Assembly: GCF_900105595.1 (NCBI RefSeq)
Contig: NZ_LT629784.1
Location: 2,108,001 to 2,172,000, forward strand
From: Stappia sp. ES.058
Lineage (GTDB): Bacteria > Pseudomonadota > Alphaproteobacteria > Rhizobiales > Stappiaceae
Direction: 5' to 3'
Length of the DNA stretch: 64,000 nucleotides
This document shows, piece by piece, positions 1 through 64,000 of the stretch. The notes under the pieces were generated by a model. The model was not told the origin of the DNA, did not search any database, and was given only the letters and a program-made list of their open reading frames with translations. A program made the position numbers and the translations under genes. Every line of letters begins with the position of its first letter. Within the stretch, counting starts at the first letter, position 1.

Positions 1-459
1 CGCTGTCCCGCCCGGCACCTCGAGGACAAAGCGCACGACAGCCCGAGAGGGAACAAGGGCTTCGGAGAGCGGGGTGGTCTCGCGTGCTATATGGGCCACC
101 CGGCCCGATGCCTCGATGAAGATCATGTCGAGCGGGATGAGAGTGTTCTTCATCCAGAAGGCGACTTCACGCTCCTGGCGAAAGTCGAACAGCATGCCAG
201 CGTCGTCGGCCAGTGTTTCGCGATACATCAGTCCACGGGCCCGCGCCTGCGGCGTCTCGGCGATCTCCACCTCGAACCTGTGACGGCCTGAGGCCGAAAT
301 CACGAACAACGGCTCGCGGCGAAGCTCCAGCGACGCCCCGACCTGCATGCCATCCGCGCGCACGCCACCATGAAACGCCAAAACACAGAAAAGCATCGCG
401 ATGAGTGCGGCAAACGGAGGTGTCGCCGGCGCGCGACGCGGGTCGGCGGGCGACGACAT
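1..459 (-). CDS. DUF192 family exported protein, C-terminus cut by window edge
   Basis: Reading the reverse strand from the ATG at 459 gives 153 codons that run off the window edge without a stop. An N-terminal hydrophobic stretch (about residues 15-32) looks like a signal peptide. The core shows the DUF192 pattern: ARGLMYRETL, then GMLFDF, then FWMKNTLIPLDMIF, and EVPGG near the edge. The biochemical role of DUF192 proteins is poorly defined. Its ATG shares one base with the stop of the cold-shock gene (TGATG), so the two are probably translationally coupled. Only the last residues should be missing, since the family is about 150-170 aa. Confidence 0.85.
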   Translation of the reverse strand, partial: MSSPADPRRAPATPPFAALIAMLFCVLAFHGGVRADGMQVGASLELRREPLFVISASGRHRFEVEIAETPQARARGLMYRETLADDAGMLFDFRQEREVAFWMKNTLIPLDMIFIEASGRVAHIARETTPLSEALVPSRAVVRFVLEVPGGTA

Positions 460-1043
460 CAGTGCGACGACGGAATATGCACGCCCTCACCGTCCGGACG
501 GATCTCTGCGGCCATGCGCCCCTTGGGCCCCTGGCCGAACCGCACCATGACCGTCTGACCGGGTCGCAACTCGGTGATCCCGAAGCGGCGCAGGGTTTCC
601 ATGTGAACGAAGATGTCCTCCGTCCCCTCGCCCTGGGTCAGAAAGCCGAAGCCCTTCACACGATTGAACCACTTGACGGTTGCCCGCTCGTATCCGCCTT
701 CGGGAACGACCTGGACATGGGTGCGCGACGGCGGCAGTTGCGAGGGATGAACCGCAGTGCTCTCATCCATCGACAGGATTCGAAAGGCCTGAAGACCGCG
801 TGAGCCGGGTGTGACCTCGCAGACGATGCGGGCGCCCTCGTAGGCCGTCCGGTAGCCGTCCCGCCGCAGGCACGTCACATGCAACAAAACATCCGCCGCG
901 CCATTGTCGGGAACGATGAAGCCGTATCCCTTGGCCACGTCGAACCACTTTATTGCTCCGGCGAGAACATGCAGGTCGGTTCCTGGGTCTTCCCCGGTCC
1001 CGTCCGGCACCGCCATGGCGTGTTTCGATCCCAAGTCCTTCAT
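459..1043 (-). CDS. Tandem cold-shock-domain protein
   Basis: A 194-aa protein with two cold-shock domains. The first carries GAIKWFDVAKGYGFI (about residues 30-95) and the second ATVKWFNRVKGFGFL (about 120-190); these are the RNP1-type nucleic-acid-binding strands, and the second domain keeps the FVHMETL segment. Single-domain CspA proteins are about 70 aa; double-domain versions are common in alphaproteobacteria. It is expected to bind single-stranded RNA or DNA in the cytoplasm. The start at 1043 is preferred over upstream in-frame codons because it lies about 30 residues before the first domain and has an AGGGG-like site upstream. It overlaps the DUF192 gene by one base. Confidence 0.88.
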   Translation of the reverse strand: MKDLGSKHAMAVPDGTGEDPGTDLHVLAGAIKWFDVAKGYGFIVPDNGAADVLLHVTCLRRDGYRTAYEGARIVCEVTPGSRGLQAFRILSMDESTAVHPSQLPPSRTHVQVVPEGGYERATVKWFNRVKGFGFLTQGEGTEDIFVHMETLRRFGITELRPGQTVMVRFGQGPKGRMAAEIRPDGEGVHIPSSH

Positions 1044-1407
1044 AGTCCACGCCCCTGATACGCCGTAAGCTGGATACGCCTTCGCAGGAACCGCAACACC
1101 AATGATTCCGCATGGTGAGGATAACATCCTGCAAGGACAGGACCACATATAATTCCGAAAAAGTGCCAGTGGTCCAGCGTGTCGAGTGTGAAACGCTTTT
1201 TATCGATTCGCAAAGCCCGGACTTTGGGTCTGTCTGTGCGAAAGGCGGGCGAGTGCGTGAAAACAACCCCGCCGGAGCGATCCGCCATTGATCTGGGCGT
1301 GCAACTCCATAGTGTTTCGACAACACCGCCAACGGACCGGCCCGCGCACACGGCCTGGTCCCGACGGCATCGCCAAACCCGGAAACGCCATCACAAAAGA
1401 GGTGATC
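1044..1407. other. Intergenic region between divergent csp and gloA genes
   Basis: Must hold the divergent promoters and the cold-shock gene leader. I see no gene-like reading frame and no convincing -35/-10 pair. AAAGAGGTG just before 1408 is the ribosome-binding site of the glyoxalase gene. Confidence 0.5.
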
Positions 1408-1848
1408 ATGCGCTATCTGCATACAATGGTCCGCATCCGCGACATCGACGAATCCCTGGACTTCTATTGCAAGACCTTCGGCCTTGAGGAAGTACGCCGC
1501 CACGAAAGCGAAGCGGGCCGCTTCACGCTGATCTTCCTGGCGGCGCCCGCCGACGTCGAGGCCTTCAAGAAGGGGTCCGCGCCCGCATTGGAGCTGACCT
1601 ACAACTGGGATCCGGAAGAGTATGACGGCGGGCGCAACTTCGGCCATCTCGCCTATGAGGTCGACGACATCTACGCGACCTGCGAAAAGCTCCAGGCCGC
1701 CGGCGTGACCATCAACCGTCCGCCGCGCGACGGACGCATGGCCTTCGTTCGCTCGCCCGACAATGTCTCCATCGAACTGCTGCAAAAGGGCGAGGCGCAG
1801 GCGCCGAAGGAGCCCTGGGCGTCGATGGGCAACACCGGCAGCTGGTAA
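1408..1848 (+). CDS. gloA: Lactoylglutathione lyase (glyoxalase I)
   Basis: A 146-aa single-module vicinal-oxygen-chelate protein. Glyoxalase I isomerises the methylglyoxal-glutathione hemithioacetal to S-lactoylglutathione in the cytosol. The four metal ligands expected for GloA are visible: H5 (MRYLHTM), E62 (ALELTYNWD), H80 (FGHLAYEV) and E123 (VSIELL). The length fits family members of about 135-150 aa. The start is the ATG after AAAGAGGTG; an upstream frame extension has no such site. It is a single gene between the cold-shock gene and tRNA-Glu. Other VOC activities cannot be excluded, but the ligand set is right. Confidence 0.87.
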
Positions 1849-1895
1849 GGCCGCCGCCTCACGGCCGGGCCTCGGGCTCCGGCCGCGACGTGCAT

Positions 1896-1931
1896 GGCGG
1901 CGGCACCGCACCGCCGCCACGCGCGGTTTTT
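1896..1931 (+). terminator. Possible terminator after gloA
   Basis: Eight-bp perfect GGCGGCGG/CCGCCGCC stem (1896-1903 and 1911-1918) with a 7-nt loop. The T-run (1927-1931) starts 8 nt after the stem, further than in a classical intrinsic terminator, so the call is weak. Confidence 0.35.
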
Positions 1932-1974
1932 CGCGGCTGCGAAGACGGCTGTGGATTACAGTGCATCTACCCCC

Positions 1975-2003
1975 TTGCCTGACAAAAAATTTCTGCCTAT
2001 AAC
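1975..2003 (+). promoter_or_regulatory. Sigma70-type promoter of tRNA-Glu
   Basis: TTGCCT at 1975-1980, a 17-bp spacer, then TATAAC at 1998-2003. The tRNA begins at 2025, giving a short leader as expected for a tRNA gene. Confidence 0.65.
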
Positions 2004-2024
2004 CCGCCCACATCGACGGACCGG

Positions 2025-2100
2025 GCGCCCATCGTCTAGCGGTCTAGGACGCCGCCCTTTCACGGCGGAAACACGGGTTCGAGTCCCGTTGGGCGTACCA
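2025..2100 (+). tRNA. tRNA-Glu (anticodon TTC)
   Basis: Cloverleaf read by eye: the acceptor arm GCGCCCA pairs with TGGGCGT (first pair G-U). The D-arm is around 2032-2048, anticodon stem CCGCC/GGCGG, with loop CTTTCAC giving TTC at 2059-2061. The T-arm holds GGTTCGAGT, and CCA is encoded at 2098-2100. Confidence 0.95.
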
Positions 2101-2190
2101 CTTTGTTTATCTTGACGGCGTCATCCTTTTTTGGACGCCGATGTTCCGAAGATCCGACCGCCCCACGCCCCGGCATGCCGATCGATACCG

Positions 2191-3087
2191 CTACACCGCG
2201 TATTTCGCGATCATCGCTTCCAGGTATTCGGCCGCTTCCTTGCCCTTCAGCGCATCGTGCCAGAGCCCCCTGGCGATCTCCTCATGCAGCGCCATGGCTT
2301 CCTGCGCCGCGGTGATCAGGGCAACACCAAGACGGATGTTGGGCTGCTCGCCGAGACGAAACGGACTGATCGCCACCAGCGAGCGCCCGTCCTGACGGAA
2401 AATCTGGAAGCTCGTTGCCGGCACCGGTTCGCGCACGATGCCGATCTGGATGCCGATCGGCTCCTCCCGCAGCATTTCCAGAATGGATTCCGCCTCCCGG
2501 CGGGCCTGCACACGCCGGGCCCGAACCACATCGGAGGGCAGATCGTGGCGGCCGATCAACCCGTGCAAAAGAAACCGCTCCAGATCCGCTGAGGCGATCA
2601 GGCTGACGATCAGGGGACGGCGCTGGTGAAAGGATTTCTTGCGGGCCCGCAGGATCTCGAGCAGGGAGGCCACCAGATCGGCGGCGGCATCCGCCGTCAT
2701 GCTGCTTTCCGGAACCGATTCCAGCAGCACCTCGCGCAGCATGTCGTCATAGGCATCCGAGGTCAGCAGGTAGGACACCGGGCTGAACAGCCCGATGATC
2801 TGCTCGCAGTTGCGTTCCAGCTGTCGCATGCGCTCGAAAAACGCCACCGCGCTGCTGACATACTCGACCCCGACCCCCATCAGGCTCGCGAGCGAGACGC
2901 CCAGCTCCGAGGCAATGCTGGTCAGTGTCTCGATCTTGCGAATTTCCCCCTTTTCCGCCCGGTAGAGAGCGGCGCGGGACATGCCAAGCTTTTCGGCAAG
3001 CGTTTCCGGCGACAGGCCCTTGCCCAGACGATGGGCTCTCAATCTCGCGCCAATATCGGAGAAGCTGATTGTTTCCTCGGCCGGCAC
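2191..3087 (-). CDS. XRE-family transcriptional regulator, probable regulator of the divergent orotate-type operon
   Basis: A 298-aa protein with an N-terminal Cro/CI-type helix-turn-helix at about residues 10-65: LRAHRLGKGLSPETLAEKLG, then SRAALYRAEKG. About 220 residues follow that I do not recognise; they are probably a ligand-sensing or oligomerisation domain. The start is a GTG at 3087 behind AAGGAAAG. The gene is transcribed away from the TRAP/pyr operon and shares its control region, so it is inferred to be the local regulator. The ligand is unknown; an imported pyrimidine precursor is a reasonable guess. Confidence 0.78.
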   Translation of the reverse strand: MPAEETISFSDIGARLRAHRLGKGLSPETLAEKLGMSRAALYRAEKGEIRKIETLTSIASELGVSLASLMGVGVEYVSSAVAFFERMRQLERNCEQIIGLFSPVSYLLTSDAYDDMLREVLLESVPESSMTADAAADLVASLLEILRARKKSFHQRRPLIVSLIASADLERFLLHGLIGRHDLPSDVVRARRVQARREAESILEMLREEPIGIQIGIVREPVPATSFQIFRQDGRSLVAISPFRLGEQPNIRLGVALITAAQEAMALHEEIARGLWHDALKGKEAAEYLEAMIAKYAV

Positions 3088-3197
3088 GCATCTTTCCTTC
3101 CACTCAAAAATTTATCGTCTCGACGAGGCGGGCTTGTCAACGCAACCGACACTCGAATTGAAATAACGTACAAATTATTAGATTAAAAGAGCCGTCG

Positions 3198-3247
3198 TCT
3201 CATTTTTGAGATTTCTCGTTGACAGTAAAATTTTCCGCTCGTACGCT
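3198..3247 (+). promoter_or_regulatory. Promoter and candidate operator of the dctPQM-pyr operon
   Basis: Inverted repeat TCTCA-TTTT-TGAGA at 3198-3211 ends 7 bp before a consensus -35 box TTGACA (3219-3224). A 17-bp spacer leads to TACGCT (3242-3247) as -10. The repeat is well placed to bind the divergent XRE-type regulator. dctP starts 38 bp downstream behind AGAGGGC. Confidence 0.6.
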
Positions 3248-3285
3248 CTCGTCTTTCCGGATGTAAAACTCCAAAGAGGGCAACA

Positions 3286-4311
3286 ATGAAAACGTCCATT
3301 CGCAACTTATCTGCCTCATGTCTGCTTGTCGCGGCCACCGTATCCGGTGCGTCAAATGCTTTCGCGGCCGAGTTTACCGCGAAGATCGGCCACCTCGAAT
3401 CTGCCCAGCAATCGCGCCATGTCCACCTTGAGAAGGTGGCCGAGCTTGTCGCGGAGCGCACCGACGGAGCTGTCGAGTTCCAGATCTTTCCGCAGGGCCA
3501 ACTTGGCTCGCAGCGCGAAATGACCGAAGGCGTTCAGCTCGGCTCGCTCGAAGGCACCGTTGCGCCGGCAGCGTTCCTGGGTGGCTTCAATCCGGTGGTA
3601 TCCATTCTCGACATCCCCTTCCTGCTGCCCAACAGCGACGAAGCGGCGCAAAAGATCCGCGGCGGCGATTTCGGCGAAGCGCTTTGCAGCTCCTTCGACG
3701 AGCGCGGCGTGACCTGTATCGGCCTGTGGCCGAACGGCCGGAAGAACTTCACGTCGTCGAAGCCGCTTGCCAGCATCGATGACTTCGCGGGCCAGAAGTT
3801 CCGCGTGATGGATTCCAACATTCTCATCGAGCAGTTCAATTCGCTCGGCGCCTCGGCCATCGCACTGCCGTTCGGCGAGCTCTACACGGCACTTCAGACC
3901 GGTGTCGTCGACGGCGAGGAAAACCCGCTCGACACCATCCAGCGCATGAAGTTCCACGAAGTGCAGGATCATCTCGTGCTGTCCAACCACGGCGCCATGG
4001 AAGACGTCATCCTGTTCAATCCCGCCTGGTGGGCAAGCCTGCCGCAGGAGCACAAGGACACGATCGTCGCCGCGTTCCAGGAAGTCATCCCGGAGTTGAT
4101 CGCGCACAAGAGTGCGGCCGTCGACGCGGCGCTTGAGGAAATCAAGAAGTCCGACATCCAGGTTCGCGAAATGAGCGACGAGGAGAAGGCTGCGTTCCGC
4201 AAAGTGATGTATCCGGCCGGCCGCGCTGCCTATCTGGAGCGCGCAGGTGACGCCGGCGACGAGCTGATCGCCGTCTACGAAAAGGAATATGAGGCCGCCA
4301 CGGCCGAATGA
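3286..4311 (+). CDS. TRAP transporter substrate-binding protein, DctP family
   Basis: A 341-aa periplasmic binding protein with a Sec signal peptide (about residues 1-28, ending SNAFAA). The DctP fold shows in GHLESAQQSRHVHLEKVAEL, the conserved IFPQGQLGS motif, and GQKFRVMDSNILIEQFNSLG before PFGELYTALQTGVVDGEENP, which supplies the carboxylate-binding arginine region. It delivers a carboxylated substrate to the DctQM pair encoded next. DctP substrates cannot be read from sequence; the pyrimidine genes in the same operon suggest orotate, dihydroorotate or N-carbamoylaspartate. Its stop overlaps an in-frame ATG at 4308, but the real dctQ start is probably further on. Confidence 0.9.
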   Translation: MKTSIRNLSASCLLVAATVSGASNAFAAEFTAKIGHLESAQQSRHVHLEKVAELVAERTDGAVEFQIFPQGQLGSQREMTEGVQLGSLEGTVAPAAFLGGFNPVVSILDIPFLLPNSDEAAQKIRGGDFGEALCSSFDERGVTCIGLWPNGRKNFTSSKPLASIDDFAGQKFRVMDSNILIEQFNSLGASAIALPFGELYTALQTGVVDGEENPLDTIQRMKFHEVQDHLVLSNHGAMEDVILFNPAWWASLPQEHKDTIVAAFQEVIPELIAHKSAAVDAALEEIKKSDIQVREMSDEEKAAFRKVMYPAGRAAYLERAGDAGDELIAVYEKEYEAATAE

Positions 4312-4318
4312 ATTCCGA

Positions 4319-4347
4319 CCCGGTGCCGTCAAACGGCATCGGGTTTT
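4319..4347 (+). terminator. Intercistronic hairpin between dctP and dctQ
   Basis: A 10-bp stem (4319-4328 with 4334-4343, one G-U pair), loop TCAAA, followed directly by TTTT. This is a partial terminator or 3'-end stabiliser eight bases after the dctP stop. It would allow far more binding protein than membrane subunits to be made, a pattern known from binding-protein operons. Confidence 0.7.
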
Positions 4348-4403
4348 CTATTGCCGGGCCTTTGTCGGGCCCGGCGTCAGGTCCCTTTTGCAAGGACAGT
4401 CCC

Positions 4404-4904
4404 TTGAAGATCTTGACCGCCATAAGAACGGCAGAGCGTGTCGCTGCTGTCTCCATCTTTCTGTCGATGGTTGTGCTTTACTTCTCCAACGTGCTTGCAC
4501 GGCAGGTCGGAGGCACCTTCGCGTCAGACTTCGCCTGGGTGGAAGAAGCGGTTCGGCTGATGAGCCTCTTCCTGGTCTTTTTCACGGTTGGTCTCGCGCT
4601 GGAAAAAGGGCGCCATGCCGGCGTCCACACCTGGCGCGACCGTATCGCCCGGGCCACCGGCCTGCCCTTGCGCAAGGTGATCGACGCGGTCGGCTTCGTC
4701 TTCTGCGTCTATCTCGTCTATCTCAGCTACCAGATGACCGCCTTCGTCTACGGGATGGGACAGAAAAGCCCGACCCTGAACGTCCCCGTCTTCTGGATGT
4801 ATCTCGCGCCGACCACCGGCTTCGCCCTCATGGCGCTGCGCTACGCTCTCAGCTTTTTCGACCGCATCGATCGTTTCGCCGGACAGGCGTCGGAGGAACT
4901 ATGA
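4404..4904 (+). CDS. TRAP transporter small membrane subunit, DctQ family
   Basis: A 166-aa protein with four predicted membrane segments (about residues 15-35, 50-70, 90-112, 130-150). The DctQ-type segment FAWVEEAVRLMSLFLVFFTV follows the first helix. It forms the membrane complex with DctM. I chose the TTG at 4404 because AAGGA lies 7 bases before it. The ATG at 4308 would place the terminator-like hairpin 4319-4347 inside the coding region and add a non-hydrophobic extension. The 3' end overlaps dctM by four bases (ATGA). Confidence 0.82.
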   Translation: MKILTAIRTAERVAAVSIFLSMVVLYFSNVLARQVGGTFASDFAWVEEAVRLMSLFLVFFTVGLALEKGRHAGVHTWRDRIARATGLPLRKVIDAVGFVFCVYLVYLSYQMTAFVYGMGQKSPTLNVPVFWMYLAPTTGFALMALRYALSFFDRIDRFAGQASEEL

Positions 4905-6187
4905 TCCTTATCGCACTCGTCATCTTCGTCGCGGTCCTGTTGCTCGTTCTCGGGTTCGAGATGTTTCTGGTGCTGGGCGTCCCGGCATTGATGATCAAGG
5001 AATTCTTCTACGGCAGCCTTCCCGACCCCGTCCTCGCCCAGAAAATCCTCGGCGGCATCAACCACACCACCCTGCTGGCGATCCCCTTCTTCATCCTGGC
5101 GGCGGAGCTGATGGGCGCGGGCCAGATCGCAAGCCGGCTGACCGGGCTGGTCAAGACGCTGATCGGCCATCTGCGCGGCGGCATGGGCTACACCACCATC
5201 GGCGGCTCCATGGCCTTCGGGTCTGTGTCCGGCTCCGCGCCGGCGACCGTCGCCGCCATGGCGCGCATGGTCTATCCGGAGTTGCGCAAGGCCGGCTTCA
5301 GCGACCGGTTCTCGCTCGGCCTCATCGTCTCGAGCGCGGAAACGGCCTTGCTGATTCCCCCCTCCATCACTTTCATCATCTATGGCTGGATGACCGGCAC
5401 GTCTGTCGCCAAGCTGTTCGTCGGCGGCCTTGCTGTCGGTCTTGTACTGGGCATCGCCTTTTCCGTGATGGCGGCCATCGAGGCCCGTCGCAGCGGCGTC
5501 GAGCGCGCCCCGCGCACCAGCTGGCGCGAGCGCCTCGTCGCGATCCGACAGTCCGGCTGGGCGCTCGGCATGCCGTTCATCATCCTGGGCGGCATCTACA
5601 GCGGCTATTTCACGCCCACCGAAGCCGCCGCCGTCAGCGTCATCTACGCCATCCTCGTCGAGGGACTGGTCTTTCGCGAACTGACATGGCGCAAGCTGTT
5701 CGATGTGACGGAACGGGCCGCGATCTCGACCGCGATCATCTTCATCCTGCTGGCGATGGGCAGCCTGCTGTCCTATTTCATCACCTTGGCGCAGGTGCCC
5801 ACGGCCATCACAGACTTCCTGGAGGCGATCAACGCCGGACCGGTGATGTTCCTCCTGATCGTCAACGTCTGCTTCCTGATCGCCGGGATGTTCATCGATC
5901 CGAACTCGGCGCTGCTGATCCTGGTCCCGCCCCTCTTCCCGGTGGCCATGGCGCTTGGCATCGACCCCGTCCACTTCGGCATGGTGGTCACGCTGAACAT
6001 CTCCATCGGCATGATCACGCCCCCGTTCGGCCTCGATATCTTCGTGGCCTCCTCGACTTTGTCGAAGCCGGTCGTGACCATCATTTCGGGACTGTGGCCC
6101 TTCATCATCGCCAATCTGATCGTTCTGGCGATCATCACCTATGTGCCGGACATTTCCACGTTCCTGCCCCGGCTCGTGTTCGGATGA
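4901..6187 (+). CDS. TRAP transporter large membrane subunit, DctM family
   Basis: A 428-aa polytopic protein with about 12 hydrophobic segments. DctM signatures seen: FFILAAELMGAG, GSMAFGSVSGSAPATVAAM, LIVSSAETALLIPPSITFIIYG and the late ITPPFGLDIFVASS. It catalyses sodium-coupled transport across the inner membrane with DctQ and the DctP binding protein. The start ATG overlaps the dctQ stop, with GGAGG just upstream; its own stop overlaps the next start (ATGA). The substrate is inferred only from the downstream pyrimidine genes. Confidence 0.92.
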   Translation: MILIALVIFVAVLLLVLGFEMFLVLGVPALMIKEFFYGSLPDPVLAQKILGGINHTTLLAIPFFILAAELMGAGQIASRLTGLVKTLIGHLRGGMGYTTIGGSMAFGSVSGSAPATVAAMARMVYPELRKAGFSDRFSLGLIVSSAETALLIPPSITFIIYGWMTGTSVAKLFVGGLAVGLVLGIAFSVMAAIEARRSGVERAPRTSWRERLVAIRQSGWALGMPFIILGGIYSGYFTPTEAAAVSVIYAILVEGLVFRELTWRKLFDVTERAAISTAIIFILLAMGSLLSYFITLAQVPTAITDFLEAINAGPVMFLLIVNVCFLIAGMFIDPNSALLILVPPLFPVAMALGIDPVHFGMVVTLNISIGMITPPFGLDIFVASSTLSKPVVTIISGLWPFIIANLIVLAIITYVPDISTFLPRLVFG

Positions 6188-7032
6188 GTGCTATGCTGAA
6201 AACACCCCACGCCACCGCCGGCCGGGACGCGCCAAGCGCGTTCGACCTCGACCTCCGGGTCAAGAGCAACACCGCGGTCAACGGCGAATACCGGATGATG
6301 GTGCTCGATGCGCCGACACATCTGCTGAACCGCTGCCAGGCCGGCCAGTTCTTCAACATCCTGTGCCCGCAGGCCGGTGGCGAGAGCCCCTATCTGCGCC
6401 GGCCGATGAGCATCTACGGTTTCTATCCGGAGAAGAACGAGCTGCATTTCCTCTACAAGGTCGGCGGCGCGGGAACCCGCGCGCTGGCAACCCTTGGAGA
6501 CGACGACAGGCTGACCGTCTTCGGCCCGCTCGGCACACCCTTCACCATCGATGAGGACTGGATGGATCTCGTTCTCGTTGCCCGCGGCGTGGGTCTTGCC
6601 ACGCTTGCGCCTCTGGCGCTGGAAGCCAAACGTCTCGGCCGCCGGCTGACGGCGATCTGCAGCGCGCGCCATCCCGACTACCTGATGTCCATCGATCTGT
6701 TCGAGGGACTGGGTGCCAAGGTCATCGCCCTGACCGACGCGGACGGCTCGTCAACGCCGGAAAACCTCGAGATCGTTCTGGAAAAGCTGATCGCCGAGGG
6801 CCGCGCGGATGCCTTCTACACCTGCGGGTCGAACCGCATCCTGCGCCTCTTGCAAAAGCTCGGCGAGATCCACGGCATTCCCGGCCAGGTCGCACTGGAG
6901 CAGCAGATGGCCTGCGGTATCGGCATGTGCCAGTGCTGCGTTCGCAAGTTCAACCGTGACGACAAGGTCGTCAATCTGAGGGTCTGCCGGGAAGGCCCCG
7001 TCTTCGATATGGCAGAGGCCATTGCATGGTAG
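6184..7032 (+). CDS. pyrK: Dihydroorotate dehydrogenase electron-transfer subunit
   Basis: A 282-aa iron-sulfur flavoprotein that passes electrons between NAD(H) and the PyrD class 1B subunit. The FAD-binding barrel shows YLRRPMSIYGF (about residues 72-82). The NAD-binding half has RGVGLATLAPLA. The C-terminal [2Fe-2S] site reads CGIGMCQCC followed by a further Cys in VCREGPVF. The ATG at 6184 overlaps the dctM stop; the first 20 residues are variable, so the next ATG (6193) is an alternative. It overlaps pyrD by seven bases, typical of a co-translated two-subunit enzyme. PyrK/PyrD-1B pairs are classical in Gram-positives and less expected in alphaproteobacteria, where de novo synthesis usually uses quinone-linked class 2 PyrD. 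Confidence 0.9.
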   Translation: MSAMLKTPHATAGRDAPSAFDLDLRVKSNTAVNGEYRMMVLDAPTHLLNRCQAGQFFNILCPQAGGESPYLRRPMSIYGFYPEKNELHFLYKVGGAGTRALATLGDDDRLTVFGPLGTPFTIDEDWMDLVLVARGVGLATLAPLALEAKRLGRRLTAICSARHPDYLMSIDLFEGLGAKVIALTDADGSSTPENLEIVLEKLIAEGRADAFYTCGSNRILRLLQKLGEIHGIPGQVALEQQMACGIGMCQCCVRKFNRDDKVVNLRVCREGPVFDMAEAIAW

Positions 7033-7970
7033 ATCTCACAGTCGATATTGCCGGGCTGAAGCTCAAGAACCCGATCATGCCGGCCTCCGGGACCTTCTCG
7101 GAAGAGCTGGCGGAGGTCTTCGACCTAGAACTGCTCGGTGCGCATGTCACCAAGACGATCACGCGGGACTGGCGGGACGGCAATCCGACACCGCGCGTGT
7201 GCGAGGTCAACGGCTCGATGCTGAATTCCATCGGCATTCCGAGCAAGGGCGTATCTGCATTCCTGGAAAAGGTCGTGCCCTTCTTCAAGCGCTATGAAAC
7301 GCCGCTTGTCGTCAGCATCTCGGGCAACACGGCCGACGAGTTCGCGACCCTGTGCGAGGAGGTCAGCGTTGCCGGTGTCGACGCCATCGAGGTCAACATC
7401 TCCTGCCCGAACATCGAGGAAGACGGCAAGGCCTTCGCCATCCGCCCCTCCTCGACCTTCGAGATCATGCAGCGCCTGCGCGCGGCAAGCCCGCTGCCGC
7501 TGTGGGCGAAGCTCACGCCGAACACCGGCGAGGTCGCAGAAGTGGCGCGGGCCGCCGAAGACGGCGGCGCGGACGCGCTCGTCGTCTCCAACACCATCCT
7601 TTCGATGGCCATCGACATCCACTCCCGCCAGCCCAGGCTCGGCAATCTGATGGGCGGCCTGTCGGGCCCGGCGCTGAAACCGATCGCGCTGCGTATGGCC
7701 TATCAATGCGCGCGTGCCGCCAACATTCCGGTGATCGGCTGCGGCGGCATCTCCACCGCCGAGGACGTGATCGAATATCTGATCGCGGGCGCCACCGCCG
7801 TTCAGGTCGGCACGGCGACCTTCATCCATCCGACCGCAATGCTCACCATCCTTGGCGATCTCGAAGCCTGGCTTGCCGCGCAAGACATCGCCTCCGTGTC
7901 CGAGTTGATCGGCTCGGTGATCGACGGTGAACAGGATATCCGCACCTCAGCTATCGCGGTGGCACAATGA
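7026..7970 (+). CDS. pyrD: Dihydroorotate dehydrogenase, class 1B catalytic subunit
   Basis: A 314-aa FMN TIM-barrel enzyme. Class 1 identity comes from the catalytic cysteine C127 in EVNISCPN; class 2 enzymes have serine and a membrane anchor. Class 1B traits are NTILSMAIDI, GNLMGGLSGPALKPIALRM and GCGGISTAEDVIEYLIAGA. With PyrK it interconverts dihydroorotate and orotate using NAD(H). The same pair works in the reductive direction in orotate-fermenting bacteria. It overlaps pyrK by 7 nt and the downstream hydrolase by 4 nt. In this operon it may reduce imported orotate; de novo synthesis is the alternative. Confidence 0.93.
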   Translation: MVDLTVDIAGLKLKNPIMPASGTFSEELAEVFDLELLGAHVTKTITRDWRDGNPTPRVCEVNGSMLNSIGIPSKGVSAFLEKVVPFFKRYETPLVVSISGNTADEFATLCEEVSVAGVDAIEVNISCPNIEEDGKAFAIRPSSTFEIMQRLRAASPLPLWAKLTPNTGEVAEVARAAEDGGADALVVSNTILSMAIDIHSRQPRLGNLMGGLSGPALKPIALRMAYQCARAANIPVIGCGGISTAEDVIEYLIAGATAVQVGTATFIHPTAMLTILGDLEAWLAAQDIASVSELIGSVIDGEQDIRTSAIAVAQ

Positions 7971-9253
7971 CCCTTGCAAACAAGACCCCGGCCGCAGCCT
8001 CGCAAGAGGACGACGACGCGCTCGCCACGCGTCTCTTTCGCGAGATCGCGGAGATGACCCCGGACGTTCAGGGCGTCAGCCGCCCGGCGTTTTCCAACGT
8101 CGAGACCAAGACGCTCTCTTATCTGGAGGACTTCGCCCGCTCGCAAGGGCTCGAGGTCTGGTACGACGACGGCTGCAACGCCAATTTCTGCCTGCCGCAG
8201 GACCGCGATGCGGAAAGCTTCATCGTCATCGGCTCGCATGTCGACAGCGTGCCCTTCGGCGGCAACTACGACGGTCTCGCCGGCGTGATCGCGGGGCTGA
8301 TGTGCCTGGTGCGGGCGCGCCGCGGCGAAAAAACCTTCCGCCGGCCCGTCCATGTTCTCGCCATGCGCGGCGAGGAAAGCGCCTGGTTCGGCCCCTGCTA
8401 CATCGGCTCGAAAGTGCTGACCGGACAGCTGACGGAAACCGAGGCCAACGCGCGCCACAAGGGCGACGGGCGCACGCTCGCCGAGCACATGGCCGAGATC
8501 GGCCTTCCGACAGACCGTATCGCCAACCGCGAACCGCTGATCGACTGCAGCCGGGTCGAGGCCTATCTGGAACTCCATATCGAGCAGGGCCCGCTGCTGA
8601 TCGGCAAGAACATTCCCGCCGCCGTGGTTTCCGGAATACGCGGCAACTTCCGCCACCGCGCGATCAACTGCATCGGCGAGGCGGGGCACTCGGGCGCCGT
8701 GCCCAAGGCCTATCGCCGCGATCCGGTGCTGGCCTTCGCCGACCTCATGGTGCGGCTCGACGAAAGCTGGACGACGATCCTGAACAAGGGCGCCGACCTT
8801 GTGCTCACCAGCGGCATGGTGTCCACCGACCGGGAAACCAACGCGCTGTCGCGCATTCCCGACCGCCTCACCTTCAGCCTCGACATCCGCAGCCAGAGCC
8901 CCGAGACGCTGGACGAGATGCGCAGTCTCATCGCCACCGAGATGAAGCAGATCGAAAAAGACCGGAAGGTCCGCTTCGAGCTCGACGAGGGCATGTATTC
9001 CGCCCCCGCGATCTGCGATCCTGAGGTCGTTGACGGGTTGCGAAGCGCCATGGATCGCGCCGGCCTGGAGCCCTTCGTGATGCCCAGTGGCGGCGGGCAC
9101 GATGCGGCGGTGTTTTCCGCCGCCGGCGTTCCGGCAGGAATGGTCTTCGTGCGCAACCGCAACGGCTCGCATAATCCGGATGAAGCGATGGACGTTTCGG
9201 ACTTCCTGCGGGCATGCGATATCTTCTCCGCCTATCTCGAGGAGCAAGCATGA
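7967..9253 (+). CDS. M20-family Zn-dependent N-carbamoyl-amino-acid hydrolase, candidate ureidosuccinase
   Basis: A 428-aa amidohydrolase of the hydantoinase/carbamoylase type (HyuC, allantoate amidohydrolase, beta-ureidopropionase). Metal-site motifs: [46 protein letters not shown], then the late GGGHDAAVF and NGSHNPDE. The dimerisation-domain motif AGHSGAVP is present. The family removes carbamoyl groups, releasing CO2 and ammonia. Between dihydroorotate dehydrogenase and dihydroorotase the obvious substrate is N-carbamoyl-L-aspartate, giving aspartate. That is inference from context; allantoate or beta-ureidopropionate specificity cannot be excluded. Start and stop both overlap neighbours (ATGA). 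Confidence 0.85.
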
Positions 9254-10290
9254 CCACACTTACGATTCGCCGGCCCGACGACTGGCACCTGCATCTGCGC
9301 GACGGCGACGTGCTGGAAGGTGTCCTCCCCCACACCTCCCGCGATTTCGCCCGGGCGATCATCATGCCCAATCTCGTGCCGCCGGTGGTCACCACTGCCC
9401 AGGCGGCATCCTATCGCGACCGCATTCTCAAGGTGCTGCCCAAGGGCGACGACTTCACGCCGCTGATGACGCTTTATCTGACCGAGACCACCGATCCGTC
9501 GGATGTGGAGGCAGGCTATCGCGACGGGCTGATCTCGGCGGTGAAACTCTACCCCGCCGGCGCGACGACGAATTCCGAAAGCGGCGTGCGCGATCTCGCC
9601 AAGGTCTACCCGGTGCTGGAGAAGATGGCCGAGATCGGTCTGCCGCTCTGCGTCCATGGCGAAGTGACGGACCCGGAGATCGACATCTTCGACCGGGAAG
9701 CCGTGTTCCTTGAGACGATTCTCGCGCCCTTGCGCGAAAGGCTGCCGGAGCTGCGCGTCGTGCTGGAGCATGTGACGACGGAAAACGGCATCGACTACGT
9801 CAAGGCGCAGGAAAAAAACGTCGGCGCGACGATCACCACCCATCACCTGATGATCAACCGCAACGCCATTCTCGCCGGCGGCATCAGGCCGCATTACTAC
9901 TGCCTGCCGGTCGCCAAGCGCGAGAAGCATCGGTTGGCGCTCAGGGCCGCCGCGACATCGGGAGATCCCCGTTTCTTCCTGGGAACCGATTCCGCGCCCC
10001 ATCTCGACCCGCTGAAGCTCTCCGCCTGCGGCTGCGCCGGGATCTTCACGTCCATCAACACGATGGCCTGTCTGGCCGAGGTCTTCGAACAGGAAAACGC
10101 TCTGGACAAACTGGAGGCCTTCGCCTCGCTCAACGGGCCGTCCTTCTACGGCCTGCCCGTGAATGAGGCCACCATCACCCTCACCCGCCAGGACGAACCG
10201 GTCACCTTCCCCGACAAGATCGCGGTCGGCGAGGACGAGGTGACGGTGTTCGACCCGATGATCCCGATCCACTGGAATGTGGGTAGCTAG
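9250..10290 (+). CDS. pyrC: Dihydroorotase, type II (PyrC)
   Basis: A 346-aa binuclear-zinc amidohydrolase that interconverts N-carbamoyl-L-aspartate and L-dihydroorotate. The H-x-H metal motif is H13/H15 in [11 protein letters not shown], and the carboxylated lysine is K99 in [11 protein letters not shown]. Further ligands are in CVHGEVTD and ITTHHLM, and the catalytic Asp is in FLGTDSAPH. Length matches E. coli-type PyrC (about 348 aa) and differs from the longer type I enzymes. The ATG overlaps the upstream hydrolase stop. In the proposed orotate route it would run in the ring-opening direction. Confidence 0.95.
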
Positions 10291-10351
10291 ACCGGTCCAG
10301 ATTCAGTAAAGCACCTAGCGTAGAATCCGCTCGCAGCACAGGACCCAGCCC

Positions 10352-11047
10352 ATGTTCCACAACACCTTCCCCGAAAAGGCCCTCGTTTCCGAGTTGGTCG
10401 CCAAAATGCTGCTCGAGATCGAAGCCGTCCATTTCCGGGCCGATCAGCCGTTTACCTTTACCTCCGGCCTTGCGAGCCCGGTCTATATCGATTGCCGCAA
10501 GCTGATTTCCTTTCCGCGGATTCGCTCGGCCGTCATGGATTTTGCGGCCGGCACGATCCTGCGGGACGCGGGCTTCGAACAGTTCGATTCCGTCGCCGGC
10601 GGGGAAACGGCCGGAATTCCCTTCGCCGCCTGGCTGTCGGAACGCCTCGGCCTGCCGATGCAATATGTGCGCAAGAAGCCCAAGGGCTTCGGCCGGGATG
10701 CCCAGATCGAGGGCTATCTCAAGGAAGGCTCGCGCGTCCTTCTCGTCGAAGACCTGATCACCGACGGCGGCAGCAAGGTCAAGTTCGCCGAAGCCATCGA
10801 GAAGGCCGGATCGAAAGCAACGGATACGTTTTCGGTGTTCTACTACGACGTCTTCCCAGGCACGCCCGAACGCCTGGAGGCGGCCGGCATGCGCCTGCAC
10901 TATCTCGCGACGTGGTGGGACATTCTCGACGTCTGCAAGAAGCAGAAGCATCTTTCGCCTGACGTTCTCAGGGAAGTGGAGAACTTCCTGCACAATCCGC
11001 TGGAGTGGTCGGCCAACCACGGCGGCATTGCCGAACTGTCCAGTTAA
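10352..11047 (+). CDS. pyrE: Orotate phosphoribosyltransferase
   Basis: A 231-aa cytosolic type I phosphoribosyltransferase converting orotate and PRPP to OMP. The PRPP-binding motif is [15 protein letters not shown] (around residues 128-142); the early [18 protein letters not shown] matches OPRTases. It follows pyrC after 61 bases, the first clear gap in the operon, and TAGAAT at 10321-10326 could be a -10 of an extra promoter. It links the uptake/degradation genes to UMP synthesis. It may be the cell's only pyrE, which this window cannot settle. A weak AGGAC precedes the ATG. Confidence 0.94.
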
Positions 11048-11064
11048 TAGGATCGGAGTTGGAA

Positions 11065-11388
11065 ATGTTTGAAAGTCTCGTCGAGATCGTTGTCGATGGT
11101 GGGCACGGGGTGCGCTCCTACAATTCCTGCGCCAAGGCCGCGCGGGCACGGATCTCCAGCGAACCGGACAATGCAGCCGCCCTCACCCTGATCATGTTCG
11201 CCGCACAGGGCGTGGTGGAAGCCTACGACGATCAGCCGCTGCCGATCGACGCCGCCGACGCTCTTCTCGACAACTTCAAGGGAATGGTCACCACGCTCGA
11301 CAAGGCCTATGCGGACGGTTCGAGCGACGCGAAACTCGCCGCATTGAATGCGGTTTCGATCCAACTCGTGGAAGTTGCAAAAAACTGA
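11065..11388 (+). CDS. Small orphan protein at the end of the pyr operon
   Basis: A 107-aa soluble protein, probably mostly helical, with no signal peptide or membrane segment. It starts VEIVVDGGHGVRSYN and ends in a helical NAVSIQLVEVAKN. I do not recognise the family. The ATG at 11065 has GGAG six bases upstream and lies 17 bp after the pyrE stop, so it is almost certainly co-transcribed. An accessory role in the pathway is inferred only from position. Confidence 0.65.
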   Translation: MFESLVEIVVDGGHGVRSYNSCAKAARARISSEPDNAAALTLIMFAAQGVVEAYDDQPLPIDAADALLDNFKGMVTTLDKAYADGSSDAKLAALNAVSIQLVEVAKN

Positions 11389-12058
11389 CCCCATGACGGG
11401 CTTGCCGGGTCTGTACATCCCGGCGGCGGGCCCGATATCCGGGTCGGCCACCTGGACCGTCGAACGAACCCGCCCGGCGGTTTCTCCGGAACTCTGAAGT
11501 ATCGCCCGGCTTATGCGCAGGATCAGAGATTGCGCGGCCCGCCGACAGGCCGGCCGCGCAACACCTCTCGCCCGCTTCCATTCCCCGCACACCTGCACGA
11601 TCCGGGCTCGCCACTGCATCGGCATGGACTGGTTCCTTCCAGAATTGCATACGTTTGCAATTTCGAAAGCGTGGGTTTGCGTTTTGCGAAGGACGCCCGA
11701 TCGAACGCGGGGTCATTTGCAAAACGCAAATGCGACGCACATCAATCCGGGAAATTTAGGAAAATAATACAAAATATCGTCACTTACCTAAAGTGGCATG
11801 CTTCTTGGATACAGTATAAGCATCCTGGCAAGCACCGCTTCGGAGGGTCAGCCCGAAGCCCGCAAGCCGGTCACAAAACCGCGATGCCCCATCGACCAAA
11901 ATCGCGGAAACAAAAACTCCCAGGCGCCCGCCGCGGCACATGTCATCGTTTCCACCCCAGATGACTTCCCCGGCGGGCGTTTTCTCTCTTTACCCCCGAG
12001 CTCCCCGTTTGCGCGAAACCGGCCAGGTCAGGTCCGGTGGTTTTGGGCTCAAGACACG
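11389..12058. other. Long AT-richer non-coding region with inverted repeats
   Basis: About 670 bp without a convincing gene, between the pyr operon and the autotransporter 3' end. It holds a perfect 12-bp inverted repeat (TTTGCGTTTTGC at 11676-11687 and its complement at 11719-11730). It also has a nested 7-bp repeat CATTTGC/GCAAATG (11714-11732), a TTAGG/CCTAA pair near 11756-11790, and ATGCTT/AAGCAT at 11798-11823. The stretch 11740-11830 is clearly more AT-rich than its surroundings. It could hold regulator sites, a small RNA or a degenerated insertion. Confidence 0.5.
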
Positions 12059-12087
12059 AAAAAGCTCGCGACCCGAAGGCCGCGAGC
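12059..12087 (-). terminator. Intrinsic terminator of the autotransporter gene
   Basis: On the reverse strand a 7-bp perfect stem GCTCGCG/CGCGAGC (12081-12087 with 12064-12070), 10-nt loop, then five T residues (12059-12063). It lies 22 bp after the autotransporter stop. Confidence 0.82.
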
Positions 12088-12109
12088 CAGATCTGTCAAA
12101 GCAGACGTC

Positions 12110-15100
12110 TCAGAAGCGAAGCTTCATGCGGGCGTAGCCGCCAAGATCGGTCGTGTTCTCGCTGAACCCCGCCTGTCCGAGCAGCGAGACCGAGAACCGC
12201 TCGCTGATGTCCATGTCGAAGCCTGCCGCAAAATCGGCACGCACACGGTCGGAGCTCGCAACGCTGGACAGCGACCCGAAGGAGGCATCGCCGCCCGCAA
12301 GAACCGCCGTGGTCGACACGCTCGGGTCGGTGAGCTGGGCCGTCAGCCCGCCGCGCAGGAACACGACGGTCGGACGGTCCTGGAGGTCGAAGGCATGGCC
12401 GATCTCGAGAACGGGCGCTGCCGCGACCGAGGTCTTCGAGACGCCACGCACATTCCAGTTCAGCGGACCGGAACCGTTTTCCTGAAACGCATCCTGCCAG
12501 AAGCGCGTGACCGAGAGCGCCATCGCGGGCTTGGCATAGAAGCCGTGGCGTTCAAACACCGCCGACACACGCCCTTCCGCCGTCAGGAACCGGCCCTTGA
12601 CGTTGGCCGAAGCACTGTGACCCGTGCCACCAATCGCATAGCGCCGGTTCTGGTCGAGGTCGTAGACACCACCGCCCACCGTGGTGGAGAAGGTGAACAT
12701 CCCCACCTCGTGCTTAAGCGCGACACCGGCGCTGAAGCGGCTGCCGGACTGCGAATAGGTGCTGCTCTTCACATCGATGTATTCGATCTGACCGCCGATC
12801 TCGACGAAGGTGCTGTCGAAGACCTCCTTCTGGAATGCACCGGCCACGCCGGTCGTCACTTCGCGGAAGGAATCCGTGTTTGCGGTCGCGCTTTGGTGAT
12901 GACGATTGCCGATGGCCTGGACCCACACGCAATCGCGCTGACGGAAGAACGCATCGCCCATGCCGGGATCGAGCGTCGGACAGCTCTGCAACAGCCCGTG
13001 CAGTGCCTGGGACGCGGCGACCGCCTTCATCGCGCCGTTCAGGCTTTCTTCCGGTGACAGGGAATTGAAGTGGCGTTCCGTTTCGGCCGTGTTTCCGGAA
13101 TTGAGGAGTGTCGAGCCGAATTGCTGAACCCCGCCCGACGTGTTGTCCGTCATCCCCGCGGACTTGATCTGGCTCATCGCGTTTTCGAAGTACTCTGCCG
13201 TATTCGCGGCATTGCGCCCGAAGCCCTTTGCCCCGCCCTTGTAGTCGACGGCATAGTCGAGAAATACCTCATCGTTGCTCCCGCTGCCGCGCAGCGTATA
13301 GGCAATCACGCCATTGCCGCGCACCGTGGCATCGGACCAGTCGACCGTCTCGCCATTGGCCGAGGCCATGAACTTCAGGCTGCCGGTGTCGCCGGATGTC
13401 AGGCTGCTATTCTTCGACCACTGGGTTTGGACCCTGCCGCCCATTTTGATGGCATCGTCGTTGCCGTTGACATCCACGATGATGAGATCGTTCGTGACCG
13501 TGCCATCCGTCGCATGATCGGCATCGACAATGATCAGGTCGGTATTTTTGAAATGGCCCGTCGTGATCGTTGAGGTGTGGACCTTTCCCCATTTGCCGGC
13601 GGTCAGAACGGCATTGTTCTCGAACAGGCTGTCGGCATGGCTTCCAAGACTGAAGGTCGTGCCCAGTTCGGTCACGCCGGACTCGATGTTGTAGAAGGCC
13701 TGCTTGTTGTCATCATGCAGGTCGAGCGAGCCGGTGAACGTCCCGCTGTCGTTGACGACGTTGAGCGAGGCTTTCTCGTCATTGCGCACCACGACCGAAT
13801 CCAGATCCGCGCTGCGCAGCGTTCCCTGGTTGGTAATGTTGTTGGCGACAAAAAGGGCACCTGAGGAAGTCTTGACCGTACGCCCGCCCATGACGGCAAT
13901 CGTCGCGAAGGCATCTTTCGATGTCGTCTCGACAAGACCGCCCTGGTTGATCTGGACCTCGACCACGCCCTCGCTGTGGTTTTTCCCGTCCACGTCATGT
14001 TCGAAAAAGGTGGAGGCCTGCGCCAGGATCGCGCGCCCCTTCGCGCCTTCCGCACGCACCGTGCCGTTGACCGTGACGCCAACGCCCTTGGAATAGCTCT
14101 CGCCGCCGCCGGAGACGCTCTGCGCATAGACGCCGACCGCGCCGTCTCCGTTGACGTCGACCAGACCGTCGACTTTGACATCGACGCGTCCGCCGAGACC
14201 GTCTCGACCCTCGCTGCCGATGGATCCGCTACTGTCTCCAGCCTCCAGCTCGCCCTCGGCACCGCCGCCGCCGCCAATCGAATAGGCAAAGATCCCGTGT
14301 GCGGCCTCGCCGTCCGTAATGATGGCGCCGTCGGACCCCACCGTGACAGTTACGTCACCGCCGTCGCCCCCCTCGCCGCCATCCGCATCACCGAAGACCT
14401 GTGCGCCGAGCGTTTCCCAGAGATTGTCGATCTCGTGCACGATGGTGGTCTCGATATCGCCGGCCGCACCGCCTCCGCCACCCTGCGACTGGGCGAGAAT
14501 ACCCATGGCGCCGTCACCGTCGGTCGAGATCGTGCCGTTGTTCGTGACCGTGACCGTGCCGCCATGACCGCCGCCGCCTGAGCTCCCGGCGACCGACAGC
14601 GACGTGATCAGACCTTGCGATCCGTCGCCGCCCGTGCCGCCGCCGCCGCCGACCGACTGGGCATAGATCGCGGTCGCGGACTTGCCGGTCGTGGTGAGAT
14701 CACCGTCATTGGTCACCGTCACGGCACCGCCGTCGCTGGCCTCGCCCGCACCGCCGCCGACATCGACCGAAAAACTCTCGTAGAGGCTCTTGGGAAATTC
14801 CTTGAACTGCTCGTAGATCTCTTTTGCGGTGTTCAGCTTCTCGTAGACCTCGTAGACGTCGGCAAGCCAGCCTTCCAGGCCCGGTTCGCCGTTGCCGCCT
14901 GTGCCGCCAGACCCGCCGACGGACTGGGCGAAGATCGCGTAGGAGGCCGTGCCCGTCGTCTTGATGGTCGTCTGCTTGTGATTGGTGACATCGACCGTAT
15001 CGCCATGGCCGCCGCCGCCACCGCTGCCACCCATGGTGAAGGACAGGCTGACGCCCTTGCCTTCCGCACCCTCGCCCTCGTCGTTTTTCGGCGCAACCGT

Positions 15101-18100
15101 GTAGCCGACCGAATAGGCGCCCGCATTGCCGCCGTCGCCGCCACCGCCGCCGACCGACTGGGCGTAGACGCCGTAGGAGGTATTCTGCGCCGTGTAGATG
15201 TCGCCACTGTTGTCGATTGTGACCTTGCCGGCGTGGTTGCCGGAGCCGCCGCCGCCGCCCACCTGGGCGTTGGCGTTGACCTTGAGGTAGTCTTCCTTCT
15301 CGCGCTTGAAGTCGCCAAGGAAGGCAATGCCCGACCCGCCGTCGCCGCCGTCGCCGCCGACCGACTGGGCGAAGATGCCATGCGCGTTGCCGCCGTTCGT
15401 GATCAGGGTATTCGCGTTGGAAACGCTGACGTCTCCGCCGATTGCGCCCGATCCGCCGTTGCCGCCGACCTGAACATTGGATTCAAAGGCATTTCCCGTG
15501 CTGACGTCGAGCGTTCCGGCGTAGCTCGCCCCACCCGAGCCGCCGTTGCCACCGACCGACTGCACGAAAATGGCATCGGCGTAGTGCCCGTTCGTGATGA
15601 TGTCGCCCTTGTTGTTGATTGTAACGGCCCCGGCCTTGCTTCCGCCTCCGCCGCTGCCGCCGACGGTTACGGCAACCGTCGCGCCACCATCCATCGAGGC
15701 GTTGAACGTGCCCGCATAGACAGCCCCGCCCATGCCTCCATCGCCGCCGACCGATTGTGCCGCAAGACCAAAGGCACTGTAGCCCGATGTCATGATGGCG
15801 CCGGAGTTATCGATTTCGACCGCATCCGCGATCCCACCATCGCCGCCATCGCCACCGACACCGACATTGATGGAGCCCGAGATCTCACCGGCCGTCGCCG
15901 ACCCCATCGCCAGCATTCCGGCATTGCCGCCCGACCCGCCGACGCTCTGCGCCACGACAGCAGCGGAATAGTCGCCCTTGGTCGTGAGCTTGCCCTTATT
16001 GTCGACATTGACCGTGCCGCCGGTGCCGCCGGCACCGCCGTTGCCGCCAACGCCGATGTTGACGTCGACGATGCTGACCGCGCCCGAGGCCGTCACCGCG
16101 CCGTTGCCACCGCCGCCACCGACGGACTGGGCGAAGAGCGCGACCGACCCGTCGCCATCGGTCTGAACCTCGGCGTCATTGTCGATCTGGACATTGCCGG
16201 CATCGCCGCCTTCTCCGCCATCGCCGCCATGCGTGTAATTCATGCTGATGCCGAGATCGGCATTGACCGTCGTGTTGGCGACGCCGCCGCCGCCGGCGAC
16301 GCTTTGCGCCAGAATGCCGGTCGCCGAGGATCCCTTGGTCCAGATCTTGGCCTTGCTGGTGACCTTCACGTCCCCGCTGACGCCGCCATCGCCACCAGAC
16401 TGGCCCAGCGTCACGGCACCGGCGGAAAGCGTCACATCGGCATCGATCGTCGAGCCCGCCTTGCCGCCGCCGCCGCCCACCGACTGGGCGAGAATGCCGA
16501 GCGCCATGTGACCGCCGGTCGTGATCGCACCGTTGGAGACGACCGTCACCTTGCCGCCGTCTCCGCCGGCACCGCCCTTGGCGCCCTGATTTCCGATATA
16601 CTGGCTCAGATTGATCCCGCCGACGTTTGAATCGAACACATTGCTCGAGTGACCGCCGCCGCCGCCCACCGACTGCGCGAAGATGCCGTCGGAATCATGC
16701 CCTGTCGTCGTGATGGCCGCATTGCTGGTGAAGTCGACGGTCCCGCCGTCGCCACCCTTGTCGCCATCAGCGCCCATGTCGTGATTGAACTGGATCGCGG
16801 CCCCGGCCTGCACGCTGTTGCCGGCAGACCCGCCACCGCCGCCGAGCGACTGGACGAAAGCACCGGCCGAATTGTGCCCGTCCGTTTCGATTGTTCCGCC
16901 AATGGTGCCGGAAACCGTGCCGCCGTGATGCTGAATATCGCTAGACAGCGCGCCCGCTTGCGGGTTGAACACGAGGCCGATGTTGATCTCGACCGTGTTG
17001 CCGCCGACGCCACCGCCGCCACCAACGGACTGCGCGAAGAAGCCGCGCGAATGATCGCCCGATGTCTTGATGACATCCTTGTCGGATCCCGTGAAGGTCA
17101 CGTCGCCACCCGAACCGCCACCGCCACCGCTCGTTCCGACCAGCGGCGTGAGAAGCGCGATCGCCTCGAAGGAACTCGCGCCCTTGCCGCCGCCGCCGCC
17201 GAGCGACTGGAGCATGATGCCGTCGGCATGGTCGCCTTCTGTGGTGACCGAAACGCCCTTGCCCTTGCTCGTGAAGGTGACCGTGTCGCCATTGCCGCCG
17301 CCGCCGCCGTCCTGGCCGTAGGCGAAGGCACCGCTCGGCGAATAGGCATCGCCACCGCCCGCGCCGATGCTTTCCACCAGGATGCCGACCGAAGCGTCGC
17401 CCTTGGTGGTTGCCGTCACACCGTCAACCGTCAGCTCGGCCGTTCCGGCCTTGCCGCCGAGGCCGGCCTTGCCGCCCACGGCATAAAACCCGTCGGCGGC
17501 CCCCGAGCTGCCGCCGCCGCCACCGATCGACTGGATCTTGATCGCCGCCGAATTGAGGCCTTCGGTCGCGAACGTGCTGTCCACGAGGCTGACGTTGACC
17601 GTTCCGCCGACACCGCCGGCGCCGGCTTCCGCCGCAAGCGCCGACAGGCCGGAGGTCTTGCCCGCCTTGCCGCCGCCGCCGCCAACAGACTGGGCGTGAA
17701 GCGCGCTGGCGTGATCCCCGGTCGTTGTGACGCTCGACGAGGTCACGGTGGCGTTCACCTTGCCGCCGGCGCCGCCGCTTCCGCCCTTGCTGCCATAGGA
17801 AAAGACACCGGAGACATTGCCACCGTTGCCGCCCATGCCGCCGACGCTCTGCAGGAGAACGCCGTCCGCACCCTCGGCGGAGGTATTCACGGTGGACCCG
17901 GTCAGGGTCAGGTCGACAGTCCCCGCCTCGCCCGGCTCACCGGGATTTCCCGAGTGGTTCTTGATGCCGCCGTGATCGCCGCCGCTGTCGCCGGCATGGC
18001 CGCCGGCACTCTTGAGATAGACCGCAGGCCCGGACCCGGCGCCCTTGGTGGTCACATCGACCTTGAGGTCGGCCGAAACATTGCCGCCGTTGCCGGCATC

Positions 18101-19192
18101 GCCGCCGTCGCCGGCATAGTCGTGACCGCCCTTGCCGTCACCGCCGTCGCCGCCACTGCCGCCGATGCTGGTGATGTAGATCCCCACCGGACCGGTGGTG
18201 ACGATGGTGCTGAGCGCGGAACTCGCCGAGACATTTACAGTGCCGCCATTTCCGCCGTCGCCGCCATTGCCGCCATAAGCGCTGTCGGCGTCCCAGCCGT
18301 CGACTTCGCCATAGCCGGCGCCTCCCCCCTTGCCGCCCTGAGAGGACACATGAATGCCGACGCCACCGAGTGCCGTTCCATCGACATTGTAATTGAAGTA
18401 ATGGCCGTCCTTCAGGCTGAGCGTTGCCGTGCCACCATTGCCGCCGGTGCCGCCGACGCCGCCCTCCGCATCCTTGAGCCCGCCCTTGGATTCCGCCCAG
18501 CCGCCATTGCCGCCTGCGCCGCCGGTGGTCATCAGCTGGATGCCGCGCACCTCTTCCTGGGCCTCGGGCGATGTCGCATAGGTCCCCTCAGCGTCGATCG
18601 CCGACGGCGTCTTGCCTCCAGATGCGGATTGCGCGATGAAGGACACGGCTCCGCCGGCGCCGCCATCGCCGCCGCGCCCGCCGGTCGCATGCTTGTCGGT
18701 GTGCTTGGCCTCGTGACCGTAGCTGCCCTTCCAGCCGGTCGTCTCGATCACGACGCCGCTGGTGCCCGTGATGCCGAAGCCGTTGTCGAGACTGACCGTG
18801 GCATTGATGCCCGCGCCGGCGTCCCCGTCGACTCCCGACTGGCCGTTTCGGTTCGAACCCGACCAGTCATCGGGTGCGTCCGTCGTGCCGCCCGGGTCCC
18901 GGAGATAGATCGCGGGACCGTTCTCCTTGTCCGCATCAGAACTATCGTAGGCGCTGAGATCGTTGGTGATGTCCTTGAGCGTCAGTGTGTGCACGCCGTT
19001 CTGGTCGTGGACGATAGGGCCGCTCATCTGCCCGCTGCAGGTCTCGACCTTGTTCTCGCTGCTGCATCCGGCCTCCGCCGGCGTCAGCGCCGTTGCGGAC
19101 AGGAGCGCCACCGCGAGCGGCAATGCCAGGGTGCGGGACGAAACGCGATCCTGTCGCGAAGGAACGGACAGGGAAGAGACGGGGTACACCAT
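12110..19192 (-). CDS. Giant glycine-rich autotransporter with C-terminal beta-barrel
   Basis: A 2360-aa outer-membrane/surface protein. The N-terminus has a long signal peptide (about residues 1-37, hydrophobic TLALPLAVALLSATAL, cleavage near PAEAG). The passenger (about 40-2050) is built of some 25 imperfect units of about 50-80 residues, each ending in a strand such as FAQSVGGGGG. This predicts a right-handed beta-helix. The last 280 residues form an autotransporter barrel ending in F (YARMKLRF). Start at 19192 chosen because the signal peptide begins there. It is a single gene with its own terminator. Function is unknown; adhesion or biofilm is typical of such proteins. Confidence 0.92.
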   Translation of the reverse strand: MVYPVSSLSVPSRQDRVSSRTLALPLAVALLSATALTPAEAGCSSENKVETCSGQMSGPIVHDQNGVHTLTLKDITNDLSAYDSSDADKENGPAIYLRDPGGTTDAPDDWSGSNRNGQSGVDGDAGAGINATVSLDNGFGITGTSGVVIETTGWKGSYGHEAKHTDKHATGGRGGDGGAGGAVSFIAQSASGGKTPSAIDAEGTYATSPEAQEEVRGIQLMTTGGAGGNGGWAESKGGLKDAEGGVGGTGGNGGTATLSLKDGHYFNYNVDGTALGGVGIHVSSQGGKGGGAGYGEVDGWDADSAYGGNGGDGGNGGTVNVSASSALSTIVTTGPVGIYITSIGGSGGDGGDGKGGHDYAGDGGDAGNGGNVSADLKVDVTTKGAGSGPAVYLKSAGGHAGDSGGDHGGIKNHSGNPGEPGEAGTVDLTLTGSTVNTSAEGADGVLLQSVGGMGGNGGNVSGVFSYGSKGGSGGAGGKVNATVTSSSVTTTGDHASALHAQSVGGGGGKAGKTSGLSALAAEAGAGGVGGTVNVSLVDSTFATEGLNSAAIKIQSIGGGGGSSGAADGFYAVGGKAGLGGKAGTAELTVDGVTATTKGDASVGILVESIGAGGGDAYSPSGAFAYGQDGGGGGNGDTVTFTSKGKGVSVTTEGDHADGIMLQSLGGGGGKGASSFEAIALLTPLVGTSGGGGGSGGDVTFTGSDKDVIKTSGDHSRGFFAQSVGGGGGVGGNTVEINIGLVFNPQAGALSSDIQHHGGTVSGTIGGTIETDGHNSAGAFVQSLGGGGGSAGNSVQAGAAIQFNHDMGADGDKGGDGGTVDFTSNAAITTTGHDSDGIFAQSVGGGGGHSSNVFDSNVGGINLSQYIGNQGAKGGAGGDGGKVTVVSNGAITTGGHMALGILAQSVGGGGGKAGSTIDADVTLSAGAVTLGQSGGDGGVSGDVKVTSKAKIWTKGSSATGILAQSVAGGGGVANTTVNADLGISMNYTHGGDGGEGGDAGNVQIDNDAEVQTDGDGSVALFAQSVGGGGGNGAVTASGAVSIVDVNIGVGGNGGAGGTGGTVNVDNKGKLTTKGDYSAAVVAQSVGGSGGNAGMLAMGSATAGEISGSINVGVGGDGGDGGIADAVEIDNSGAIMTSGYSAFGLAAQSVGGDGGMGGAVYAGTFNASMDGGATVAVTVGGSGGGGSKAGAVTINNKGDIITNGHYADAIFVQSVGGNGGSGGASYAGTLDVSTGNAFESNVQVGGNGGSGAIGGDVSVSNANTLITNGGNAHGIFAQSVGGDGGDGGSGIAFLGDFKREKEDYLKVNANAQVGGGGGSGNHAGKVTIDNSGDIYTAQNTSYGVYAQSVGGGGGDGGNAGAYSVGYTVAPKNDEGEGAEGKGVSLSFTMGGSGGGGGHGDTVDVTNHKQTTIKTTGTASYAIFAQSVGGSGGTGGNGEPGLEGWLADVYEVYEKLNTAKEIYEQFKEFPKSLYESFSVDVGGGAGEASDGGAVTVTNDGDLTTTGKSATAIYAQSVGGGGGTGGDGSQGLITSLSVAGSSGGGGHGGTVTVTNNGTISTDGDGAMGILAQSQGGGGGAAGDIETTIVHEIDNLWETLGAQVFGDADGGEGGDGGDVTVTVGSDGAIITDGEAAHGIFAYSIGGGGGAEGELEAGDSSGSIGSEGRDGLGGRVDVKVDGLVDVNGDGAVGVYAQSVSGGGESYSKGVGVTVNGTVRAEGAKGRAILAQASTFFEHDVDGKNHSEGVVEVQINQGGLVETTSKDAFATIAVMGGRTVKTSSGALFVANNITNQGTLRSADLDSVVVRNDEKASLNVVNDSGTFTGSLDLHDDNKQAFYNIESGVTELGTTFSLGSHADSLFENNAVLTAGKWGKVHTSTITTGHFKNTDLIIVDADHATDGTVTNDLIIVDVNGNDDAIKMGGRVQTQWSKNSSLTSGDTGSLKFMASANGETVDWSDATVRGNGVIAYTLRGSGSNDEVFLDYAVDYKGGAKGFGRNAANTAEYFENAMSQIKSAGMTDNTSGGVQQFGSTLLNSGNTAETERHFNSLSPEESLNGAMKAVAASQALHGLLQSCPTLDPGMGDAFFRQRDCVWVQAIGNRHHQSATANTDSFREVTTGVAGAFQKEVFDSTFVEIGGQIEYIDVKSSTYSQSGSRFSAGVALKHEVGMFTFSTTVGGGVYDLDQNRRYAIGGTGHSASANVKGRFLTAEGRVSAVFERHGFYAKPAMALSVTRFWQDAFQENGSGPLNWNVRGVSKTSVAAAPVLEIGHAFDLQDRPTVVFLRGGLTAQLTDPSVSTTAVLAGGDASFGSLSSVASSDRVRADFAAGFDMDISERFSVSLLGQAGFSENTTDLGGYARMKLRF
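14095..18545 (-). repeat. Passenger repeats of the autotransporter
   Basis: About 25 degenerate repeats inside the coding sequence, each marked by QSVGGGGG-like text (variants QSLGG, QSIGG, QSVGGSGG, QSVGGDGG). Each is followed by a glycine-rich turn and a T-T-G-D/G-H-S/Y step. The DNA is rich in GCC/CCG tracts. Such tracts can recombine, so the repeat number may vary between strains. Confidence 0.8.
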
Positions 19193-19641
19193 TGACGTGA
19201 AACCTGTTTTCTGGCGGGCGAGCCTTGGAAAGGCCGCAAGACAATCAGGAAGCGGTCCGAAACGCGGGCGATTCCAGCCGGCGCAACGTGCCCCCCGGGA
19301 AAACCGCGGAGACCGGCGAACACCGCAAACAGCTGTCGCCCCGGTCGCCCGCCGCATTGCGAGTCGGTTCCAAAGATCTACCAAAACCATTAAACAAGTA
19401 ATAATCGCAGAGTCTTAGCGGTCGAATGCATCGCCGAATCTTGAAGCTGCGAGAAATCAAAACGACAAGACATTCCCGCGCCGCACGCAACGTAAGATGC
19501 CTAAAAATCAGACCGAAAACGCAAGTATTGAAAAGCGGGTAAATATTCGTGAAGACGAACAGGCGCACCAGGAAACGCATCTCGCAAGGCATTTTCGCCA
19601 AATGCATCACGTGTCGGATGCAACCGGTCACGCAGGACCGA
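19193..19641. other. Upstream region of the autotransporter gene
   Basis: About 450 bp with no believable gene. It must contain the autotransporter promoter on the reverse strand and the end of the SpoIIAA-like transcript. The part 19380-19600 is AT-richer than the flanks. I see no confident -35/-10 pair or hairpin. Confidence 0.4.
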
Positions 19642-20022
19642 TCAGTCAGCCTTGCGTTTGCCCTTCATTCCCAGCCATTCTTGTGCCTCGGCTTCCTTAT
19701 CGGTGGAGAAAAACCGCATGTCGGCCTTTGTGAAAGGGGCGGACAGCGTCGTTCCCCACTTTTCGAGAGTGCGTTCGCCAACAACGGCGATCCGGCCGAA
19801 GTCGTTGAGGTGCTTTAGGTCGAATTTGAGCTCTCGCCACAATGCGCCCATTTCCCACCCCTTGAAGCCCTCAAGACGGACCAGCACCCGCAGTGACCCC
19901 TTCGACAGATCCAGGGCATGCTCCAGCTCGGGAACGGCGCTGTCGTAATCCTGAGCTGTCAACGTGCCAGACGCACGGATCACGATGATATCTTCATCGG
20001 TGAGGTGTTCGATCTCGATCAT
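19642..20022 (-). CDS. SpoIIAA-like (STAS-type fold) protein
   Basis: A 126-aa cytosolic protein beginning MIEIEHLTDEDIIVIRASG and containing LVRLEGFKGWEMGALWRELK, as in SpoIIAA-like/DUF3478 proteins. The strand-helix pattern with an N-terminal beta-strand and a FKGWEMGALW segment is typical. The precise function of this group is not established; lipid binding and stress roles have been suggested. The ATG at 20022 follows GAGGAGA; longer in-frame versions lack a site. It is a single gene. Confidence 0.75.
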   Translation of the reverse strand: MIEIEHLTDEDIIVIRASGTLTAQDYDSAVPELEHALDLSKGSLRVLVRLEGFKGWEMGALWRELKFDLKHLNDFGRIAVVGERTLEKWGTTLSAPFTKADMRFFSTDKEAEAQEWLGMKGKRKAD

Positions 20023-20404
20023 TGTCTTCTCCTCATTCGATCGTGCGCGCGCCGACAGCGTCAGGGCAGCCTCGCACGTATTCGGAAAGATCAGTGATCG
20101 GTTGGTGTTTCGCAACAAGGCAGTCCTTGCGACCGCGGGCCCCGCAGGACGACAAACCGCTGATCCGGTGCCCGGAAGCGGAGCTCGGGAAGCAGCGCCG
20201 CGAGCTCGACTTCATGAGGTCCGCGCCCGGAAGACAAGCCCCTGCGTGAACAGATAAAGACAAACGCGAACCCTGATTGTCAATCCGGATCGAGGGGAAG
20301 GTCTCGCTGTAAGACATGAGAGAGTTGAAGCCTTTGATTCAGGCCACCCCACTTTCGAAAAGGAGACCAAAACCTTACATTGGTTTGAGCGAAGGAGGTT
20401 CGAA
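20023..20404. other. Intergenic region between divergent SpoIIAA-like and dioxygenase genes
   Basis: About 380 bp. It contains an imperfect hairpin around 20122-20155 (GTCCTTGCG with CGCAGGAC) and the strong AGGAGG at 20393-20398 that serves the dioxygenase. I see no coding signal. Confidence 0.4.
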
Positions 20405-21421
20405 TTGAACAAACAGGTCTCGAAACAACCGCCACTTGATCCGTCGCGCGTCGATACCATAGAAAAATTCGGCGGCGAAATCATCGCTCTGGACCCTCTC
20501 GGGGCACAGGTCAGGGGTATCGACCTGTCCTGCGGGACCGCGCCACCGCCCGAGGTCGTCGACGCCCTCGAACACGAAATGGCCAGTCGCGGCTTCATCG
20601 TGTTCAAGAACGAGCATCCGCTGGAGCCGGATGATTTCCTGCGCGCCAGCTGTTGGTGGGGCGGCCGGGAATTGCACAGCACGCATGGTGTCCATCCGGC
20701 GACCCCCGGTGGCAATCATCACATCTTCCGCCTTTCGAACGACCGCCGTCACGGGATCCCGGGCGTGGGACCCCAGTGGCACAATGACGGCAGCTTCAAC
20801 AGCGATACGTTTTCCCATTCGGGCTACCACATCATCCGTCCGGCCGAGAAAGGCGGAGGAACATATTTTGCCCATCAGGGAGCCGCATACGAGGCGCTCC
20901 CGGAGGAATTGAAGGAACGATGGAGCCGTCTTTCCTCGGTGAACTCCGCGTCAGGCGTCGTTCATCCAGTGGTGCACGAACACCCTGTCTCGAAAGCGAA
21001 ATGCATCTGGCTGCATCTGGGAATGACCGGAGCGGTCATCGAGAAACGGCCCGATGAAGACGGGTTCCGCCTGTTGCAAGCGGACGAACTGGCGCAGCTC
21101 TGCCATGCCTACAACGATATTCTGAACGCAGGCCTGGAAAACGGATACGCCCTCGCCTATGAGTACCGGGAAAATGATTGCGTCTTTATCGACAATCTGG
21201 CGGTCGCCCACCGCGCGGCCCCCGAGGCGCATCTGCCTGTCGAGAAGCAGGGCTTGCGGATCATGCATCGCAGCACCGTGCGCGGCGTGCAGGACCTGGC
21301 GCCGGACTTCGGCTTGCCGCAGCACCTCAACATTCACGGCCCCAGCCCGTTCGGGGATGGCGTTTGGCAGGTCGGAGGAACCGGCTTTCGATGGGATGAG
21401 GGCGCGCGGCTGCAGAACTAG
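20405..21421 (+). CDS. TauD/TfdA-family Fe(II)/2-oxoglutarate-dependent dioxygenase
   Basis: A 338-aa cytosolic non-heme iron enzyme. The facial triad is visible as H126 and D128 (QWHNDGSF) and H269 (DNLAVAHR). A 2-oxoglutarate-binding arginine is likely in GLRIMHRSTVRG shortly after. The start is a TTG at 20405, supported by AGGAGG six bases upstream; the first in-frame ATG would remove about 60 conserved-looking residues. It ends two bases before the stop of the convergent amidase gene. The substrate is unknown. Convergence on a guanidino/polyamine operon is suggestive but not evidence. Confidence 0.85.
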   Translation: MNKQVSKQPPLDPSRVDTIEKFGGEIIALDPLGAQVRGIDLSCGTAPPPEVVDALEHEMASRGFIVFKNEHPLEPDDFLRASCWWGGRELHSTHGVHPATPGGNHHIFRLSNDRRHGIPGVGPQWHNDGSFNSDTFSHSGYHIIRPAEKGGGTYFAHQGAAYEALPEELKERWSRLSSVNSASGVVHPVVHEHPVSKAKCIWLHLGMTGAVIEKRPDEDGFRLLQADELAQLCHAYNDILNAGLENGYALAYEYRENDCVFIDNLAVAHRAAPEAHLPVEKQGLRIMHRSTVRGVQDLAPDFGLPQHLNIHGPSPFGDGVWQVGGTGFRWDEGARLQN

Positions 21422-21423
21422 GG

Positions 21424-22260
21424 TCAGGACCCGGTATCCGGCTCTCTTTGAATGAATTTGGATTTCACGGTCCCCAGGTCCGAACAATGCGTCATGACCT
21501 CTTCAAGGTAGGGGTTCTGGGCGCGGCAGGCATCGTAGGCGGTGATATCGATGTCGGCGAACACAATGTCCGCAGCATCTCCGGATGCGCGTGCGAGAAA
21601 CTGTCCGTCGGGCGCGGCGAGGCAGGACCGGCCCTGATAGGCGAACCGCGCATCGGCCCCGCAATGATTGGCATAGACGATGAAAAGCTGGTTCTCGAAG
21701 GCCCGCACCGGGATCACCGATCCGGCAATGAAAGCGCCGGCTTCGCTCTTTGGCAAGGCTGTGGGAACGAGCACGGCATCTGCGCCGCGCGCGGCAAGAT
21801 CGCGGACCCGCTCGGGAAACTCGACGTCGAAACACACCAGCAGGCCGAACCGCACCCCTTCGAACGTGACGAGCGGGGGCTGCTGCTCCCCGCGCGCAAA
21901 CAGCGCCTTCTCGTAGTCGCCATAAAGATGGATCTTGTAATAGGCGCTCACCTCTCCCTCCGACGTGACGAAGACGGCGGCGTTTCGAACCCGGCTGCCA
22001 TCCTTCAACGCCAGGCCGGCGACCAGCGCGCAGCCGGTCGTGCTGGCAAGACGCGTCAAAAAGCGGATGTGATCCCCGTCGGGACCGCCCGCAAGAGAGG
22101 CGATATCCTCCCCCGCCCCGTAGCCGCTCACTGCAAGCTCCGGAAACACAATGACGCGGGCACCCTGGCTTGCCGCCTGCGCCGTCGCCTGTTCCATAAC
22201 GGCCATGCGGCTTGTCGGACCGGTTTGGCTCGCATCCATCTGGACAAGGGCGATCTTCAT
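21424..22260 (-). CDS. Nitrilase-family amidohydrolase (omega-amide hydrolase type)
   Basis: A 278-aa carbon-nitrogen hydrolase with the E-K-C triad at E41 (FPELAVSGY), K109 (YYKIHLYGDYEKALF) and C143 (LLVCFDVEFPE). The later segment FIVYANHCGADARFAYQGRS resembles 5-aminopentanamidase (DavA)-like members. It probably hydrolyses a terminal amide to an acid in the cytosol. It is the last gene of the ABC importer operon and overlaps the permease stop by four bases. Together with the ureohydrolase this fits a guanidinobutyramide-type step, but N-carbamoylputrescine and other amides remain possible. Confidence 0.84.
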   Translation of the reverse strand: MKIALVQMDASQTGPTSRMAVMEQATAQAASQGARVIVFPELAVSGYGAGEDIASLAGGPDGDHIRFLTRLASTTGCALVAGLALKDGSRVRNAAVFVTSEGEVSAYYKIHLYGDYEKALFARGEQQPPLVTFEGVRFGLLVCFDVEFPERVRDLAARGADAVLVPTALPKSEAGAFIAGSVIPVRAFENQLFIVYANHCGADARFAYQGRSCLAAPDGQFLARASGDAADIVFADIDITAYDACRAQNPYLEEVMTHCSDLGTVKSKFIQREPDTGS

Positions 22261-23060
22261 GTCGTGTCGCCTTCGCTCCAGGCGCCGAGCAGTTTCGGCA
22301 GGTCGCCGAAGCGCGCAACAAGGCCGAACACGACCATGGCGACGAGCACGAAGACCACCGACACGGCCGCCATCGTCGGCGTATAGCCGTAACGAAGCGC
22401 GTTGAAGACCTTGATCGGAATCGTCTCCAGCGTGAAGCCGACCGTCATGTAGGCGACGATGTATTCGTTGAGCGACAGCACGAAAGCGAAGGCGAAGCCG
22501 GAGATCACATAGGGCCGGATCAGGGGAAAGATCACGGTCTTCACAAGCGTCCTGTCATCCGCGCCCATGGTCATGCCGGCCTCGATGATCTCGCGGTCGA
22601 TGGTGGCAAAACCCAGCGTGATGGTGACGAGTGGCAGGCTGACGAAAAAGATGCCGTGGCTGATCACCACCGTCCATGGCTGGCCGTAAAACCCGGTGGT
22701 CGCCCAGAAACTCAACGCGCCCAGCGCGGTGATTACCGGCGGCAGGATGAACGGCGAAAAGCCGATCACCTCGACAAGGCGCGCCCAGGAGGCGACACGC
22801 CGCCACAAGAACCAGGCGAGCGGCAAGGCGATGGAGACGCTGATCGCGGCGGCAAGGCCGGCAACCATCACCGAATTGATCAGCGCCGAGCGCCACCCCT
22901 CATCGGCAAAGACGCTCACATACCAGTCTGCCGACAGTCCCTGCGGCGGAAAGGCCAGCGTCTTCTTGGCATTTAGCGCAACGCCCGCGATCACGATGAT
23001 CGGCAGCGCGAGAAAGAGCGCCATCAGAACGAAGAAGCAGCGTGTCAAAGCCGTGTTCAT
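22257..23060 (-). CDS. ABC transporter permease, PotC-like
   Basis: A 267-aa inner-membrane protein with six hydrophobic segments. The EAA loop that contacts the ATPase is MTMGADDRTLVKTVIFPLIRP (about residues 170-190). It belongs to the spermidine/putrescine permease family. The start follows AAGGAG and overlaps the preceding permease stop (ATGA), so the two permeases form a heterodimer unit. Confidence 0.92.
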   Translation of the reverse strand: MNTALTRCFFVLMALFLALPIIVIAGVALNAKKTLAFPPQGLSADWYVSVFADEGWRSALINSVMVAGLAAAISVSIALPLAWFLWRRVASWARLVEVIGFSPFILPPVITALGALSFWATTGFYGQPWTVVISHGIFFVSLPLVTITLGFATIDREIIEAGMTMGADDRTLVKTVIFPLIRPYVISGFAFAFVLSLNEYIVAYMTVGFTLETIPIKVFNALRYGYTPTMAAVSVVFVLVAMVVFGLVARFGDLPKLLGAWSEGDTT

Positions 23061-23917
23061 TGCTCGCCAGCTCCTTTGCGTCCGGTGATCAGCACCGAAA
23101 GCCCGACCAGCGAAAGACTGGCGATCACGAGAAACACGGCCATGGCCGCGGCAAACGGCATGTTCGACTGGTAGATCGCCTGATCGGTCACCAGAACGGA
23201 CAGCGTCCAGTGCTGCGGGCGGCCCAGGATCTGCGGCAGCAGATAGGCCCCGAGCGCAAAGATGAAGACGATGATGAAGGTTGCCAGCATCGTCTTGCGC
23301 ATCGCCGGCAAGACGACATTCATAAAGGCGCGCGCAGGCGACGACCCAAGAGTGCGGGCAACCTCCATCAGCGCGGGATCGAGCCGCGAAAACGCCGGAT
23401 AAAGCACCAGCACCGTATAGGGGAACGCCTGATAGACCAGACCGGTCAAAACCGCCCCGAAACTCGGCGTCCAGGCGGTCGGTTCATCCATAAGCCCCAA
23501 CCAGACGAACAGATTGCTGAGACCCGCCGTGCGGCTCAGCAGCGTCGACCAGGAAAAGCCGATGATCACCTCCGACAGGGACAGGACCCCAAGCAGCGCA
23601 ATCAGCCACATGACCTGATTGCCGCGCCTGAGACGGGTCAGGAGGTAGGTGAAGGGCACGCCGATGAGCAGGCAAACGGCGGAGACAAGCGCTGCAAGCC
23701 CGAGCGAAAAGGCCAGCACCTCCGCAAAAAAGGGCGTCAGAAACCGCGCGTAATTGGCGAAGGTAAAGGCCGGCTTGTAAAATCCGCCCGGCACCCGCGC
23801 AAACACCGAGACCGCCACCATGATCGCGAAGGGAACAACAAAGAACAGCCCGAGCATCAGCGTCGGATAGGCAATCGGCAGATAATCGGTCAGCTTTTGC
23901 GGCGGTGTGCGGCGCAT
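23057..23917 (-). CDS. ABC transporter permease, PotB-like
   Basis: A 286-aa inner-membrane protein. The EAA loop reads ARTLGSSPARAFMNVVLPAM, and the fold is that of PotB/PotH permeases. The ATG at 23917 has GGAGG eight bases upstream. It sits three bases after the ATPase stop and overlaps the second permease by 4 nt. It is partner of the next gene in importing a cationic or guanidino compound. Confidence 0.92.
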   Translation of the reverse strand: MRRTPPQKLTDYLPIAYPTLMLGLFFVVPFAIMVAVSVFARVPGGFYKPAFTFANYARFLTPFFAEVLAFSLGLAALVSAVCLLIGVPFTYLLTRLRRGNQVMWLIALLGVLSLSEVIIGFSWSTLLSRTAGLSNLFVWLGLMDEPTAWTPSFGAVLTGLVYQAFPYTVLVLYPAFSRLDPALMEVARTLGSSPARAFMNVVLPAMRKTMLATFIIVFIFALGAYLLPQILGRPQHWTLSVLVTDQAIYQSNMPFAAAMAVFLVIASLSLVGLSVLITGRKGAGEQ

Positions 23918-23920
23918 CTC

Positions 23921-24961
23921 CTAAGCCTCCGCGCCATCAAACACAACACACGCCTCGGCCGGCATCGTCAGGAACACTGTCGCACCGACCCGGACGTCGG
24001 CGTTTGTGTTCGGAGCGGCATGAACGACGATGCGCTCACCGCCCGCATCGAGATGGATCTCGGTGATCGCGCCCATCTCGCGGACAAAAACGACCTCGGC
24101 CTTTATCGCCCCTTCCTGCGACGCGCTCACGAGAATGTCTTCCGGCCGGATCGAGATGAGTGCCCCTGCACCTGCGCGAATGTCGAGCCCGTCTATCCTG
24201 CCCCCGGCGAAGCGCGCGCCGCCCTCGGCCGCTTCCACCTGGATGAGATTGGCCTGACCCAGAAAATCCGCCACGAACGGCGTTGCCGGCCGGCGATAGG
24301 CCTCGATTGGCGCCGCCATCTGCTCGACCTTGCCGTTCGACATAACGACAATCTGATCGGACATGGTCATGGCCTCGCGCTGGTCGTGGGTCACAACGAT
24401 GGTGGTGATCTCCAGCCTTTGCTGAAGCTGGCGCAACTCCACCTGCATCGCCTCGCGCAATTTCGCGTCGAGCGCCGAGAGCGGCTCATCGAGCAGGAAC
24501 AGCTGGGGCGAAACGGCAAGGGCGCGAGCAATGGCGATGCGCTGACGCTGACCACCGGACAATTGCGTGATGGAGCGCTCTTCGACGCCGGGAAGCTGAA
24601 CCATGTCCAGCAGCGCGCGCACACGCTCGCCGCAAGCCGCCTTGCTCTCCCCGCGAATGCGCAGCGGATAGGCTATGTTCTCGCCAACGCTGAGGTGTGG
24701 AAACAGGGCGAGCGACTGAAACACCATGCCGAGATTGCGCAAATGCGCGGGCGTATCGTTGAGGCGCTTGCCGTGAAGCAGGACGTCGCCGGATGTCGGA
24801 TCCTCAAGTCCGGCGATCATGCGCAAAAGCGTGGTCTTGCCGCAGCCGGACGGCCCCAGGAGGCAGACGAAGCTGCCCTCATCCACTGTGAGCGAGACAT
24901 TGTCGACGGCCGTTACCGAACCGAAGCGCTTCTGGATATCGATGAGTTGAAGGCCCGGCAT
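23921..24961 (-). CDS. ABC transporter ATP-binding protein, PotA-like
   Basis: A 346-aa ATPase. Walker A is GPSGCGKTT, the Q-loop is in LGMVFQSLALFPHLSV, the signature LSGGQRQRIAIARAL, Walker B LFLLDEPLSALD, and the switch His is in VVTHDQREAM. The C-terminal TOBE-like domain (about 240-346) is typical of PotA/FbpC/UgpC subunits. I prefer the ATG at 24961, preceded by GGAAG; a TTG four codons earlier is possible. It energises the two permeases encoded immediately after. Confidence 0.94.
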   Translation of the reverse strand: MPGLQLIDIQKRFGSVTAVDNVSLTVDEGSFVCLLGPSGCGKTTLLRMIAGLEDPTSGDVLLHGKRLNDTPAHLRNLGMVFQSLALFPHLSVGENIAYPLRIRGESKAACGERVRALLDMVQLPGVEERSITQLSGGQRQRIAIARALAVSPQLFLLDEPLSALDAKLREAMQVELRQLQQRLEITTIVVTHDQREAMTMSDQIVVMSNGKVEQMAAPIEAYRRPATPFVADFLGQANLIQVEAAEGGARFAGGRIDGLDIRAGAGALISIRPEDILVSASQEGAIKAEVVFVREMGAITEIHLDAGGERIVVHAAPNTNADVRVGATVFLTMPAEACVVFDGAEA

Positions 24962-25026
24962 TGTGTCTTCCAACTGTCAAATGGAGCCGGACCGGAGCAC
25001 CACTGCCCCGGCCCGCAATTGCGGCC

Positions 25027-26115
25027 TCAACCGACGATCAGTTCCGTCCACTTCTGGTTCAACCAGTCGGACTTGGTGGTGTAGAGGTCGTAGCGCGGGA
25101 TCACCGGCGCGATGTTGGAAGACACCGACGCGAATTCCGCGTCGCTCAGATCCAGCGCATCCCGCTTGAGCGTCGGCGCGGTGCCGACTTTCCGCGACAT
25201 CAACGACTGCATCGACGGCTGGGTCATGAAGCTGATGAACTCATGCGCCTCATCGCCCTTCCCGGACGCGCGCGACAGTGCCCAGCAGCCGGAATCGAGA
25301 ATGCCACCCTCTTTCGGAAAGGTTGAGCGGACGGGGAAGCCGTCGGCAGCGGCAAGGCCGGTCACGTCATGATAGTACTGGCCCATCGGGATCTCGCCGG
25401 ACTTCAGTGCCTGTTCGAACTGCGCCTCGTCACGATACCACAGGCGGACATTCGGCTTCAGCTCCGCCAGCTTGTCCATCACCTCGAGGATGCCTTCGTC
25501 CGTGTCGAGAATGCCCGTCCCGTCAAAGAATGTCCTGGCGGTGACCTCCAGCAGGAACGAGTTGGACACGAGCGCAAGAAGACCGAGCTTGTCCTTGTTC
25601 GCCGGATCCCACAAATACGCCCAGCTTTCAGGCGCTTGCGGATAGACATCCGTGTTCGACACCAGCGTGATGTACCAGGCCACGGCCCCGACACCGGCAA
25701 CGCGCCCGTCCGGGTATTCATTGACGAACTGGGGCAGCATCTTGTCGGCATCGGCGATCCTGGCGAGATCGATCGGCGCCCAAAGATCGGTCGACTGGCC
25801 TTTCAGCATGGCGACCTGCGACATCATGGAAAGGTCGGCGGGAGCCTGTCCCGCGCGCGCCGCCTGCTCCAGTTGAACCAGCCAGGCTTCGCCGGTCGGT
25901 TCTGCGATGGATTCCACAGCGATGCCACTCGCCTTGGTGAACTCGGGAAAGATGTGCTTGTCGAAGCTGTCTTTGAAATAGCCGCCATAAACGCCGACCT
26001 TGATCGAGCGGTCTTGCGCCCGAAGGACAGAGGGCATGGCGAGCGTGGCTGTGCCGGCCGCGGTTGCGGCCAGCAACGTCCGCCTTGAGAGTGTGAATTT
26101 CGTCTTGTCAGTCAT
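25027..26115 (-). CDS. ABC transporter substrate-binding protein, PotD-like, Tat-exported
   Basis: A 362-aa periplasmic binding protein with a twin-arginine signal (SRRTLLAATAAGTATLAM, cleavage near LRAQD). The mature part begins IKVGVYGGYFKDSFDKHIFP, as in spermidine/putrescine or iron(III)-type class binding proteins. It precedes the ATPase by 65 bp and sits first among the transport genes. Export through Tat implies folding before export. The ligand is unknown; polyamine-like or guanidino acids are suggested by the ureohydrolase upstream. AGGGGA precedes the ATG. Confidence 0.9.
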   Translation of the reverse strand: MTDKTKFTLSRRTLLAATAAGTATLAMPSVLRAQDRSIKVGVYGGYFKDSFDKHIFPEFTKASGIAVESIAEPTGEAWLVQLEQAARAGQAPADLSMMSQVAMLKGQSTDLWAPIDLARIADADKMLPQFVNEYPDGRVAGVGAVAWYITLVSNTDVYPQAPESWAYLWDPANKDKLGLLALVSNSFLLEVTARTFFDGTGILDTDEGILEVMDKLAELKPNVRLWYRDEAQFEQALKSGEIPMGQYYHDVTGLAAADGFPVRSTFPKEGGILDSGCWALSRASGKGDEAHEFISFMTQPSMQSLMSRKVGTAPTLKRDALDLSDAEFASVSSNIAPVIPRYDLYTTKSDWLNQKWTELIVG

Positions 26116-26209
26116 CTGCAGTTCCCCTCAGTGAATGGACCGCCTGGACAACGGTCGTTCAGATACAAGCCGCCCGTTTTTTTGCCGGTGCTGGCTTGTC
26201 GCAAAAGGC

Positions 26210-27262
26210 TCAGGTGCCGCGCGTCACGGACGGGCTGAACACCATGAGCGACAGGATTTCAAACAGCATCTGCGCGCCCGCATGAGCGGTGTTGGTGGTT
26301 GCGTCGTATTGAGGCGCGACCTCCACCATATCGCCGCCAACCAGATTGATCCCCTTCAGCGCCCTCAGGATCTCCTGGGCTTCGCGGGTCGTCAGCCCAC
26401 CGATTTCCGGAGTGCCTGTTCCCGGGGCGAATGCGGGGTCGATACTGTCGATGTCGAAAGACAGATACACCGGACCGTCACCGACTTTCTCGCGGGCCAT
26501 CTCGGCGATGCGCGCACATCCCAAGGCGGAGATCTCCTCCGCATGGACGACCGCCATGCCGGATTCGCTCGAAAACTCCCACAAAAAGTCCGAGGAGCCG
26601 CGGATCCCGATCTGGATCGTGCGCTCGGGATCGAGCACGCCCTCCAGAACGGCCTGACGGAACGGCCCGCCATGGTGGAAGCGGCTGCCATCGAACGGCC
26701 CGGCGGTATCGCAATGGGCATCGATATGGATCATGCCGACCGGGCGCTCCCTGCCGAGCGCGCGCAGGATCGGCAGCGAGATCGAATGGTCGCCGCCAAC
26801 CGACAGGGGCACGACACCGGCCTCGACGATTTTCGCCGTCGCAGCTTCGATGTCTTCATGCGACCGGTCGAGACTGAACCGGCTGCGGAACGGAATGTCG
26901 CCGATATCGGCGACGCGCAGATCGGAGCCCGGGGTGCATTCCAGCACGTGGTTGAACGGGCCGATCCGCTCGATCGTGCGCACGGCGCGCGGCCCGAACC
27001 GGCAGCCGTTGCGGTTGGTGATCCCGAGATCCATCGGCACCCCGACAATCGCAACATCAAGCGCGGAGAAATCCGGAGCCTGCCAGTCGGTCGGGCGGTA
27101 AGGCATATCGAGAAAGGTCGGGACCCCGGCATAGGGCGCCACCCGCGTTCCCGTCTGATCGAACAGTTTCTCCGCAACCGACTTGAACAGCGGCGTGTAG
27201 ATGGCGCTTTCGTTGTCGCCGGAAAACCTGGCGCGCAGCGTATCCAGCTTTGCTTTATCCAT
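26210..27262 (-). CDS. Agmatinase-family ureohydrolase
   Basis: A 350-aa Mn-dependent ureohydrolase that releases urea from a guanidino compound. Metal-binding motifs: GGDHSISLP, HIDAHCDTAG and SFDIDSIDPAFAPGTGTPE. Length slightly exceeds E. coli SpeB (306 aa), with a longer N-terminus as in many alphaproteobacterial guanidino-acid hydrolases. Family members act on agmatine, guanidinobutyrate, guanidinopropionate or guanidinoacetate and cannot be told apart by eye. It overlaps the aminotransferase stop by eight bases, so the two are co-translated. Ninety-four bases separate it from the binding protein. Confidence 0.9.
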   Translation of the reverse strand: MDKAKLDTLRARFSGDNESAIYTPLFKSVAEKLFDQTGTRVAPYAGVPTFLDMPYRPTDWQAPDFSALDVAIVGVPMDLGITNRNGCRFGPRAVRTIERIGPFNHVLECTPGSDLRVADIGDIPFRSRFSLDRSHEDIEAATAKIVEAGVVPLSVGGDHSISLPILRALGRERPVGMIHIDAHCDTAGPFDGSRFHHGGPFRQAVLEGVLDPERTIQIGIRGSSDFLWEFSSESGMAVVHAEEISALGCARIAEMAREKVGDGPVYLSFDIDSIDPAFAPGTGTPEIGGLTTREAQEILRALKGINLVGGDMVEVAPQYDATTNTAHAGAQMLFEILSLMVFSPSVTRGT

Positions 27263-28472
27263 GCCGTCTTTCTCTCTCGTTTGAAGGCCCCCTTTCGGCC
27301 TTGGCCGAATACAGTGCCAGACGCTCGCCGGCCCGGGCGATCTTCATCGTGCCGACGTTGGCGAAGGCGAACCGCAAATGCCTGTCCTGGCCCGGACCGA
27401 AATAGCTGCCCGGCAGCGCCAGCAGGCCGAACTCTCGCGCCAGACGTTCAGCGACATGCGTTGCCGAAACCCCGTCGAACGGATGCCGGACATACGCAAA
27501 ATAGGCAGCGATCTGATCGAGCCGCCATCCGGGACTGCGCGCGAGTGCCGCGCGAAATGCAGAAAGCCGCTCGCCAAGGGCCGCATTCACGCCCGCTCGC
27601 CAGTCCGCCAGATGTTCAATTGCCCAGGGCAGAGCCATTTGCGCCGCCCGCGCCGGGCAAATCTGGACACAGTCCAGCACCTTGCCGATTTCCTCGATCA
27701 CCGGCGCCGCTGCAGTCACCGCGCCCAGCCTGTGGCCGGGGATCGCATAGCTCTTGGAAAAACTGTAGAGGCTGATCACCGTGTCGCGCCAGTCGTCATC
27801 CTTGAACAGATCATGCGGCGGTGCAGCACCTGCGAGGAAATCGCGGTAGGTTTCATCGACGATCAGCCAAAGCCCCTTTTCACGGGCAAGCGCCTTGAAT
27901 GTCGTCAGCGTTTCTGGCGGATAGACCGCGCCGGTCGGATTGTTGGGGGTCACCAGCACGATCGCCTTGACCCGAGCGTCGATCAGGGCGGCAGCCGCTG
28001 TCGCGTCCGGAACGAACCCCGCCTCGGCCGACAGCGGCAAGGGTCGCGCCTCGATCCCCAGCATGTCCAGCGTCATCTTGTGATTGAAATACCAGGGCGC
28101 GGGCAGAAGCACGGCGTCCCCGGCCTTGGCGACAGCGAGAATGGATACGAAAAACGCCTGATTGCAGCCCGCCGTGATCGCGACCTCGGCGGGAGCGATG
28201 TCCGCGCCGTAGAGACTGGCGCTGGCGTTCGCATGGGCTTGTCTCAACGGCGCATCGCCAAAGATGTCGCCATAGCGCGTGGCTTCCGCGCTTGCCGCGC
28301 TCGCTGCAATCCTGTCGAGGAAAGGCTGCGGCGGCGGGTCGCCGGGAACGGCCTGGCTCAAATTGATCGCGGGACCATGACGCCCGTCGTATTCGGACAG
28401 CCACCGTGCGGCCTCCGGAATTGGCGGGGTCGCCGTGTCGATCAGATGCTGGTTCAGATCCGGATGCGCCAA
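27255..28472 (-). CDS. Class I/II PLP-dependent aminotransferase
   Basis: About 405 aa, fold type I. The PLP lysine is in SLYSFSKSYAIPGHRLGAV; substrate and cofactor residues are seen in VTPNNPTGAVYP and IVDETYRDF, and the C-terminal arginine region is in DRHLRFAFANVG. I chose the TTG at 28472 because GAGAGGAG lies about ten bases upstream. A GTG at 28496 would extend it by eight residues but has no ribosome-binding site. It is the first gene of the operon, directly behind the LysR-type operator. The substrate is inferred to be an amino acid whose product feeds the guanidino pathway, for example arginine to 2-ketoarginine; unproven. Confidence 0.82.
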   Translation of the reverse strand: MAHPDLNQHLIDTATPPIPEAARWLSEYDGRHGPAINLSQAVPGDPPPQPFLDRIAASAASAEATRYGDIFGDAPLRQAHANASASLYGADIAPAEVAITAGCNQAFFVSILAVAKAGDAVLLPAPWYFNHKMTLDMLGIEARPLPLSAEAGFVPDATAAAALIDARVKAIVLVTPNNPTGAVYPPETLTTFKALAREKGLWLIVDETYRDFLAGAAPPHDLFKDDDWRDTVISLYSFSKSYAIPGHRLGAVTAAAPVIEEIGKVLDCVQICPARAAQMALPWAIEHLADWRAGVNAALGERLSAFRAALARSPGWRLDQIAAYFAYVRHPFDGVSATHVAERLAREFGLLALPGSYFGPGQDRHLRFAFANVGTMKIARAGERLALYSAKAERGPSNERERRHG

Positions 28473-28551
28473 CGCCTGCCCACTCCTCTCGCACACCGAT
28501 TAAGCATGCCTGAAATTTCAACATACGAAATCCGATAGCTTGTAAAATAGA

Positions 28552-28579
28552 AATTTATCAATCACTACATTGATAAATT
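28552..28579. promoter_or_regulatory. Perfect 11-bp inverted repeat, probable LysR operator
   Basis: AATTTATCAAT, 6-bp spacer CACTAC, then ATTGATAAATT, lying 19 bp before the LysR start and 79 bp before the aminotransferase. On the reverse strand the left arm supplies TTGATA (28556-28561) as a possible -35 with a weak CTATCG 17 bp on. A second short palindrome TGAAATTTCA is at 28511-28520. Symmetric AT-rich sites in the shared intergenic region are typical of LysR regulators. Confidence 0.65.
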
Positions 28580-28598
28580 CAAATGTATCAGGTGTCCA

Positions 28599-29501
28599 AT
28601 GCACCCGTCTGGAAGCGACCTTCGATTGCTGCAGGTTTTTGAGGCTGTCGTGCGCCACGGCGGGTTTTCGGCGGCCGAGGTCGAGCTCAATCTCAGCCAG
28701 TCGACGATTTCCAATCACATGGCCGCGCTTGAGGAGCGCCTTGGCATTGTCTTGTGCCGCCGGGGACGGCGCGGGTTCAAGCTCACGCAAGAGGGCCGCA
28801 GCGTGCACGAGGCGGCGACCCGCCTGAACGCGGCGCTGCAGGATTTTTCGGCCGACGTCGGTTCCGTGCAAGGCAAGATCAGCGGCGAGCTTCGGATCGG
28901 AGCGCTGGATTCGATTTCGGACGATCCCCAAAACCGTCTTCCCGAGGCGATCGCGGAGTTCGCTGAAATGGCGCCTGAGGTGAAGGTCGTGCTTGCCCAG
29001 GAACCGGCCCAGGATCTGCAACAGAAGGTGCGCGACGGCATCTACCACTGCGGGATCGGCGTTGACCTGTCTCCGGTCGACGGTCTCGATCACTTGCCGC
29101 TGCATGTCGAAACGCACAGCCTGTATTGCGGCCGTGCGCATCGGTACTTCGGCACGCCTGACTGCGATCTGATCCGCGACGAGGTGTTGGGACAGCCCTT
29201 TGTGCAACGCGGCTACTGGCGCAACGCGCAAGCGCGCCAAAACGCATTCCGCAATGTTGCCGCCACCGTGTTCCAGATCGAGCCGCAGCTGATGCTGATC
29301 CGCTCCGGACATTACCTGGGATTTTTGCCCGATCCCTATGCCGAACGCTGGGTCCGGTCCGGCGACGTGCGCCGGCTTGCGGTGGAAGGCTGGCAATACA
29401 CCTCGCCTTTTTTCCTGATCACCGCACGGGACAAACGGAAATCACCCACCGTCACGGCCTTCATGAACGCCACCCGCAAAGCCTGGGGCATCGCGCCATA
29501 G
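28599..29501 (+). CDS. LysR-family transcriptional regulator
   Basis: A 300-aa regulator. The winged helix-turn-helix is in residues 6-65 (LLQVFEAVVRHGGFSAAEVE then LSQSTISNHMAALEERLG). The effector domain (about 90-295) has the periplasmic-binding-protein fold, starting at GELRIGALDS. It is transcribed divergently from the aminotransferase/ureohydrolase/ABC operon and probably controls it and itself. The ATG follows AGGTG. The inducer is presumably the imported compound or a breakdown product. Confidence 0.92.
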   Translation: MHPSGSDLRLLQVFEAVVRHGGFSAAEVELNLSQSTISNHMAALEERLGIVLCRRGRRGFKLTQEGRSVHEAATRLNAALQDFSADVGSVQGKISGELRIGALDSISDDPQNRLPEAIAEFAEMAPEVKVVLAQEPAQDLQQKVRDGIYHCGIGVDLSPVDGLDHLPLHVETHSLYCGRAHRYFGTPDCDLIRDEVLGQPFVQRGYWRNAQARQNAFRNVAATVFQIEPQLMLIRSGHYLGFLPDPYAERWVRSGDVRRLAVEGWQYTSPFFLITARDKRKSPTVTAFMNATRKAWGIAP

Positions 29502-29692
29502 CCGAATGGCGCATCGTTGCTGATGCGTGCAGAACAAATCGCATTTCAAGCAAGAGCAGCCGCGAGATCAAACAGGGTGCGGATCGCGATCTCTTCGACC
29601 GATTTTCACGCCGTTTCAAATGCATGCTTCTCGGCGCCGCTTGTGTGGGAGCACAGAGAAATCAATGATCTTCTCAGTAAGAGAGTGGAAAA

Positions 29693-29768
29693 TGGTGGGC
29701 GGTGAGAGACTCGAACTCCCGACATCCTCGGTGTAAACGAGGCGCTCTACCAACTGAGCTAACCGCCC
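29693..29768 (-). tRNA. tRNA-Val (anticodon TAC)
   Basis: Reverse strand: acceptor GGGCGGT pairs with ACCGCCC. The D-arm has AGCTCAGTTGGTAGAGC, the anticodon stem is CCTCG/CGAGG with loop TTTACAC giving TAC, and the T-loop is GTTCGAGTC. CCA is encoded. Confidence 0.96.
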
Positions 29769-30219
29769 CGCAGCGGAGAACGGGGGCCTGAACGCCCGAA
29801 CCGCGCGAGTGCCTCGCATGCACACAGTTGAGACGGTGCGCCGGAGGCAGAAGGACTATTAAGCCGGCCCGCCGGCAAATTCAACAAGCTCTTGCGGCTT
29901 GTCCCATTCCAATGAGCGCGAGGCCGCGCCCCGGCCCTGTCGCCGGCGACAAGGCGCCCCGGAACGCCGGAGCCGAACCGGAAGTCCAGAAGCCTCCTAA
30001 AACACCCAGACGCGCTCCAAAAGGCCCCAAGGCCATCCTCGGGCGCCTTCGGCCCATGAAAGGGCAACCCCCGGCCACCGCACGTCAACCCGGATGCCGA
30101 AAGACGCCCTTGAAGGACGCCGGTCGAAGCCGCTCGAAGACAGCGTAGGTCCACACGCGAAGCGGCCCCGCGGGCTTTCGCTCGCAGGGCCGTCACGCAA
30201 GTTCCGCGACGTCGCGTCC
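29769..30219. other. Non-coding stretch between tRNA-Val and hup
   Basis: About 450 bp. It holds the tRNA-Val promoter (29856-29884), a perfect 14-bp palindrome TGTCGCCGGCGACA (29938-29951), and a strong hairpin just after hup: 10-bp arms 30163-30172 and 30183-30192, 10-nt loop. The hairpin lacks a T-run in the hup direction. I see no coding potential. Confidence 0.5.
29856..29884 (-). promoter_or_regulatory. Candidate promoter of tRNA-Val
   Basis: Reverse strand TTGAAT (29879-29884), 17-bp spacer, TAATAG (29856-29861). It lies about 85 bp before the tRNA 5' end. Confidence 0.45.
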
Positions 30220-30495
30220 TCAGACGTTGACGGCGTCCTTGAGGCCCTTGCCGGCCTTGAACTTCGGCGTCTTGGACGCCGGAATCTGGATGGTCTCGCC
30301 CGTGCGCGGGTTGCGGCCTTCGGAGGCGGCGCGCTCGGACACCGAGAAATTGCCAAAGCCGATGATGCGGACTTCACCGCCGCTCTTCAGCGTGGTGGTG
30401 ACGGCGTCGAGTGCGGCGTCGACCGCTTCGCCAGCCTGCGCCTTGGTGAGACCGGTCTTATCGGCAACAGCGGCGATCAGATCGTTTTTGTTCAT
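30220..30495 (-). CDS. hup: DNA-binding protein HU
   Basis: A 91-aa nucleoid protein. It starts MNKNDLIAAVADKTGLTKAQ, and the DNA-binding beta-arm region reads GFGNFSVSERAAS then GRNPRTGETIQIPASKTPKF, the hallmark of HU/IHF. The homodimer bends and compacts DNA. The start at 30495 follows AGGAAAGGGA. Position after lon in the clpP-clpX-lon-hup order is the usual proteobacterial arrangement. A strong hairpin at 30163-30192 follows the gene. Confidence 0.96.
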   Translation of the reverse strand: MNKNDLIAAVADKTGLTKAQAGEAVDAALDAVTTTLKSGGEVRIIGFGNFSVSERAASEGRNPRTGETIQIPASKTPKFKAGKGLKDAVNV

Positions 30496-30626
30496 GGCAG
30501 TCCCTTTCCTGGAAACAGCAGCCCGTCGATTCGTCACAGGCTTCGGCAGGGACACTCTTGCGATTTCCGGCACAAGGCAAGCCGAAAAGGGCAGAAATCC
30601 GCGATTTTGTCGCCTTTTTGTACGAC

Positions 30627-30661
30627 AAAGGGGCCCCGACACGAGCCGGGACCCCTTTTTT
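30627..30661. terminator. Bidirectional hairpin between lon and hup
   Basis: Arms AAAGGGGCCCCG (30627-30638) and CGGGACCCCTTT (30647-30658), one mismatch, 8-nt loop. On the + strand it runs into a T-tract (30656-30661). In the lon direction only TTTG follows. It is likely the lon terminator and also a block to antisense reading into lon. Confidence 0.6.
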
Positions 30662-30678
30662 GTGCATAACCCGTGGAC

Positions 30679-33102
30679 TTAGTGCGCGACGGGCTTCGCC
30701 GCCTCACTGCCCAAACGCGCCGCTTCGCGCGCGGCATCCGCCGCCGCTTCGTCCCACTCGATGGCTTCCGGAATGCGTTCCAGCGCCGTCTTGAGCACAT
30801 CCTCCATGCGGGACACGGGGATGATTTCAAGGCCGTTCTTGACGTTGTCAGGGATCTCCGCGAGGTCCTTGGCATTGTCTTCCGGAATCAACACGGTCGT
30901 GATGCCGCCGCGCAGCGCCGCCAGAAGCTTTTCCTTCAGGCCGCCGATGGGCAGGATGCGCCCGCGAAGGGTGATCTCGCCGGTCATCGCCACATGGCGA
31001 CGTACCGGAATTCCCGTCATCACGGAAATCACGGCCGTGGCCATCGCGATACCGGCAGACGGACCATCCTTCGGCGTGGCGCCTTCGGGGACGTGGACGT
31101 GGATATCGCGCTTGTCGAACAACGGCGGCTCGATGCCGAAATCAACCGCCCGCGAGCGCACGTAGGAGGCGGCTGCGGAAATCGATTCCTTCATCACGTC
31201 TCGCAGGTTGCCGGTCACGGTCATCTTGCCCTTGCCCGGCATCATGGCGCCCTCGATGGTCAGCAACTCGCCGCCCACCTCGGTCCACGCCAGACCGGTG
31301 ACGACACCGACCTGATCCTCAAGCTCGGCCTCGCCATAACGGAACCGCGGAACGCCCAGGAACTCCTCGACGCAGGCCTCGTCGACCGCGATGGTCGACT
31401 TCTCGCTCATCAGGATCTCCTTGACGGCCTTACGCGCCAGGGTCGCCAGCTCGCGCTCGAGATTACGCACGCCCGCCTCGCGGGTGTAGCGCCGGATCAC
31501 CATGCGAAGTGCCGCGTCCTCGACCTCGAACTCGCCTTCGCGCAATCCATGATCCTTGATCGCCTTGGGCAGAAGGTGCCGGCGGGCGATTTCGATCTTT
31601 TCATCCTCGGTGTAACCGGCGATGCGGATGATCTCCATCCGGTCCATCAGCGGCGCGGGAATGTTCAGCGTATTGGCCGTGGTCACGAACATCACGTCCG
31701 AAAGATCGTACTCGACCTCCAGATAGTGATCCATGAAGGACGCGTTCTGTTCCGGATCCAGCACCTCCAGAAGCGCCGAGGAGGGATCGCCGCGGAAATC
31801 CATTCCCATCTTGTCGATCTCGTCGAACAGGAAGAGCGGGTTGGACTTCTTCGCCTTCTTCATCGACTGGATGACCTTGCCGGGCATCGACCCGATGTAG
31901 GTCCGCCGGTGACCGCGGATCTCTGCCTCGTCGCGCACGCCTCCCAGCGACATGCGAACGAACTCGCGGCCCGTCGACTTGGCAATGGACTTGCCGAGCG
32001 AGGTCTTGCCGACCCCCGGAGGCCCGACAAGACACAGGATCGGCCCCTTGAGCTTGTTGGCGCGCTTCTGAACGGCCAGATACTCCACGATCCGCTCCTT
32101 GACCTTCTCCAGGCCATAGTGATCGGAATCGAGCACCGACTGAGCGTGCTTCAGATCGTGCTTGACCTTGCCCTTCTTGCCCCAGGGAATTCCCAGGAGC
32201 CAGTCGAGGTAGTTGCGCACCACCGTCGCCTCGGCGGACATCGGGCTCATCTGCTTGAGCTTGCGCATCTCCGCAGTGGCCTTCTCGCGCGCCTCCTTCG
32301 ACAGCTTCGTCTTGGTAATGCGCTCTTCCAGTTCGGCCACCTCGTCGCGGCCATCCTCGCCGTCGCCGAGTTCCTTCTGGATCGCCTTCATCTGCTCGTT
32401 GAGATAATACTCGCGCTGCGTCTTCTCCATCTGGCGCTTGACGCGCGAACGGATGCGCTTTTCCACCTGCAGGACGGAAATCTCGCTCTCCATCAGCCCA
32501 AGCACACGTTCCAGACGGTCGGAGACCGACGTGATGCCGAGGATTTCCTGCTTTTCCGGGATCTTGACCGCAAGGTGCGATGCGATCGTATCGGCCAGCT
32601 TGGAATATTCCTCGATCTGACCGACGGCACCCAGCACCTCCGGCGAGACCTTCTTGTTCAGTTTCACGTAGTTCTCGAACTCGGAGATCACCGAACGGGA
32701 CAGCGCCTCGACCTCGATCGTGTCGCCCTCCTCCTCCGGCAGGGCCACCGCATGCGCCTCGAAGAGGTCGCTGCGGTCAGTGTACTCGGAAATTCGCGCA
32801 CGCGCGCCACCCTCGACGAGCACCTTCACGGTGTTGTCGGGCAATTTGAGCAACTGAAGCACGGTAGCAAGCGTGCCGATCTCGTAGATATCGGAGGGCG
32901 ACGGATCATCATCTGAGGCGTTCACCTGAGTGGCAAGCAGGATCTGCTTGTCAGCGGCCATCACCTCTTCCAGCGCACGAATGGACTTTTCGCGACCGAC
33001 AAAAAGCGGCACGATCATGTGCGGGAAGACAACGATGTCGCGAAGGGGAAGCACCGGGTACAGCGTTCCCTCGCCCTCGGGCCGCGCATCGAACTCAGTC
33101 AT
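30679..33102 (-). CDS. lon: ATP-dependent protease Lon
   Basis: An 807-aa cytosolic AAA+ serine protease. The N-terminal substrate-binding domain starts with YPVLPLRDIVVFPHMIVPLFVGR. Walker A is GPPGVGKT and Walker B LFLFDEIDKMG. The catalytic dyad is Ser in PKDGPSAGIAMA and Lys in GLKEKLLAALRGG. Length matches the family (about 800 aa). The ATG at 33102 follows AAGGAAAGG; an upstream in-frame extension does not look like Lon. It degrades damaged and regulatory proteins and is grouped with clpX and clpP. Confidence 0.97.
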   Translation of the reverse strand: MTEFDARPEGEGTLYPVLPLRDIVVFPHMIVPLFVGREKSIRALEEVMAADKQILLATQVNASDDDPSPSDIYEIGTLATVLQLLKLPDNTVKVLVEGGARARISEYTDRSDLFEAHAVALPEEEGDTIEVEALSRSVISEFENYVKLNKKVSPEVLGAVGQIEEYSKLADTIASHLAVKIPEKQEILGITSVSDRLERVLGLMESEISVLQVEKRIRSRVKRQMEKTQREYYLNEQMKAIQKELGDGEDGRDEVAELEERITKTKLSKEAREKATAEMRKLKQMSPMSAEATVVRNYLDWLLGIPWGKKGKVKHDLKHAQSVLDSDHYGLEKVKERIVEYLAVQKRANKLKGPILCLVGPPGVGKTSLGKSIAKSTGREFVRMSLGGVRDEAEIRGHRRTYIGSMPGKVIQSMKKAKKSNPLFLFDEIDKMGMDFRGDPSSALLEVLDPEQNASFMDHYLEVEYDLSDVMFVTTANTLNIPAPLMDRMEIIRIAGYTEDEKIEIARRHLLPKAIKDHGLREGEFEVEDAALRMVIRRYTREAGVRNLERELATLARKAVKEILMSEKSTIAVDEACVEEFLGVPRFRYGEAELEDQVGVVTGLAWTEVGGELLTIEGAMMPGKGKMTVTGNLRDVMKESISAAASYVRSRAVDFGIEPPLFDKRDIHVHVPEGATPKDGPSAGIAMATAVISVMTGIPVRRHVAMTGEITLRGRILPIGGLKEKLLAALRGGITTVLIPEDNAKDLAEIPDNVKNGLEIIPVSRMEDVLKTALERIPEAIEWDEAAADAAREAARLGSEAAKPVAH

Positions 33103-33503
33103 TGGTTTTCCTTTCCTTGCGAACCCGCCGCCCCAAAAGGTTGCGGTCACGGACGGGCGCATTGCCGGCTGCGCTGTCGAACCTGCGGGGGGGTCCCCGC
33201 GATCCGATCCGGCCATCGACCGCCGCCCCTCATGGGCACGCCGGACGATGCCACGCCACCTGTTGCTTCATTAGGTGGAGTCCCCTTCGCGCGGTGTCAA
33301 GGCGCGCAGGCGTGTCGTCACGTTGCGTCGTAAACGAGAGTAAGCTCAAAGCCGGCTGATTCGCCGAAAAACCGCGCGCTCCCGGCAATCCATCGGTGGA
33401 AATCGTCCGATCCGACCGCCCGCCGGCCACCGAAGCCGGCAAACCGACCTGCCATTGCACTGCCGCAACGCTTCTCCATCCGGGCACGGTGCCGCGCCAC
33501 ATC
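33103..33503. other. lon promoter region
   Basis: About 400 bp without a gene. On the reverse strand TTGACA (33295-33300) is an exact -35 consensus, but the -10 17 bp on (CACCTA) is poor. It could be a heat-shock-type promoter. I could not fit a clean RpoH consensus. Confidence 0.4.
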
Positions 33504-33534
33504 AAAAGAGCCCCGGCGACATGCACCGGGGCTC
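33504..33534 (-). terminator. Intrinsic terminator of clpX
   Basis: Reverse strand: 9-bp perfect stem GAGCCCCGG/CCGGGGCTC (33526-33534 with 33508-33516), 9-nt loop, then TTTT (33504-33507). It lies about 40 bp after the clpX stop. Confidence 0.82.
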
Positions 33535-33573
33535 ATTGATACCTTCGAAATCGATCGGCAATCCGTCTGGCGC

Positions 33574-34839
<1,266 letters not shown>

Positions 34840-34860
34840 CAGGTAAACCCCGCGTGGTTC

Positions 34861-34880
34861 GGAAGATCCGGTGATCTTCC
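34861..34880. repeat. Inverted repeat in the clpX leader
   Basis: GGAAGATC-CGGT-GATCTTCC, a perfect 8-bp repeat ending 21 bp before the clpX start codon. It could be an operator or an mRNA hairpin. TATAAG on the reverse strand at 34888-34893 may be a -10 element, but I see no matching -35. Confidence 0.45.
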
Positions 34881-35028
34881 GGTCTGTCTTATAAAGGAAA
34901 ACGCGCCCGCGCGTCTTCCTGTCCGGGCTTCGGGCCGTCGGCGAACCCGCAAACCTTCCCGAATGTCACCATGCTTCCACCTTAAAAATCAACATTCGTT
35001 TAAGGCAAACGCATGAACCCGGTTTTGC

Positions 35029-35059
35029 CCGACGCCCGGGCATCAATCCCGGGCGTCGG
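35029..35059 (-). terminator. Hairpin after clpP
   Basis: A 12-bp perfect stem (35029-35040 with 35048-35059), 7-nt loop, 11 bp after the clpP stop. No T-run follows in the clpP direction, so it may act as an mRNA stabiliser or a weak terminator. Confidence 0.5.
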
Positions 35060-35070
35060 CTTCATTCCGG

Positions 35071-35712
35071 TTACTTGGACGCGTCGCCGCCCTCGCCAAG
35101 ACTGGCGCGGTCGGTGATAACTTCATCGACGATACCGAACGACTTGGCCGTTTCGGCCGTCATGAAATTGTCGCGCTCGAGCGCGGACTCGACCGCGTCA
35201 AGCGACTGACCGGTGTGCTTCACGTAGATTTCGTTCAAACGCTGCTTCAGCTTCAGGATTTCCTGGGCGTGCAGCATGATGTCCGCCGCCTGCCCGCGGA
35301 AGCCGCCCGACGGCTGGTGCACCATGACCCGGGCGTTCGGCAGCGAAAAGCGCATGCCCTTCGCCCCGGCAGCAAGCAGCAGCGACCCCATCGAAGCGGC
35401 CTGGCCGATGCAAAGCGTCGATACGTCGGGGCGGATGAACTGCATCGTATCGTAAATGGCAAGGCCCGATGTCACGAGCCCGCCCGGCGAGTTGATGTAG
35501 AGCGATATCTCCTTGGACGGGTTTTCCGCCTCCAGGTAGAGGAGCTGGGCGCAAATCAGCGTTGCCAGATGGTCCTCGACCGGACCGGTCAGGAAAATGA
35601 TCCGCTCCTTCAAAAGCCGCGAGTAGATATCGAACGCGCGTTCGCCCCGGTTCGTCTGCTCGACGACCATCGGGACAAGAGAGTTCACGGCGAAATCGAT
35701 AGGATCCTTCAT
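35071..35712 (-). CDS. clpP: ATP-dependent Clp protease proteolytic subunit
   Basis: A 213-aa serine peptidase forming the tetradecameric barrel. Catalytic Ser107 is in GQAASMGS, His132 in MVHQPSGG, and the Asp lies further on in the expected region. The N-terminus [21 protein letters not shown] is typical of alphaproteobacterial ClpP. The ATG at 35712 is chosen because homology-like sequence begins there; the ribosome-binding site is poor (GACGAGG close to the ATG). It works with ClpX and ClpA. It is separated from tig by a clear terminator. Confidence 0.95.
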
Positions 35713-35835
35713 GCCTCGTCCATGCTTTGGCGGAGCGCCCCTGTCCGTCGGTTCCGGCACATGGATGGTGCCTTTCCTTCGAACCCCGTGGCCGGTGTGC
35801 GACGGGTGGTGCGCTCTCGGTCTCGGTCTGAGTCG

Positions 35836-35868
35836 AAAAAAGCGACACCCATTCATAAGGGATGTCGC
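35836..35868 (-). terminator. Intrinsic terminator between tig and clpP
   Basis: Reverse strand: stem GCGACA(T)CCC with GGGTGTCGC (35859-35868 with 35842-35850), one-base bulge, then six T residues (35836-35841). It lies 132 bp downstream of the tig stop and 123 bp before clpP. It should end the tig transcript or attenuate clpP. Confidence 0.72.
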
Positions 35869-35932
35869 CTTGTTCCGAAAGATAGGTGCTGATGAGACAC
35901 CGGCAAGGGTTAAGAACGCCTTCCCCCGCCTT

Positions 35933-35973
35933 CTCCGGGTCCGCCCCGTCCCAGCCCAAGGGGCGGGCCGGAG
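35933..35973 (-). terminator. Hairpin immediately after tig
   Basis: Long GC stem: CTCCGG plus CCGCCCC pairing with GGGGCGG plus CCGGAG, small bulges, 12-nt loop, 26 bp after the tig stop. No T-run follows, so termination probably happens at the second hairpin downstream. Confidence 0.45.
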
Positions 35974-35999
35974 CAGCCATGTCATGAAAGCCGCAAAAC

Positions 36000-37346
36000 T
36001 CAGGCTGCGGCAGCGTCCTCGTCCTCGGCCATCAACTCGTCCTTGGTCACCGTCTTGTCGGTCACCTGGGCAAGCTCGAGGATGTAGTCGACCACCTTCT
36101 CTTCGTAGATCGGAGCCTGGATGCTGGCAAGGGCCTGCGGATTGCTTCGATAGTATTCGAAGACTTCCTTTTCCTGGCCGGGGAACTGACGAACACGCTC
36201 ATAGAGGGCCTTCTGGACCTCGTCGTCGCTCACCTTGACCTCGTTCCGGTCACCGACCTCCGAGAGGACAAGGCCGAGACGCACGCGTCGCTCCGCGATC
36301 TTGCGGTACTCCGCGCGGCTCTCCTCTTCCGAAGCGCCCTCGTCCTCAAAGGTCTTGCCTTCCCGCTGCATGTCCGCCTCGACCTGGCGCCACACGCCGT
36401 CGAACTCGGACAGGACCAGCCGCTCGGGCAGGTCGAAGGTATAGATCTCGTCGAGCTTGTCGAGAAGCTGACGCTTGACCTTTTGACGGGTCATCGCGCC
36501 GTACTGGCTCTCGATCTGGCCGCGGATGATCTCCTTGAGCTTGTCCAGCCCCTCAAGGCCCAGCCCCTTGGCGAACTCGTCGTCGATCTTCACGTCGCCC
36601 GGCGCCTGAACTTCCTTGACGACGATGTCGAAGGACACAGGCTTGCCCGCGAGATGATTGGCCGGATAGTCCTCGGGGAAGCTGACCTCAATGGTCTTCT
36701 CGTCGCCGGCTTTCAGACCGACGAGTTGCTCCTCGAAGCCCGGGATAAACTGCTGCGAGCCGATCACAAGCTGGCCATTCTCGTCGGCACCGCCCTCGAA
36801 AGGCTCTCCGTCGAGCTTGCCGATGTAGCTCATCTGCACCCGATCACCGTCAGCCGCCGGGCCGTCCTTGGTGTCGAACGGCTTGTTGTTTTCCGCGATC
36901 TGGGTGATCTGCTCGTCGACTTCCGCCTCGTCGATCTCGACGATCGGACGCTCGAGCTCGATCGTCTTGAAGTCGATGATCTCGAATTCCGGCAGAATGT
37001 CGTAGCTCATCGTGTAGGCGATGTCGGACGATCCCGAGAGGATCGCTTCCGCATCGTCTTCCGGCAAATCGATTTCGGGCTGCAAAGCCGGCTTCTCATT
37101 GCGTTCCTCGACCGCCTTGCGGGTGGTCTCGGTGATCATTTCGTTAAGGATCTCGGCGGTGGCCTGACGGCCGTACATCCGCTTCATGTGGCCCATCGGC
37201 ACCTTGCCCGGCCGGAAGCCGTTGATGCGGACCTTGCCCTTGAGATCTTCGAGATATGTATCGAGGCGGCTTGCAAGCTCAGACGCCGGAATGACGACTT
37301 TCAGTTCGCGTTTCAGCCCCTCGGCCAGCGTTTCGGTTACCTGCAT
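36000..37346 (-). CDS. tig: Trigger factor
   Basis: A 448-aa ribosome-associated chaperone. The ribosome-docking loop GFRPGKVP (about residues 43-50) is intact. The FKBP-like PPIase domain (about 150-245) contains [20 protein letters not shown] and the [11 protein letters not shown] motif, and the C-terminal helical arms follow. Length matches the family. The start [14 protein letters not shown] at 37346 is the canonical N-terminus; upstream in-frame sequence overlaps tRNA-Leu. It assists nascent-chain folding and heads the tig-clpP-clpX-lon-hup cluster. The tail is acidic and alanine-rich. Confidence 0.96.
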
Positions 37347-37441
37347 GGTCGTGTGCTTCGTCCTTGATAGAGAACGTCTTTCCGACAGCTCGTTCGAAAA
37401 TGTTGCCCTGTTTCGGGTTTGCTTCGGGTTCAGGCTCGACG

Positions 37442-37526
37442 TGGTGCGGGCGGAGGGACTTGAACCCCCACGGCTTGCGCCACCAGAACCTAAATCTGGC
37501 GTGTCTACCAGTTCCACCACGCCCGC
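37442..37526 (-). tRNA. tRNA-Leu (anticodon TAG)
   Basis: Reverse strand: acceptor GCGGGCG/CGCCCGC, anticodon stem CCAGA/TCTGG with loop TTTAGGT giving TAG. A long variable arm (about 37470-37483) is typical of tRNA-Leu, and the T-loop is GTTCAAGTC. CCA is encoded. It lies 96 bp before tig and may share its transcript. Confidence 0.95.
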
Positions 37527-37561
37527 GACGTGCAAAAGGCGCCTAAAACCGAGGCGCGGCC

Positions 37562-37589
37562 TCTATAGCACCCCGTTTGAGCGGGTCAA
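37562..37589 (-). promoter_or_regulatory. Promoter of tRNA-Leu (and possibly tig)
   Basis: Reverse strand TTGACC (37584-37589), 16-bp spacer, TATAGA (37562-37567), about 36 bp before the tRNA 5' end. Confidence 0.6.
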
Positions 37590-37630
37590 AGGAAAAACCG
37601 GGGCATCCGCCCGCCTTGCCACAGGCGATT

Positions 37631-39175
37631 TCAAGCCGTCCCTCCGGCCTCGTTTTCCCCGCACTGCAGCGCCAGTTCCGCGATCACCCCCCGAAGAGCC
37701 GGCTCAAGATCTTCCGCCGTCATCGCCACCCCGCAGGACTGCCCGGCGGCGCCATGGAGCCAGACCGCCATCGCCGCCGCCTCAAAGGCCGGCATTCCGC
37801 GGGCCAGCAAACCGGTCGCAACTCCAGCGAGAACGTCACCCGATCCCGCCGTTGCAAGCCAGGGCGGCGCATTGTCGTTGATCGCCGCCCGTCCGTCCGG
37901 CGCCGCGATCACCGTGTCCGCCCCCTTCAGGATGATCACGGCGCCACAGCGCGCTGCAGCCCTGCGCGCCCGTTCGACCTTGGACGGCACCTCCGCCGCG
38001 CCAGTGTCGGGAAACAGCCGGGCGAACTCCCCCTCGTGCGGGGTCAGAACGACACCGGCAGCCAGGTCGCCACGGCTCTTGATGCATGAAAACAGCGCCT
38101 GGGGCTCATCCGCGAAACTCGTCAGCGCATCCGCATCGAGCACCACTGCACGCTCGCCCGTCAGGCACACTTCGACCAGTGCCCGCGTCGACGCGCCGAC
38201 GCCAACGCCGGGCCCGATCGCAACGGCATTGAAACGCGGATCGTCGAGGGTCCGGCGCAGCCCGTCCGCCCCCTTGAACGAGCGCACCATGACCGCCGTC
38301 AGTTGCATTGCATTCACAAGGGCGGCCGACGGGGGCGTCGCAACGCTCACCAACCCTGCCCCGACACGCAATGCCGCGCCCGCGGCAAGGCGCGCCGCGC
38401 CAGTGGACAGCGCCGGACCCGACACGACCACGGCATGACCGCGTGCATATTTGTGTCCATCCGGCTCCGGCGGGCGACAGAACCGCGCCCAAAGACCGGA
38501 GCCATTTCGCCAGGTTCGAACGCCAATTGTCTCCAGAACCGCCTCGCCGATGCCGATATCGACCACTTCGACGGGCCCGCAGGCCAATCGACCCGGCAGC
38601 AGCAGATGGCCGGGCTTTGCGCGGAAAAAGGTAATCGTGCGCGTCGCCTTGATCGCGCACCCCATCTCCTGCCCGCTCTCGCCGTTGATCCCCGACGGGA
38701 GATCCACGGCGAGCACGGGCAGGCCGCTTTCACCCACCTGCTCCACCAGTGTCTTTGCAAGCCCGACCAGTGGACGATCAAGCCCCGCTCCAAAAACCGC
38801 GTCCACGACAAGTCCGGCACCGGCCAGCGCCGTCGCCAGCGCGCCTTCGTCAAGCGTCCCGGCGGGCACGCCGCCTGCCTCCATGCGCTCCAGAGCAAGC
38901 ATCGCATCGCCCGAAATCCGCTCGCGCGCGCCGAGCAGCAGCACGTCGACCCGATATCCCCTCTGGCGCAGGAAGCGTGCCGCAACAAACCCGTCGCCGC
39001 CGTTGTTGCCGGGACCGGCCAGCACAAGGATGGGCGACTCGTGGCGCACCATCCGGCAGGCGGTGTCGGCAACCGCACGACCTGCCGACGTCATTAGATC
39101 GATGCCGGCCACCCCGCCGTCGATGGTCAACCGGTCTGCAAGACCCATTTCGGCGGGCGTGAGAAGCTCCGTCAC
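37631..39175 (-). CDS. nnr: Bifunctional NAD(P)H-hydrate epimerase / ADP-dependent NAD(P)H-hydrate dehydratase
   Basis: A 514-aa two-domain repair enzyme. The N-terminal YjeF_N domain (about 1-215) has VLAGPGNNGGDGFVAARFL and VDAVFGAGLDRPL. The C-terminal carbohydrate-kinase-like domain (about 230-510) has PGVGVGASTRALV, VLTPHEGEFARLFPD and TAGSGDVLAGVATGLLARG. It restores hydrated NAD(P)H in the cytosol. The start is a GTG at 39175 overlapping the VOC stop (GTGA), with GAGG upstream. It lies divergent from glnB. Confidence 0.94.
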   Translation of the reverse strand: MTELLTPAEMGLADRLTIDGGVAGIDLMTSAGRAVADTACRMVRHESPILVLAGPGNNGGDGFVAARFLRQRGYRVDVLLLGARERISGDAMLALERMEAGGVPAGTLDEGALATALAGAGLVVDAVFGAGLDRPLVGLAKTLVEQVGESGLPVLAVDLPSGINGESGQEMGCAIKATRTITFFRAKPGHLLLPGRLACGPVEVVDIGIGEAVLETIGVRTWRNGSGLWARFCRPPEPDGHKYARGHAVVVSGPALSTGAARLAAGAALRVGAGLVSVATPPSAALVNAMQLTAVMVRSFKGADGLRRTLDDPRFNAVAIGPGVGVGASTRALVEVCLTGERAVVLDADALTSFADEPQALFSCIKSRGDLAAGVVLTPHEGEFARLFPDTGAAEVPSKVERARRAAARCGAVIILKGADTVIAAPDGRAAINDNAPPWLATAGSGDVLAGVATGLLARGMPAFEAAAMAVWLHGAAGQSCGVAMTAEDLEPALRGVIAELALQCGENEAGGTA

Positions 39176-39585
39176 GCTGCCTCACCCGCCCCGCCGGCAA
39201 GCACGACCTCTTGCGGCTCCGACAGTTCGATGAGGTTTCCGTCCGGATCGCGGACATAGATAGAGCGAAGCGGCGACCACGCCCCGGTGCGCGACACCGG
39301 CCCCTCCTCGATCAGGACCTTCGCCAGTTCGAGCCGGGCAATGACGGCATCGAGCGCGTCCACGAGAAAGCAGAGATCCCCCGAACCGGGCGTCGGGCGA
39401 TGTGCCGCAGGCGAAAACTCCGCACCGGCCTCATGCAGGTTGATTTTCTGGGCGCCAAACCGGAGCGCGCGGCGACCGCCGCCGAACACAACCTCTTCCA
39501 TGCCGAGCACGCCGCAATAGAAGGCAACCGTCGCGTCGGGGTCGGTCACGGTCAACACGATATGGTCCAAGGCTGAAATACGCAT
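39172..39585 (-). CDS. VOC-superfamily (glyoxalase/bleomycin-resistance-like) protein
   Basis: A 137-aa single-module protein with paired beta-alpha-beta-beta-beta units. It starts ISALDHIVLTVTDPDATVAFYCGVLGM; the second half has GDLCFLVDALDAVIARLE and YVRDPDGNLIELSEP. Candidate metal ligands are H8 and the late E in NLIELS. The substrate is unknown. It is translationally coupled to nnr (GTGA overlap) and shares the control region with glnB. GGGAG precedes the ATG. Confidence 0.85.
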   Translation of the reverse strand: MRISALDHIVLTVTDPDATVAFYCGVLGMEEVVFGGGRRALRFGAQKINLHEAGAEFSPAAHRPTPGSGDLCFLVDALDAVIARLELAKVLIEEGPVSRTGAWSPLRSIYVRDPDGNLIELSEPQEVVLAGGAGEAA

Positions 39586-40292
<707 letters not shown>

Positions 40293-40382
40293 AGCGTCCG
40301 GGCCTTGACCTCCCTGCCGTCGGACGCGCTTCGGCGGCCTTTTCACCCAAACGGTTACTCAAGAACGACAGGGAAGCACTAC

Positions 40383-41792
40383 ATGACGAGCGCCACTGAA
40401 ATTCTCAAGGAAATCAAGGAAAAGGACATCAAGTTCATTGACCTTCGCTTTTCCGATCCGCGCGGCAAGATGCAGCATGTGACCATGGACGCCGGCCTTG
40501 TCGACGAGGACATGTTCGCCGAAGGTGTGGCGTTCGACGGCTCGTCCATTGCCGGCTGGAAAGCCATCAACGAGTCCGACATGATGCTGATTCTCGATCC
40601 CGAGACGGCGCATGTCGATCCGTTCTTCGCGCAGTCCACGATGGCGATCATCTGTGATGTCGTCGACCCGATTTCCGGCGAGGCTTACAACCGCGACCCG
40701 CGCACGACGGCCAAGAAGGCCGAGGCCTACATGAAGTCGCTCGGCGTCGGCGACACCGTCTACGTCGGCCCGGAAGCCGAATTCTTCATCTTCGACGACG
40801 TTCGCTTCTCCACCGATCCGTATGACACCGGCTTCCAGATCGACAGCACCGAACTGCCGTCGAACATGGGCTCCGACTATGACACCGGCAACATGGGTCA
40901 CCGTCCGCGCACCAAGGGCGGCTACTTCCCGGTCCCGCCGATCGACAGCTGCCAGGACATCCGTTCCGAGATGCTGACGGTTCTCACCGAGATGGGCGTC
41001 ACCGTCGAGAAGCACCACCACGAGGTGGCCGCGGCCCAGCACGAACTCGGCATCATGTTCGACACGCTGACGCGCAACGCCGACAAGATGCAGATCTACA
41101 AGTATGTCGTGCATCAGGTCGCCCACGCCTATGGCAAGACGGCCACCTTCATGCCCAAGCCCGTCTTCGGCGACAACGGCACCGGCATGCACGTGCACCA
41201 GTCGATCTGGAAGGACGGCGCGCCGGCCTTCGCCGGCAACCAGTACGCGGATCTTTCCGAGACCTGCCTCTACTACATCGGCGGCATCCTGAAGCACGCC
41301 AAGGCGCTGAACGCCTTCACCAACCCGTCGACCAACTCCTACAAGCGTCTGGTGCCGGGCTACGAGGCGCCGGTCCTGCTGGCCTATTCGTCGCGCAACC
41401 GCTCGGCGTCCTGCCGCATTCCGTTCTCCTCCTCACCGAAGGCAAAGCGCGTCGAGGTGCGTTTCCCGGATCCGTCCGCGAACCCGTACCTTTGCTTCGC
41501 GGCGCTGCTGATGGCCGGCCTCGACGGCGTCAAGAACAAGATCCATCCCGGCGATGCGATGGACAAGAACCTTTACGATCTGCCGCCGGAAGAGCTGAAG
41601 GACATCCCGACTGTCTCCGCCTCGCTGCGCGAAGCGCTCGAGTCGCTCGATGCCGACCGCGACTTCCTGAAGGCCGGCGGCGTCATGGACGACGACCAGA
41701 TCGATGCCTACATCGAACTGAAGATGGAAGAAAACATGCGCTACGAAATGACCCCGCATCCGGTCGAATACGACCTGTACTACTCCGTCTAA
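40383..41792 (+). CDS. glnA: Glutamine synthetase type I
   Basis: A 469-aa dodecameric enzyme making glutamine from glutamate, ammonia and ATP. Motifs seen: FDGSSIAGW (early), the metal/glutamate region [11 protein letters not shown], the ATP-site [19 protein letters not shown], and the conserved [23 protein letters not shown]. The adenylylation tyrosine is in [11 protein letters not shown] near residue 397. Length is standard for bacterial GSI-beta. Start at 40383 after AGGGAAG. It is co-transcribed with glnB from the sigma54 promoter and ends at a strong terminator. Confidence 0.97.
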
Positions 41793-41833
41793 GTGTCGTC
41801 CCCGCCCCTAGCGGGCGAACCGGAACGAACAAA

Positions 41834-41863
41834 CCCCCGGCGGTCACCCGCCGGGGGTTTTTT
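41834..41863 (+). terminator. Intrinsic terminator of glnA
   Basis: A 10-bp perfect stem CCCCCGGCGG/CCGCCGGGGG (41834-41843, 41848-41857), loop TCAC, then six T residues (41858-41863). Confidence 0.95.
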
Positions 41864-42084
41864 GTAGCGCACGCGCTATCGAATACCGATCAGACGATTT
41901 TGCAACGCTCTCGCAAAACCCTAAAAAATCATTAATGCAATAGTTTCAAGGTGCTTAGCAGTCTTTCTACGACCGAAAATTGCCTCCCCCCGACTTCAAA
42001 GTCAATAGAACCGAAGTCGGATAGACAATTTCAAAAATACCAATAATAATAGGACAGTGTAAGGCTAGATGTTGGAGGGTCGAT

Positions 42085-42483
42085 ATGCAACTCCCTACAA
42101 CCGAAAGTAAATTTTTAAAAATTACATACGCCGTCGCTTTGACTGCGGCCTTGGCTATTTCAACAGTACAAACTGCAGAAGCCGGATCCAAAGCGCATCT
42201 TCTCCGCGAACTTCTTGGAAAAGTGGCGAGTACCATTATTCTTACCGCCGTATCCACGGCATTGGCAGTCGAAGTTGCCGAGCGATACTCCGTTCAACGA
42301 AAATTTGTGAACAAGCGGTGGTTTTCACCCAAATATCCGGTTCGCGGCCTCACCTATGACGAAAGGGTCATTTGGGTATCTGCCGGAGTCTACAAGATCT
42401 ATGCGAAGGGTGAAAACAAAGAGGGGCGGGATTTCGTCGTCATCGAAACCGAAACCGATCTGGTGATCGTCTTTATCAGCTGA
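42085..42483 (+). CDS. Small exported or membrane protein, unknown
   Basis: A 132-aa protein with an N-terminal signal-like segment (about residues 14-33, ending TAEAG) and a second hydrophobic stretch TIILTAVSTALAVEV at about 50-65. A soluble domain ends in the hydrophobic LVIVFIS. I recognise no family. Start context is good (GGAGGGTCG before ATG). Codon use is visibly AT-richer than the flanking genes, with frequent AAA, TTT and ATT codons, so transfer is likely. The stop is next to the following gene's start. Confidence 0.65.
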   Translation: MQLPTTESKFLKITYAVALTAALAISTVQTAEAGSKAHLLRELLGKVASTIILTAVSTALAVEVAERYSVQRKFVNKRWFSPKYPVRGLTYDERVIWVSAGVYKIYAKGENKEGRDFVVIETETDLVIVFIS

Positions 42484-42494
42484 TGGAGGTAGGT

Positions 42495-42944
42495 GTGAAA
42501 AAGCTCGCTCTCGTGATTATGACTTTAGTTGCGCTCACCTTGCCCGCCACCGTTCATGCCGACGCGAGTCCATCCGTGCCTGTTGCAGCATCGCGTCTCG
42601 CATCGAATGGCATGAAAAAAGTCGCGCTTCCCCTCACTCTGATCTTCCTCTCGACAGATGCCTATGCTGCATACAATGGGCACTGCAAGCGGCACACCAT
42701 CGAAAAGGAAAGGGTGCTATGTGCTGGCGGCACCTTTGTCGAAACGCAAGCCAACGACCTCGGAGAAGTGATCGATGACGCGAGGTTCATCGGCAAACAC
42801 GTGATCGTTCCAAAGGCGAAACAATTCTGGGCAGAGCACGGCGACGACATAAAGAATGGCGCGGAAAATGCCGGGGACACGCTCTTGCAAGGCTTCGCGG
42901 CAGGGATCAATTGGCTCGCGAACGAAGATCTTCCGCAACGTTAA
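42495..42944 (+). CDS. Small exported protein, unknown, partner of the preceding gene
   Basis: A 149-aa protein with a clear Sec signal peptide (KKLALVIMTLVALTL, cleavage near VHADAS) and a second hydrophobic segment LPLTLIFLSTDAYAAY at about 45-60. Two cysteines (GHC and VLC, twelve residues apart) could form a disulfide after export. The C-terminal half is amphipathic and charged. I chose the GTG at 42495 because GGAGG sits at the right distance; an ATG at 42483 would overlap the previous stop (TGATG). I know no family. Confidence 0.65.
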   Translation: MKKLALVIMTLVALTLPATVHADASPSVPVAASRLASNGMKKVALPLTLIFLSTDAYAAYNGHCKRHTIEKERVLCAGGTFVETQANDLGEVIDDARFIGKHVIVPKAKQFWAEHGDDIKNGAENAGDTLLQGFAAGINWLANEDLPQR

Positions 42945-43040
42945 TGTTGATCGCATGATCCAAAGTGCCGATTCCGCCTAGATCTCCCGAGGCGCAGAAG
43001 CGACCGGCCAGCCGGACCGCTTCCGACACGAAACGAGAAA

Positions 43041-43067
43041 CCCCGGCGGTCTCCCGCCGGGAGTTTT
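43041..43067 (+). terminator. Terminator between the orphan pair and the convergent cyclase gene
   Basis: An 8-bp perfect stem CCCGGCGG/CCGCCGGG (43042-43049, 43054-43061), loop TCTC, then TTTT (43064-43067). It closely resembles the glnA terminator. Confidence 0.8.
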
Positions 43068-43101
43068 GTCTTTGTCGAAGCCATTTGCCGCGCCAACGGT
43101 T

Positions 43102-43926
43102 TCAAACCAGCGCGATCACACGGCTGGGGCCGCCGGTTGCGCCCTTGATCTTCGGCGCGCCGACGACCAGCGTCGCGCCGGTCGCGGGCACCTCGTCGAG
43201 GCCGGCGAGGCATTCGATCCCCCAGCGCTCCGTCGGCAGCCAGGCGTAATGCGTGTCGAAGGTCTTGGACGCGCCGAAGTCGAGCGACAGCGTGTCGACG
43301 GCCATGCCGACCACACCCTTTTCCATCATGTACATCGCCGCATCCTTGGAAAAGCCGGGGAAATGCATGGTGCCGTCGGCGTCGGCGTTGCGGAACTTGT
43401 CCGTGGCGACATGCGCGGCCCAGCCCGAGTTCATCGCGACACAACCGCCCTCCGGCAACGGCCCATGAGCCTCCTCATGGGCCTTCAGATCCTCGACCGT
43501 CACCTGATAATCCGGATCGGCGGCGGCCTTTTCCCGAACGTCGACGACGGCGAGCGGCACCACAAGCTGGTCGACCGCGATCTCGTCCGAGGTCTTGCCG
43601 TCGGCGGAAAAGTGGATCGGCGCATCGAGATGGGTGCCCGTGTGCTCGACGAGATGCCACTTGTACATGTTGAACCCGTCCGTCTCGAAGGACGTCATAC
43701 GCTCCATCTCGAGCCCCGGCTGACCGAAATAGGTCGGAAAATCCTCCATCAGGTCGTGGGTGAGGTCGACAACCTTCGAAAAGCTCATCGGCTGCGCCTG
43801 CGCGGCGCGCGGTGGCGGAAAGGCAGTGAAGGCGGCGGCTCCGGCCGCAACGCCGGCCACGCCTTTCAGCAGGCCACGCCGGCTCAAGCGCCGCGCGACG
43901 GTTTCCTGACATCCTGGAACACACAT
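43102..43926 (-). CDS. Tat-exported cyclase-family (kynurenine-formamidase-like) hydrolase
   Basis: A 274-aa protein. The N-terminus has a twin-arginine signal (LSRRGLLKGVAGVAAGAAAF, cleavage near AAQAQ). The metal-binding motif of the cyclase/formamidase family is HTGTHLDAPIHF, followed by VDQLVVPLAVVDV and, later, GMAVDTLSLD. These Zn/Mn enzymes hydrolyse amides or formamides, for example N-formylkynurenine or isatin. Tat export implies the cofactor is loaded in the cytosol and the enzyme acts in the periplasm. Substrate unknown. It is a single gene, AGGAGAG before ATG. Confidence 0.86.
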   Translation of the reverse strand: MCVPGCQETVARRLSRRGLLKGVAGVAAGAAAFTAFPPPRAAQAQPMSFSKVVDLTHDLMEDFPTYFGQPGLEMERMTSFETDGFNMYKWHLVEHTGTHLDAPIHFSADGKTSDEIAVDQLVVPLAVVDVREKAAADPDYQVTVEDLKAHEEAHGPLPEGGCVAMNSGWAAHVATDKFRNADADGTMHFPGFSKDAAMYMMEKGVVGMAVDTLSLDFGASKTFDTHYAWLPTERWGIECLAGLDEVPATGATLVVGAPKIKGATGGPSRVIALV

Positions 43927-44068
43927 GCTGCTCTCTCCTCTGGTTTGTCGTTCGCCCTCATCCTAGGCTGCGAAAGAGCGAAGACACAATCGCAAGGGGC
44001 CGTATCGATGACACGCGCACTGTCTTCCCCCCTTGCACCTTGACGCATTTGCCGCCATTGATCCGCCC

Positions 44069-46012
44069 ATGTTGAAGATCACCGACCTCACCTATCGCAT
44101 CGCCGGGCGCACGCTCCTCGAAAACGCCAGCGTCACGCTGCCCGCAGGCTCAAAAGCCGGCTTCGTCGGCCGCAACGGCGCGGGAAAGTCGACGCTGTTC
44201 CGCCTGATCACGGGAGACACGGCGCCGGAAAGCGGCGAGATCCAGATGCCGAAGGGCCTGCGCATCGGTCAGGTCGCCCAGGAGGCGCCGGGCACCGAAC
44301 AGTCGCTGATGGAGGTGGTGCTGGCCGCCGATACGGAGCGCGCCGCGCTTCTGGAGGAAGCCGACACAGCGAGCGACCCGCACCGCATCGCGGACATCCA
44401 CATGCGCCTTGCCGACATCGACGCCCATACGGCGGAAGCGCGCGCGGCCCGCATCCTCTCCGGTCTCGGTTTCGATTCTGCCGCACAGGCGCGGCCCTGC
44501 TCCGCCTTTTCCGGCGGCTGGCGGATGCGCGTGGCGCTTGCCGCGGTGTTGTTTTCCGAGCCCGATCTGCTGCTTCTCGACGAGCCGACCAACTATCTCG
44601 ATCTGGAAGGCACCATGTGGCTGGAAAGCTATGTGGCGCGTTACCCGCATCAGGTGCTCCTGATCAGCCACGACCGCGACCTGTTGAACAAGGCGGTCGA
44701 TTCGATCGTGCATCTCGACCAGCTCGGCCTGACCTTCTACCGGGGCGGCTTCGACAGTTTCGACCGCCAGCGTCGCGAAACCATGATGCTTCAGGAAAAG
44801 AGCCGCGAGAAGCAGGAAGCCCAGCGCAAGCACATGCAGGCCTTCGTCGACCGGTTCCGCGCCAAGGCGAGCAAGGCGCGTCAGGCGCAGTCGCGGCTGA
44901 AGATGCTGGAGAAGATGGAGCCGATCGCCGGCCTGCGCGGCGCGGAGGCGCTGCCGATCTCGTTCCCCGCACCGGTGGGCAGCCTCGCGCCGCCGATCAT
45001 CCGCCTCGACAACGTTTCTGCCGGATATGGCGACACAACCGTCTTGTCTCATCTCGCGCTCAACATCGACAACGACGACCGCATCGCCCTGCTCGGCGCG
45101 AACGGCAACGGCAAGTCGACGTTTGCCAAGCTTATCGCCGGCCGGTTGAAGGAGCAATCGGGCACCATCACCCGTGCCAAGAAGATGAATGTCGCCTTCT
45201 TCGCCCAGCATCAGCTCGACGACCTCATACCCGCCGACAGCCCCGTCGCCCATGTGCGCAAGCTGATGCCGGACGCCGCCGAATCGAAGGTCCGCTCGCG
45301 CGTCAACCGCTTCGGCCTGCCGACGAGCCGCATGGACACGCCCGCTCAGGACCTCTCGGGCGGCGAGAAGGCCCGGCTGCTGCTTGGCCTGGCGACCTTC
45401 GAAGGGCCGCACCTGCTGATCCTGGACGAGCCGACCAACCACCTCGACATCGAAAGCCGCGAAGCGCTGATCCAGGCGGTCAACGAATACGAGGGCGCGG
45501 TGATCCTCATCTCGCACGACCGTCATCTGGTGGAAGCCTGTGCCGACCGGCTCTGGCTGGTCGCTGACGGAGGTGTATCGAGCTTTGAAGGCGACATGGA
45601 GGACTACCGCCGGCTGATTCTGCAAAAGGATCGGCCGAACAAGAACGGCAAGGGAGGAAAGGCGAAACAAGCGGAAGCGGACAAGGCCGCCGCAGCCGAA
45701 GCCGCAAAACCCGAAGAGCCGGAAGACCCGCGCAGCGCCCAGGAGCGACGCAAGGATGCGGCCGAGCAACGCTCCAGACTTGCGCCCTTGCGCAAGGAAA
45801 TCAGGGCTGCGGAAGCGGAGGTCGCACGGATCCAGGCAAAAATGGAAAAACTCGACGCGGCGCTGGCCGATCCCGATTTTTTCATGAAGGACGCGGAGCG
45901 GGCATCGAAATTCGTCAAGGAACGCGCGTTCCTGGAGAAGAAACTCGCAAAAACCGAGCAGTCCTGGCTCGAACTTTCCAGCGAGTACGAGGGCGTGACG
46001 GCGGAAAGCTGA
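44069..46012 (+). CDS. ABC-F family ATPase
   Basis: A 647-aa cytosolic protein with two fused ATPase domains and no membrane part. Walker A sites are GRNGAGKST and GANGNGKST, the signatures FSGGWRMRVALA and LSGGEKARLLL, and Walker B sites LLLDEPTNYLD and LILDEPTNHLD. A linker of about 80 residues rich in K, R and Q joins the domains, and a charged C-terminal coiled coil (about 530-647) resembles YheS/Uup types. ABC-F proteins act on the ribosome. The ATG has no clear ribosome-binding site. Confidence 0.93.
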   Translation: MLKITDLTYRIAGRTLLENASVTLPAGSKAGFVGRNGAGKSTLFRLITGDTAPESGEIQMPKGLRIGQVAQEAPGTEQSLMEVVLAADTERAALLEEADTASDPHRIADIHMRLADIDAHTAEARAARILSGLGFDSAAQARPCSAFSGGWRMRVALAAVLFSEPDLLLLDEPTNYLDLEGTMWLESYVARYPHQVLLISHDRDLLNKAVDSIVHLDQLGLTFYRGGFDSFDRQRRETMMLQEKSREKQEAQRKHMQAFVDRFRAKASKARQAQSRLKMLEKMEPIAGLRGAEALPISFPAPVGSLAPPIIRLDNVSAGYGDTTVLSHLALNIDNDDRIALLGANGNGKSTFAKLIAGRLKEQSGTITRAKKMNVAFFAQHQLDDLIPADSPVAHVRKLMPDAAESKVRSRVNRFGLPTSRMDTPAQDLSGGEKARLLLGLATFEGPHLLILDEPTNHLDIESREALIQAVNEYEGAVILISHDRHLVEACADRLWLVADGGVSSFEGDMEDYRRLILQKDRPNKNGKGGKAKQAEADKAAAAEAAKPEEPEDPRSAQERRKDAAEQRSRLAPLRKEIRAAEAEVARIQAKMEKLDAALADPDFFMKDAERASKFVKERAFLEKKLAKTEQSWLELSSEYEGVTAES

Positions 46013-46176
46013 CGTGCGCGGAGACCGATCCGGAGGTGCTGGACCGGCCAAGGACGTGCTGGGCGTCGGCGAGACCGACGGACGCGTCGATCGGGTTCGC
46101 GCCGTCCGCGAAGCCAAGGCCGGCACCAACGGCTGAACGCGGCACACGCGCGTCCAACCGACACGAAATCAAGAAC

Positions 46177-46201
46177 GGCGGGGCCACCGCCCCGCCTTTT
46201 T
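46177..46201 (+). terminator. Intrinsic terminator after the ABC-F gene
   Basis: Stem GGCGGGG/CCCCGCC (46177-46183, 46190-46196), loop CCACCG, then TTTTT (46197-46201). It lies in the convergent gap before the methyltransferase stop, 165 bp after the ABC-F stop. Confidence 0.8.
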
Positions 46202-46230
46202 ATCTGACACTTCAATAGGTCGGCGAGCGA

Positions 46231-46941
46231 TCAAACAGGCTTTTCGTAGACCGCGCGGATATGCGGGATGACGCGCTCGCCTTTGTGGACGTCATAGGCC
46301 GTCCGCTCCGAAAGCGTCAGCCCGACGCGCTCAAACCCCGCCAGCTCCGACGGCGACAACGGCCAGGGCGGGCCATCCGCCTCCGCCTCCTCGGGCCGCG
46401 AACGGGTCAGGACCAGAAGCTGCCCGCCCGGCTTCACCAACTGCGCCAGGGCCGCGTAGGACGCCGCGCGCAGTTCGCCGTGCAGCGCCTGCACCGTGTA
46501 GCACTCATGCACGAGGTCGAAGGCGCCGATCCAGTCGGGCGGCGGCGAAAAAAGGTCGGCTGCGGTGTAGTGAACGGATGATCCCGGAAACCGCTGCCCG
46601 GCCCATTCCACGGCCATTTCGGACAGGTCGAATGCGGTGGTATCGTAGCCAACTGCGGCCAGCGCCTCGGCGTTGTCGCCAAGCCCGCAACCGACATCAA
46701 GCGCGGACGCCCCCTTGCCCGGATTGTTCTCAAGCCACTCGACCAGCGCATCCTTCGGCGCGAGATCCGCCCATGGAACCGCGGCGGCATCGCCTTCGGC
46801 CGTTTCATAAACGGCTTCGAACCAGGACGTCCGGTCGTCCCGGTCGCCGCCCCTGGCGCCGAAGAGTTCGTCCAGCCTGTCCCGCGCTGCATCCCTGCGC
46901 CGGGCGAACTCCGGGTCGCCGCTCATGCCTTCTTTTGCCAT
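46231..46941 (-). CDS. Class I SAM-dependent methyltransferase
   Basis: A 236-aa protein. SAM-binding motif I is ALDVGCGLGDNAEAL (about residues 80-94), motif II is in TTAFDLSEMAVEWA, and the post-motif region has AFDLVHECYTVQAL. It has a thiopurine-methyltransferase-like layout, but the substrate is unknown. It overlaps holC: the ATG at 46926 forms ATGA with the holC stop, and the ATG at 46941 is a longer alternative; neither has a strong ribosome-binding site. It is probably co-transcribed with holC. Confidence 0.82.
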   Translation of the reverse strand: MAKEGMSGDPEFARRRDAARDRLDELFGARGGDRDDRTSWFEAVYETAEGDAAAVPWADLAPKDALVEWLENNPGKGASALDVGCGLGDNAEALAAVGYDTTAFDLSEMAVEWAGQRFPGSSVHYTAADLFSPPPDWIGAFDLVHECYTVQALHGELRAASYAALAQLVKPGGQLLVLTRSRPEEAEADGPPWPLSPSELAGFERVGLTLSERTAYDVHKGERVIPHIRAVYEKPV

Positions 46942-47372
46942 CGTCCGTCTTCTGTCTGCTGCCAGTAGGTCAGATCGTGCCCGACCGCCTTCAGCGCCTT
47001 CCAGTGCTCGCGTGCCTCGGCCACCGCCTCGCCGTCATGGCCGTCGAACAGGAAGACGCCACGTGTGTAGCCGGTAAGGTCGGGCGGCGAAGCGCGATCG
47101 ACCATCATGCGAACGCTCGCGTCGTTCGGATTGTCCGGTCCGTCGGTCAGAAACACGGGCTGCCACGCGCCCTCGCCATCGGCTGACGTGCCATGCGGCA
47201 GGAAAGAATCATCACGATAGCTCCACAGAAGCGAATCGAGCGCGGTCACCCGATCCGCCGCCCCCGCCTGCACGACGACACGCCAGTCGCGTTTCAAACA
47301 GGTCTCCAGCAGTCCGGGAAGGACCTCTTCCAGCGGTTTGAGGGTCAGATGGTAAAAAAGCACTTCCGTCAT
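46923..47372 (-). CDS. holC: DNA polymerase III subunit chi
   Basis: A 149-aa protein. It starts TEVLFYHLTLKPLEEVLPGLLETCLKRDWRVVV and has LDSLLWSYRDDSFLPHG, the characteristic chi motif, then the VFLFDGHD segment. Chi links the clamp-loader complex to SSB. Start at 47372; longer in-frame codons lack support. Linkage to pepA (next gene in the same direction) is conserved in proteobacteria, but here a short + strand gene is inserted between them. Confidence 0.92.
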   Translation of the reverse strand: MTEVLFYHLTLKPLEEVLPGLLETCLKRDWRVVVQAGAADRVTALDSLLWSYRDDSFLPHGTSADGEGAWQPVFLTDGPDNPNDASVRMMVDRASPPDLTGYTRGVFLFDGHDGEAVAEAREHWKALKAVGHDLTYWQQTEDGRWQKKA

Positions 47373-47674
47373 ATGGGCCTGGCCATTGGGGGGCGATGCG
47401 AAGTCAGCCGCAACGCGAGCGCGACTGTGCGACAGGTGCGGCCAATGCGCAACAGGTGCCCGGCCATGTGACATGGCCCTTTAATGCGGCTTTGCTTTCC
47501 GCTCAATTCCTCATTAACCGTTTCAAAACTTCGGGCCGGCACTCTGGCGGCCGGGATGAGATCGACGCGAAGGCGGCACGCGTGTGGCAAGTGTCACATC
47601 CTGTGCAGGGCACGCGAGGCACAATTGGTGGACGTCCAGGCACAGGATTGCCGGACGAGCGGGAGACGATATTG
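47373..47674. other. Intergenic control region between holC and the 39-residue gene
   Basis: About 300 bp. It holds two direct repeats ACAGGTGC (47432-47439 and 47452-47459), exactly 20 bp apart. A near-perfect palindrome GGCCATGT-G-ACATGGCC follows at 47462-47478. Spacing of two helical turns plus a palindrome suggests a regulator site. No -35/-10 pair stands out. Confidence 0.5.
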
Positions 47675-47794
47675 ATGGCCGTGCGTATTGCCCTGTTTTT
47701 CGGACTTGTTCTAGGCCTTGCCGGCGTGACGACGGCGATGGGAACGGTCGTGAGCGAACCCACTGGCACCTGCGTCGCCTACAAGACCTGCTGA
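47675..47794 (+). CDS. 39-residue exported microprotein
   Basis: A small protein with a hydrophobic N-terminal segment (IALFFGLVLGLAGVTTAMG), then a short tail TVVSEPTGTCVAYKTC containing two cysteines five residues apart. It may be a signal peptide plus a roughly 20-residue secreted peptide, or a single-pass membrane microprotein. A GGAG lies about ten bases upstream, and a strong terminator follows 43 bp after the stop. The gene has its own intergenic region between pepA and holC. I do not recognise a family. Confidence 0.55.
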   Translation: MAVRIALFFGLVLGLAGVTTAMGTVVSEPTGTCVAYKTC

Positions 47795-47836
47795 GCCACG
47801 CGGCCACACAACTGGCCGTTTCCGGATCCAGATACC

Positions 47837-47865
47837 AAAAACCCGCCGTTTCGGCGGGTTTTTTT
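47837..47865. terminator. Bidirectional terminator between the microprotein gene and pepA
   Basis: Perfect stem AAACCCGCCG/CGGCGGGTTT with loop TTT. T-run on the + strand (47859-47865) and A-run on the left (47837-47841), which gives a T-run on the reverse strand for pepA. Confidence 0.88.
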
Positions 47866-47952
47866 ATAAGGCAACATGCCGAAACGACGCTGGCTGCACC
47901 TGTCTGCGGAAAGACAGCGGCGGCGGCTAGGCCCGCGCCGCCGTATCCTTGC

Positions 47953-49446
47953 TTATGCCTCGTAATGCTCGCGCACCAGTCGATCGAGCAGCCGCACGCC
48001 GAACCCGGACGCCCAGCCCTTGCTGATTTCCGTCTTCGGACTGCTCATCGCCGTACCGGCAACATCGATATGCACCCACGGCACGTCGTTGACGAAGCGC
48101 TGCAGGAACTGGGCCGCCGTGATCGAGCCGGCCGTGCGGCCGCCCGTGTTCTTCATGTCGGCGTTTGGCGTGTCGATCAGCTTGTCGTATTCCTTCGAGA
48201 GCGGCAGCCGCCAGACCTTCTCGTCCGTCGCCTCCCCGGCCTCAGACAGCCGCCCGACAAGCTCGTCGTTGTTGGAAAAGACACCCGCATGCTGATTGCC
48301 GAGCGCAACGATGATTGCGCCGGTCAGCGTCGCGAGATTGATCATGAAGGCCGGCTTGAAGCGGTCCTGCGTGTACCAGAGCGCATCCGCCAGCACGAGA
48401 CGGCCTTCCGCATCGGTGTTGATGATCTCGATGGTGGCGCCGGACATGGCGGTGACGATGTCGCCGGGGCGCTGGGCGCGTCCGTCCGGCATGTTTTCCA
48501 CCAGACCGATCACGCCGATGACATTGGCCTTGGCCTTGCGGGCGGCGAGCGCATGCATCAGACCGGTCACGGCGGCCGCACCGCCCATGTCGCCCTTCAT
48601 GTCCTCCATGCCGCCGGCGGGCTTGATCGAGATGCCGCCGGTGTCGAAGACGACGCCCTTGCCGATGAAGGCGACCGGCTGGTCATCCTTCTTGCCGCCG
48701 TTCCAGCGCATGATCACCAGACGCGGCGGGTGCTCGGATCCCTGAGCGACACCAAGAAGCGAATACATCTTGAGCTTCTTCATCGCCTTTTCATCGAGGA
48801 TCTCGATCTCGACGCCGAGCTTGGAAAGCTCTTCGGCGCGCTTGGCAAACTCAAGCGTCGTCAGCACATTGGCCGGCTCGTTGACGAGATCGCGGGCGAG
48901 CAGCGTGCCGTCGCTGATCGCATCGGCGGTCTCCCAGGCCTTCTTCGCCGCCTTGGCGTCGGAAACACCGATCGAGAGCTTTTTCACCTTTTCCGGCTTG
49001 TCATCACCTGATTTCGATTTGTAGCGATCAAACGTGTAGCCACGCAGTTTGGCACCCATCGCAAAGGTCGCGGCCAGGTCGGCCTCGACATCTCCGCTGG
49101 GAAGCTCAAACAGGATCTCCGCCGCCTCCGAACTGCCGAGAGCGCCCATCACGACGCCGCCAAGCGCCGTCCAGTCGGTTTCACCCAGATCGGCGACCGC
49201 GGACGCCTTGCCGAGACCGACGACGATCAGGCGATCGAGATCAAGCCCGGCCGGGGCGATCAGGTCAAGCACCGTATTGACCTTGCCGGTAAAGCTGCCC
49301 GTGCCCGCGGCGCGCGTCAGGAGACCGTCGGCAGCGGACAGCACGCCGGACGCCGTCGGGCCGATGTTGAGCGCATCGTCGGCGAAGATAACGACGGTCC
49401 CCTTCGACGGGGCGGAGAGCTTGGAAAAGGAAATTTTCGGAAGCAA
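47953..49446 (-). CDS. pepA: Leucyl aminopeptidase (M17)
   Basis: A 497-aa cytosolic hexameric dizinc peptidase. Metal and catalytic residues lie in [32 protein letters not shown] and the signature [14 protein letters not shown]. The N-terminal domain (about 1-160) precedes them. The start is a TTG at 49446 with AGAGG upstream; the protein begins [10 protein letters not shown]. Length fits the family. It is divergent from the lptFGD cluster. Confidence 0.95.
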
Positions 49447-49781
49447 GACGAAACCTCTTGGTTACACGATGCAAGGGGGCGCTCGGCCACAGGACACAGC
49501 GTCCGCGATTGGCTCGAGCGCGCAGGAATCCGCTCGGTCTGTTCAGTCGCGCGTCGCGCCCGGTGAGCCGAGGGTTGACGATACAATGGTGCCAGTTTCG
49601 GCCCACCGCAAGCGCGCTGGCGACGCAAGGAGCTGTTAACCCTTTTTCTTCTCGTAGTATTTACCTAAACTGCCGCTTAATCGATACGCTGGCCTCCCCA
49701 GCGGCGCGCCCGGGTGTGTGCCGTTCCAGCAACCAAACCCAACGGCACCCTTGCCTGGCGACCACGTTCAACACGGACCTG
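49447..49781. other. Divergent promoter region pepA / lptF
   Basis: About 335 bp without a gene. It should contain promoters for both directions. The AT-rich stretch 49636-49690 (TTAACCC..., TATTTACC...) is the most promoter-like part; no confident hexamer pair. Confidence 0.4.
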
Positions 49782-50969
49782 ATGACAACCTTCGAACGCT
49801 ATGTCCTGCGACGCCTCACGGCGGCGTTCGCCCTGACCCTCGCCGCGCTGGCTGGCGTTGTGTGGGCAACGCAGGCGTTGCGCCAGCTCGATCTGGTCAC
49901 CTCCAAGGGTCAGACCATCATCCAGTTCGTCGGAATGACTTTGCTGGCGATGCCGTTCCTGCTGCTCGCAATCGCGCCTTTCGCACTCCTGATCGCCCTG
50001 ATCGTGGTTCTCAACACACTGTCCAACGACAGCGAGCTGATCGTCATCAACGCCTCGGGCGCGTCGCGCACCGTGCTGATGCGCCCGGTGATCAGCTTCG
50101 CAATCATGGTCAGCCTGTTTTGCGCGACGCTGTCCCTGTCGCTCGCTCCGCTCGGGCTCAGTACGCTGCGCGACGAAATCACACGCGTTCGCGTCGATCT
50201 CGTGGCCAACATCGTCCGGCCGGGACGGTTCATCGGCATCGAGGACGGCCTCACCTTCCACATCCGAAATCGCAGCGGCGACGGCCAGCTCGACGGCCTG
50301 CTCATGCACGACGACAGGGCCGAAGACACCGTCTTCACCTATGAGGCGGCGCGCGGACGTATCGTCGAGGCGGCAGGACGCACGCTTCTGGTGATGCAGG
50401 ACGGCACGATCCAGCGCCGAACCCGCGCGACCGGATCGATCTCGATCGTCCGCTTTCAATCCTATGCCTTCGATCTGTCCAATATGGTTCCGACCGGGCG
50501 AACCTCCATCTACAAGGCCAGCGAACGCTCCCTGATGGATCTCCTGGCGCCGTCTGCAGACGATACCTACGCCCGCGACAATCGTGCCCGGCTCGTTGCA
50601 GAACTGCACGATCGGCTGAGTCAGCCGCTCTATCCGCTGGCCTTCGCGCTGATCGTGTTCGTTTTCGCCGGACAGCCGAAAACAACCCGTCAAAACCGCA
50701 ATTTCGCGACACTCTCGGCGTTGACGCTGGCAATCCTGCTCAGAAGTGCCGGTTTCGGCGTCCTGACGCTCGTGCCGGACATGCCCTCGGCACGCTTTGC
50801 GCTCTATGCCCTGCCTCTTGCCGCAATCCTGTTGTGCAGCTGGGCCATTGCCGCCGAACGCCGCCCCTCCTGGATCAAGCGCCTGATCGATGCTCTCGAA
50901 CTGTTCGCCGAGCGGATCGAGGGCCGCCTGCAAAAGCTGCGTGGCCGTCACCCAAACGGGGTGGCCTGA
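49782..50969 (+). CDS. lptF: LPS export ABC transporter permease LptF
   Basis: A 395-aa inner-membrane protein of the YjgP/YjgQ family. It has hydrophobic segments at the N-terminus (about 15-35, 50-80, 95-120), a large periplasmic beta-jellyroll domain (about 130-265), and three C-terminal segments. The coupling-helix region includes LIVINASGASRTVLMRPV. With LptG and LptB it extracts LPS from the inner membrane. Start at 49782 (MTTFERYVLRRL); it is followed by lptG after one base. Confidence 0.94.
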   Translation: MTTFERYVLRRLTAAFALTLAALAGVVWATQALRQLDLVTSKGQTIIQFVGMTLLAMPFLLLAIAPFALLIALIVVLNTLSNDSELIVINASGASRTVLMRPVISFAIMVSLFCATLSLSLAPLGLSTLRDEITRVRVDLVANIVRPGRFIGIEDGLTFHIRNRSGDGQLDGLLMHDDRAEDTVFTYEAARGRIVEAAGRTLLVMQDGTIQRRTRATGSISIVRFQSYAFDLSNMVPTGRTSIYKASERSLMDLLAPSADDTYARDNRARLVAELHDRLSQPLYPLAFALIVFVFAGQPKTTRQNRNFATLSALTLAILLRSAGFGVLTLVPDMPSARFALYALPLAAILLCSWAIAAERRPSWIKRLIDALELFAERIEGRLQKLRGRHPNGVA

Positions 50970-50970
50970 G

Positions 50971-52074
50971 ATGGAACGCGGCCTGGTCGGACATACGCTC
51001 GCCGTCTATTTCTCGCGCCGGTTCCTGGGCGCGATCCTTGGCCTCTTCGCGCTCGCGGCGATCCTGATATTCCTGTTCGACGTGCTCGAACTGCTCAGGC
51101 GCAGCTCGGGACAGGACGGCGCGACCCTTGCCCGCATCGGCCTGATCTCGCTTCTGCGCGTTCCGCAACTGATGGAGCAAGTCCTTCCGTTTGCAGTGCT
51201 GTTTGGCGCGATCACCGCATTCCTGGCGCTAAGCCGAAAGCTGGAGCTCGTCGTCGCGCGCGCCGCCGGCGTTTCCGTCTGGCAGTTCACCGCGCCGGCG
51301 CTTCTGGTGGGCATCGGCCTGGGCGTTGCCGCGGTGACGCTGTACAATCCGCTTGCCGTGTTTCTGCGCACGCAATCGGACGAAATCGCCTCCGGTCTCT
51401 TCAGCAGCGAACAAAACTTCCTGCTGCAAACCACCGGCGAGATCTGGCTGCGGCAGGACGGCACGGACGGCGAATCGGTGCTCCACGCCAAACAGACCCT
51501 GGACGGCGGGACCCGCCTCCTCGGCATCACCCTGTTCACCTTCGACCGGTCGGCCAGTTTTTCGGAACGCGTGGAAGCGCGGGAGGCCCGCCTTGAAGAC
51601 AAGCGCTGGCGCATGAGCGACGCGACGGTCTATTCCACGACCGGCGATCCAAGCACGCACGCCACATATTACGTTTCCACCTATCTGACCCCGACGGAGG
51701 TGCGCGAGAGCATCGCGGCACCGGAATCCATCGGATTCTGGGACCTGCCGCGTGTGATCGAATTGTCACAGCGCGCGGGTCTTCCAGCGTACCGGTATTC
51801 CTTGCAGTATCAGACACTTCTTGCGCGCCCCGCACTTCTCGCCGCAATGATCCTCATTGCAGCCTGTGTTTCGCTCAGGGTTTCGCGTATGGGGGGCGTT
51901 GGCAGACTGATTCTGGGTGGAATCCTTGCCGGGTTCGTGCTTTACGTTCTGTCGGAACTGGGAAAAGATCTGGGTGGCGCGGGAATCGTGCCCCCGGTCG
52001 TCGCCGCTTGGGCGCCAGGAGTGTTTGGAGTTCTGATGGGCTTTACGATCCTCTTGCATCTGGAGGACGGCTGA
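50971..52074 (+). CDS. lptG: LPS export ABC transporter permease LptG
   Basis: A 367-aa homologue of LptF with the same topology. The cytoplasmic coupling region is ALSRKLELVVARAAGVSVWQF, and the periplasmic domain spans about 125-260. It ends with three membrane segments and LEDG. It starts one base after lptF and shares one base with lptD (TGATG), so the three LPS-transport genes are co-translated. Confidence 0.94.
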   Translation: MERGLVGHTLAVYFSRRFLGAILGLFALAAILIFLFDVLELLRRSSGQDGATLARIGLISLLRVPQLMEQVLPFAVLFGAITAFLALSRKLELVVARAAGVSVWQFTAPALLVGIGLGVAAVTLYNPLAVFLRTQSDEIASGLFSSEQNFLLQTTGEIWLRQDGTDGESVLHAKQTLDGGTRLLGITLFTFDRSASFSERVEAREARLEDKRWRMSDATVYSTTGDPSTHATYYVSTYLTPTEVRESIAAPESIGFWDLPRVIELSQRAGLPAYRYSLQYQTLLARPALLAAMILIAACVSLRVSRMGGVGRLILGGILAGFVLYVLSELGKDLGGAGIVPPVVAAWAPGVFGVLMGFTILLHLEDG

Positions 52075-54488
52075 TGGCTGTAGCCGTTCCTTCGCAAACG
52101 GTTCGTAGCACCCGTGCGGCCGCTCCCTTGCGCGGATCTCTTGCACTGCGCATGCTGCGCTGCACCGCTCTCGCTGGATTGACCGCCCTTGCGCCTGCGC
52201 TTTCCGGTGATCTGGTTTCCACATCCGCCCATGCGCAGTCCGGCACCCTCGAAACACTGGGCGCGACCGTCGACCAGAGTGAGCCGCTGCTGCTGGAAGC
52301 GGACGAGTTGCGATACGACTTCGACCGGGACCTGATCTCCGCCAACGGCGACGTGCAGATCTACTACGGCGGCAACACCGTCGAGGCGAACCAGGTCGAG
52401 TTCGATCGCAAGCAAAACCGCCTGCGTGCAAACGGAAACGTCCGTCTGACCGAGCCGAACGGAAACGTTCTGCGGGCATCCTCGATGGAGCTTTCGGAAG
52501 ACCTGCGCGACGGTTTCGTCGCCGCGCTGCAGCTCGATACGCCACAACGCACCCGCTTCATCGCCGACGGGGCCCGTCGCGAAAACGGCAACAGGACGAC
52601 CTTCGACAACGGGATCTACACCGTCTACACACGGCCAACGAGTCCGCCCGGGAAACCGCCGCTATGGCGCGTGCGTGCGGCAACCATCGTGCACGACGAG
52701 ACAGAGCGCACCGTCGAGTTCAGGGACGCCTCTCTGGAATTCTTCGGTCGATCGCTTGTCTATCTGCCATATTTTTCGATGGCCGACCCCACCGTCAAGC
52801 GCAAGACAGGCCTGCTGACTCCAAGCGCAGTCGTTGGCGATCGTGTCGGTGTGGGCGTCACGGTGCCCTACTACTTCGCGCTTGATCCGAATTACGACCT
52901 TCTGCTGTCGGCGACGCCGCTGTCCAAACAGGGCCTGCTCACACAGGCGGAATGGCGTCAGCGTCTGATCGACGGCAGCTATTCGATCAACGTCGGCGGG
53001 CTGATCCAGGCACGACCCGGCGAATACGGCACATCGAGCGGCAACCGCCGTTTCCGCGGTGTGATCGCGACGGAAGGCGCGTTTGAGATCAACCAACGCT
53101 GGAAATGGGGCTGGGACCTCTCCTACCGAAGCGATCGCGCGTTTCTGAACGACTACAGTTTCGCCGATTTCGGCAATGCCAGCGACATTTCGCAGATCTA
53201 TCTGACAGGCCAGAGCGAACGAAACCGCTTCGATCTGCGCAGCTACGCCTTCCGCGTGTCGCAGGAGGATTACGCCGCAGCCGCGACCTTCAACGATCCT
53301 AACTACCTGCCAGTGGGAAGCCGCTTGCAGGACAAGCAACCCTTCGTCCATCCAGTGCTCGACTACAATTATATCTTCGAGGATCCGATCGCCGGCGGCG
53401 AGCTCTCGCTGACGGGCAACCTGACCAGCCTGACGCGCGACCAGACCGACGCGATCCGCGTCGGCGGCACGACGCGGTTCCGCGGCGTGGAAGGCACGTT
53501 TACCCGCACCAGCCTGCGCGCCGACTGGCGCACCACCGTGATCGATCCGCTCGGCCAGGTGTTCACGCCCTTCGCCTATGTAAAGGGCGACCTGTTCTTC
53601 CTGGCGTCGCAGGACAAGACGGTCGGCGCGCTGACGGACGAGTCGGTCGTCGGCCGGATCATGCCGGCCGTCGGCATCGACTATCGTTTCCCGATCCTCG
53701 GCACGTTCAACGGTGGCAATCAGATTTTCGAGCCGGTCGCGCAGTTGATCGTGCGGCCGAACGAGGGACGGATCGGCGAACTGCCCAACGAGGATGCGCA
53801 AAGCATCGTCTTCGATTCCACGACGCTGTTCGAGTACGACAAGTTCTCCGGCTTCGACCGCAGCGAAGGCGGCACACGCGCAAACATCGGCCTGAAGTAC
53901 AGCCTTCAGTTCGACAACAGCTTCAGCATGAATGCCCTGATCGGCCGGTCCTTCCAGCTGGCCGGCACCAACTCCTTCAAGACGGCCGATATCCTCGACG
54001 CGACACGCTCGTCGGGTCTGGCCAGCGACCAGAGCGATTACGTCAGCAGCCTGTATTTCGACAGCCGGCAGGGCTTCCGCATCGGCGCGCAGGCGCGGTT
54101 CGACCACGACAATTTCGCCGTGCGCCGCGCACAGGTCGAGGCCTCCGGCATCTATGGCCCGGTGACCGGCAACCTCGCCTATGCCTACCTTTCGGCGCAG
54201 CCGAACATCGGCATCCCGACTGACCGAGAAGAGGTGATCGGTTCCGCGAGCCTGCGATTGCAGGAAAACTGGCGCGTCTTCGGATCCGTTCGCTACGACT
54301 TGCAGAGCAACAACATGGTTCGCGACAGCGTCGGTTTCGGCTACGACGACGAAGGGTTTTCCGTATCCTTTGCCTACTCCGAAGACCGCAGCCGGAACAA
54401 CGGCCAGACAACGGATCGGCTGTTTTTCCTGAGGTTCGGCCTCCGCACGCTTGGCGATACGCAGTTCTCCACCAATGGCAACAACTGA
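52074..54488 (+). CDS. lptD: LPS assembly outer-membrane protein LptD
   Basis: An 804-aa outer-membrane beta-barrel. An unusually long N-terminal extension precedes the signal-like segment (cleavage near SAHAQSG, residue about 54). The periplasmic LptA-like slide (about 65-250) has LLEADELRYDFDRDLISANG and GNTVEANQVEFDRKQNRLRA. The barrel (about 270-800) contains the OstA_C region. It inserts LPS into the outer leaflet with LptE. GGAGG before the ATG; a 186-bp gap follows before the surA-like gene. Confidence 0.94.
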   Translation: MAVAVPSQTVRSTRAAAPLRGSLALRMLRCTALAGLTALAPALSGDLVSTSAHAQSGTLETLGATVDQSEPLLLEADELRYDFDRDLISANGDVQIYYGGNTVEANQVEFDRKQNRLRANGNVRLTEPNGNVLRASSMELSEDLRDGFVAALQLDTPQRTRFIADGARRENGNRTTFDNGIYTVYTRPTSPPGKPPLWRVRAATIVHDETERTVEFRDASLEFFGRSLVYLPYFSMADPTVKRKTGLLTPSAVVGDRVGVGVTVPYYFALDPNYDLLLSATPLSKQGLLTQAEWRQRLIDGSYSINVGGLIQARPGEYGTSSGNRRFRGVIATEGAFEINQRWKWGWDLSYRSDRAFLNDYSFADFGNASDISQIYLTGQSERNRFDLRSYAFRVSQEDYAAAATFNDPNYLPVGSRLQDKQPFVHPVLDYNYIFEDPIAGGELSLTGNLTSLTRDQTDAIRVGGTTRFRGVEGTFTRTSLRADWRTTVIDPLGQVFTPFAYVKGDLFFLASQDKTVGALTDESVVGRIMPAVGIDYRFPILGTFNGGNQIFEPVAQLIVRPNEGRIGELPNEDAQSIVFDSTTLFEYDKFSGFDRSEGGTRANIGLKYSLQFDNSFSMNALIGRSFQLAGTNSFKTADILDATRSSGLASDQSDYVSSLYFDSRQGFRIGAQARFDHDNFAVRRAQVEASGIYGPVTGNLAYAYLSAQPNIGIPTDREEVIGSASLRLQENWRVFGSVRYDLQSNNMVRDSVGFGYDDEGFSVSFAYSEDRSRNNGQTTDRLFFLRFGLRTLGDTQFSTNGNN

Positions 54489-54674
54489 TGAGTGGACGCC
54501 CGCTAGCTCGCCCAAAACCGGAATTTGGCCGTTTTCCGGTGCAACGACACACGGGATTGCGAGTTTCGGGATAGAGAAGACAGACCCGGACGGAGACAGT
54601 GGTACGACCGGGATCGCTGCCGGACCATAGCCTTCAAAAAGCGCCGGGACCGGCAAGGCGAAAAGGGGAAGGAA

Positions 54675-55601
54675 ATGACTGTGAAGCGGTGGTTTTTCGC
54701 AGCCGTTAGCCTGCTGTTCGTTGCTGGCCTGGCAATTGACCCGGCCGCGGCGCAAACCTCCATCAAGGTGGTGGTCAACAGCAAGCCGATCACATCTTAC
54801 GACATCAGCCAGCGCGCAGGACTGCTGCGGTTGACAACGGGTCGCGGGGGAGCGGCAGCGAAGCGCGCGGCAATGGAAGAGCTGATCGACGAGCAGTTGA
54901 AGACGCAGGAAGCGACCCGCGCCGGCATCCGGGTGTCCAAGGCCGAGGTCGATGAGGCTTTCAACTCGCTTGCCGGCCGCGTCAAACTGTCTCCGAAGCA
55001 ACTGGGCCAGGCGCTGCGCCAGGCCGGGGTCCGCCCGGAAACGCTCCGCGATCGCCTGGAGGCCGAAATCGGCTGGGGGCAGATCCTGCGGGCGCGGTTC
55101 CGACAGGAGGTCCGCATCGCGGAATCCGATGTCCTCGCTGCCCTGCGCAGGAAGGACGACGAGGAGACCGACAAGAGCATGGAGTACCGCCTGCAGTCGG
55201 TGATCTTCGTCATTCCGGCAAAATCATCCTCTTCCATGAAGAACCAGCGCCGCCGGGATGCGGAGCGTTTTCGCGCTGCCTTCAACTCCTGCGACCAGTC
55301 CGAGGCGCTCGCGCAGCAATACAGCGAAGTTGTCGTGCGCCCCGCGAAATTGAGGCTGGAGACGGAGCTTCCCGCCGACCTGCGAGAGCTCGTCGAGAAA
55401 ACACCGGCCGGCAAGACCACCAAGCCGCAAAACACTGAGAACGGCCTGGAGATCTTCGCGGTCTGCGAGAAGCGGGAGATCGACAGCAACGCCGCCGCCC
55501 GCATGGAAGTGGAAGAAGACCTGCGGGCAAAGGAAGGCCAGCAGTTGAGCCGCCGCTATCTGCGCGAGTTGCGCAGCCGCGCAATCATCGACTACCGCTG
55601 A
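54675..55601 (+). CDS. SurA-like periplasmic chaperone
   Basis: A 308-aa protein with a signal peptide (about 1-26, cleavage near PAAAQ). The SurA_N chaperone domain (about 28-170) shows VVVNSKPITSYDISQR and a long helical EELIDEQLKTQEATRAGI. One degenerate parvulin-like region follows (about 180-285). E. coli SurA is 428 aa with two PPIase domains, so this is the short alphaproteobacterial form. Placement right after lptD fits its role in outer-membrane protein folding. AGGGGAAGG precedes the ATG. Confidence 0.85.
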   Translation: MTVKRWFFAAVSLLFVAGLAIDPAAAQTSIKVVVNSKPITSYDISQRAGLLRLTTGRGGAAAKRAAMEELIDEQLKTQEATRAGIRVSKAEVDEAFNSLAGRVKLSPKQLGQALRQAGVRPETLRDRLEAEIGWGQILRARFRQEVRIAESDVLAALRRKDDEETDKSMEYRLQSVIFVIPAKSSSSMKNQRRRDAERFRAAFNSCDQSEALAQQYSEVVVRPAKLRLETELPADLRELVEKTPAGKTTKPQNTENGLEIFAVCEKREIDSNAAARMEVEEDLRAKEGQQLSRRYLRELRSRAIIDYR

Positions 55602-56629
55602 TGAACGCAATGCGCAGCAGCGTCCTGCCTCTCGCCGTCACAATGGGGGATCCTGGCGGAATCGGGCCGGACGTGGTGCTGAAGGCCTATTTCGAACGGG
55701 TTGAGCGGGACTTGCCGCCCTTCTACGTCATCGCCGATCCGGCGCTTCTGGCCGCCCGCGCCGAGCGCATAGGCCTCAAGGTGAAACTGCGCGAGGCGGG
55801 TCCGGACGCGGCGCTCGAAGTTTTTCCGAATGCCTTGCCTGTGGTCTCCTTGCCCGCAACGGTCACCGACCGCCCGGGAATTGCCGACAGCACGAATGCC
55901 GATGCGGTTCTGGCCTCGATCCGCATCGCAGTTGCCGATGCGATGGCAGGCCGCGCCGGAGCCGTGGTGACCAATCCGATCAACAAGAAGGCGCTCTACG
56001 ACGCCGGCTTCACCCATCCGGGGCATACGGAATTTCTGGGTTCCCTCGCTCGCGAAGCCGGACATGAAAACGTTCGCCCGGTGATGTTGCTCGCCGGGCC
56101 GGATCTTCTCGTCGTTCCCGTGACCATTCATATTCCGCTGAGCGCGGTCCCCGGTGCGCTGACAAGCGACCTGATCATCGAAACGGCCCGAATCGTCCAC
56201 CGCGACCTGGTGTCGCGCTTCCGCATCAAGGCTCCCCGTATCGCCATTGCCGGGCTCAACCCGCATGCGGGCGAGAACGGCTCGATCGGCCATGAGGACG
56301 CGGATATCGTCGCGCCCGCCGTCGAAACGCTGCGCGCGCAAGGCATCGACGCGCGCGGGCCGCTTCCCGCCGATACGATGTTCCACAAGGAAGCGCGCGC
56401 GAGCTACGACTGCGCACTCGCCATGTATCACGATCAGGCGCTGATTCCGGCGAAGACACTCGCCTTCCATGATGCGGTCAACGCCACACTCGGACTGCCG
56501 TTCGTGCGCACTTCGCCCGACCACGGGACGGCGCTGGAGATCGCGGGTTCCGGAAAGGCCCGGGCCGACAGTTTCGCCGCCGCCATCCGACTGGCCGCCG
56601 TTCTGGCTGATCCCGGCCTGGTGGAATGA
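55601..56629 (+). CDS. pdxA: 4-hydroxythreonine-4-phosphate dehydrogenase
   Basis: A 342-aa cytosolic NAD-dependent enzyme of pyridoxal phosphate synthesis. Motifs: [14 protein letters not shown] at the N-terminus, [38 protein letters not shown] and [17 protein letters not shown], which contain the metal-binding histidines. The start shares one base with the surA stop (TGATG); the next gene overlaps by four bases. The surA-pdxA-rsmA order is conserved from E. coli onwards. Confidence 0.96.
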
Positions 56630-57462
56630 GCCAGATCGACACGTTGCCGCCGCTGCGCGACGTCATCCGCACGCATGACCTGCAGGCGCGCAAATCGCTC
56701 GGCCAGAATTTCCTGCTCGACCTCAACCTGACCCTGCGCATCGCACGAACCGCAGGCGACCTTTCGCGGACCACCGTTCTGGAAGTGGGGCCGGGTCCGG
56801 GCGGTTTGACGCGCGCCCTGCTGGTCGCCGGTGCAAAACGCGTGGTCGCGGTGGAAAAGGACACACGTTGCCTGCCCGCGCTTGAGGAGATCGCGGCGCA
56901 TTACCCCGGCCGACTGGAAATCCGTACCGCCGACGCACTGGCGCTTCGCCTGTCCGAGATCGGGGCCGAAGGGCCGCTGAAGATCATCGCCAACCTCCCC
57001 TACAATGTCGGGACCCAGCTCCTGCTTGGCTGGGTAGCACAGGAAACATGGCCGCCGGCCTGGCAATCGCTGACGCTGATGTTTCAAAAGGAAGTCGCCG
57101 AGCGCATCGTCGCGGCGCCGGGGTCCAAGGCCTATGGACGGCTTGGGGTGCTTGTTGGCTGGCGCTGCCATGCGGCAATCGCCTTCGATGTGGGGCCGAA
57201 AGCCTTCACTCCGCCCCCAAAGGTCACCTCCGCCGTCGTCCATCTGACCCCGCGTGCGGCCCCCCTGCCGTGCGCCCTGAAGGCCCTGGAACGCGTGACC
57301 GCTGCCGCCTTCGGCCAGCGGCGCAAGATGCTGAGGGCAAGCCTCAAGGCGCTCGGCAAGGATGCCCGGGAGCGGATCGAGGCGGCCGACATCGAACCGA
57401 CACGCAGGGCCGAAGAGCTGGATATCACCGAGTTCGTGAGGCTGGCGCAGGCGTTCGCATAA
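56626..57462 (+). CDS. rsmA: 16S rRNA (adenine1518/1519-N6)-dimethyltransferase
   Basis: A 278-aa SAM-dependent enzyme (KsgA). The N-terminal [10 protein letters not shown] is typical. Motif I is [14 protein letters not shown], the adenine-binding motif [12 protein letters not shown], and the C-terminal domain has [13 protein letters not shown]. It dimethylates two adenines near the 3' end of 16S rRNA. It overlaps pdxA by four bases (ATGA) and is the last gene of the lptF-to-rsmA run, convergent with gmk. Confidence 0.97.
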
Positions 57463-57487
57463 AACAAGGCCACGCGGAACAGCCCCG

Positions 57488-58180
57488 TCAGGAGCCGTCT
57501 GTTTCGCGCCGGAGATCCTCGACCATCCCGTCGATGAACGCCCCGATGGCCGGGCCGCGCTCGCGGCGCAGCCGTTCGGCGCGCAGGATCGAGCGCGCCC
57601 CGTCATAGGCGCGCTGCAGATCATCATTGACGATGACGTAATCGTATTCCGACCAGTGTTTCATCTCGCCGACAGCAGTCTTCAACCGGCGTTGAATCAC
57701 CTCCGGCGTGTCTTCCGCACGCCGGTGAAGGCGTGATTTCATTTCAGCGATCGACGGCGGAAGAATGAAGACCGAAACCACGTCCGGCCGGACGGCGTTG
57801 TAAAGTTGAAACGTCCCCTGAATGTCAATGTCGAAGAGCACGTCCTGCCCCCGGGACAGAGCCTCTTCCACGGGATCGCTCGGCGTACCGTAGTAGTTTC
57901 CGTGAACCTCCGCCCACTCCAGCAGTTCATTGCGGTCACGCATCTGCTCGAAACGCTCCCGCGAAATGAAGTGATAGTGCACGCCGCCAATCTCGCTTGA
58001 CCGGCGAGGACGGGTCGTGACGGAGATGGAGAGCTTGAGATTGCTCTCCTGCTCCAGAAGCTGCCGCGCGATGGTTGACTTTCCGGCCCCCGACGGCGAG
58101 GACAGGACAAGCATCAAGCCGCGCCTCTGCGCCTCGGCCTCCTCGGCGGTCACCACCGTTCCAGTTACCGGTTCGCTCAT
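57488..58180 (-). CDS. gmk: Guanylate kinase
   Basis: A 230-aa cytosolic P-loop kinase converting GMP to GDP. The P-loop is LSSPSGAGKSTIARQL; the GMP-binding region has SVTTRPRRSSEIGGVHYHF then the FEQM helix. Walker B and lid follow in VLFDIDIQGTFQL. It has an N-terminal extension of about 20 residues compared with E. coli Gmk. It sits six bases downstream of yicC. Confidence 0.96.
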   Translation of the reverse strand: MSEPVTGTVVTAEEAEAQRRGLMLVLSSPSGAGKSTIARQLLEQESNLKLSISVTTRPRRSSEIGGVHYHFISRERFEQMRDRNELLEWAEVHGNYYGTPSDPVEEALSRGQDVLFDIDIQGTFQLYNAVRPDVVSVFILPPSIAEMKSRLHRRAEDTPEVIQRRLKTAVGEMKHWSEYDYVIVNDDLQRAYDGARSILRAERLRRERGPAIGAFIDGMVEDLRRETDGS

Positions 58181-58186
58181 GCCCGC

Positions 58187-59128
58187 CTACTCCAGGTTCT
58201 GTATCTGCTCGCGCATCTGATCGATCACCGTCTTGAGCTCAAGACCAATGGCGGTCAGTTCGGTTCCGTTCGACTTGGAGCACAGCGTGTTGGCCTCGCG
58301 GTTGAACTCCTGCGCCAGAAAATCCAGGCGACGGCCGACGGCGCCGCCCCCGTCTAGAAGCGCAAGAGCCGCCTCGACATGCGCCTGCAACCGGTCCAGT
58401 TCCTCGCGAATGTCGGCCTTGGTCGCCAGCAGCACCGCTTCCTGGTGCAGCCGCTCAACGTCGAGCGGCGCGCCGGTACCGAGCAGCGCCTCGACCTGCG
58501 CCGCCAGCCGCGCCTGAATAGCCTCCGGATGGCGCGACGGTGCGGCTTCCGCCGCCTGCGTCAGCCGGGCTATTTTGCTCAACTGCCCGCGCAGGACCGT
58601 CTCGATCGCCGCACCTTCGCTGCGACGCATGGCGATGAGGGCGTCAAGCGCCGCCGCCAGACTGGCCTTGAGTGCCGAAATCAGTCGCGCGCGTTCGGCC
58701 GGGTCTTCTTCGGGCTCTTTCCACTCGATGATTCCGCGCTGTGCGAGAATTCCGTCCAGAGCGACGGGGGCCGCATCGGGAACGCGCCTGTGAACCGTCT
58801 CGAGCGCTGCAAGAAAGGCATTCAGAGCGGCTTCGTTGATCTGAGGAACCGCCTCGCGCTGCGCGCGTTGAAAGCTGAGCCCGACCGTGACATTGCCACG
58901 CGACATCTCACCGGCGGCCGTCTCGCGACAATGACTTTCCATAACCTCAAGACCGGACGGGAGGCGCAGCCGCACATCCAGCCCCTTGCCGTTGACCGAA
59001 CGCAATTCCCACGTCCAGCGTGCGCCGCCTTCTCCAGCGTCCACACGACCAAAGCCCGTCATGCTGGAAAGCACGGTCTTGATCCCGGGCTTGGCTACAC
59101 CGGCATCCTGCGAAGACATGTTGCCCAT
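58187..59128 (-). CDS. yicC: YicC-family endoribonuclease
   Basis: About 313 aa. The hallmark SMTGFGR near the N-terminus is followed by WELRSVNGKGLDVRLRLPSG, and the C-terminal DUF1732 region contains GRRLDFLAQEFNREANTLCSKS. Related YicC proteins are endoribonucleases linked to stress and sRNA turnover. The start is uncertain: the ATG at 59128 (MGNMSSQD) is used, and ATGs at 59119 and 59062 are alternatives; typical YicC begins just before SMTGF. The gene lies between mltG and gmk as in many rhizobia. Confidence 0.88.
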   Translation of the reverse strand: MGNMSSQDAGVAKPGIKTVLSSMTGFGRVDAGEGGARWTWELRSVNGKGLDVRLRLPSGLEVMESHCRETAAGEMSRGNVTVGLSFQRAQREAVPQINEAALNAFLAALETVHRRVPDAAPVALDGILAQRGIIEWKEPEEDPAERARLISALKASLAAALDALIAMRRSEGAAIETVLRGQLSKIARLTQAAEAAPSRHPEAIQARLAAQVEALLGTGAPLDVERLHQEAVLLATKADIREELDRLQAHVEAALALLDGGGAVGRRLDFLAQEFNREANTLCSKSNGTELTAIGLELKTVIDQMREQIQNLE

Positions 59129-59192
59129 AAGTCCGCCCCGTATGCGCCCATTCCGGCGAGAACAGCACGGCATGGCCATGCTGACGGATCAT

Positions 59193-60386
59193 CTAGCCGC
59201 CGTCGGCTGCGTTGCCGCCAGGCGTCTCGCCAGACGATCCTTCCTGTTCCTGCTTGCGCCGCGCCCGCTCGATCTCGCGCCACTTGATCACATTGCGCTG
59301 GTGCTGCTCGTAGGTCTCGGCAAAAACATGTCCGCCCGTCCCGTCGGCCACGAAGAACAGGTCCTTTGTTCGCGACGGATTGGCGACGGCTTCCATGGCC
59401 GCCCGGCCCGGGTTGCCGATCGGCCCCGGCGGCAGACCGTCGATCTGATAGGTGTTGTAGGGGTTGCGGGCATCGAGCTGAGAGCGCGTGATCGCGGACC
59501 GGTCGCGGTTCCAAGCATCGCCGCCATAAAGACCATAGAGAATGGTCGGGTCCGACTGCAATCGCATCCCCCGGCGCAAACGATTGACGAAGACCCCGGC
59601 GACCCGGGACCGCTCGTCGGCCCGCGCCGTTTCCTTTTCCACAACAGAGGCCAGGATCACGAGGTCTTCCGGTGTCTCGATCGGCAGCCCCTCGGTCCGG
59701 CGGCCCCAGATTTCGCGAAGCGCCTTGTCCTGCGCGTCCCGCATCTGCTTTACGACCTGCACACGCGTTGCACCGCGTGTGAACGTGTAGGTTTCGGGAA
59801 GCAGCGCACCCTCGGGCGGGATCTCGTCGAGTTGCCCGGTCAACACCGGGTGCTCGCGAACGCGCTCGATCACCTGCTGGCTGGTCCAGCCTTCGGGAAC
59901 GGTCACTGTATGATAGACGGCCTTTCCGCTCACCAGGTCTTCCATCACCTCGCGCATCGAACTGCCGGGGGCGAAGGCATATTCGCCAGCCTTCAACTGG
60001 CCGGCGTTCTTGTAGGCGCGCACACCGGCCCAGAAGAGATAGGCATTGTCGATGACACCCTGATTCTCCAGCGTGTCGGCGATCTGCTGCAGGCTCGATC
60101 CCGATGAAATGATCACCGTTTTTTCGGCGACGGCGGGTCCAGGCGCCTCGAACTCGGCCTTGCCCCAATACAGCAACCCGCCAGCCGCGATCACACCGAG
60201 CACGGCCAGCGACAGCAGGAAGTTGATGACGATGACGACAGGATTGCGCACATGTCGTGAGCGCGCGGGCGGCTGCGGCGCCGGCTCGGGCTGGATGGCC
60301 TCGCGCGGGCTCTTCGGGTTCGGACGGGACACCGGCGTATTGCCATCGGTGCCGCGGTCGGGATCTTCGGTCGGCTTGTCGCTCAT
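59193..60386 (-). CDS. mltG: Endolytic murein transglycosylase MltG
   Basis: A 397-aa inner-membrane protein anchored by one helix (about 48-70), with a proline-rich cytosolic N-terminus. The periplasmic LysM-like part (about 85-150) and the YceG domain follow; the catalytic Glu is in ILASVVEKETARADE. Later conserved motifs are RLQSDPTILYGL and YQIDGLPPGPIGNPG. It cleaves nascent glycan strands during wall synthesis. It follows fabF in the same direction, a conserved linkage. Confidence 0.95.
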   Translation of the reverse strand: MSDKPTEDPDRGTDGNTPVSRPNPKSPREAIQPEPAPQPPARSRHVRNPVVIVINFLLSLAVLGVIAAGGLLYWGKAEFEAPGPAVAEKTVIISSGSSLQQIADTLENQGVIDNAYLFWAGVRAYKNAGQLKAGEYAFAPGSSMREVMEDLVSGKAVYHTVTVPEGWTSQQVIERVREHPVLTGQLDEIPPEGALLPETYTFTRGATRVQVVKQMRDAQDKALREIWGRRTEGLPIETPEDLVILASVVEKETARADERSRVAGVFVNRLRRGMRLQSDPTILYGLYGGDAWNRDRSAITRSQLDARNPYNTYQIDGLPPGPIGNPGRAAMEAVANPSRTKDLFFVADGTGGHVFAETYEQHQRNVIKWREIERARRKQEQEGSSGETPGGNAADGG

Positions 60387-60500
60387 AACCCCATCCGGTC
60401 AGTTTGATCGAAGGAATGGGTTCGCCACATGCCGTGAAAATATGGCCAAACCGCGAAGCCCGTTCATGTTGTCAGTGAGCCGGCACGTCAAATGCCGGCG

Positions 60501-61766
60501 TCAGGCCGCAACCTTGCGGAAGACGAGAGAGGCATTGGTTCCGCCAAACCCGAAGGAATTGGACAGAGCCGTGTTCACTGTCATGCGCTTGGCCGTGTTC
60601 GGGACCAAATCGATCTCGGTCTCCACGGACGGGTTGTCGAGATTGATCGTCGGCGGCACGATACCGTCGCGCATCGCAAGAAGAGAAAAAACCGCTTCGA
60701 TCGCACCGGCCGCACCCAGCAGATGGCCGGTCGAGGATTTCGTCGACGACATCGTGAGCCCGGACGATGCCTCGCCTGCAAGCCTCTGCACGGCACCAAG
60801 CTCGATTTCATCTCCAAGCGGCGTGGACGTGCCATGGGCGTTCACATAGTCGATGTCGCCCAGCGTCATCCCGGCCCGCTTCAGTGCGGCTTGCATGCAC
60901 CGATAAGCCCCGTCCCCGTCCGAGGACGGCGCGGTGATGTGATACGCATCGCCGGACAGGCCGTATCCGACCACTTCGCCGTAGATCTTTGCACCGCGTG
61001 CAACGGCACGCTCGTACTCCTCAAGCACCACCACGCCGGCGCCCTCGCCCATGACGAAGCCGTCGCGGTCCTTGTCGTAGGGGCGTGACGCGCCCTGCGC
61101 ATTCTCGTTGAAGCCGGTGGACAGGGCGCGCGCGGCGGCAAAGCCGGCGAGCGCGATCCGGCAGACAGGGGATTCCGTCCCGCCGGCCACCATCATGTCG
61201 GCATCGTCCAGCGCGATCAGGCGGGCGGCATCCCCGATCGCGTGCGACCCGGTCGAACAGGCGGTGACCACCGCGTGATTCGGACCTTTGAGACCATGTC
61301 GAATGGAGACATAACCGCCCGCGAGATTGATCAAGCGCCCGGGAATGAAGAAGGGCGACACGCGTCGCGGGCCCTTGTCGCGCAGAATATGCGACGTTGT
61401 CTCTATTCCCTGAAGCCCGCCGATACCCGAGCCGATCAGGACACCGGAGCGGATCTGCTCCTCGTAGGACTTCGGCGACCATCCACAATCGCGGATCGCC
61501 TGCTCGGCGGCCGCCATCGCGAAAACGATGAAATCGTCGACCTTGCGCTGCTCCTTGGGGTCCATCCAGTCGTCGGGATTAAACGTCCCGTTGGACCCGT
61601 CGCCGCGCGGAATCTGGCAGGCAATCTTGCAGGCGAGGTCCTCGACTTCAAAATGATCGACGCGAGACGCCCCGCTCTCACCATTCAGAATTCGAGTCCA
61701 GCTTTCCTCGACACCGCACGCCATCGGCGAAACCATGCCGAGGCCAGTAACGACAACTCGCCTCAT
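60501..61766 (-). CDS. fabF: 3-oxoacyl-ACP synthase II
   Basis: A 421-aa condensing enzyme of fatty-acid elongation. The catalytic Cys is in VVTACSTGSHAIG, with His in NAHGTSTPLGD and His in KSSTGHLLGAAG. It starts MRRVVVTGLGMVSP, the typical KAS II N-terminus. It follows acpP after 62 bp, and a hairpin (61786-61814) lies between them. Confidence 0.97.
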   Translation of the reverse strand: MRRVVVTGLGMVSPMACGVEESWTRILNGESGASRVDHFEVEDLACKIACQIPRGDGSNGTFNPDDWMDPKEQRKVDDFIVFAMAAAEQAIRDCGWSPKSYEEQIRSGVLIGSGIGGLQGIETTSHILRDKGPRRVSPFFIPGRLINLAGGYVSIRHGLKGPNHAVVTACSTGSHAIGDAARLIALDDADMMVAGGTESPVCRIALAGFAAARALSTGFNENAQGASRPYDKDRDGFVMGEGAGVVVLEEYERAVARGAKIYGEVVGYGLSGDAYHITAPSSDGDGAYRCMQAALKRAGMTLGDIDYVNAHGTSTPLGDEIELGAVQRLAGEASSGLTMSSTKSSTGHLLGAAGAIEAVFSLLAMRDGIVPPTINLDNPSVETEIDLVPNTAKRMTVNTALSNSFGFGGTNASLVFRKVAA

Positions 61767-61785
61767 TTCATACCTGCATGTAGGC

Positions 61786-61814
61786 GCGCCGGGTGGAAAG
61801 ACCCCATCCGGCGC
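61786..61814 (-). terminator. Hairpin between acpP and fabF
   Basis: An 11-bp stem GCGCCGGGTGG/CCATCCGGCGC (61786-61796, 61804-61814) with one G-U pair and a 7-nt loop. No T-run follows. It probably stabilises the acpP transcript 3' end or attenuates fabF, allowing more ACP than FabF. Confidence 0.6.
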
Positions 61815-61828
61815 GGCATTCAAATCTG

Positions 61829-62065
61829 TTAGCTGGCGGCCTTTTCCAGGAACTTGACCGCGTCGCCGACCGTCAGGATCGTCTCGGCCGCGTCGTCCGG
61901 GATCTCGACGCCGAATTCTTCCTCGAAAGCCATGACCAGCTCAACCGTGTCCAGGCTGTCGGCGCCCAGATCGTCGATGAAGCTCGCCTCCAGGGTGACC
62001 TTGTCGGCATCGACGCCGAGATGTTCGATGACGATCTTCTTTACCCGATCCGCGATGTCGCTCAT
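61829..62065 (-). CDS. acpP: Acyl carrier protein
   Basis: A 78-aa acidic carrier. Ser37 in [12 protein letters not shown] receives the 4'-phosphopantetheine arm. The start at 62065 follows GAGGAATC. It carries acyl chains for FabF, FabG and FabD encoded around it. Upstream, 280 bp separate it from fabG, so it probably has its own promoter. Confidence 0.97.
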
Positions 62066-62314
62066 TTCTGATTCCTCGATTGCTTCCAACAATAGTTCGC
62101 TTGATTCAGCGCTCAGCGCCGTACCTCGTACCCGATCTCCGGAACGCGGTGAATGGGGTTCCAGCCCGCACCGGACCCGTACTTGGTATTTATCCCCCGC
62201 CGGACCGGCCACGCCCGAGCGCCGAACCTTCGTGAACGGGTCTGCTGGCCGGCGGGTTCGTAACACACTTTCCGAGGCTTGACCAGTCGCGGACAAGCCC
62301 TTCGAAGCACACGT

Positions 62315-62349
62315 GGAAACCCCGCGAAGATCGCAGGGTTTCCCTTTTT
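62315..62349. terminator. Hairpin between fabG and acpP
   Basis: Arms GGAAACCCCGCG (62315-62326) and CGCAGGGTTTCC (62332-62343), one mismatch, 5-nt loop. The T-run (62345-62349) follows only on the + strand, while both flanking genes are on the reverse strand. It overlaps the fabG stop region. Confidence 0.5.
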
Positions 62350-63085
62350 ATATCATGGCCATACCGCCATTCACGTGCAGCGTTTCACCGGTCACATAGC
62401 CGGCTTCGTCGCTGGCCAGATAGAGGGCCGCGGCGGCGATTTCATCGGCCCGACCCAGACGCCCTGCCGGAACCGACCCGAGGATCGATTCCTTCTGCTT
62501 GTCAGTCAGCGCATCGGTCATCGGCGTTTCGATGAACCCGGGTGCGATGGTGTTCACGGTCACATTGCGGGCCGCGACCTCTCGCGCCAGGGATTTCGCC
62601 ATCCCGATCATGCCCGCCTTTGCGGCCGCATAATTGGCCTGCCCCGCATTGCCGGTCACGCCCACCACCGACGCAATCCCGATGATGCGGCCGGACCGAC
62701 GCTTCATCATTCCCTTCACCGCGGCGCGGCACAAGCGGAAACCAGCCGTCAGATTGACCTCCAGTACCTGGTCCCACTCCTCGTCCTTCATGCGCATGAA
62801 GATGTTGTCACGGGTGATGCCGGCATTGTTGATCAGGATGTCGAGCTGGCCCATGGCGCTCTCGGCCGCCGGCACCAACGCGTCCACAGCGTCCCGATCC
62901 GACAGATTCGCCGGCAACACATGAACCCGCTCGCCGAGTTCGCCGGCAAGCGCTTCAAGCTTTTCGGCCCGCGTTCCCGACAACGCGACCGTCGCTCCAT
63001 TGGCGTGAAGGGCACGGGCGATGGCCGCGCCAAGCCCTCCGGTTGCTCCCGTGACGAGTGCGGTTTTAGAAGTCAGGTCGAACAT
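62348..63085 (-). CDS. fabG: 3-oxoacyl-ACP reductase
   Basis: A 245-aa short-chain dehydrogenase reducing 3-ketoacyl-ACP with NADPH. The nucleotide-binding motif is VTGATGGLGAAIA, then NNAGITRDNIF. The catalytic Ser is in GIASVVGVTGNAGQ and the YxxxK pair in ANYAAAKAG. It starts MFDLTSKTALVTG at 63085. It lies 44 bp after fabD in the same direction. Confidence 0.97.
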   Translation of the reverse strand: MFDLTSKTALVTGATGGLGAAIARALHANGATVALSGTRAEKLEALAGELGERVHVLPANLSDRDAVDALVPAAESAMGQLDILINNAGITRDNIFMRMKDEEWDQVLEVNLTAGFRLCRAAVKGMMKRRSGRIIGIASVVGVTGNAGQANYAAAKAGMIGMAKSLAREVAARNVTVNTIAPGFIETPMTDALTDKQKESILGSVPAGRLGRADEIAAAALYLASDEAGYVTGETLHVNGGMAMI

Positions 63086-63129
63086 GCCCGCGAAATCCTC
63101 AAATCTGGTGGTCTGGAATACGCACTGTG

Positions 63130-64000
63130 TCAGTTGGACTGCAAACGGTCCATCAACGCATCGATGTCGGCGGCGGTGTTGACGGGCGAGCCGGCCATTT
63201 CCTTTGCGATGCGCTTCACCATTCCGCTCAGAACCTTTCCAGTCCCGATCTCGAAAGCGGTGTCGACACCGGCGTCCGCCATCCACGAGACGGATTCGCG
63301 CCAGCGCACGGTTCCGGTCACCTGCTCGACGAGCCGCTGCCGAATGTCGACCGGATCGCTGATCGGCGCGGCCAGCACATTGGCGACAAGGGGCACCGTC
63401 GGCATCTTCATGTCGACGCCGGCCAAAGCCTCCGCCATCACATCCGCGGCGGGCGACATCAAGGAGCAATGGAACGGTGCGCTGACCGGCAGAAGCACGG
63501 CGCGGCGGGCGCCACGGGCCTTGGCGATCTCTATCGCACGCTCGACGGCGGATTTGTGTCCGGAGACGACAACCTGGCCCGGCGCATTGTCATTCGCCGC
63601 CTCGCAGACCTCGCCACCGGCCGCCTCGCGGGCGACCTCGACGGCGGCGTCAAAATCGAGACCGAGCAGCGCCGCCATGGCGCCCTCGCCTACCGGAACC
63701 GCCTTTTGCATCGCATCGCCGCGAACGCGCAGCAGACGGGCAGCATCGGCGACACTCAGGGCACCGGCTGCGGCAAGCGCGGAATATTCGCCCAGCGAAT
63801 GACCTGCGACGAAGGCCACGGACGCCTTGAGATCGAGGCCCCGCGCCTCGATCACGCGCATGGTCGCGAGGCTTACCGCCATCAGCGCCGGCTGTGCATT
63901 GGCTGTTAGCGTGAGATCACTTTCCGGGCCGTTCCACATGGTTTCGCTGAGCTTCTCGCCAAGCGCGTCGTCGACTTCCTGAAAGACGGCCCGCGCCTCG
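63130..64000 (-). CDS. fabD: Malonyl-CoA:ACP transacylase, N-terminus cut by window edge
   Basis: About 290 residues visible. The reading frame continues upstream to the window edge with ARAVFQEVDDALGEKL, the usual FabD region, so only about 20 N-terminal residues are missing and the ATG at 63939 is internal. The catalytic Ser is in GHSLGEYSAL and His in SAPFHCSLM. It loads malonyl groups onto ACP for elongation. It is followed by fabG and acpP. Confidence 0.95.
   Translation of the reverse strand, partial: EARAVFQEVDDALGEKLSETMWNGPESDLTLTANAQPALMAVSLATMRVIEARGLDLKASVAFVAGHSLGEYSALAAAGALSVADAARLLRVRGDAMQKAVPVGEGAMAALLGLDFDAAVEVAREAAGGEVCEAANDNAPGQVVVSGHKSAVERAIEIAKARGARRAVLLPVSAPFHCSLMSPAADVMAEALAGVDMKMPTVPLVANVLAAPISDPVDIRQRLVEQVTGTVRWRESVSWMADAGVDTAFEIGTGKVLSGMVKRIAKEMAGSPVNTAADIDALMDRLQSN

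Follow-up and report, generated by a model that had tools for sequence, protein, structure and literature searches.

The chemistry of orotate breakdown has been known for decades. The orotate fermentation of Clostridium (Zymobacterium) oroticum uses an NAD-linked dihydroorotate dehydrogenase, a dihydroorotase and a ureidosuccinase, and the reductive breakdown of uracil, by PreAT, dihydropyrimidinase and beta-ureidopropionase, likewise proceeds by ring reduction, ring opening and loss of the carbamoyl group, using related enzyme families. Genes for orotate breakdown in Proteobacteria are not announced in the titles and abstract openings of the literature that we matched. The C. oroticum dehydrogenase is assigned to class 1B in a table of PMC10395836.

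The locus described here lies in a 64-kb window, the whole stretch of DNA that was analysed from the marine bacterium Stappia sp. ES.058. It is predicted to carry out the same three chemical steps as C. oroticum with the same class of dehydrogenase. Unlike that system, it belongs to the Proteobacteria, offers a candidate gene for every step, and has in addition a binding-protein importer, a dedicated regulator with a putative operator, PyrE and a probable partner protein of 107 residues. It differs from uracil breakdown in its proposed carboxylate-bearing substrate, in its use of PyrD1B, PyrC and an M20 enzyme with Arg296, and in its product, which would be aspartate and not beta-alanine; PreA and dihydropyrimidinase are encoded elsewhere in the Stappia genome, near 4.08-4.10 Mb. 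We conclude from sequence comparison that the locus is very probably a regulated cassette that imports orotate and breaks it down reductively, salvage being a further option. Whereas the chemistry is known, the gene module, the partner protein, the operator and the capture of an essential enzyme appear to be new. An old pathway would thus gain its missing genes, the ureidosuccinase included.

Organisation of the locus

The first-pass annotation had described a divergent XRE-type regulator gene followed by dctPQM, pyrK, class 1B pyrD, a gene for an M20 carbamoylase, pyrC, pyrE and an orphan gene. Every gene was found at its claimed place, as follows.

2191..3087, minus strand: XRE-family regulator, with HTH_3/HTH_31 at residues 12-67 only and an uncharacterised C-terminal domain of about 220 residues
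3198..3211, no strand: operator-like palindrome TCTCATTTTTGAGA, 7 bases upstream of the -35 box
3219..3247, plus strand: promoter TTGACA, 17-base spacer, TACGCT, conserved in an alignment of upstream regions
3286..4311, plus strand: dctP, TRAP solute-binding protein of a predicted orotate-binding clade (PF03480; 203/324 residues identical to 4NN3)
4308..4904, plus strand: dctQ, TRAP small permease (PF04290 from residue 54)
4317..4345, plus strand: hairpin with a 13-pair stem, between dctP and the probable dctQ start
4901..6187, plus strand: dctM, TRAP large permease (TIGR00786, 398 bits)
6184..7032, plus strand: pyrK, FAD/2Fe-2S electron-transfer subunit of dihydroorotate dehydrogenase B (PF10418, cysteine motif; PRK00054 models best but below cut-off)
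7026..7970, plus strand: pyrD class 1B, catalytic subunit (TIGR01037 and NF005574 over cut-off, Cys127)
7967..9253, plus strand: M20 hydrolase of the hydantoinase/carbamoylase family, proposed N-carbamoyl-L-aspartate amidohydrolase (ureidosuccinase; TIGR01879 over cut-off)
9250..10290, plus strand: pyrC, class II dihydroorotase (TIGR00856, 440 bits against a cut-off of 293; active-site motifs present)
10352..11047, plus strand: pyrE, orotate phosphoribosyltransferase (NF001729, 380 bits against a cut-off of 245)
11065..11388, plus strand: member of a 107-residue protein family without a Pfam name, proposed M20 partner (fused to the hydrolase in Agrobacterium)

The overlaps of 4-7 bases reported from dctQ through pyrC are likewise present in the sequence (4, 4, 7, 4 and 4 bases for dctQ-dctM-pyrK-pyrD-M20-pyrC), and are followed by gaps of 61 bases before pyrE and 17 bases before the last gene. 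The start of dctQ at 4308 is doubtful, because the hairpin lies there, the Pfam DctQ match begins only at residue 54 and the DctQ-matching part of other loci begins 8-378 bases past the dctP stop. The true start may be the TTG at 4404. Folds of -17.7 kcal/mol or lower occur at the place of the hairpin in 33 of the 35 other loci, a count made without a shuffled control.

This set of genes is not a product of chance, since 31 of the 35 other loci likewise have PyrK, PyrD1B and the M20 hydrolase next to this DctP; L209, L219 and L222 are left out of the 35 as coming from the same genomes as L021, L025 and L029. A gene for each proposed step is present and kept together across lineages, that for ring opening in only 25 of the 31 core loci; pyrC is missing from five and counted neither way in L024, where part of the cassette is unreadable. 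The gene pyrE is present in 20 and missing from 10, a 44% match outside the operon in L038 not being counted as present. The M20 hydrolase is as constant as PyrD1B.

Importer, enzymes and the identity of the substrate

The DctP-type TRAP transporter is complete, with DctP, DctQ and DctM all recognised by profile matches. The nearest solved structure to DctP is PDB 4NN3 (63% identity), the Maridesulfovibrio salexigens DctP, which is reported bound to orotic acid (PMC11668362). The two proteins share 117 of 127 family-invariant columns and have the same residues at the binding positions compared, Lys153, Arg173, Phe196 and Asn213 being identical in the window DctP, 21 family rows and 4NN3; the window protein is tied to putative breakdown enzymes. 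We disagree with the earlier suggestion that the use of a TRAP system here would be a novelty, since orotic acid was already on record as a TRAP ligand. That the operon imports orotate is, by contrast, a suggestion that gains support. The window DctP is a predicted orotate receptor of the 4NN3 clade, and orotate is the best-supported substrate, because a 63%-identical receptor is reported with orotic acid and the conserved partner enzymes comprise a dihydroorotate dehydrogenase of class 1B together with a hydrolase of ureido compounds. DctP would bind orotate in the periplasm and DctQM would bring it into the cell.

For the dehydrogenase, the assignment to class 1B with Cys127 holds: the residue lies in an NISCPN motif, TIGR01037 is matched over its cut-off, and PyrK has both PF10418 and the cysteine motif, although it falls below the cut-offs of its NCBIfam equivalogs. 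From this class and context, PyrK-PyrD1B is predicted to reduce orotate with NADH to L-dihydroorotate, a direction indirectly supported by the retention of class 2 PyrD in most genomes (below). PyrC, working backwards compared with synthesis, would open this product to N-carbamoyl-L-aspartate. PyrC retains the motifs HLH, K, H, H and D, which we take to be the metal-binding residues of a dihydroorotase. The M20 hydrolase may then yield L-aspartate, CO2 and NH3, and PyrE may divert part of the orotate through OMP to UMP.

The M20 enzyme is indeed a member of the hydantoinase/carbamoylase family, as first annotated (TIGR01879, 254 bits against a cut-off of 204), and it falls below the cut-offs of the equivalog models among the matches listed (25 of 30 families). 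Sixteen of its 18 PDB profile matches are named as acting on ureido compounds, as enzymes or family members, the other two being a deacylase and a putative amidohydrolase/peptidase. His91, Asp102, Glu137, His204 and His402, presumably the bimetal ligands, are invariant in 20 module sequences. The enzyme shares metal-ligand positions and sequence family with allantoate amidohydrolase (1Z2L) and N-carbamoyl-L-amino acid hydrolase (3N5F), but their Asn-Val becomes Ser/Thr/Ala-Arg in the module enzymes. Arg296 is invariant, occurring in all 20 cassette sequences and in all 7 from plasmid modules, whereas the PDB relatives shown have Val, Thr or Ser. The activity proposed, that of a ureidosuccinase, we take to be EC 3.5.1.7.

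The last gene of the operon had been called an orphan; that label is wrong, as it belongs to a conserved family of the cassette, for which searches among 5.8 billion proteins returned 35 and then 114 members (our own included). Neither a Pfam name (the best match, DUF3069, has an E-value of 2e-4 and occurs in 7 of 42 members at E of 1 or less) nor a useful match in a PDB profile search was found for it, and none was seen beside two Roseomonas modules. In Agrobacterium it is fused to the M20 hydrolase, and this natural fusion suggests that the 107-residue protein is probably a partner that assists the hydrolase, which assigns a testable role to a small-protein family that had no name.

Another reading is that these enzymes act on a relative of orotate; dihydroorotate, N-carbamoylaspartate, substituted forms of orotate and other pyrimidine carboxylates would be candidates. 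The wider DctP clade does occur in other settings: the visible parts of two loci, L037 and L223, lack the enzymes, and a 53%-identical DctP of Paracoccus seriniphilus adjoins genes for an amidohydrolase and a ring-hydroxylating dioxygenase, not PyrD. Members of the wider clade therefore need not all serve an orotate pathway, and one Agrobacterium module is adjoined by a uridine-phosphorylase-like gene and ABC transporter genes. Such a substrate is nevertheless unlikely, given the orotic acid reported for the receptor (PMC11668362) and the fact that dihydroorotate and carbamoylaspartate need no PyrD, yet PyrK-PyrD1B is present in 31 of the 35 loci.

PyrC and PyrE between synthesis and proposed breakdown

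The first-pass annotation held that the absence of any other pyrD, dihydroorotase or pyrE from the genome would make this simply an operon of de novo synthesis, and called for a search for second copies. The outcome is mixed. A separate class 2 pyrD is present, but there is no second class II dihydroorotase and no second recognised PyrE in the genome, so that pyrC and pyrE are the only recognised intact copies and pyrD is not. The window PyrE is the only one recognised among nine PF00156 phosphoribosyltransferase matches, its own TIGR00336 score falling just under the cut-off. From inspection by eye, L005, L006, L007, L008, L010, L011 and L012 resemble, we assume, Prs, Hpt, Gpt, Apt, PurF, ComF and Upp; L013 is a further match in that search.

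Several candidates for another dihydroorotase were set aside. A class I PyrC beside pyrB at 2.345 Mb (L014) passes the PRK09059 model, but reads D-M-D-V-T-V in place of the HxH motif that class I dihydroorotases carry; it is inactive-looking, though not proven dead. Of the other TIGR00857 matches, the stronger ones, L015-L017, belong to the dihydropyrimidinase/hydantoinase family; L019, a weak one, is cytosine-deaminase-like. L018 is a further weak match to the same model. The cassette thus holds the only intact-looking dihydroorotase and the only recognised PyrE, and a catabolic operon, if that is what it is, therefore carries two genes of essential synthesis.

Several relatives differ. A second class II PyrC is found in 5 of 18 genomes and a further PyrE outside the cassette in 7 of 18; among 16 genomes tested, class II and PRK09060-type dihydroorotases are mutually exclusive. 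The Nitratireductor indicus locus L020 has the core with neither pyrC nor pyrE, and, leaving L020 out, the remaining four of the five genomes with a pyrC-less locus were searched and all carry the ring-opening gene elsewhere. A tree of PyrE, in which some rows are very long, left bootstrap support unsettled.

These data bear on a reading confined to orotate salvage and synthesis, by which the TRAP system feeds PyrE, PyrK-PyrD1B makes orotate with NAD+ and the M20 hydrolase is unrelated. That the operon contains the genome's only recognised intact pyrC and pyrE would suit it, as would a table in PMC10395836 that lists class 1B enzymes among the dihydroorotate dehydrogenases with which Gram-positive bacteria make pyrimidines. 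It is made quite improbable, however, by the retention of class 2 PyrD in 34 of 36 genomes searched, which argues that PyrD1B is not its substitute, a role we reject. The constancy of the M20 hydrolase across 31 loci, of which 10 lack pyrE and 5 lack pyrC, tells against it further, as do the bare core of L020 and two Agrobacterium modules that have no annotated pyrC or pyrE alongside. Still less credible, and rejected, is an ordinary de novo pyrimidine operon that adjoins a dicarboxylate transporter by chance: the lack of another class II pyrC or recognised pyrE would fit, but the genes overlap, the set is conserved with TRAP and M20 genes at differing genome sites in distant families and on plasmids, a second pyrD lies elsewhere, and several relatives have cassette pyrC or pyrE genes additional to copies elsewhere.

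The breakdown cassette that we favour raises a question of control, namely how the only dihydroorotase can serve synthesis from an operon that also encodes an enzyme expected to destroy the product of the preceding step. This is a point against the reading: the sole PyrC is encoded in the same close-packed operon as a hydrolase that would consume what PyrB makes, so that synthesis has to be protected by regulation. Promoter and palindrome scans found no internal promoter or second operator.

Predicted regulation and occurrence of the module

The divergent regulator is matched in the PDB over its HTH part alone (16 profile matches), the search giving no match for its C-terminal domain. The palindrome TCTCA-N4-TGAGA has one exact match in the window, which by itself proves nothing, because 0.75 chance matches are expected with two mismatches allowed. 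A regulator homolog occurs in 28 of the 35 other loci, and a site with at most one mismatch in 26 of these 28, compared with one of the seven that lack the regulator. The TTGACA/TACGCT promoter is conserved in most rows of an alignment of 19 upstream regions, and its assignment rests on this conservation since a consensus scan did not list it. We infer that the XRE regulator controls this promoter through the palindrome. Homologs also accompany plasmid modules in one of two Agrobacterium loci and in Neorhizobium, Variovorax, Klebsiella and Pseudomonas; none was found beside the module in L029, L220, L221, L235, L236 or L241, nor was the palindrome found in the Roseomonas, Variovorax and P. putida regions.

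The evidence leans towards a wider view, in which this is an exchangeable, horizontally spread proteobacterial module for orotate breakdown that comprises PyrK-PyrD1B and a true ureidosuccinase with a 107-residue partner dedicated to it, is mostly controlled by a single type of XRE regulator, and is joined to TRAP, MFS or ABC importers. In Stappia it would have captured the host's essential dihydroorotase and, in certain species, its PyrE as well, so that one enzyme would run forwards in synthesis and backwards in breakdown from a single regulated operon. The same core would then be served by different importers in many bacteria.

A scan of genome contigs gave at least 19 close loci; a class-wide survey that scored at most five candidates per genome, and may therefore undercount, found 2 in 385 genomes, our own included. 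Plasmids of alpha-, beta- and gammaproteobacteria also carry related cores, which are accompanied by MFS genes in Variovorax, Klebsiella, Pseudomonas and one of two Roseomonas modules, and by ABC transporter genes in one of two Agrobacterium modules. The dihydroorotase of the P. putida module comes from another family, PRK09236; here, as judged by family assignment, the function is kept and the protein swapped. Near matches to one Klebsiella module were absent from E. coli genomes, and at least 80% of that module is present on 53 Klebsiella plasmid records in the collection searched.

The cassette and its distribution

The ten genes named in the first-pass annotation are all present, with open reading frames and in the order it gave, and the overlaps it claimed from dctQ to pyrC, read from the sequence, are indeed 4 to 7 bases each. 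Gaps of 61 bases and 17 bases precede pyrE and the last gene, respectively. The genome is a single contig of 4.63 Mb.

Features of the window
2191-11388: XRE-type regulator, then divergent dctP-dctQ-dctM-pyrK-pyrD (class 1B)-M20 hydrolase-pyrC-pyrE-gene for a 107-residue protein
459-1148, minus strand: two cold-shock domains in one protein, beyond the regulator as seen from dctP
12110-19390, minus strand: 2426-codon open frame, glycine-rich, apparently secreted and by eye autotransporter- or adhesin-like; a Pfam search of the frame gave no match

When named genomes were scanned using 21 aligned DctP sequences, at least 19 loci had at least 55% identity, and among the matches listed identity falls from that level straight to 34%. 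These 19 loci and 19 further genome regions, less three duplicates, make up 35 comparison loci, the window excluded. PyrK, PyrD1B and the M20 hydrolase, the core, occur together in 31 of the 35; the other four comprise a contig end (L034) and three sets of TRAP genes alone (L036, L037, L223), and the genome of L036 carries a PyrD1B-M20-pyrC-pyrE run on a separate contig (L105). Around the 31 cores the regulator is present in 28, pyrC in 25 (5 absent, 1 unreadable), pyrE in 20 (10 absent, 1 doubtful) and the 107-residue gene in 21 by a stricter search or 23 by a looser one. Two loci from the genus of the window (L212, L214) retain a 39-codon pyrE remnant between pyrC and the last gene.

The DctP clade is rare across the class, being found in at least 2 of 385 sampled genomes when the best five candidates per genome were scored, and is present in 13 of 14 genomes of the genus, our own genome counted in both cases. 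The window DNA flanking the cassette matches only 3 of 19 fetched regions (L206-L208), showing that the cassette lies at different sites within one genus, and the clade also occurs on eight plasmid records. Plasmid searches gave 72 records with the M20 protein and 67 with PyrD1B, from nearly the same genera, and twelve regions were opened, one of them an unannotated stretch of Cupriavidus.

Modules found on plasmids
Nitratireductor: TRAP form of the core; no pyrC
Agrobacterium, one strain: PyrK-PyrD1B-M20, adjoined by ABC transporter genes and a uridine-phosphorylase-like gene
Agrobacterium, other strain: PyrK-PyrD1B-M20; regulator homolog and pyrF in the vicinity
Roseomonas, two modules: core, PyrE and LysR-type regulators; MFS gene in one species; no small-protein homolog found in either species' module region
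Neorhizobium, unannotated region: regulator, core and small-protein homolog
Variovorax: MFS, core, PyrC, regulator, PyrE-like gene and small-protein homolog
Klebsiella: divergent MFS gene, core, PyrC, regulator and small protein
Pseudomonas putida: MFS, core, PRK09236-type dihydroorotase, small protein and regulator

For each of the four MFS proteins tested, the top-scoring model is an aromatic acid/H+ symporter one, with scores below its cut-off. The Klebsiella module lies in a 7.3 kb stretch that has matches of at least 99% identity in 55 plasmid records; in 53 Klebsiella records the match spans 80% or more of the stretch. No match was found in E. coli genomes. In the one region opened, the Klebsiella module with its MFS gene (L243) lies close to plasmid-borne lacZY.

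Upstream regions share a palindrome, TCTCA-N4-TGAGA, which in the window lies 7 bases upstream of TTGACA-17-TACGCT. With at most one mismatch it occurs once in the window and 32 times across the 658 kb of the 35 loci, next to either the cassette promoter or the regulator; about 1.5 sites would be expected in that length at the rate of 0.15 per 64 kb given by 20 first-order simulations of the window. Of the 28 loci that have the regulator, 26 carry a site, and of the 7 that lack it, 1 does (the loci are not independent); in this exception, L036, a contig end lies close by. In Agrobacterium and Neorhizobium the palindrome precedes pyrK, the Klebsiella region has a lone one-mismatch site within the regulator gene, and a search of the module regions of Roseomonas, Variovorax and P. 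putida gave none. The palindrome appears operator-like, and would be compatible with either activation or repression.

Importer and hydrolase

The closest solved relative of the window DctP, which is 91% identical to one labelled Stappia stellulata, is 4NN3 (440 bits; runner-up 179 bits), with 203 of 324 aligned residues identical and agreement at 117 of the 127 columns invariant across 21 family members. This Maridesulfovibrio salexigens protein is described as bound to orotic acid, with a lysine in place of its relatives' second arginine (PMC11668362). A lysine stands at position 153 in the window DctP and in all 21 family rows, and by alignment we equate Lys153 with the position of that lysine. 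Among the TRAP ligands that came out of the Enzyme Function Initiative screen, PMC5812351 also counts orotic acid. A TRAP receptor for orotate was therefore already known, and the novelty first attached to such use falls away; a receptor of this kind tied to a breakdown operon was not found among the open-access papers that the searches listed, and may be described elsewhere. The gene context in Paracoccus seriniphilus, where a 53% identical DctP has other neighbours and no PyrD, tells against equating the wider DctP clade with orotate breakdown.

A strong hairpin follows dctP in the window (4317-4345), and 33 of the 35 comparison loci have one in the dctP-dctQ gap, of unrelated sequence and counted with no shuffled control; perhaps it sets the level of receptor above that of permease.

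For the M20 protein, 16 of 18 PDB profile matches are named carbamoylase-family members or ureido-compound enzymes, the remaining two being a named deacylase and a putative amidohydrolase/peptidase. Its metal-ligand positions are invariant across 20 module sequences. The module enzymes have Ser, Thr or Ala followed by Arg (Arg296) before Ile/Val-Pro, at positions occupied by Asn-Val in 3N5F and 1Z2L, by Asn-Ser in 4PXE and by a gap and Thr in 5TP4. Arg296 is found in all 20 cassette sequences and all 7 from plasmid modules. A substrate with two carboxylates, such as N-carbamoylaspartate, would be in keeping with a second arginine close to the carboxylate site.

The 107-residue protein

Among 5.8 billion proteins, a single-sequence search found 35 members of the last gene's family and a profile search 114, our own included; Pfam gave no match above a convincing level, and a solved relative was not found in the PDB. 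The Agrobacterium M20 protein, of 552 residues, is a natural fusion with this family: residues 18-423 match the M20 profile (E 1.6e-191) and residues 445-547 the small-protein profile (E 3.8e-19; Z set to 177635 for both). Next to the modules of Variovorax, Klebsiella and P. putida, the small proteins match the small-protein profile too (E 1.6e-10 to 1.1e-6). This fusion, together with the shared presence, suggests that the small protein works with the hydrolase. The alternative is a link to PyrE instead, as a second family copy in Mesorhizobium sp. Root554 (L139) follows a separate pyrE away from the cassette.

Dihydroorotase and the direction of flow

Why should an essential enzyme lie within such an operon? 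The cassette pyrC encodes the only class II dihydroorotase of the genome; a second was sought, and outside the operon there is none of class II. A class I copy adjoining pyrB (L014, at 2.345 Mb) passes the curated dihydroorotase equivalog model PRK09059, but by eye its sequence shows no HxH metal motif. Each of the 13 cassette genomes of the genus has one class II PyrC, and the cassette-less G410 has none. A PRK09060-type dihydroorotase scores over cut-off in 9 of 9 genomes without class II PyrC and 0 of 7 with it, these 16 having been chosen from relatives and so not being 16 independent cases. We infer that the cassette PyrC has taken over pyrimidine synthesis. The main puzzle is that its gene overlaps, by 4 bases, that of an M20 enzyme which, if it acts as a ureidosuccinase, breaks down what PyrB makes.

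A separate class 2, quinone-type PyrD, also sought, lies at 0.58 Mb. This class is present in 34 of 36 genomes searched. Three of the 36 (G410, G416, G017) showed no enzyme set, and both genomes lacking a class 2 match (G004, G014) are metagenome assemblies. Its retention rules out PyrK-PyrD1B as a replacement. Class II PyrC occurs both inside and outside the cassette in 5 of 18 genomes (G003, G006, G010, G012, G013), and a further PyrE outside it in 7 of 18 (G003, G004, G006, G007, G010, G011, G012). On trees, cassette copies of both enzymes tend to cluster across families, the Stappia PyrC grouping with Mesorhizobium and Chelativorans. The label of cassette or elsewhere changes 7 times for PyrC (17.1 in shuffles) and 6 times for PyrE (14.4), on a PyrE tree whose bootstrap had not settled. 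The cassette copies thus do not go back to one origin, and the trees make exchange with copies elsewhere in the genomes likely.

Our genome also encodes PreA and dihydropyrimidinase at 4.08-4.10 Mb (L003, L016), and so probably has the reductive uracil route as well.
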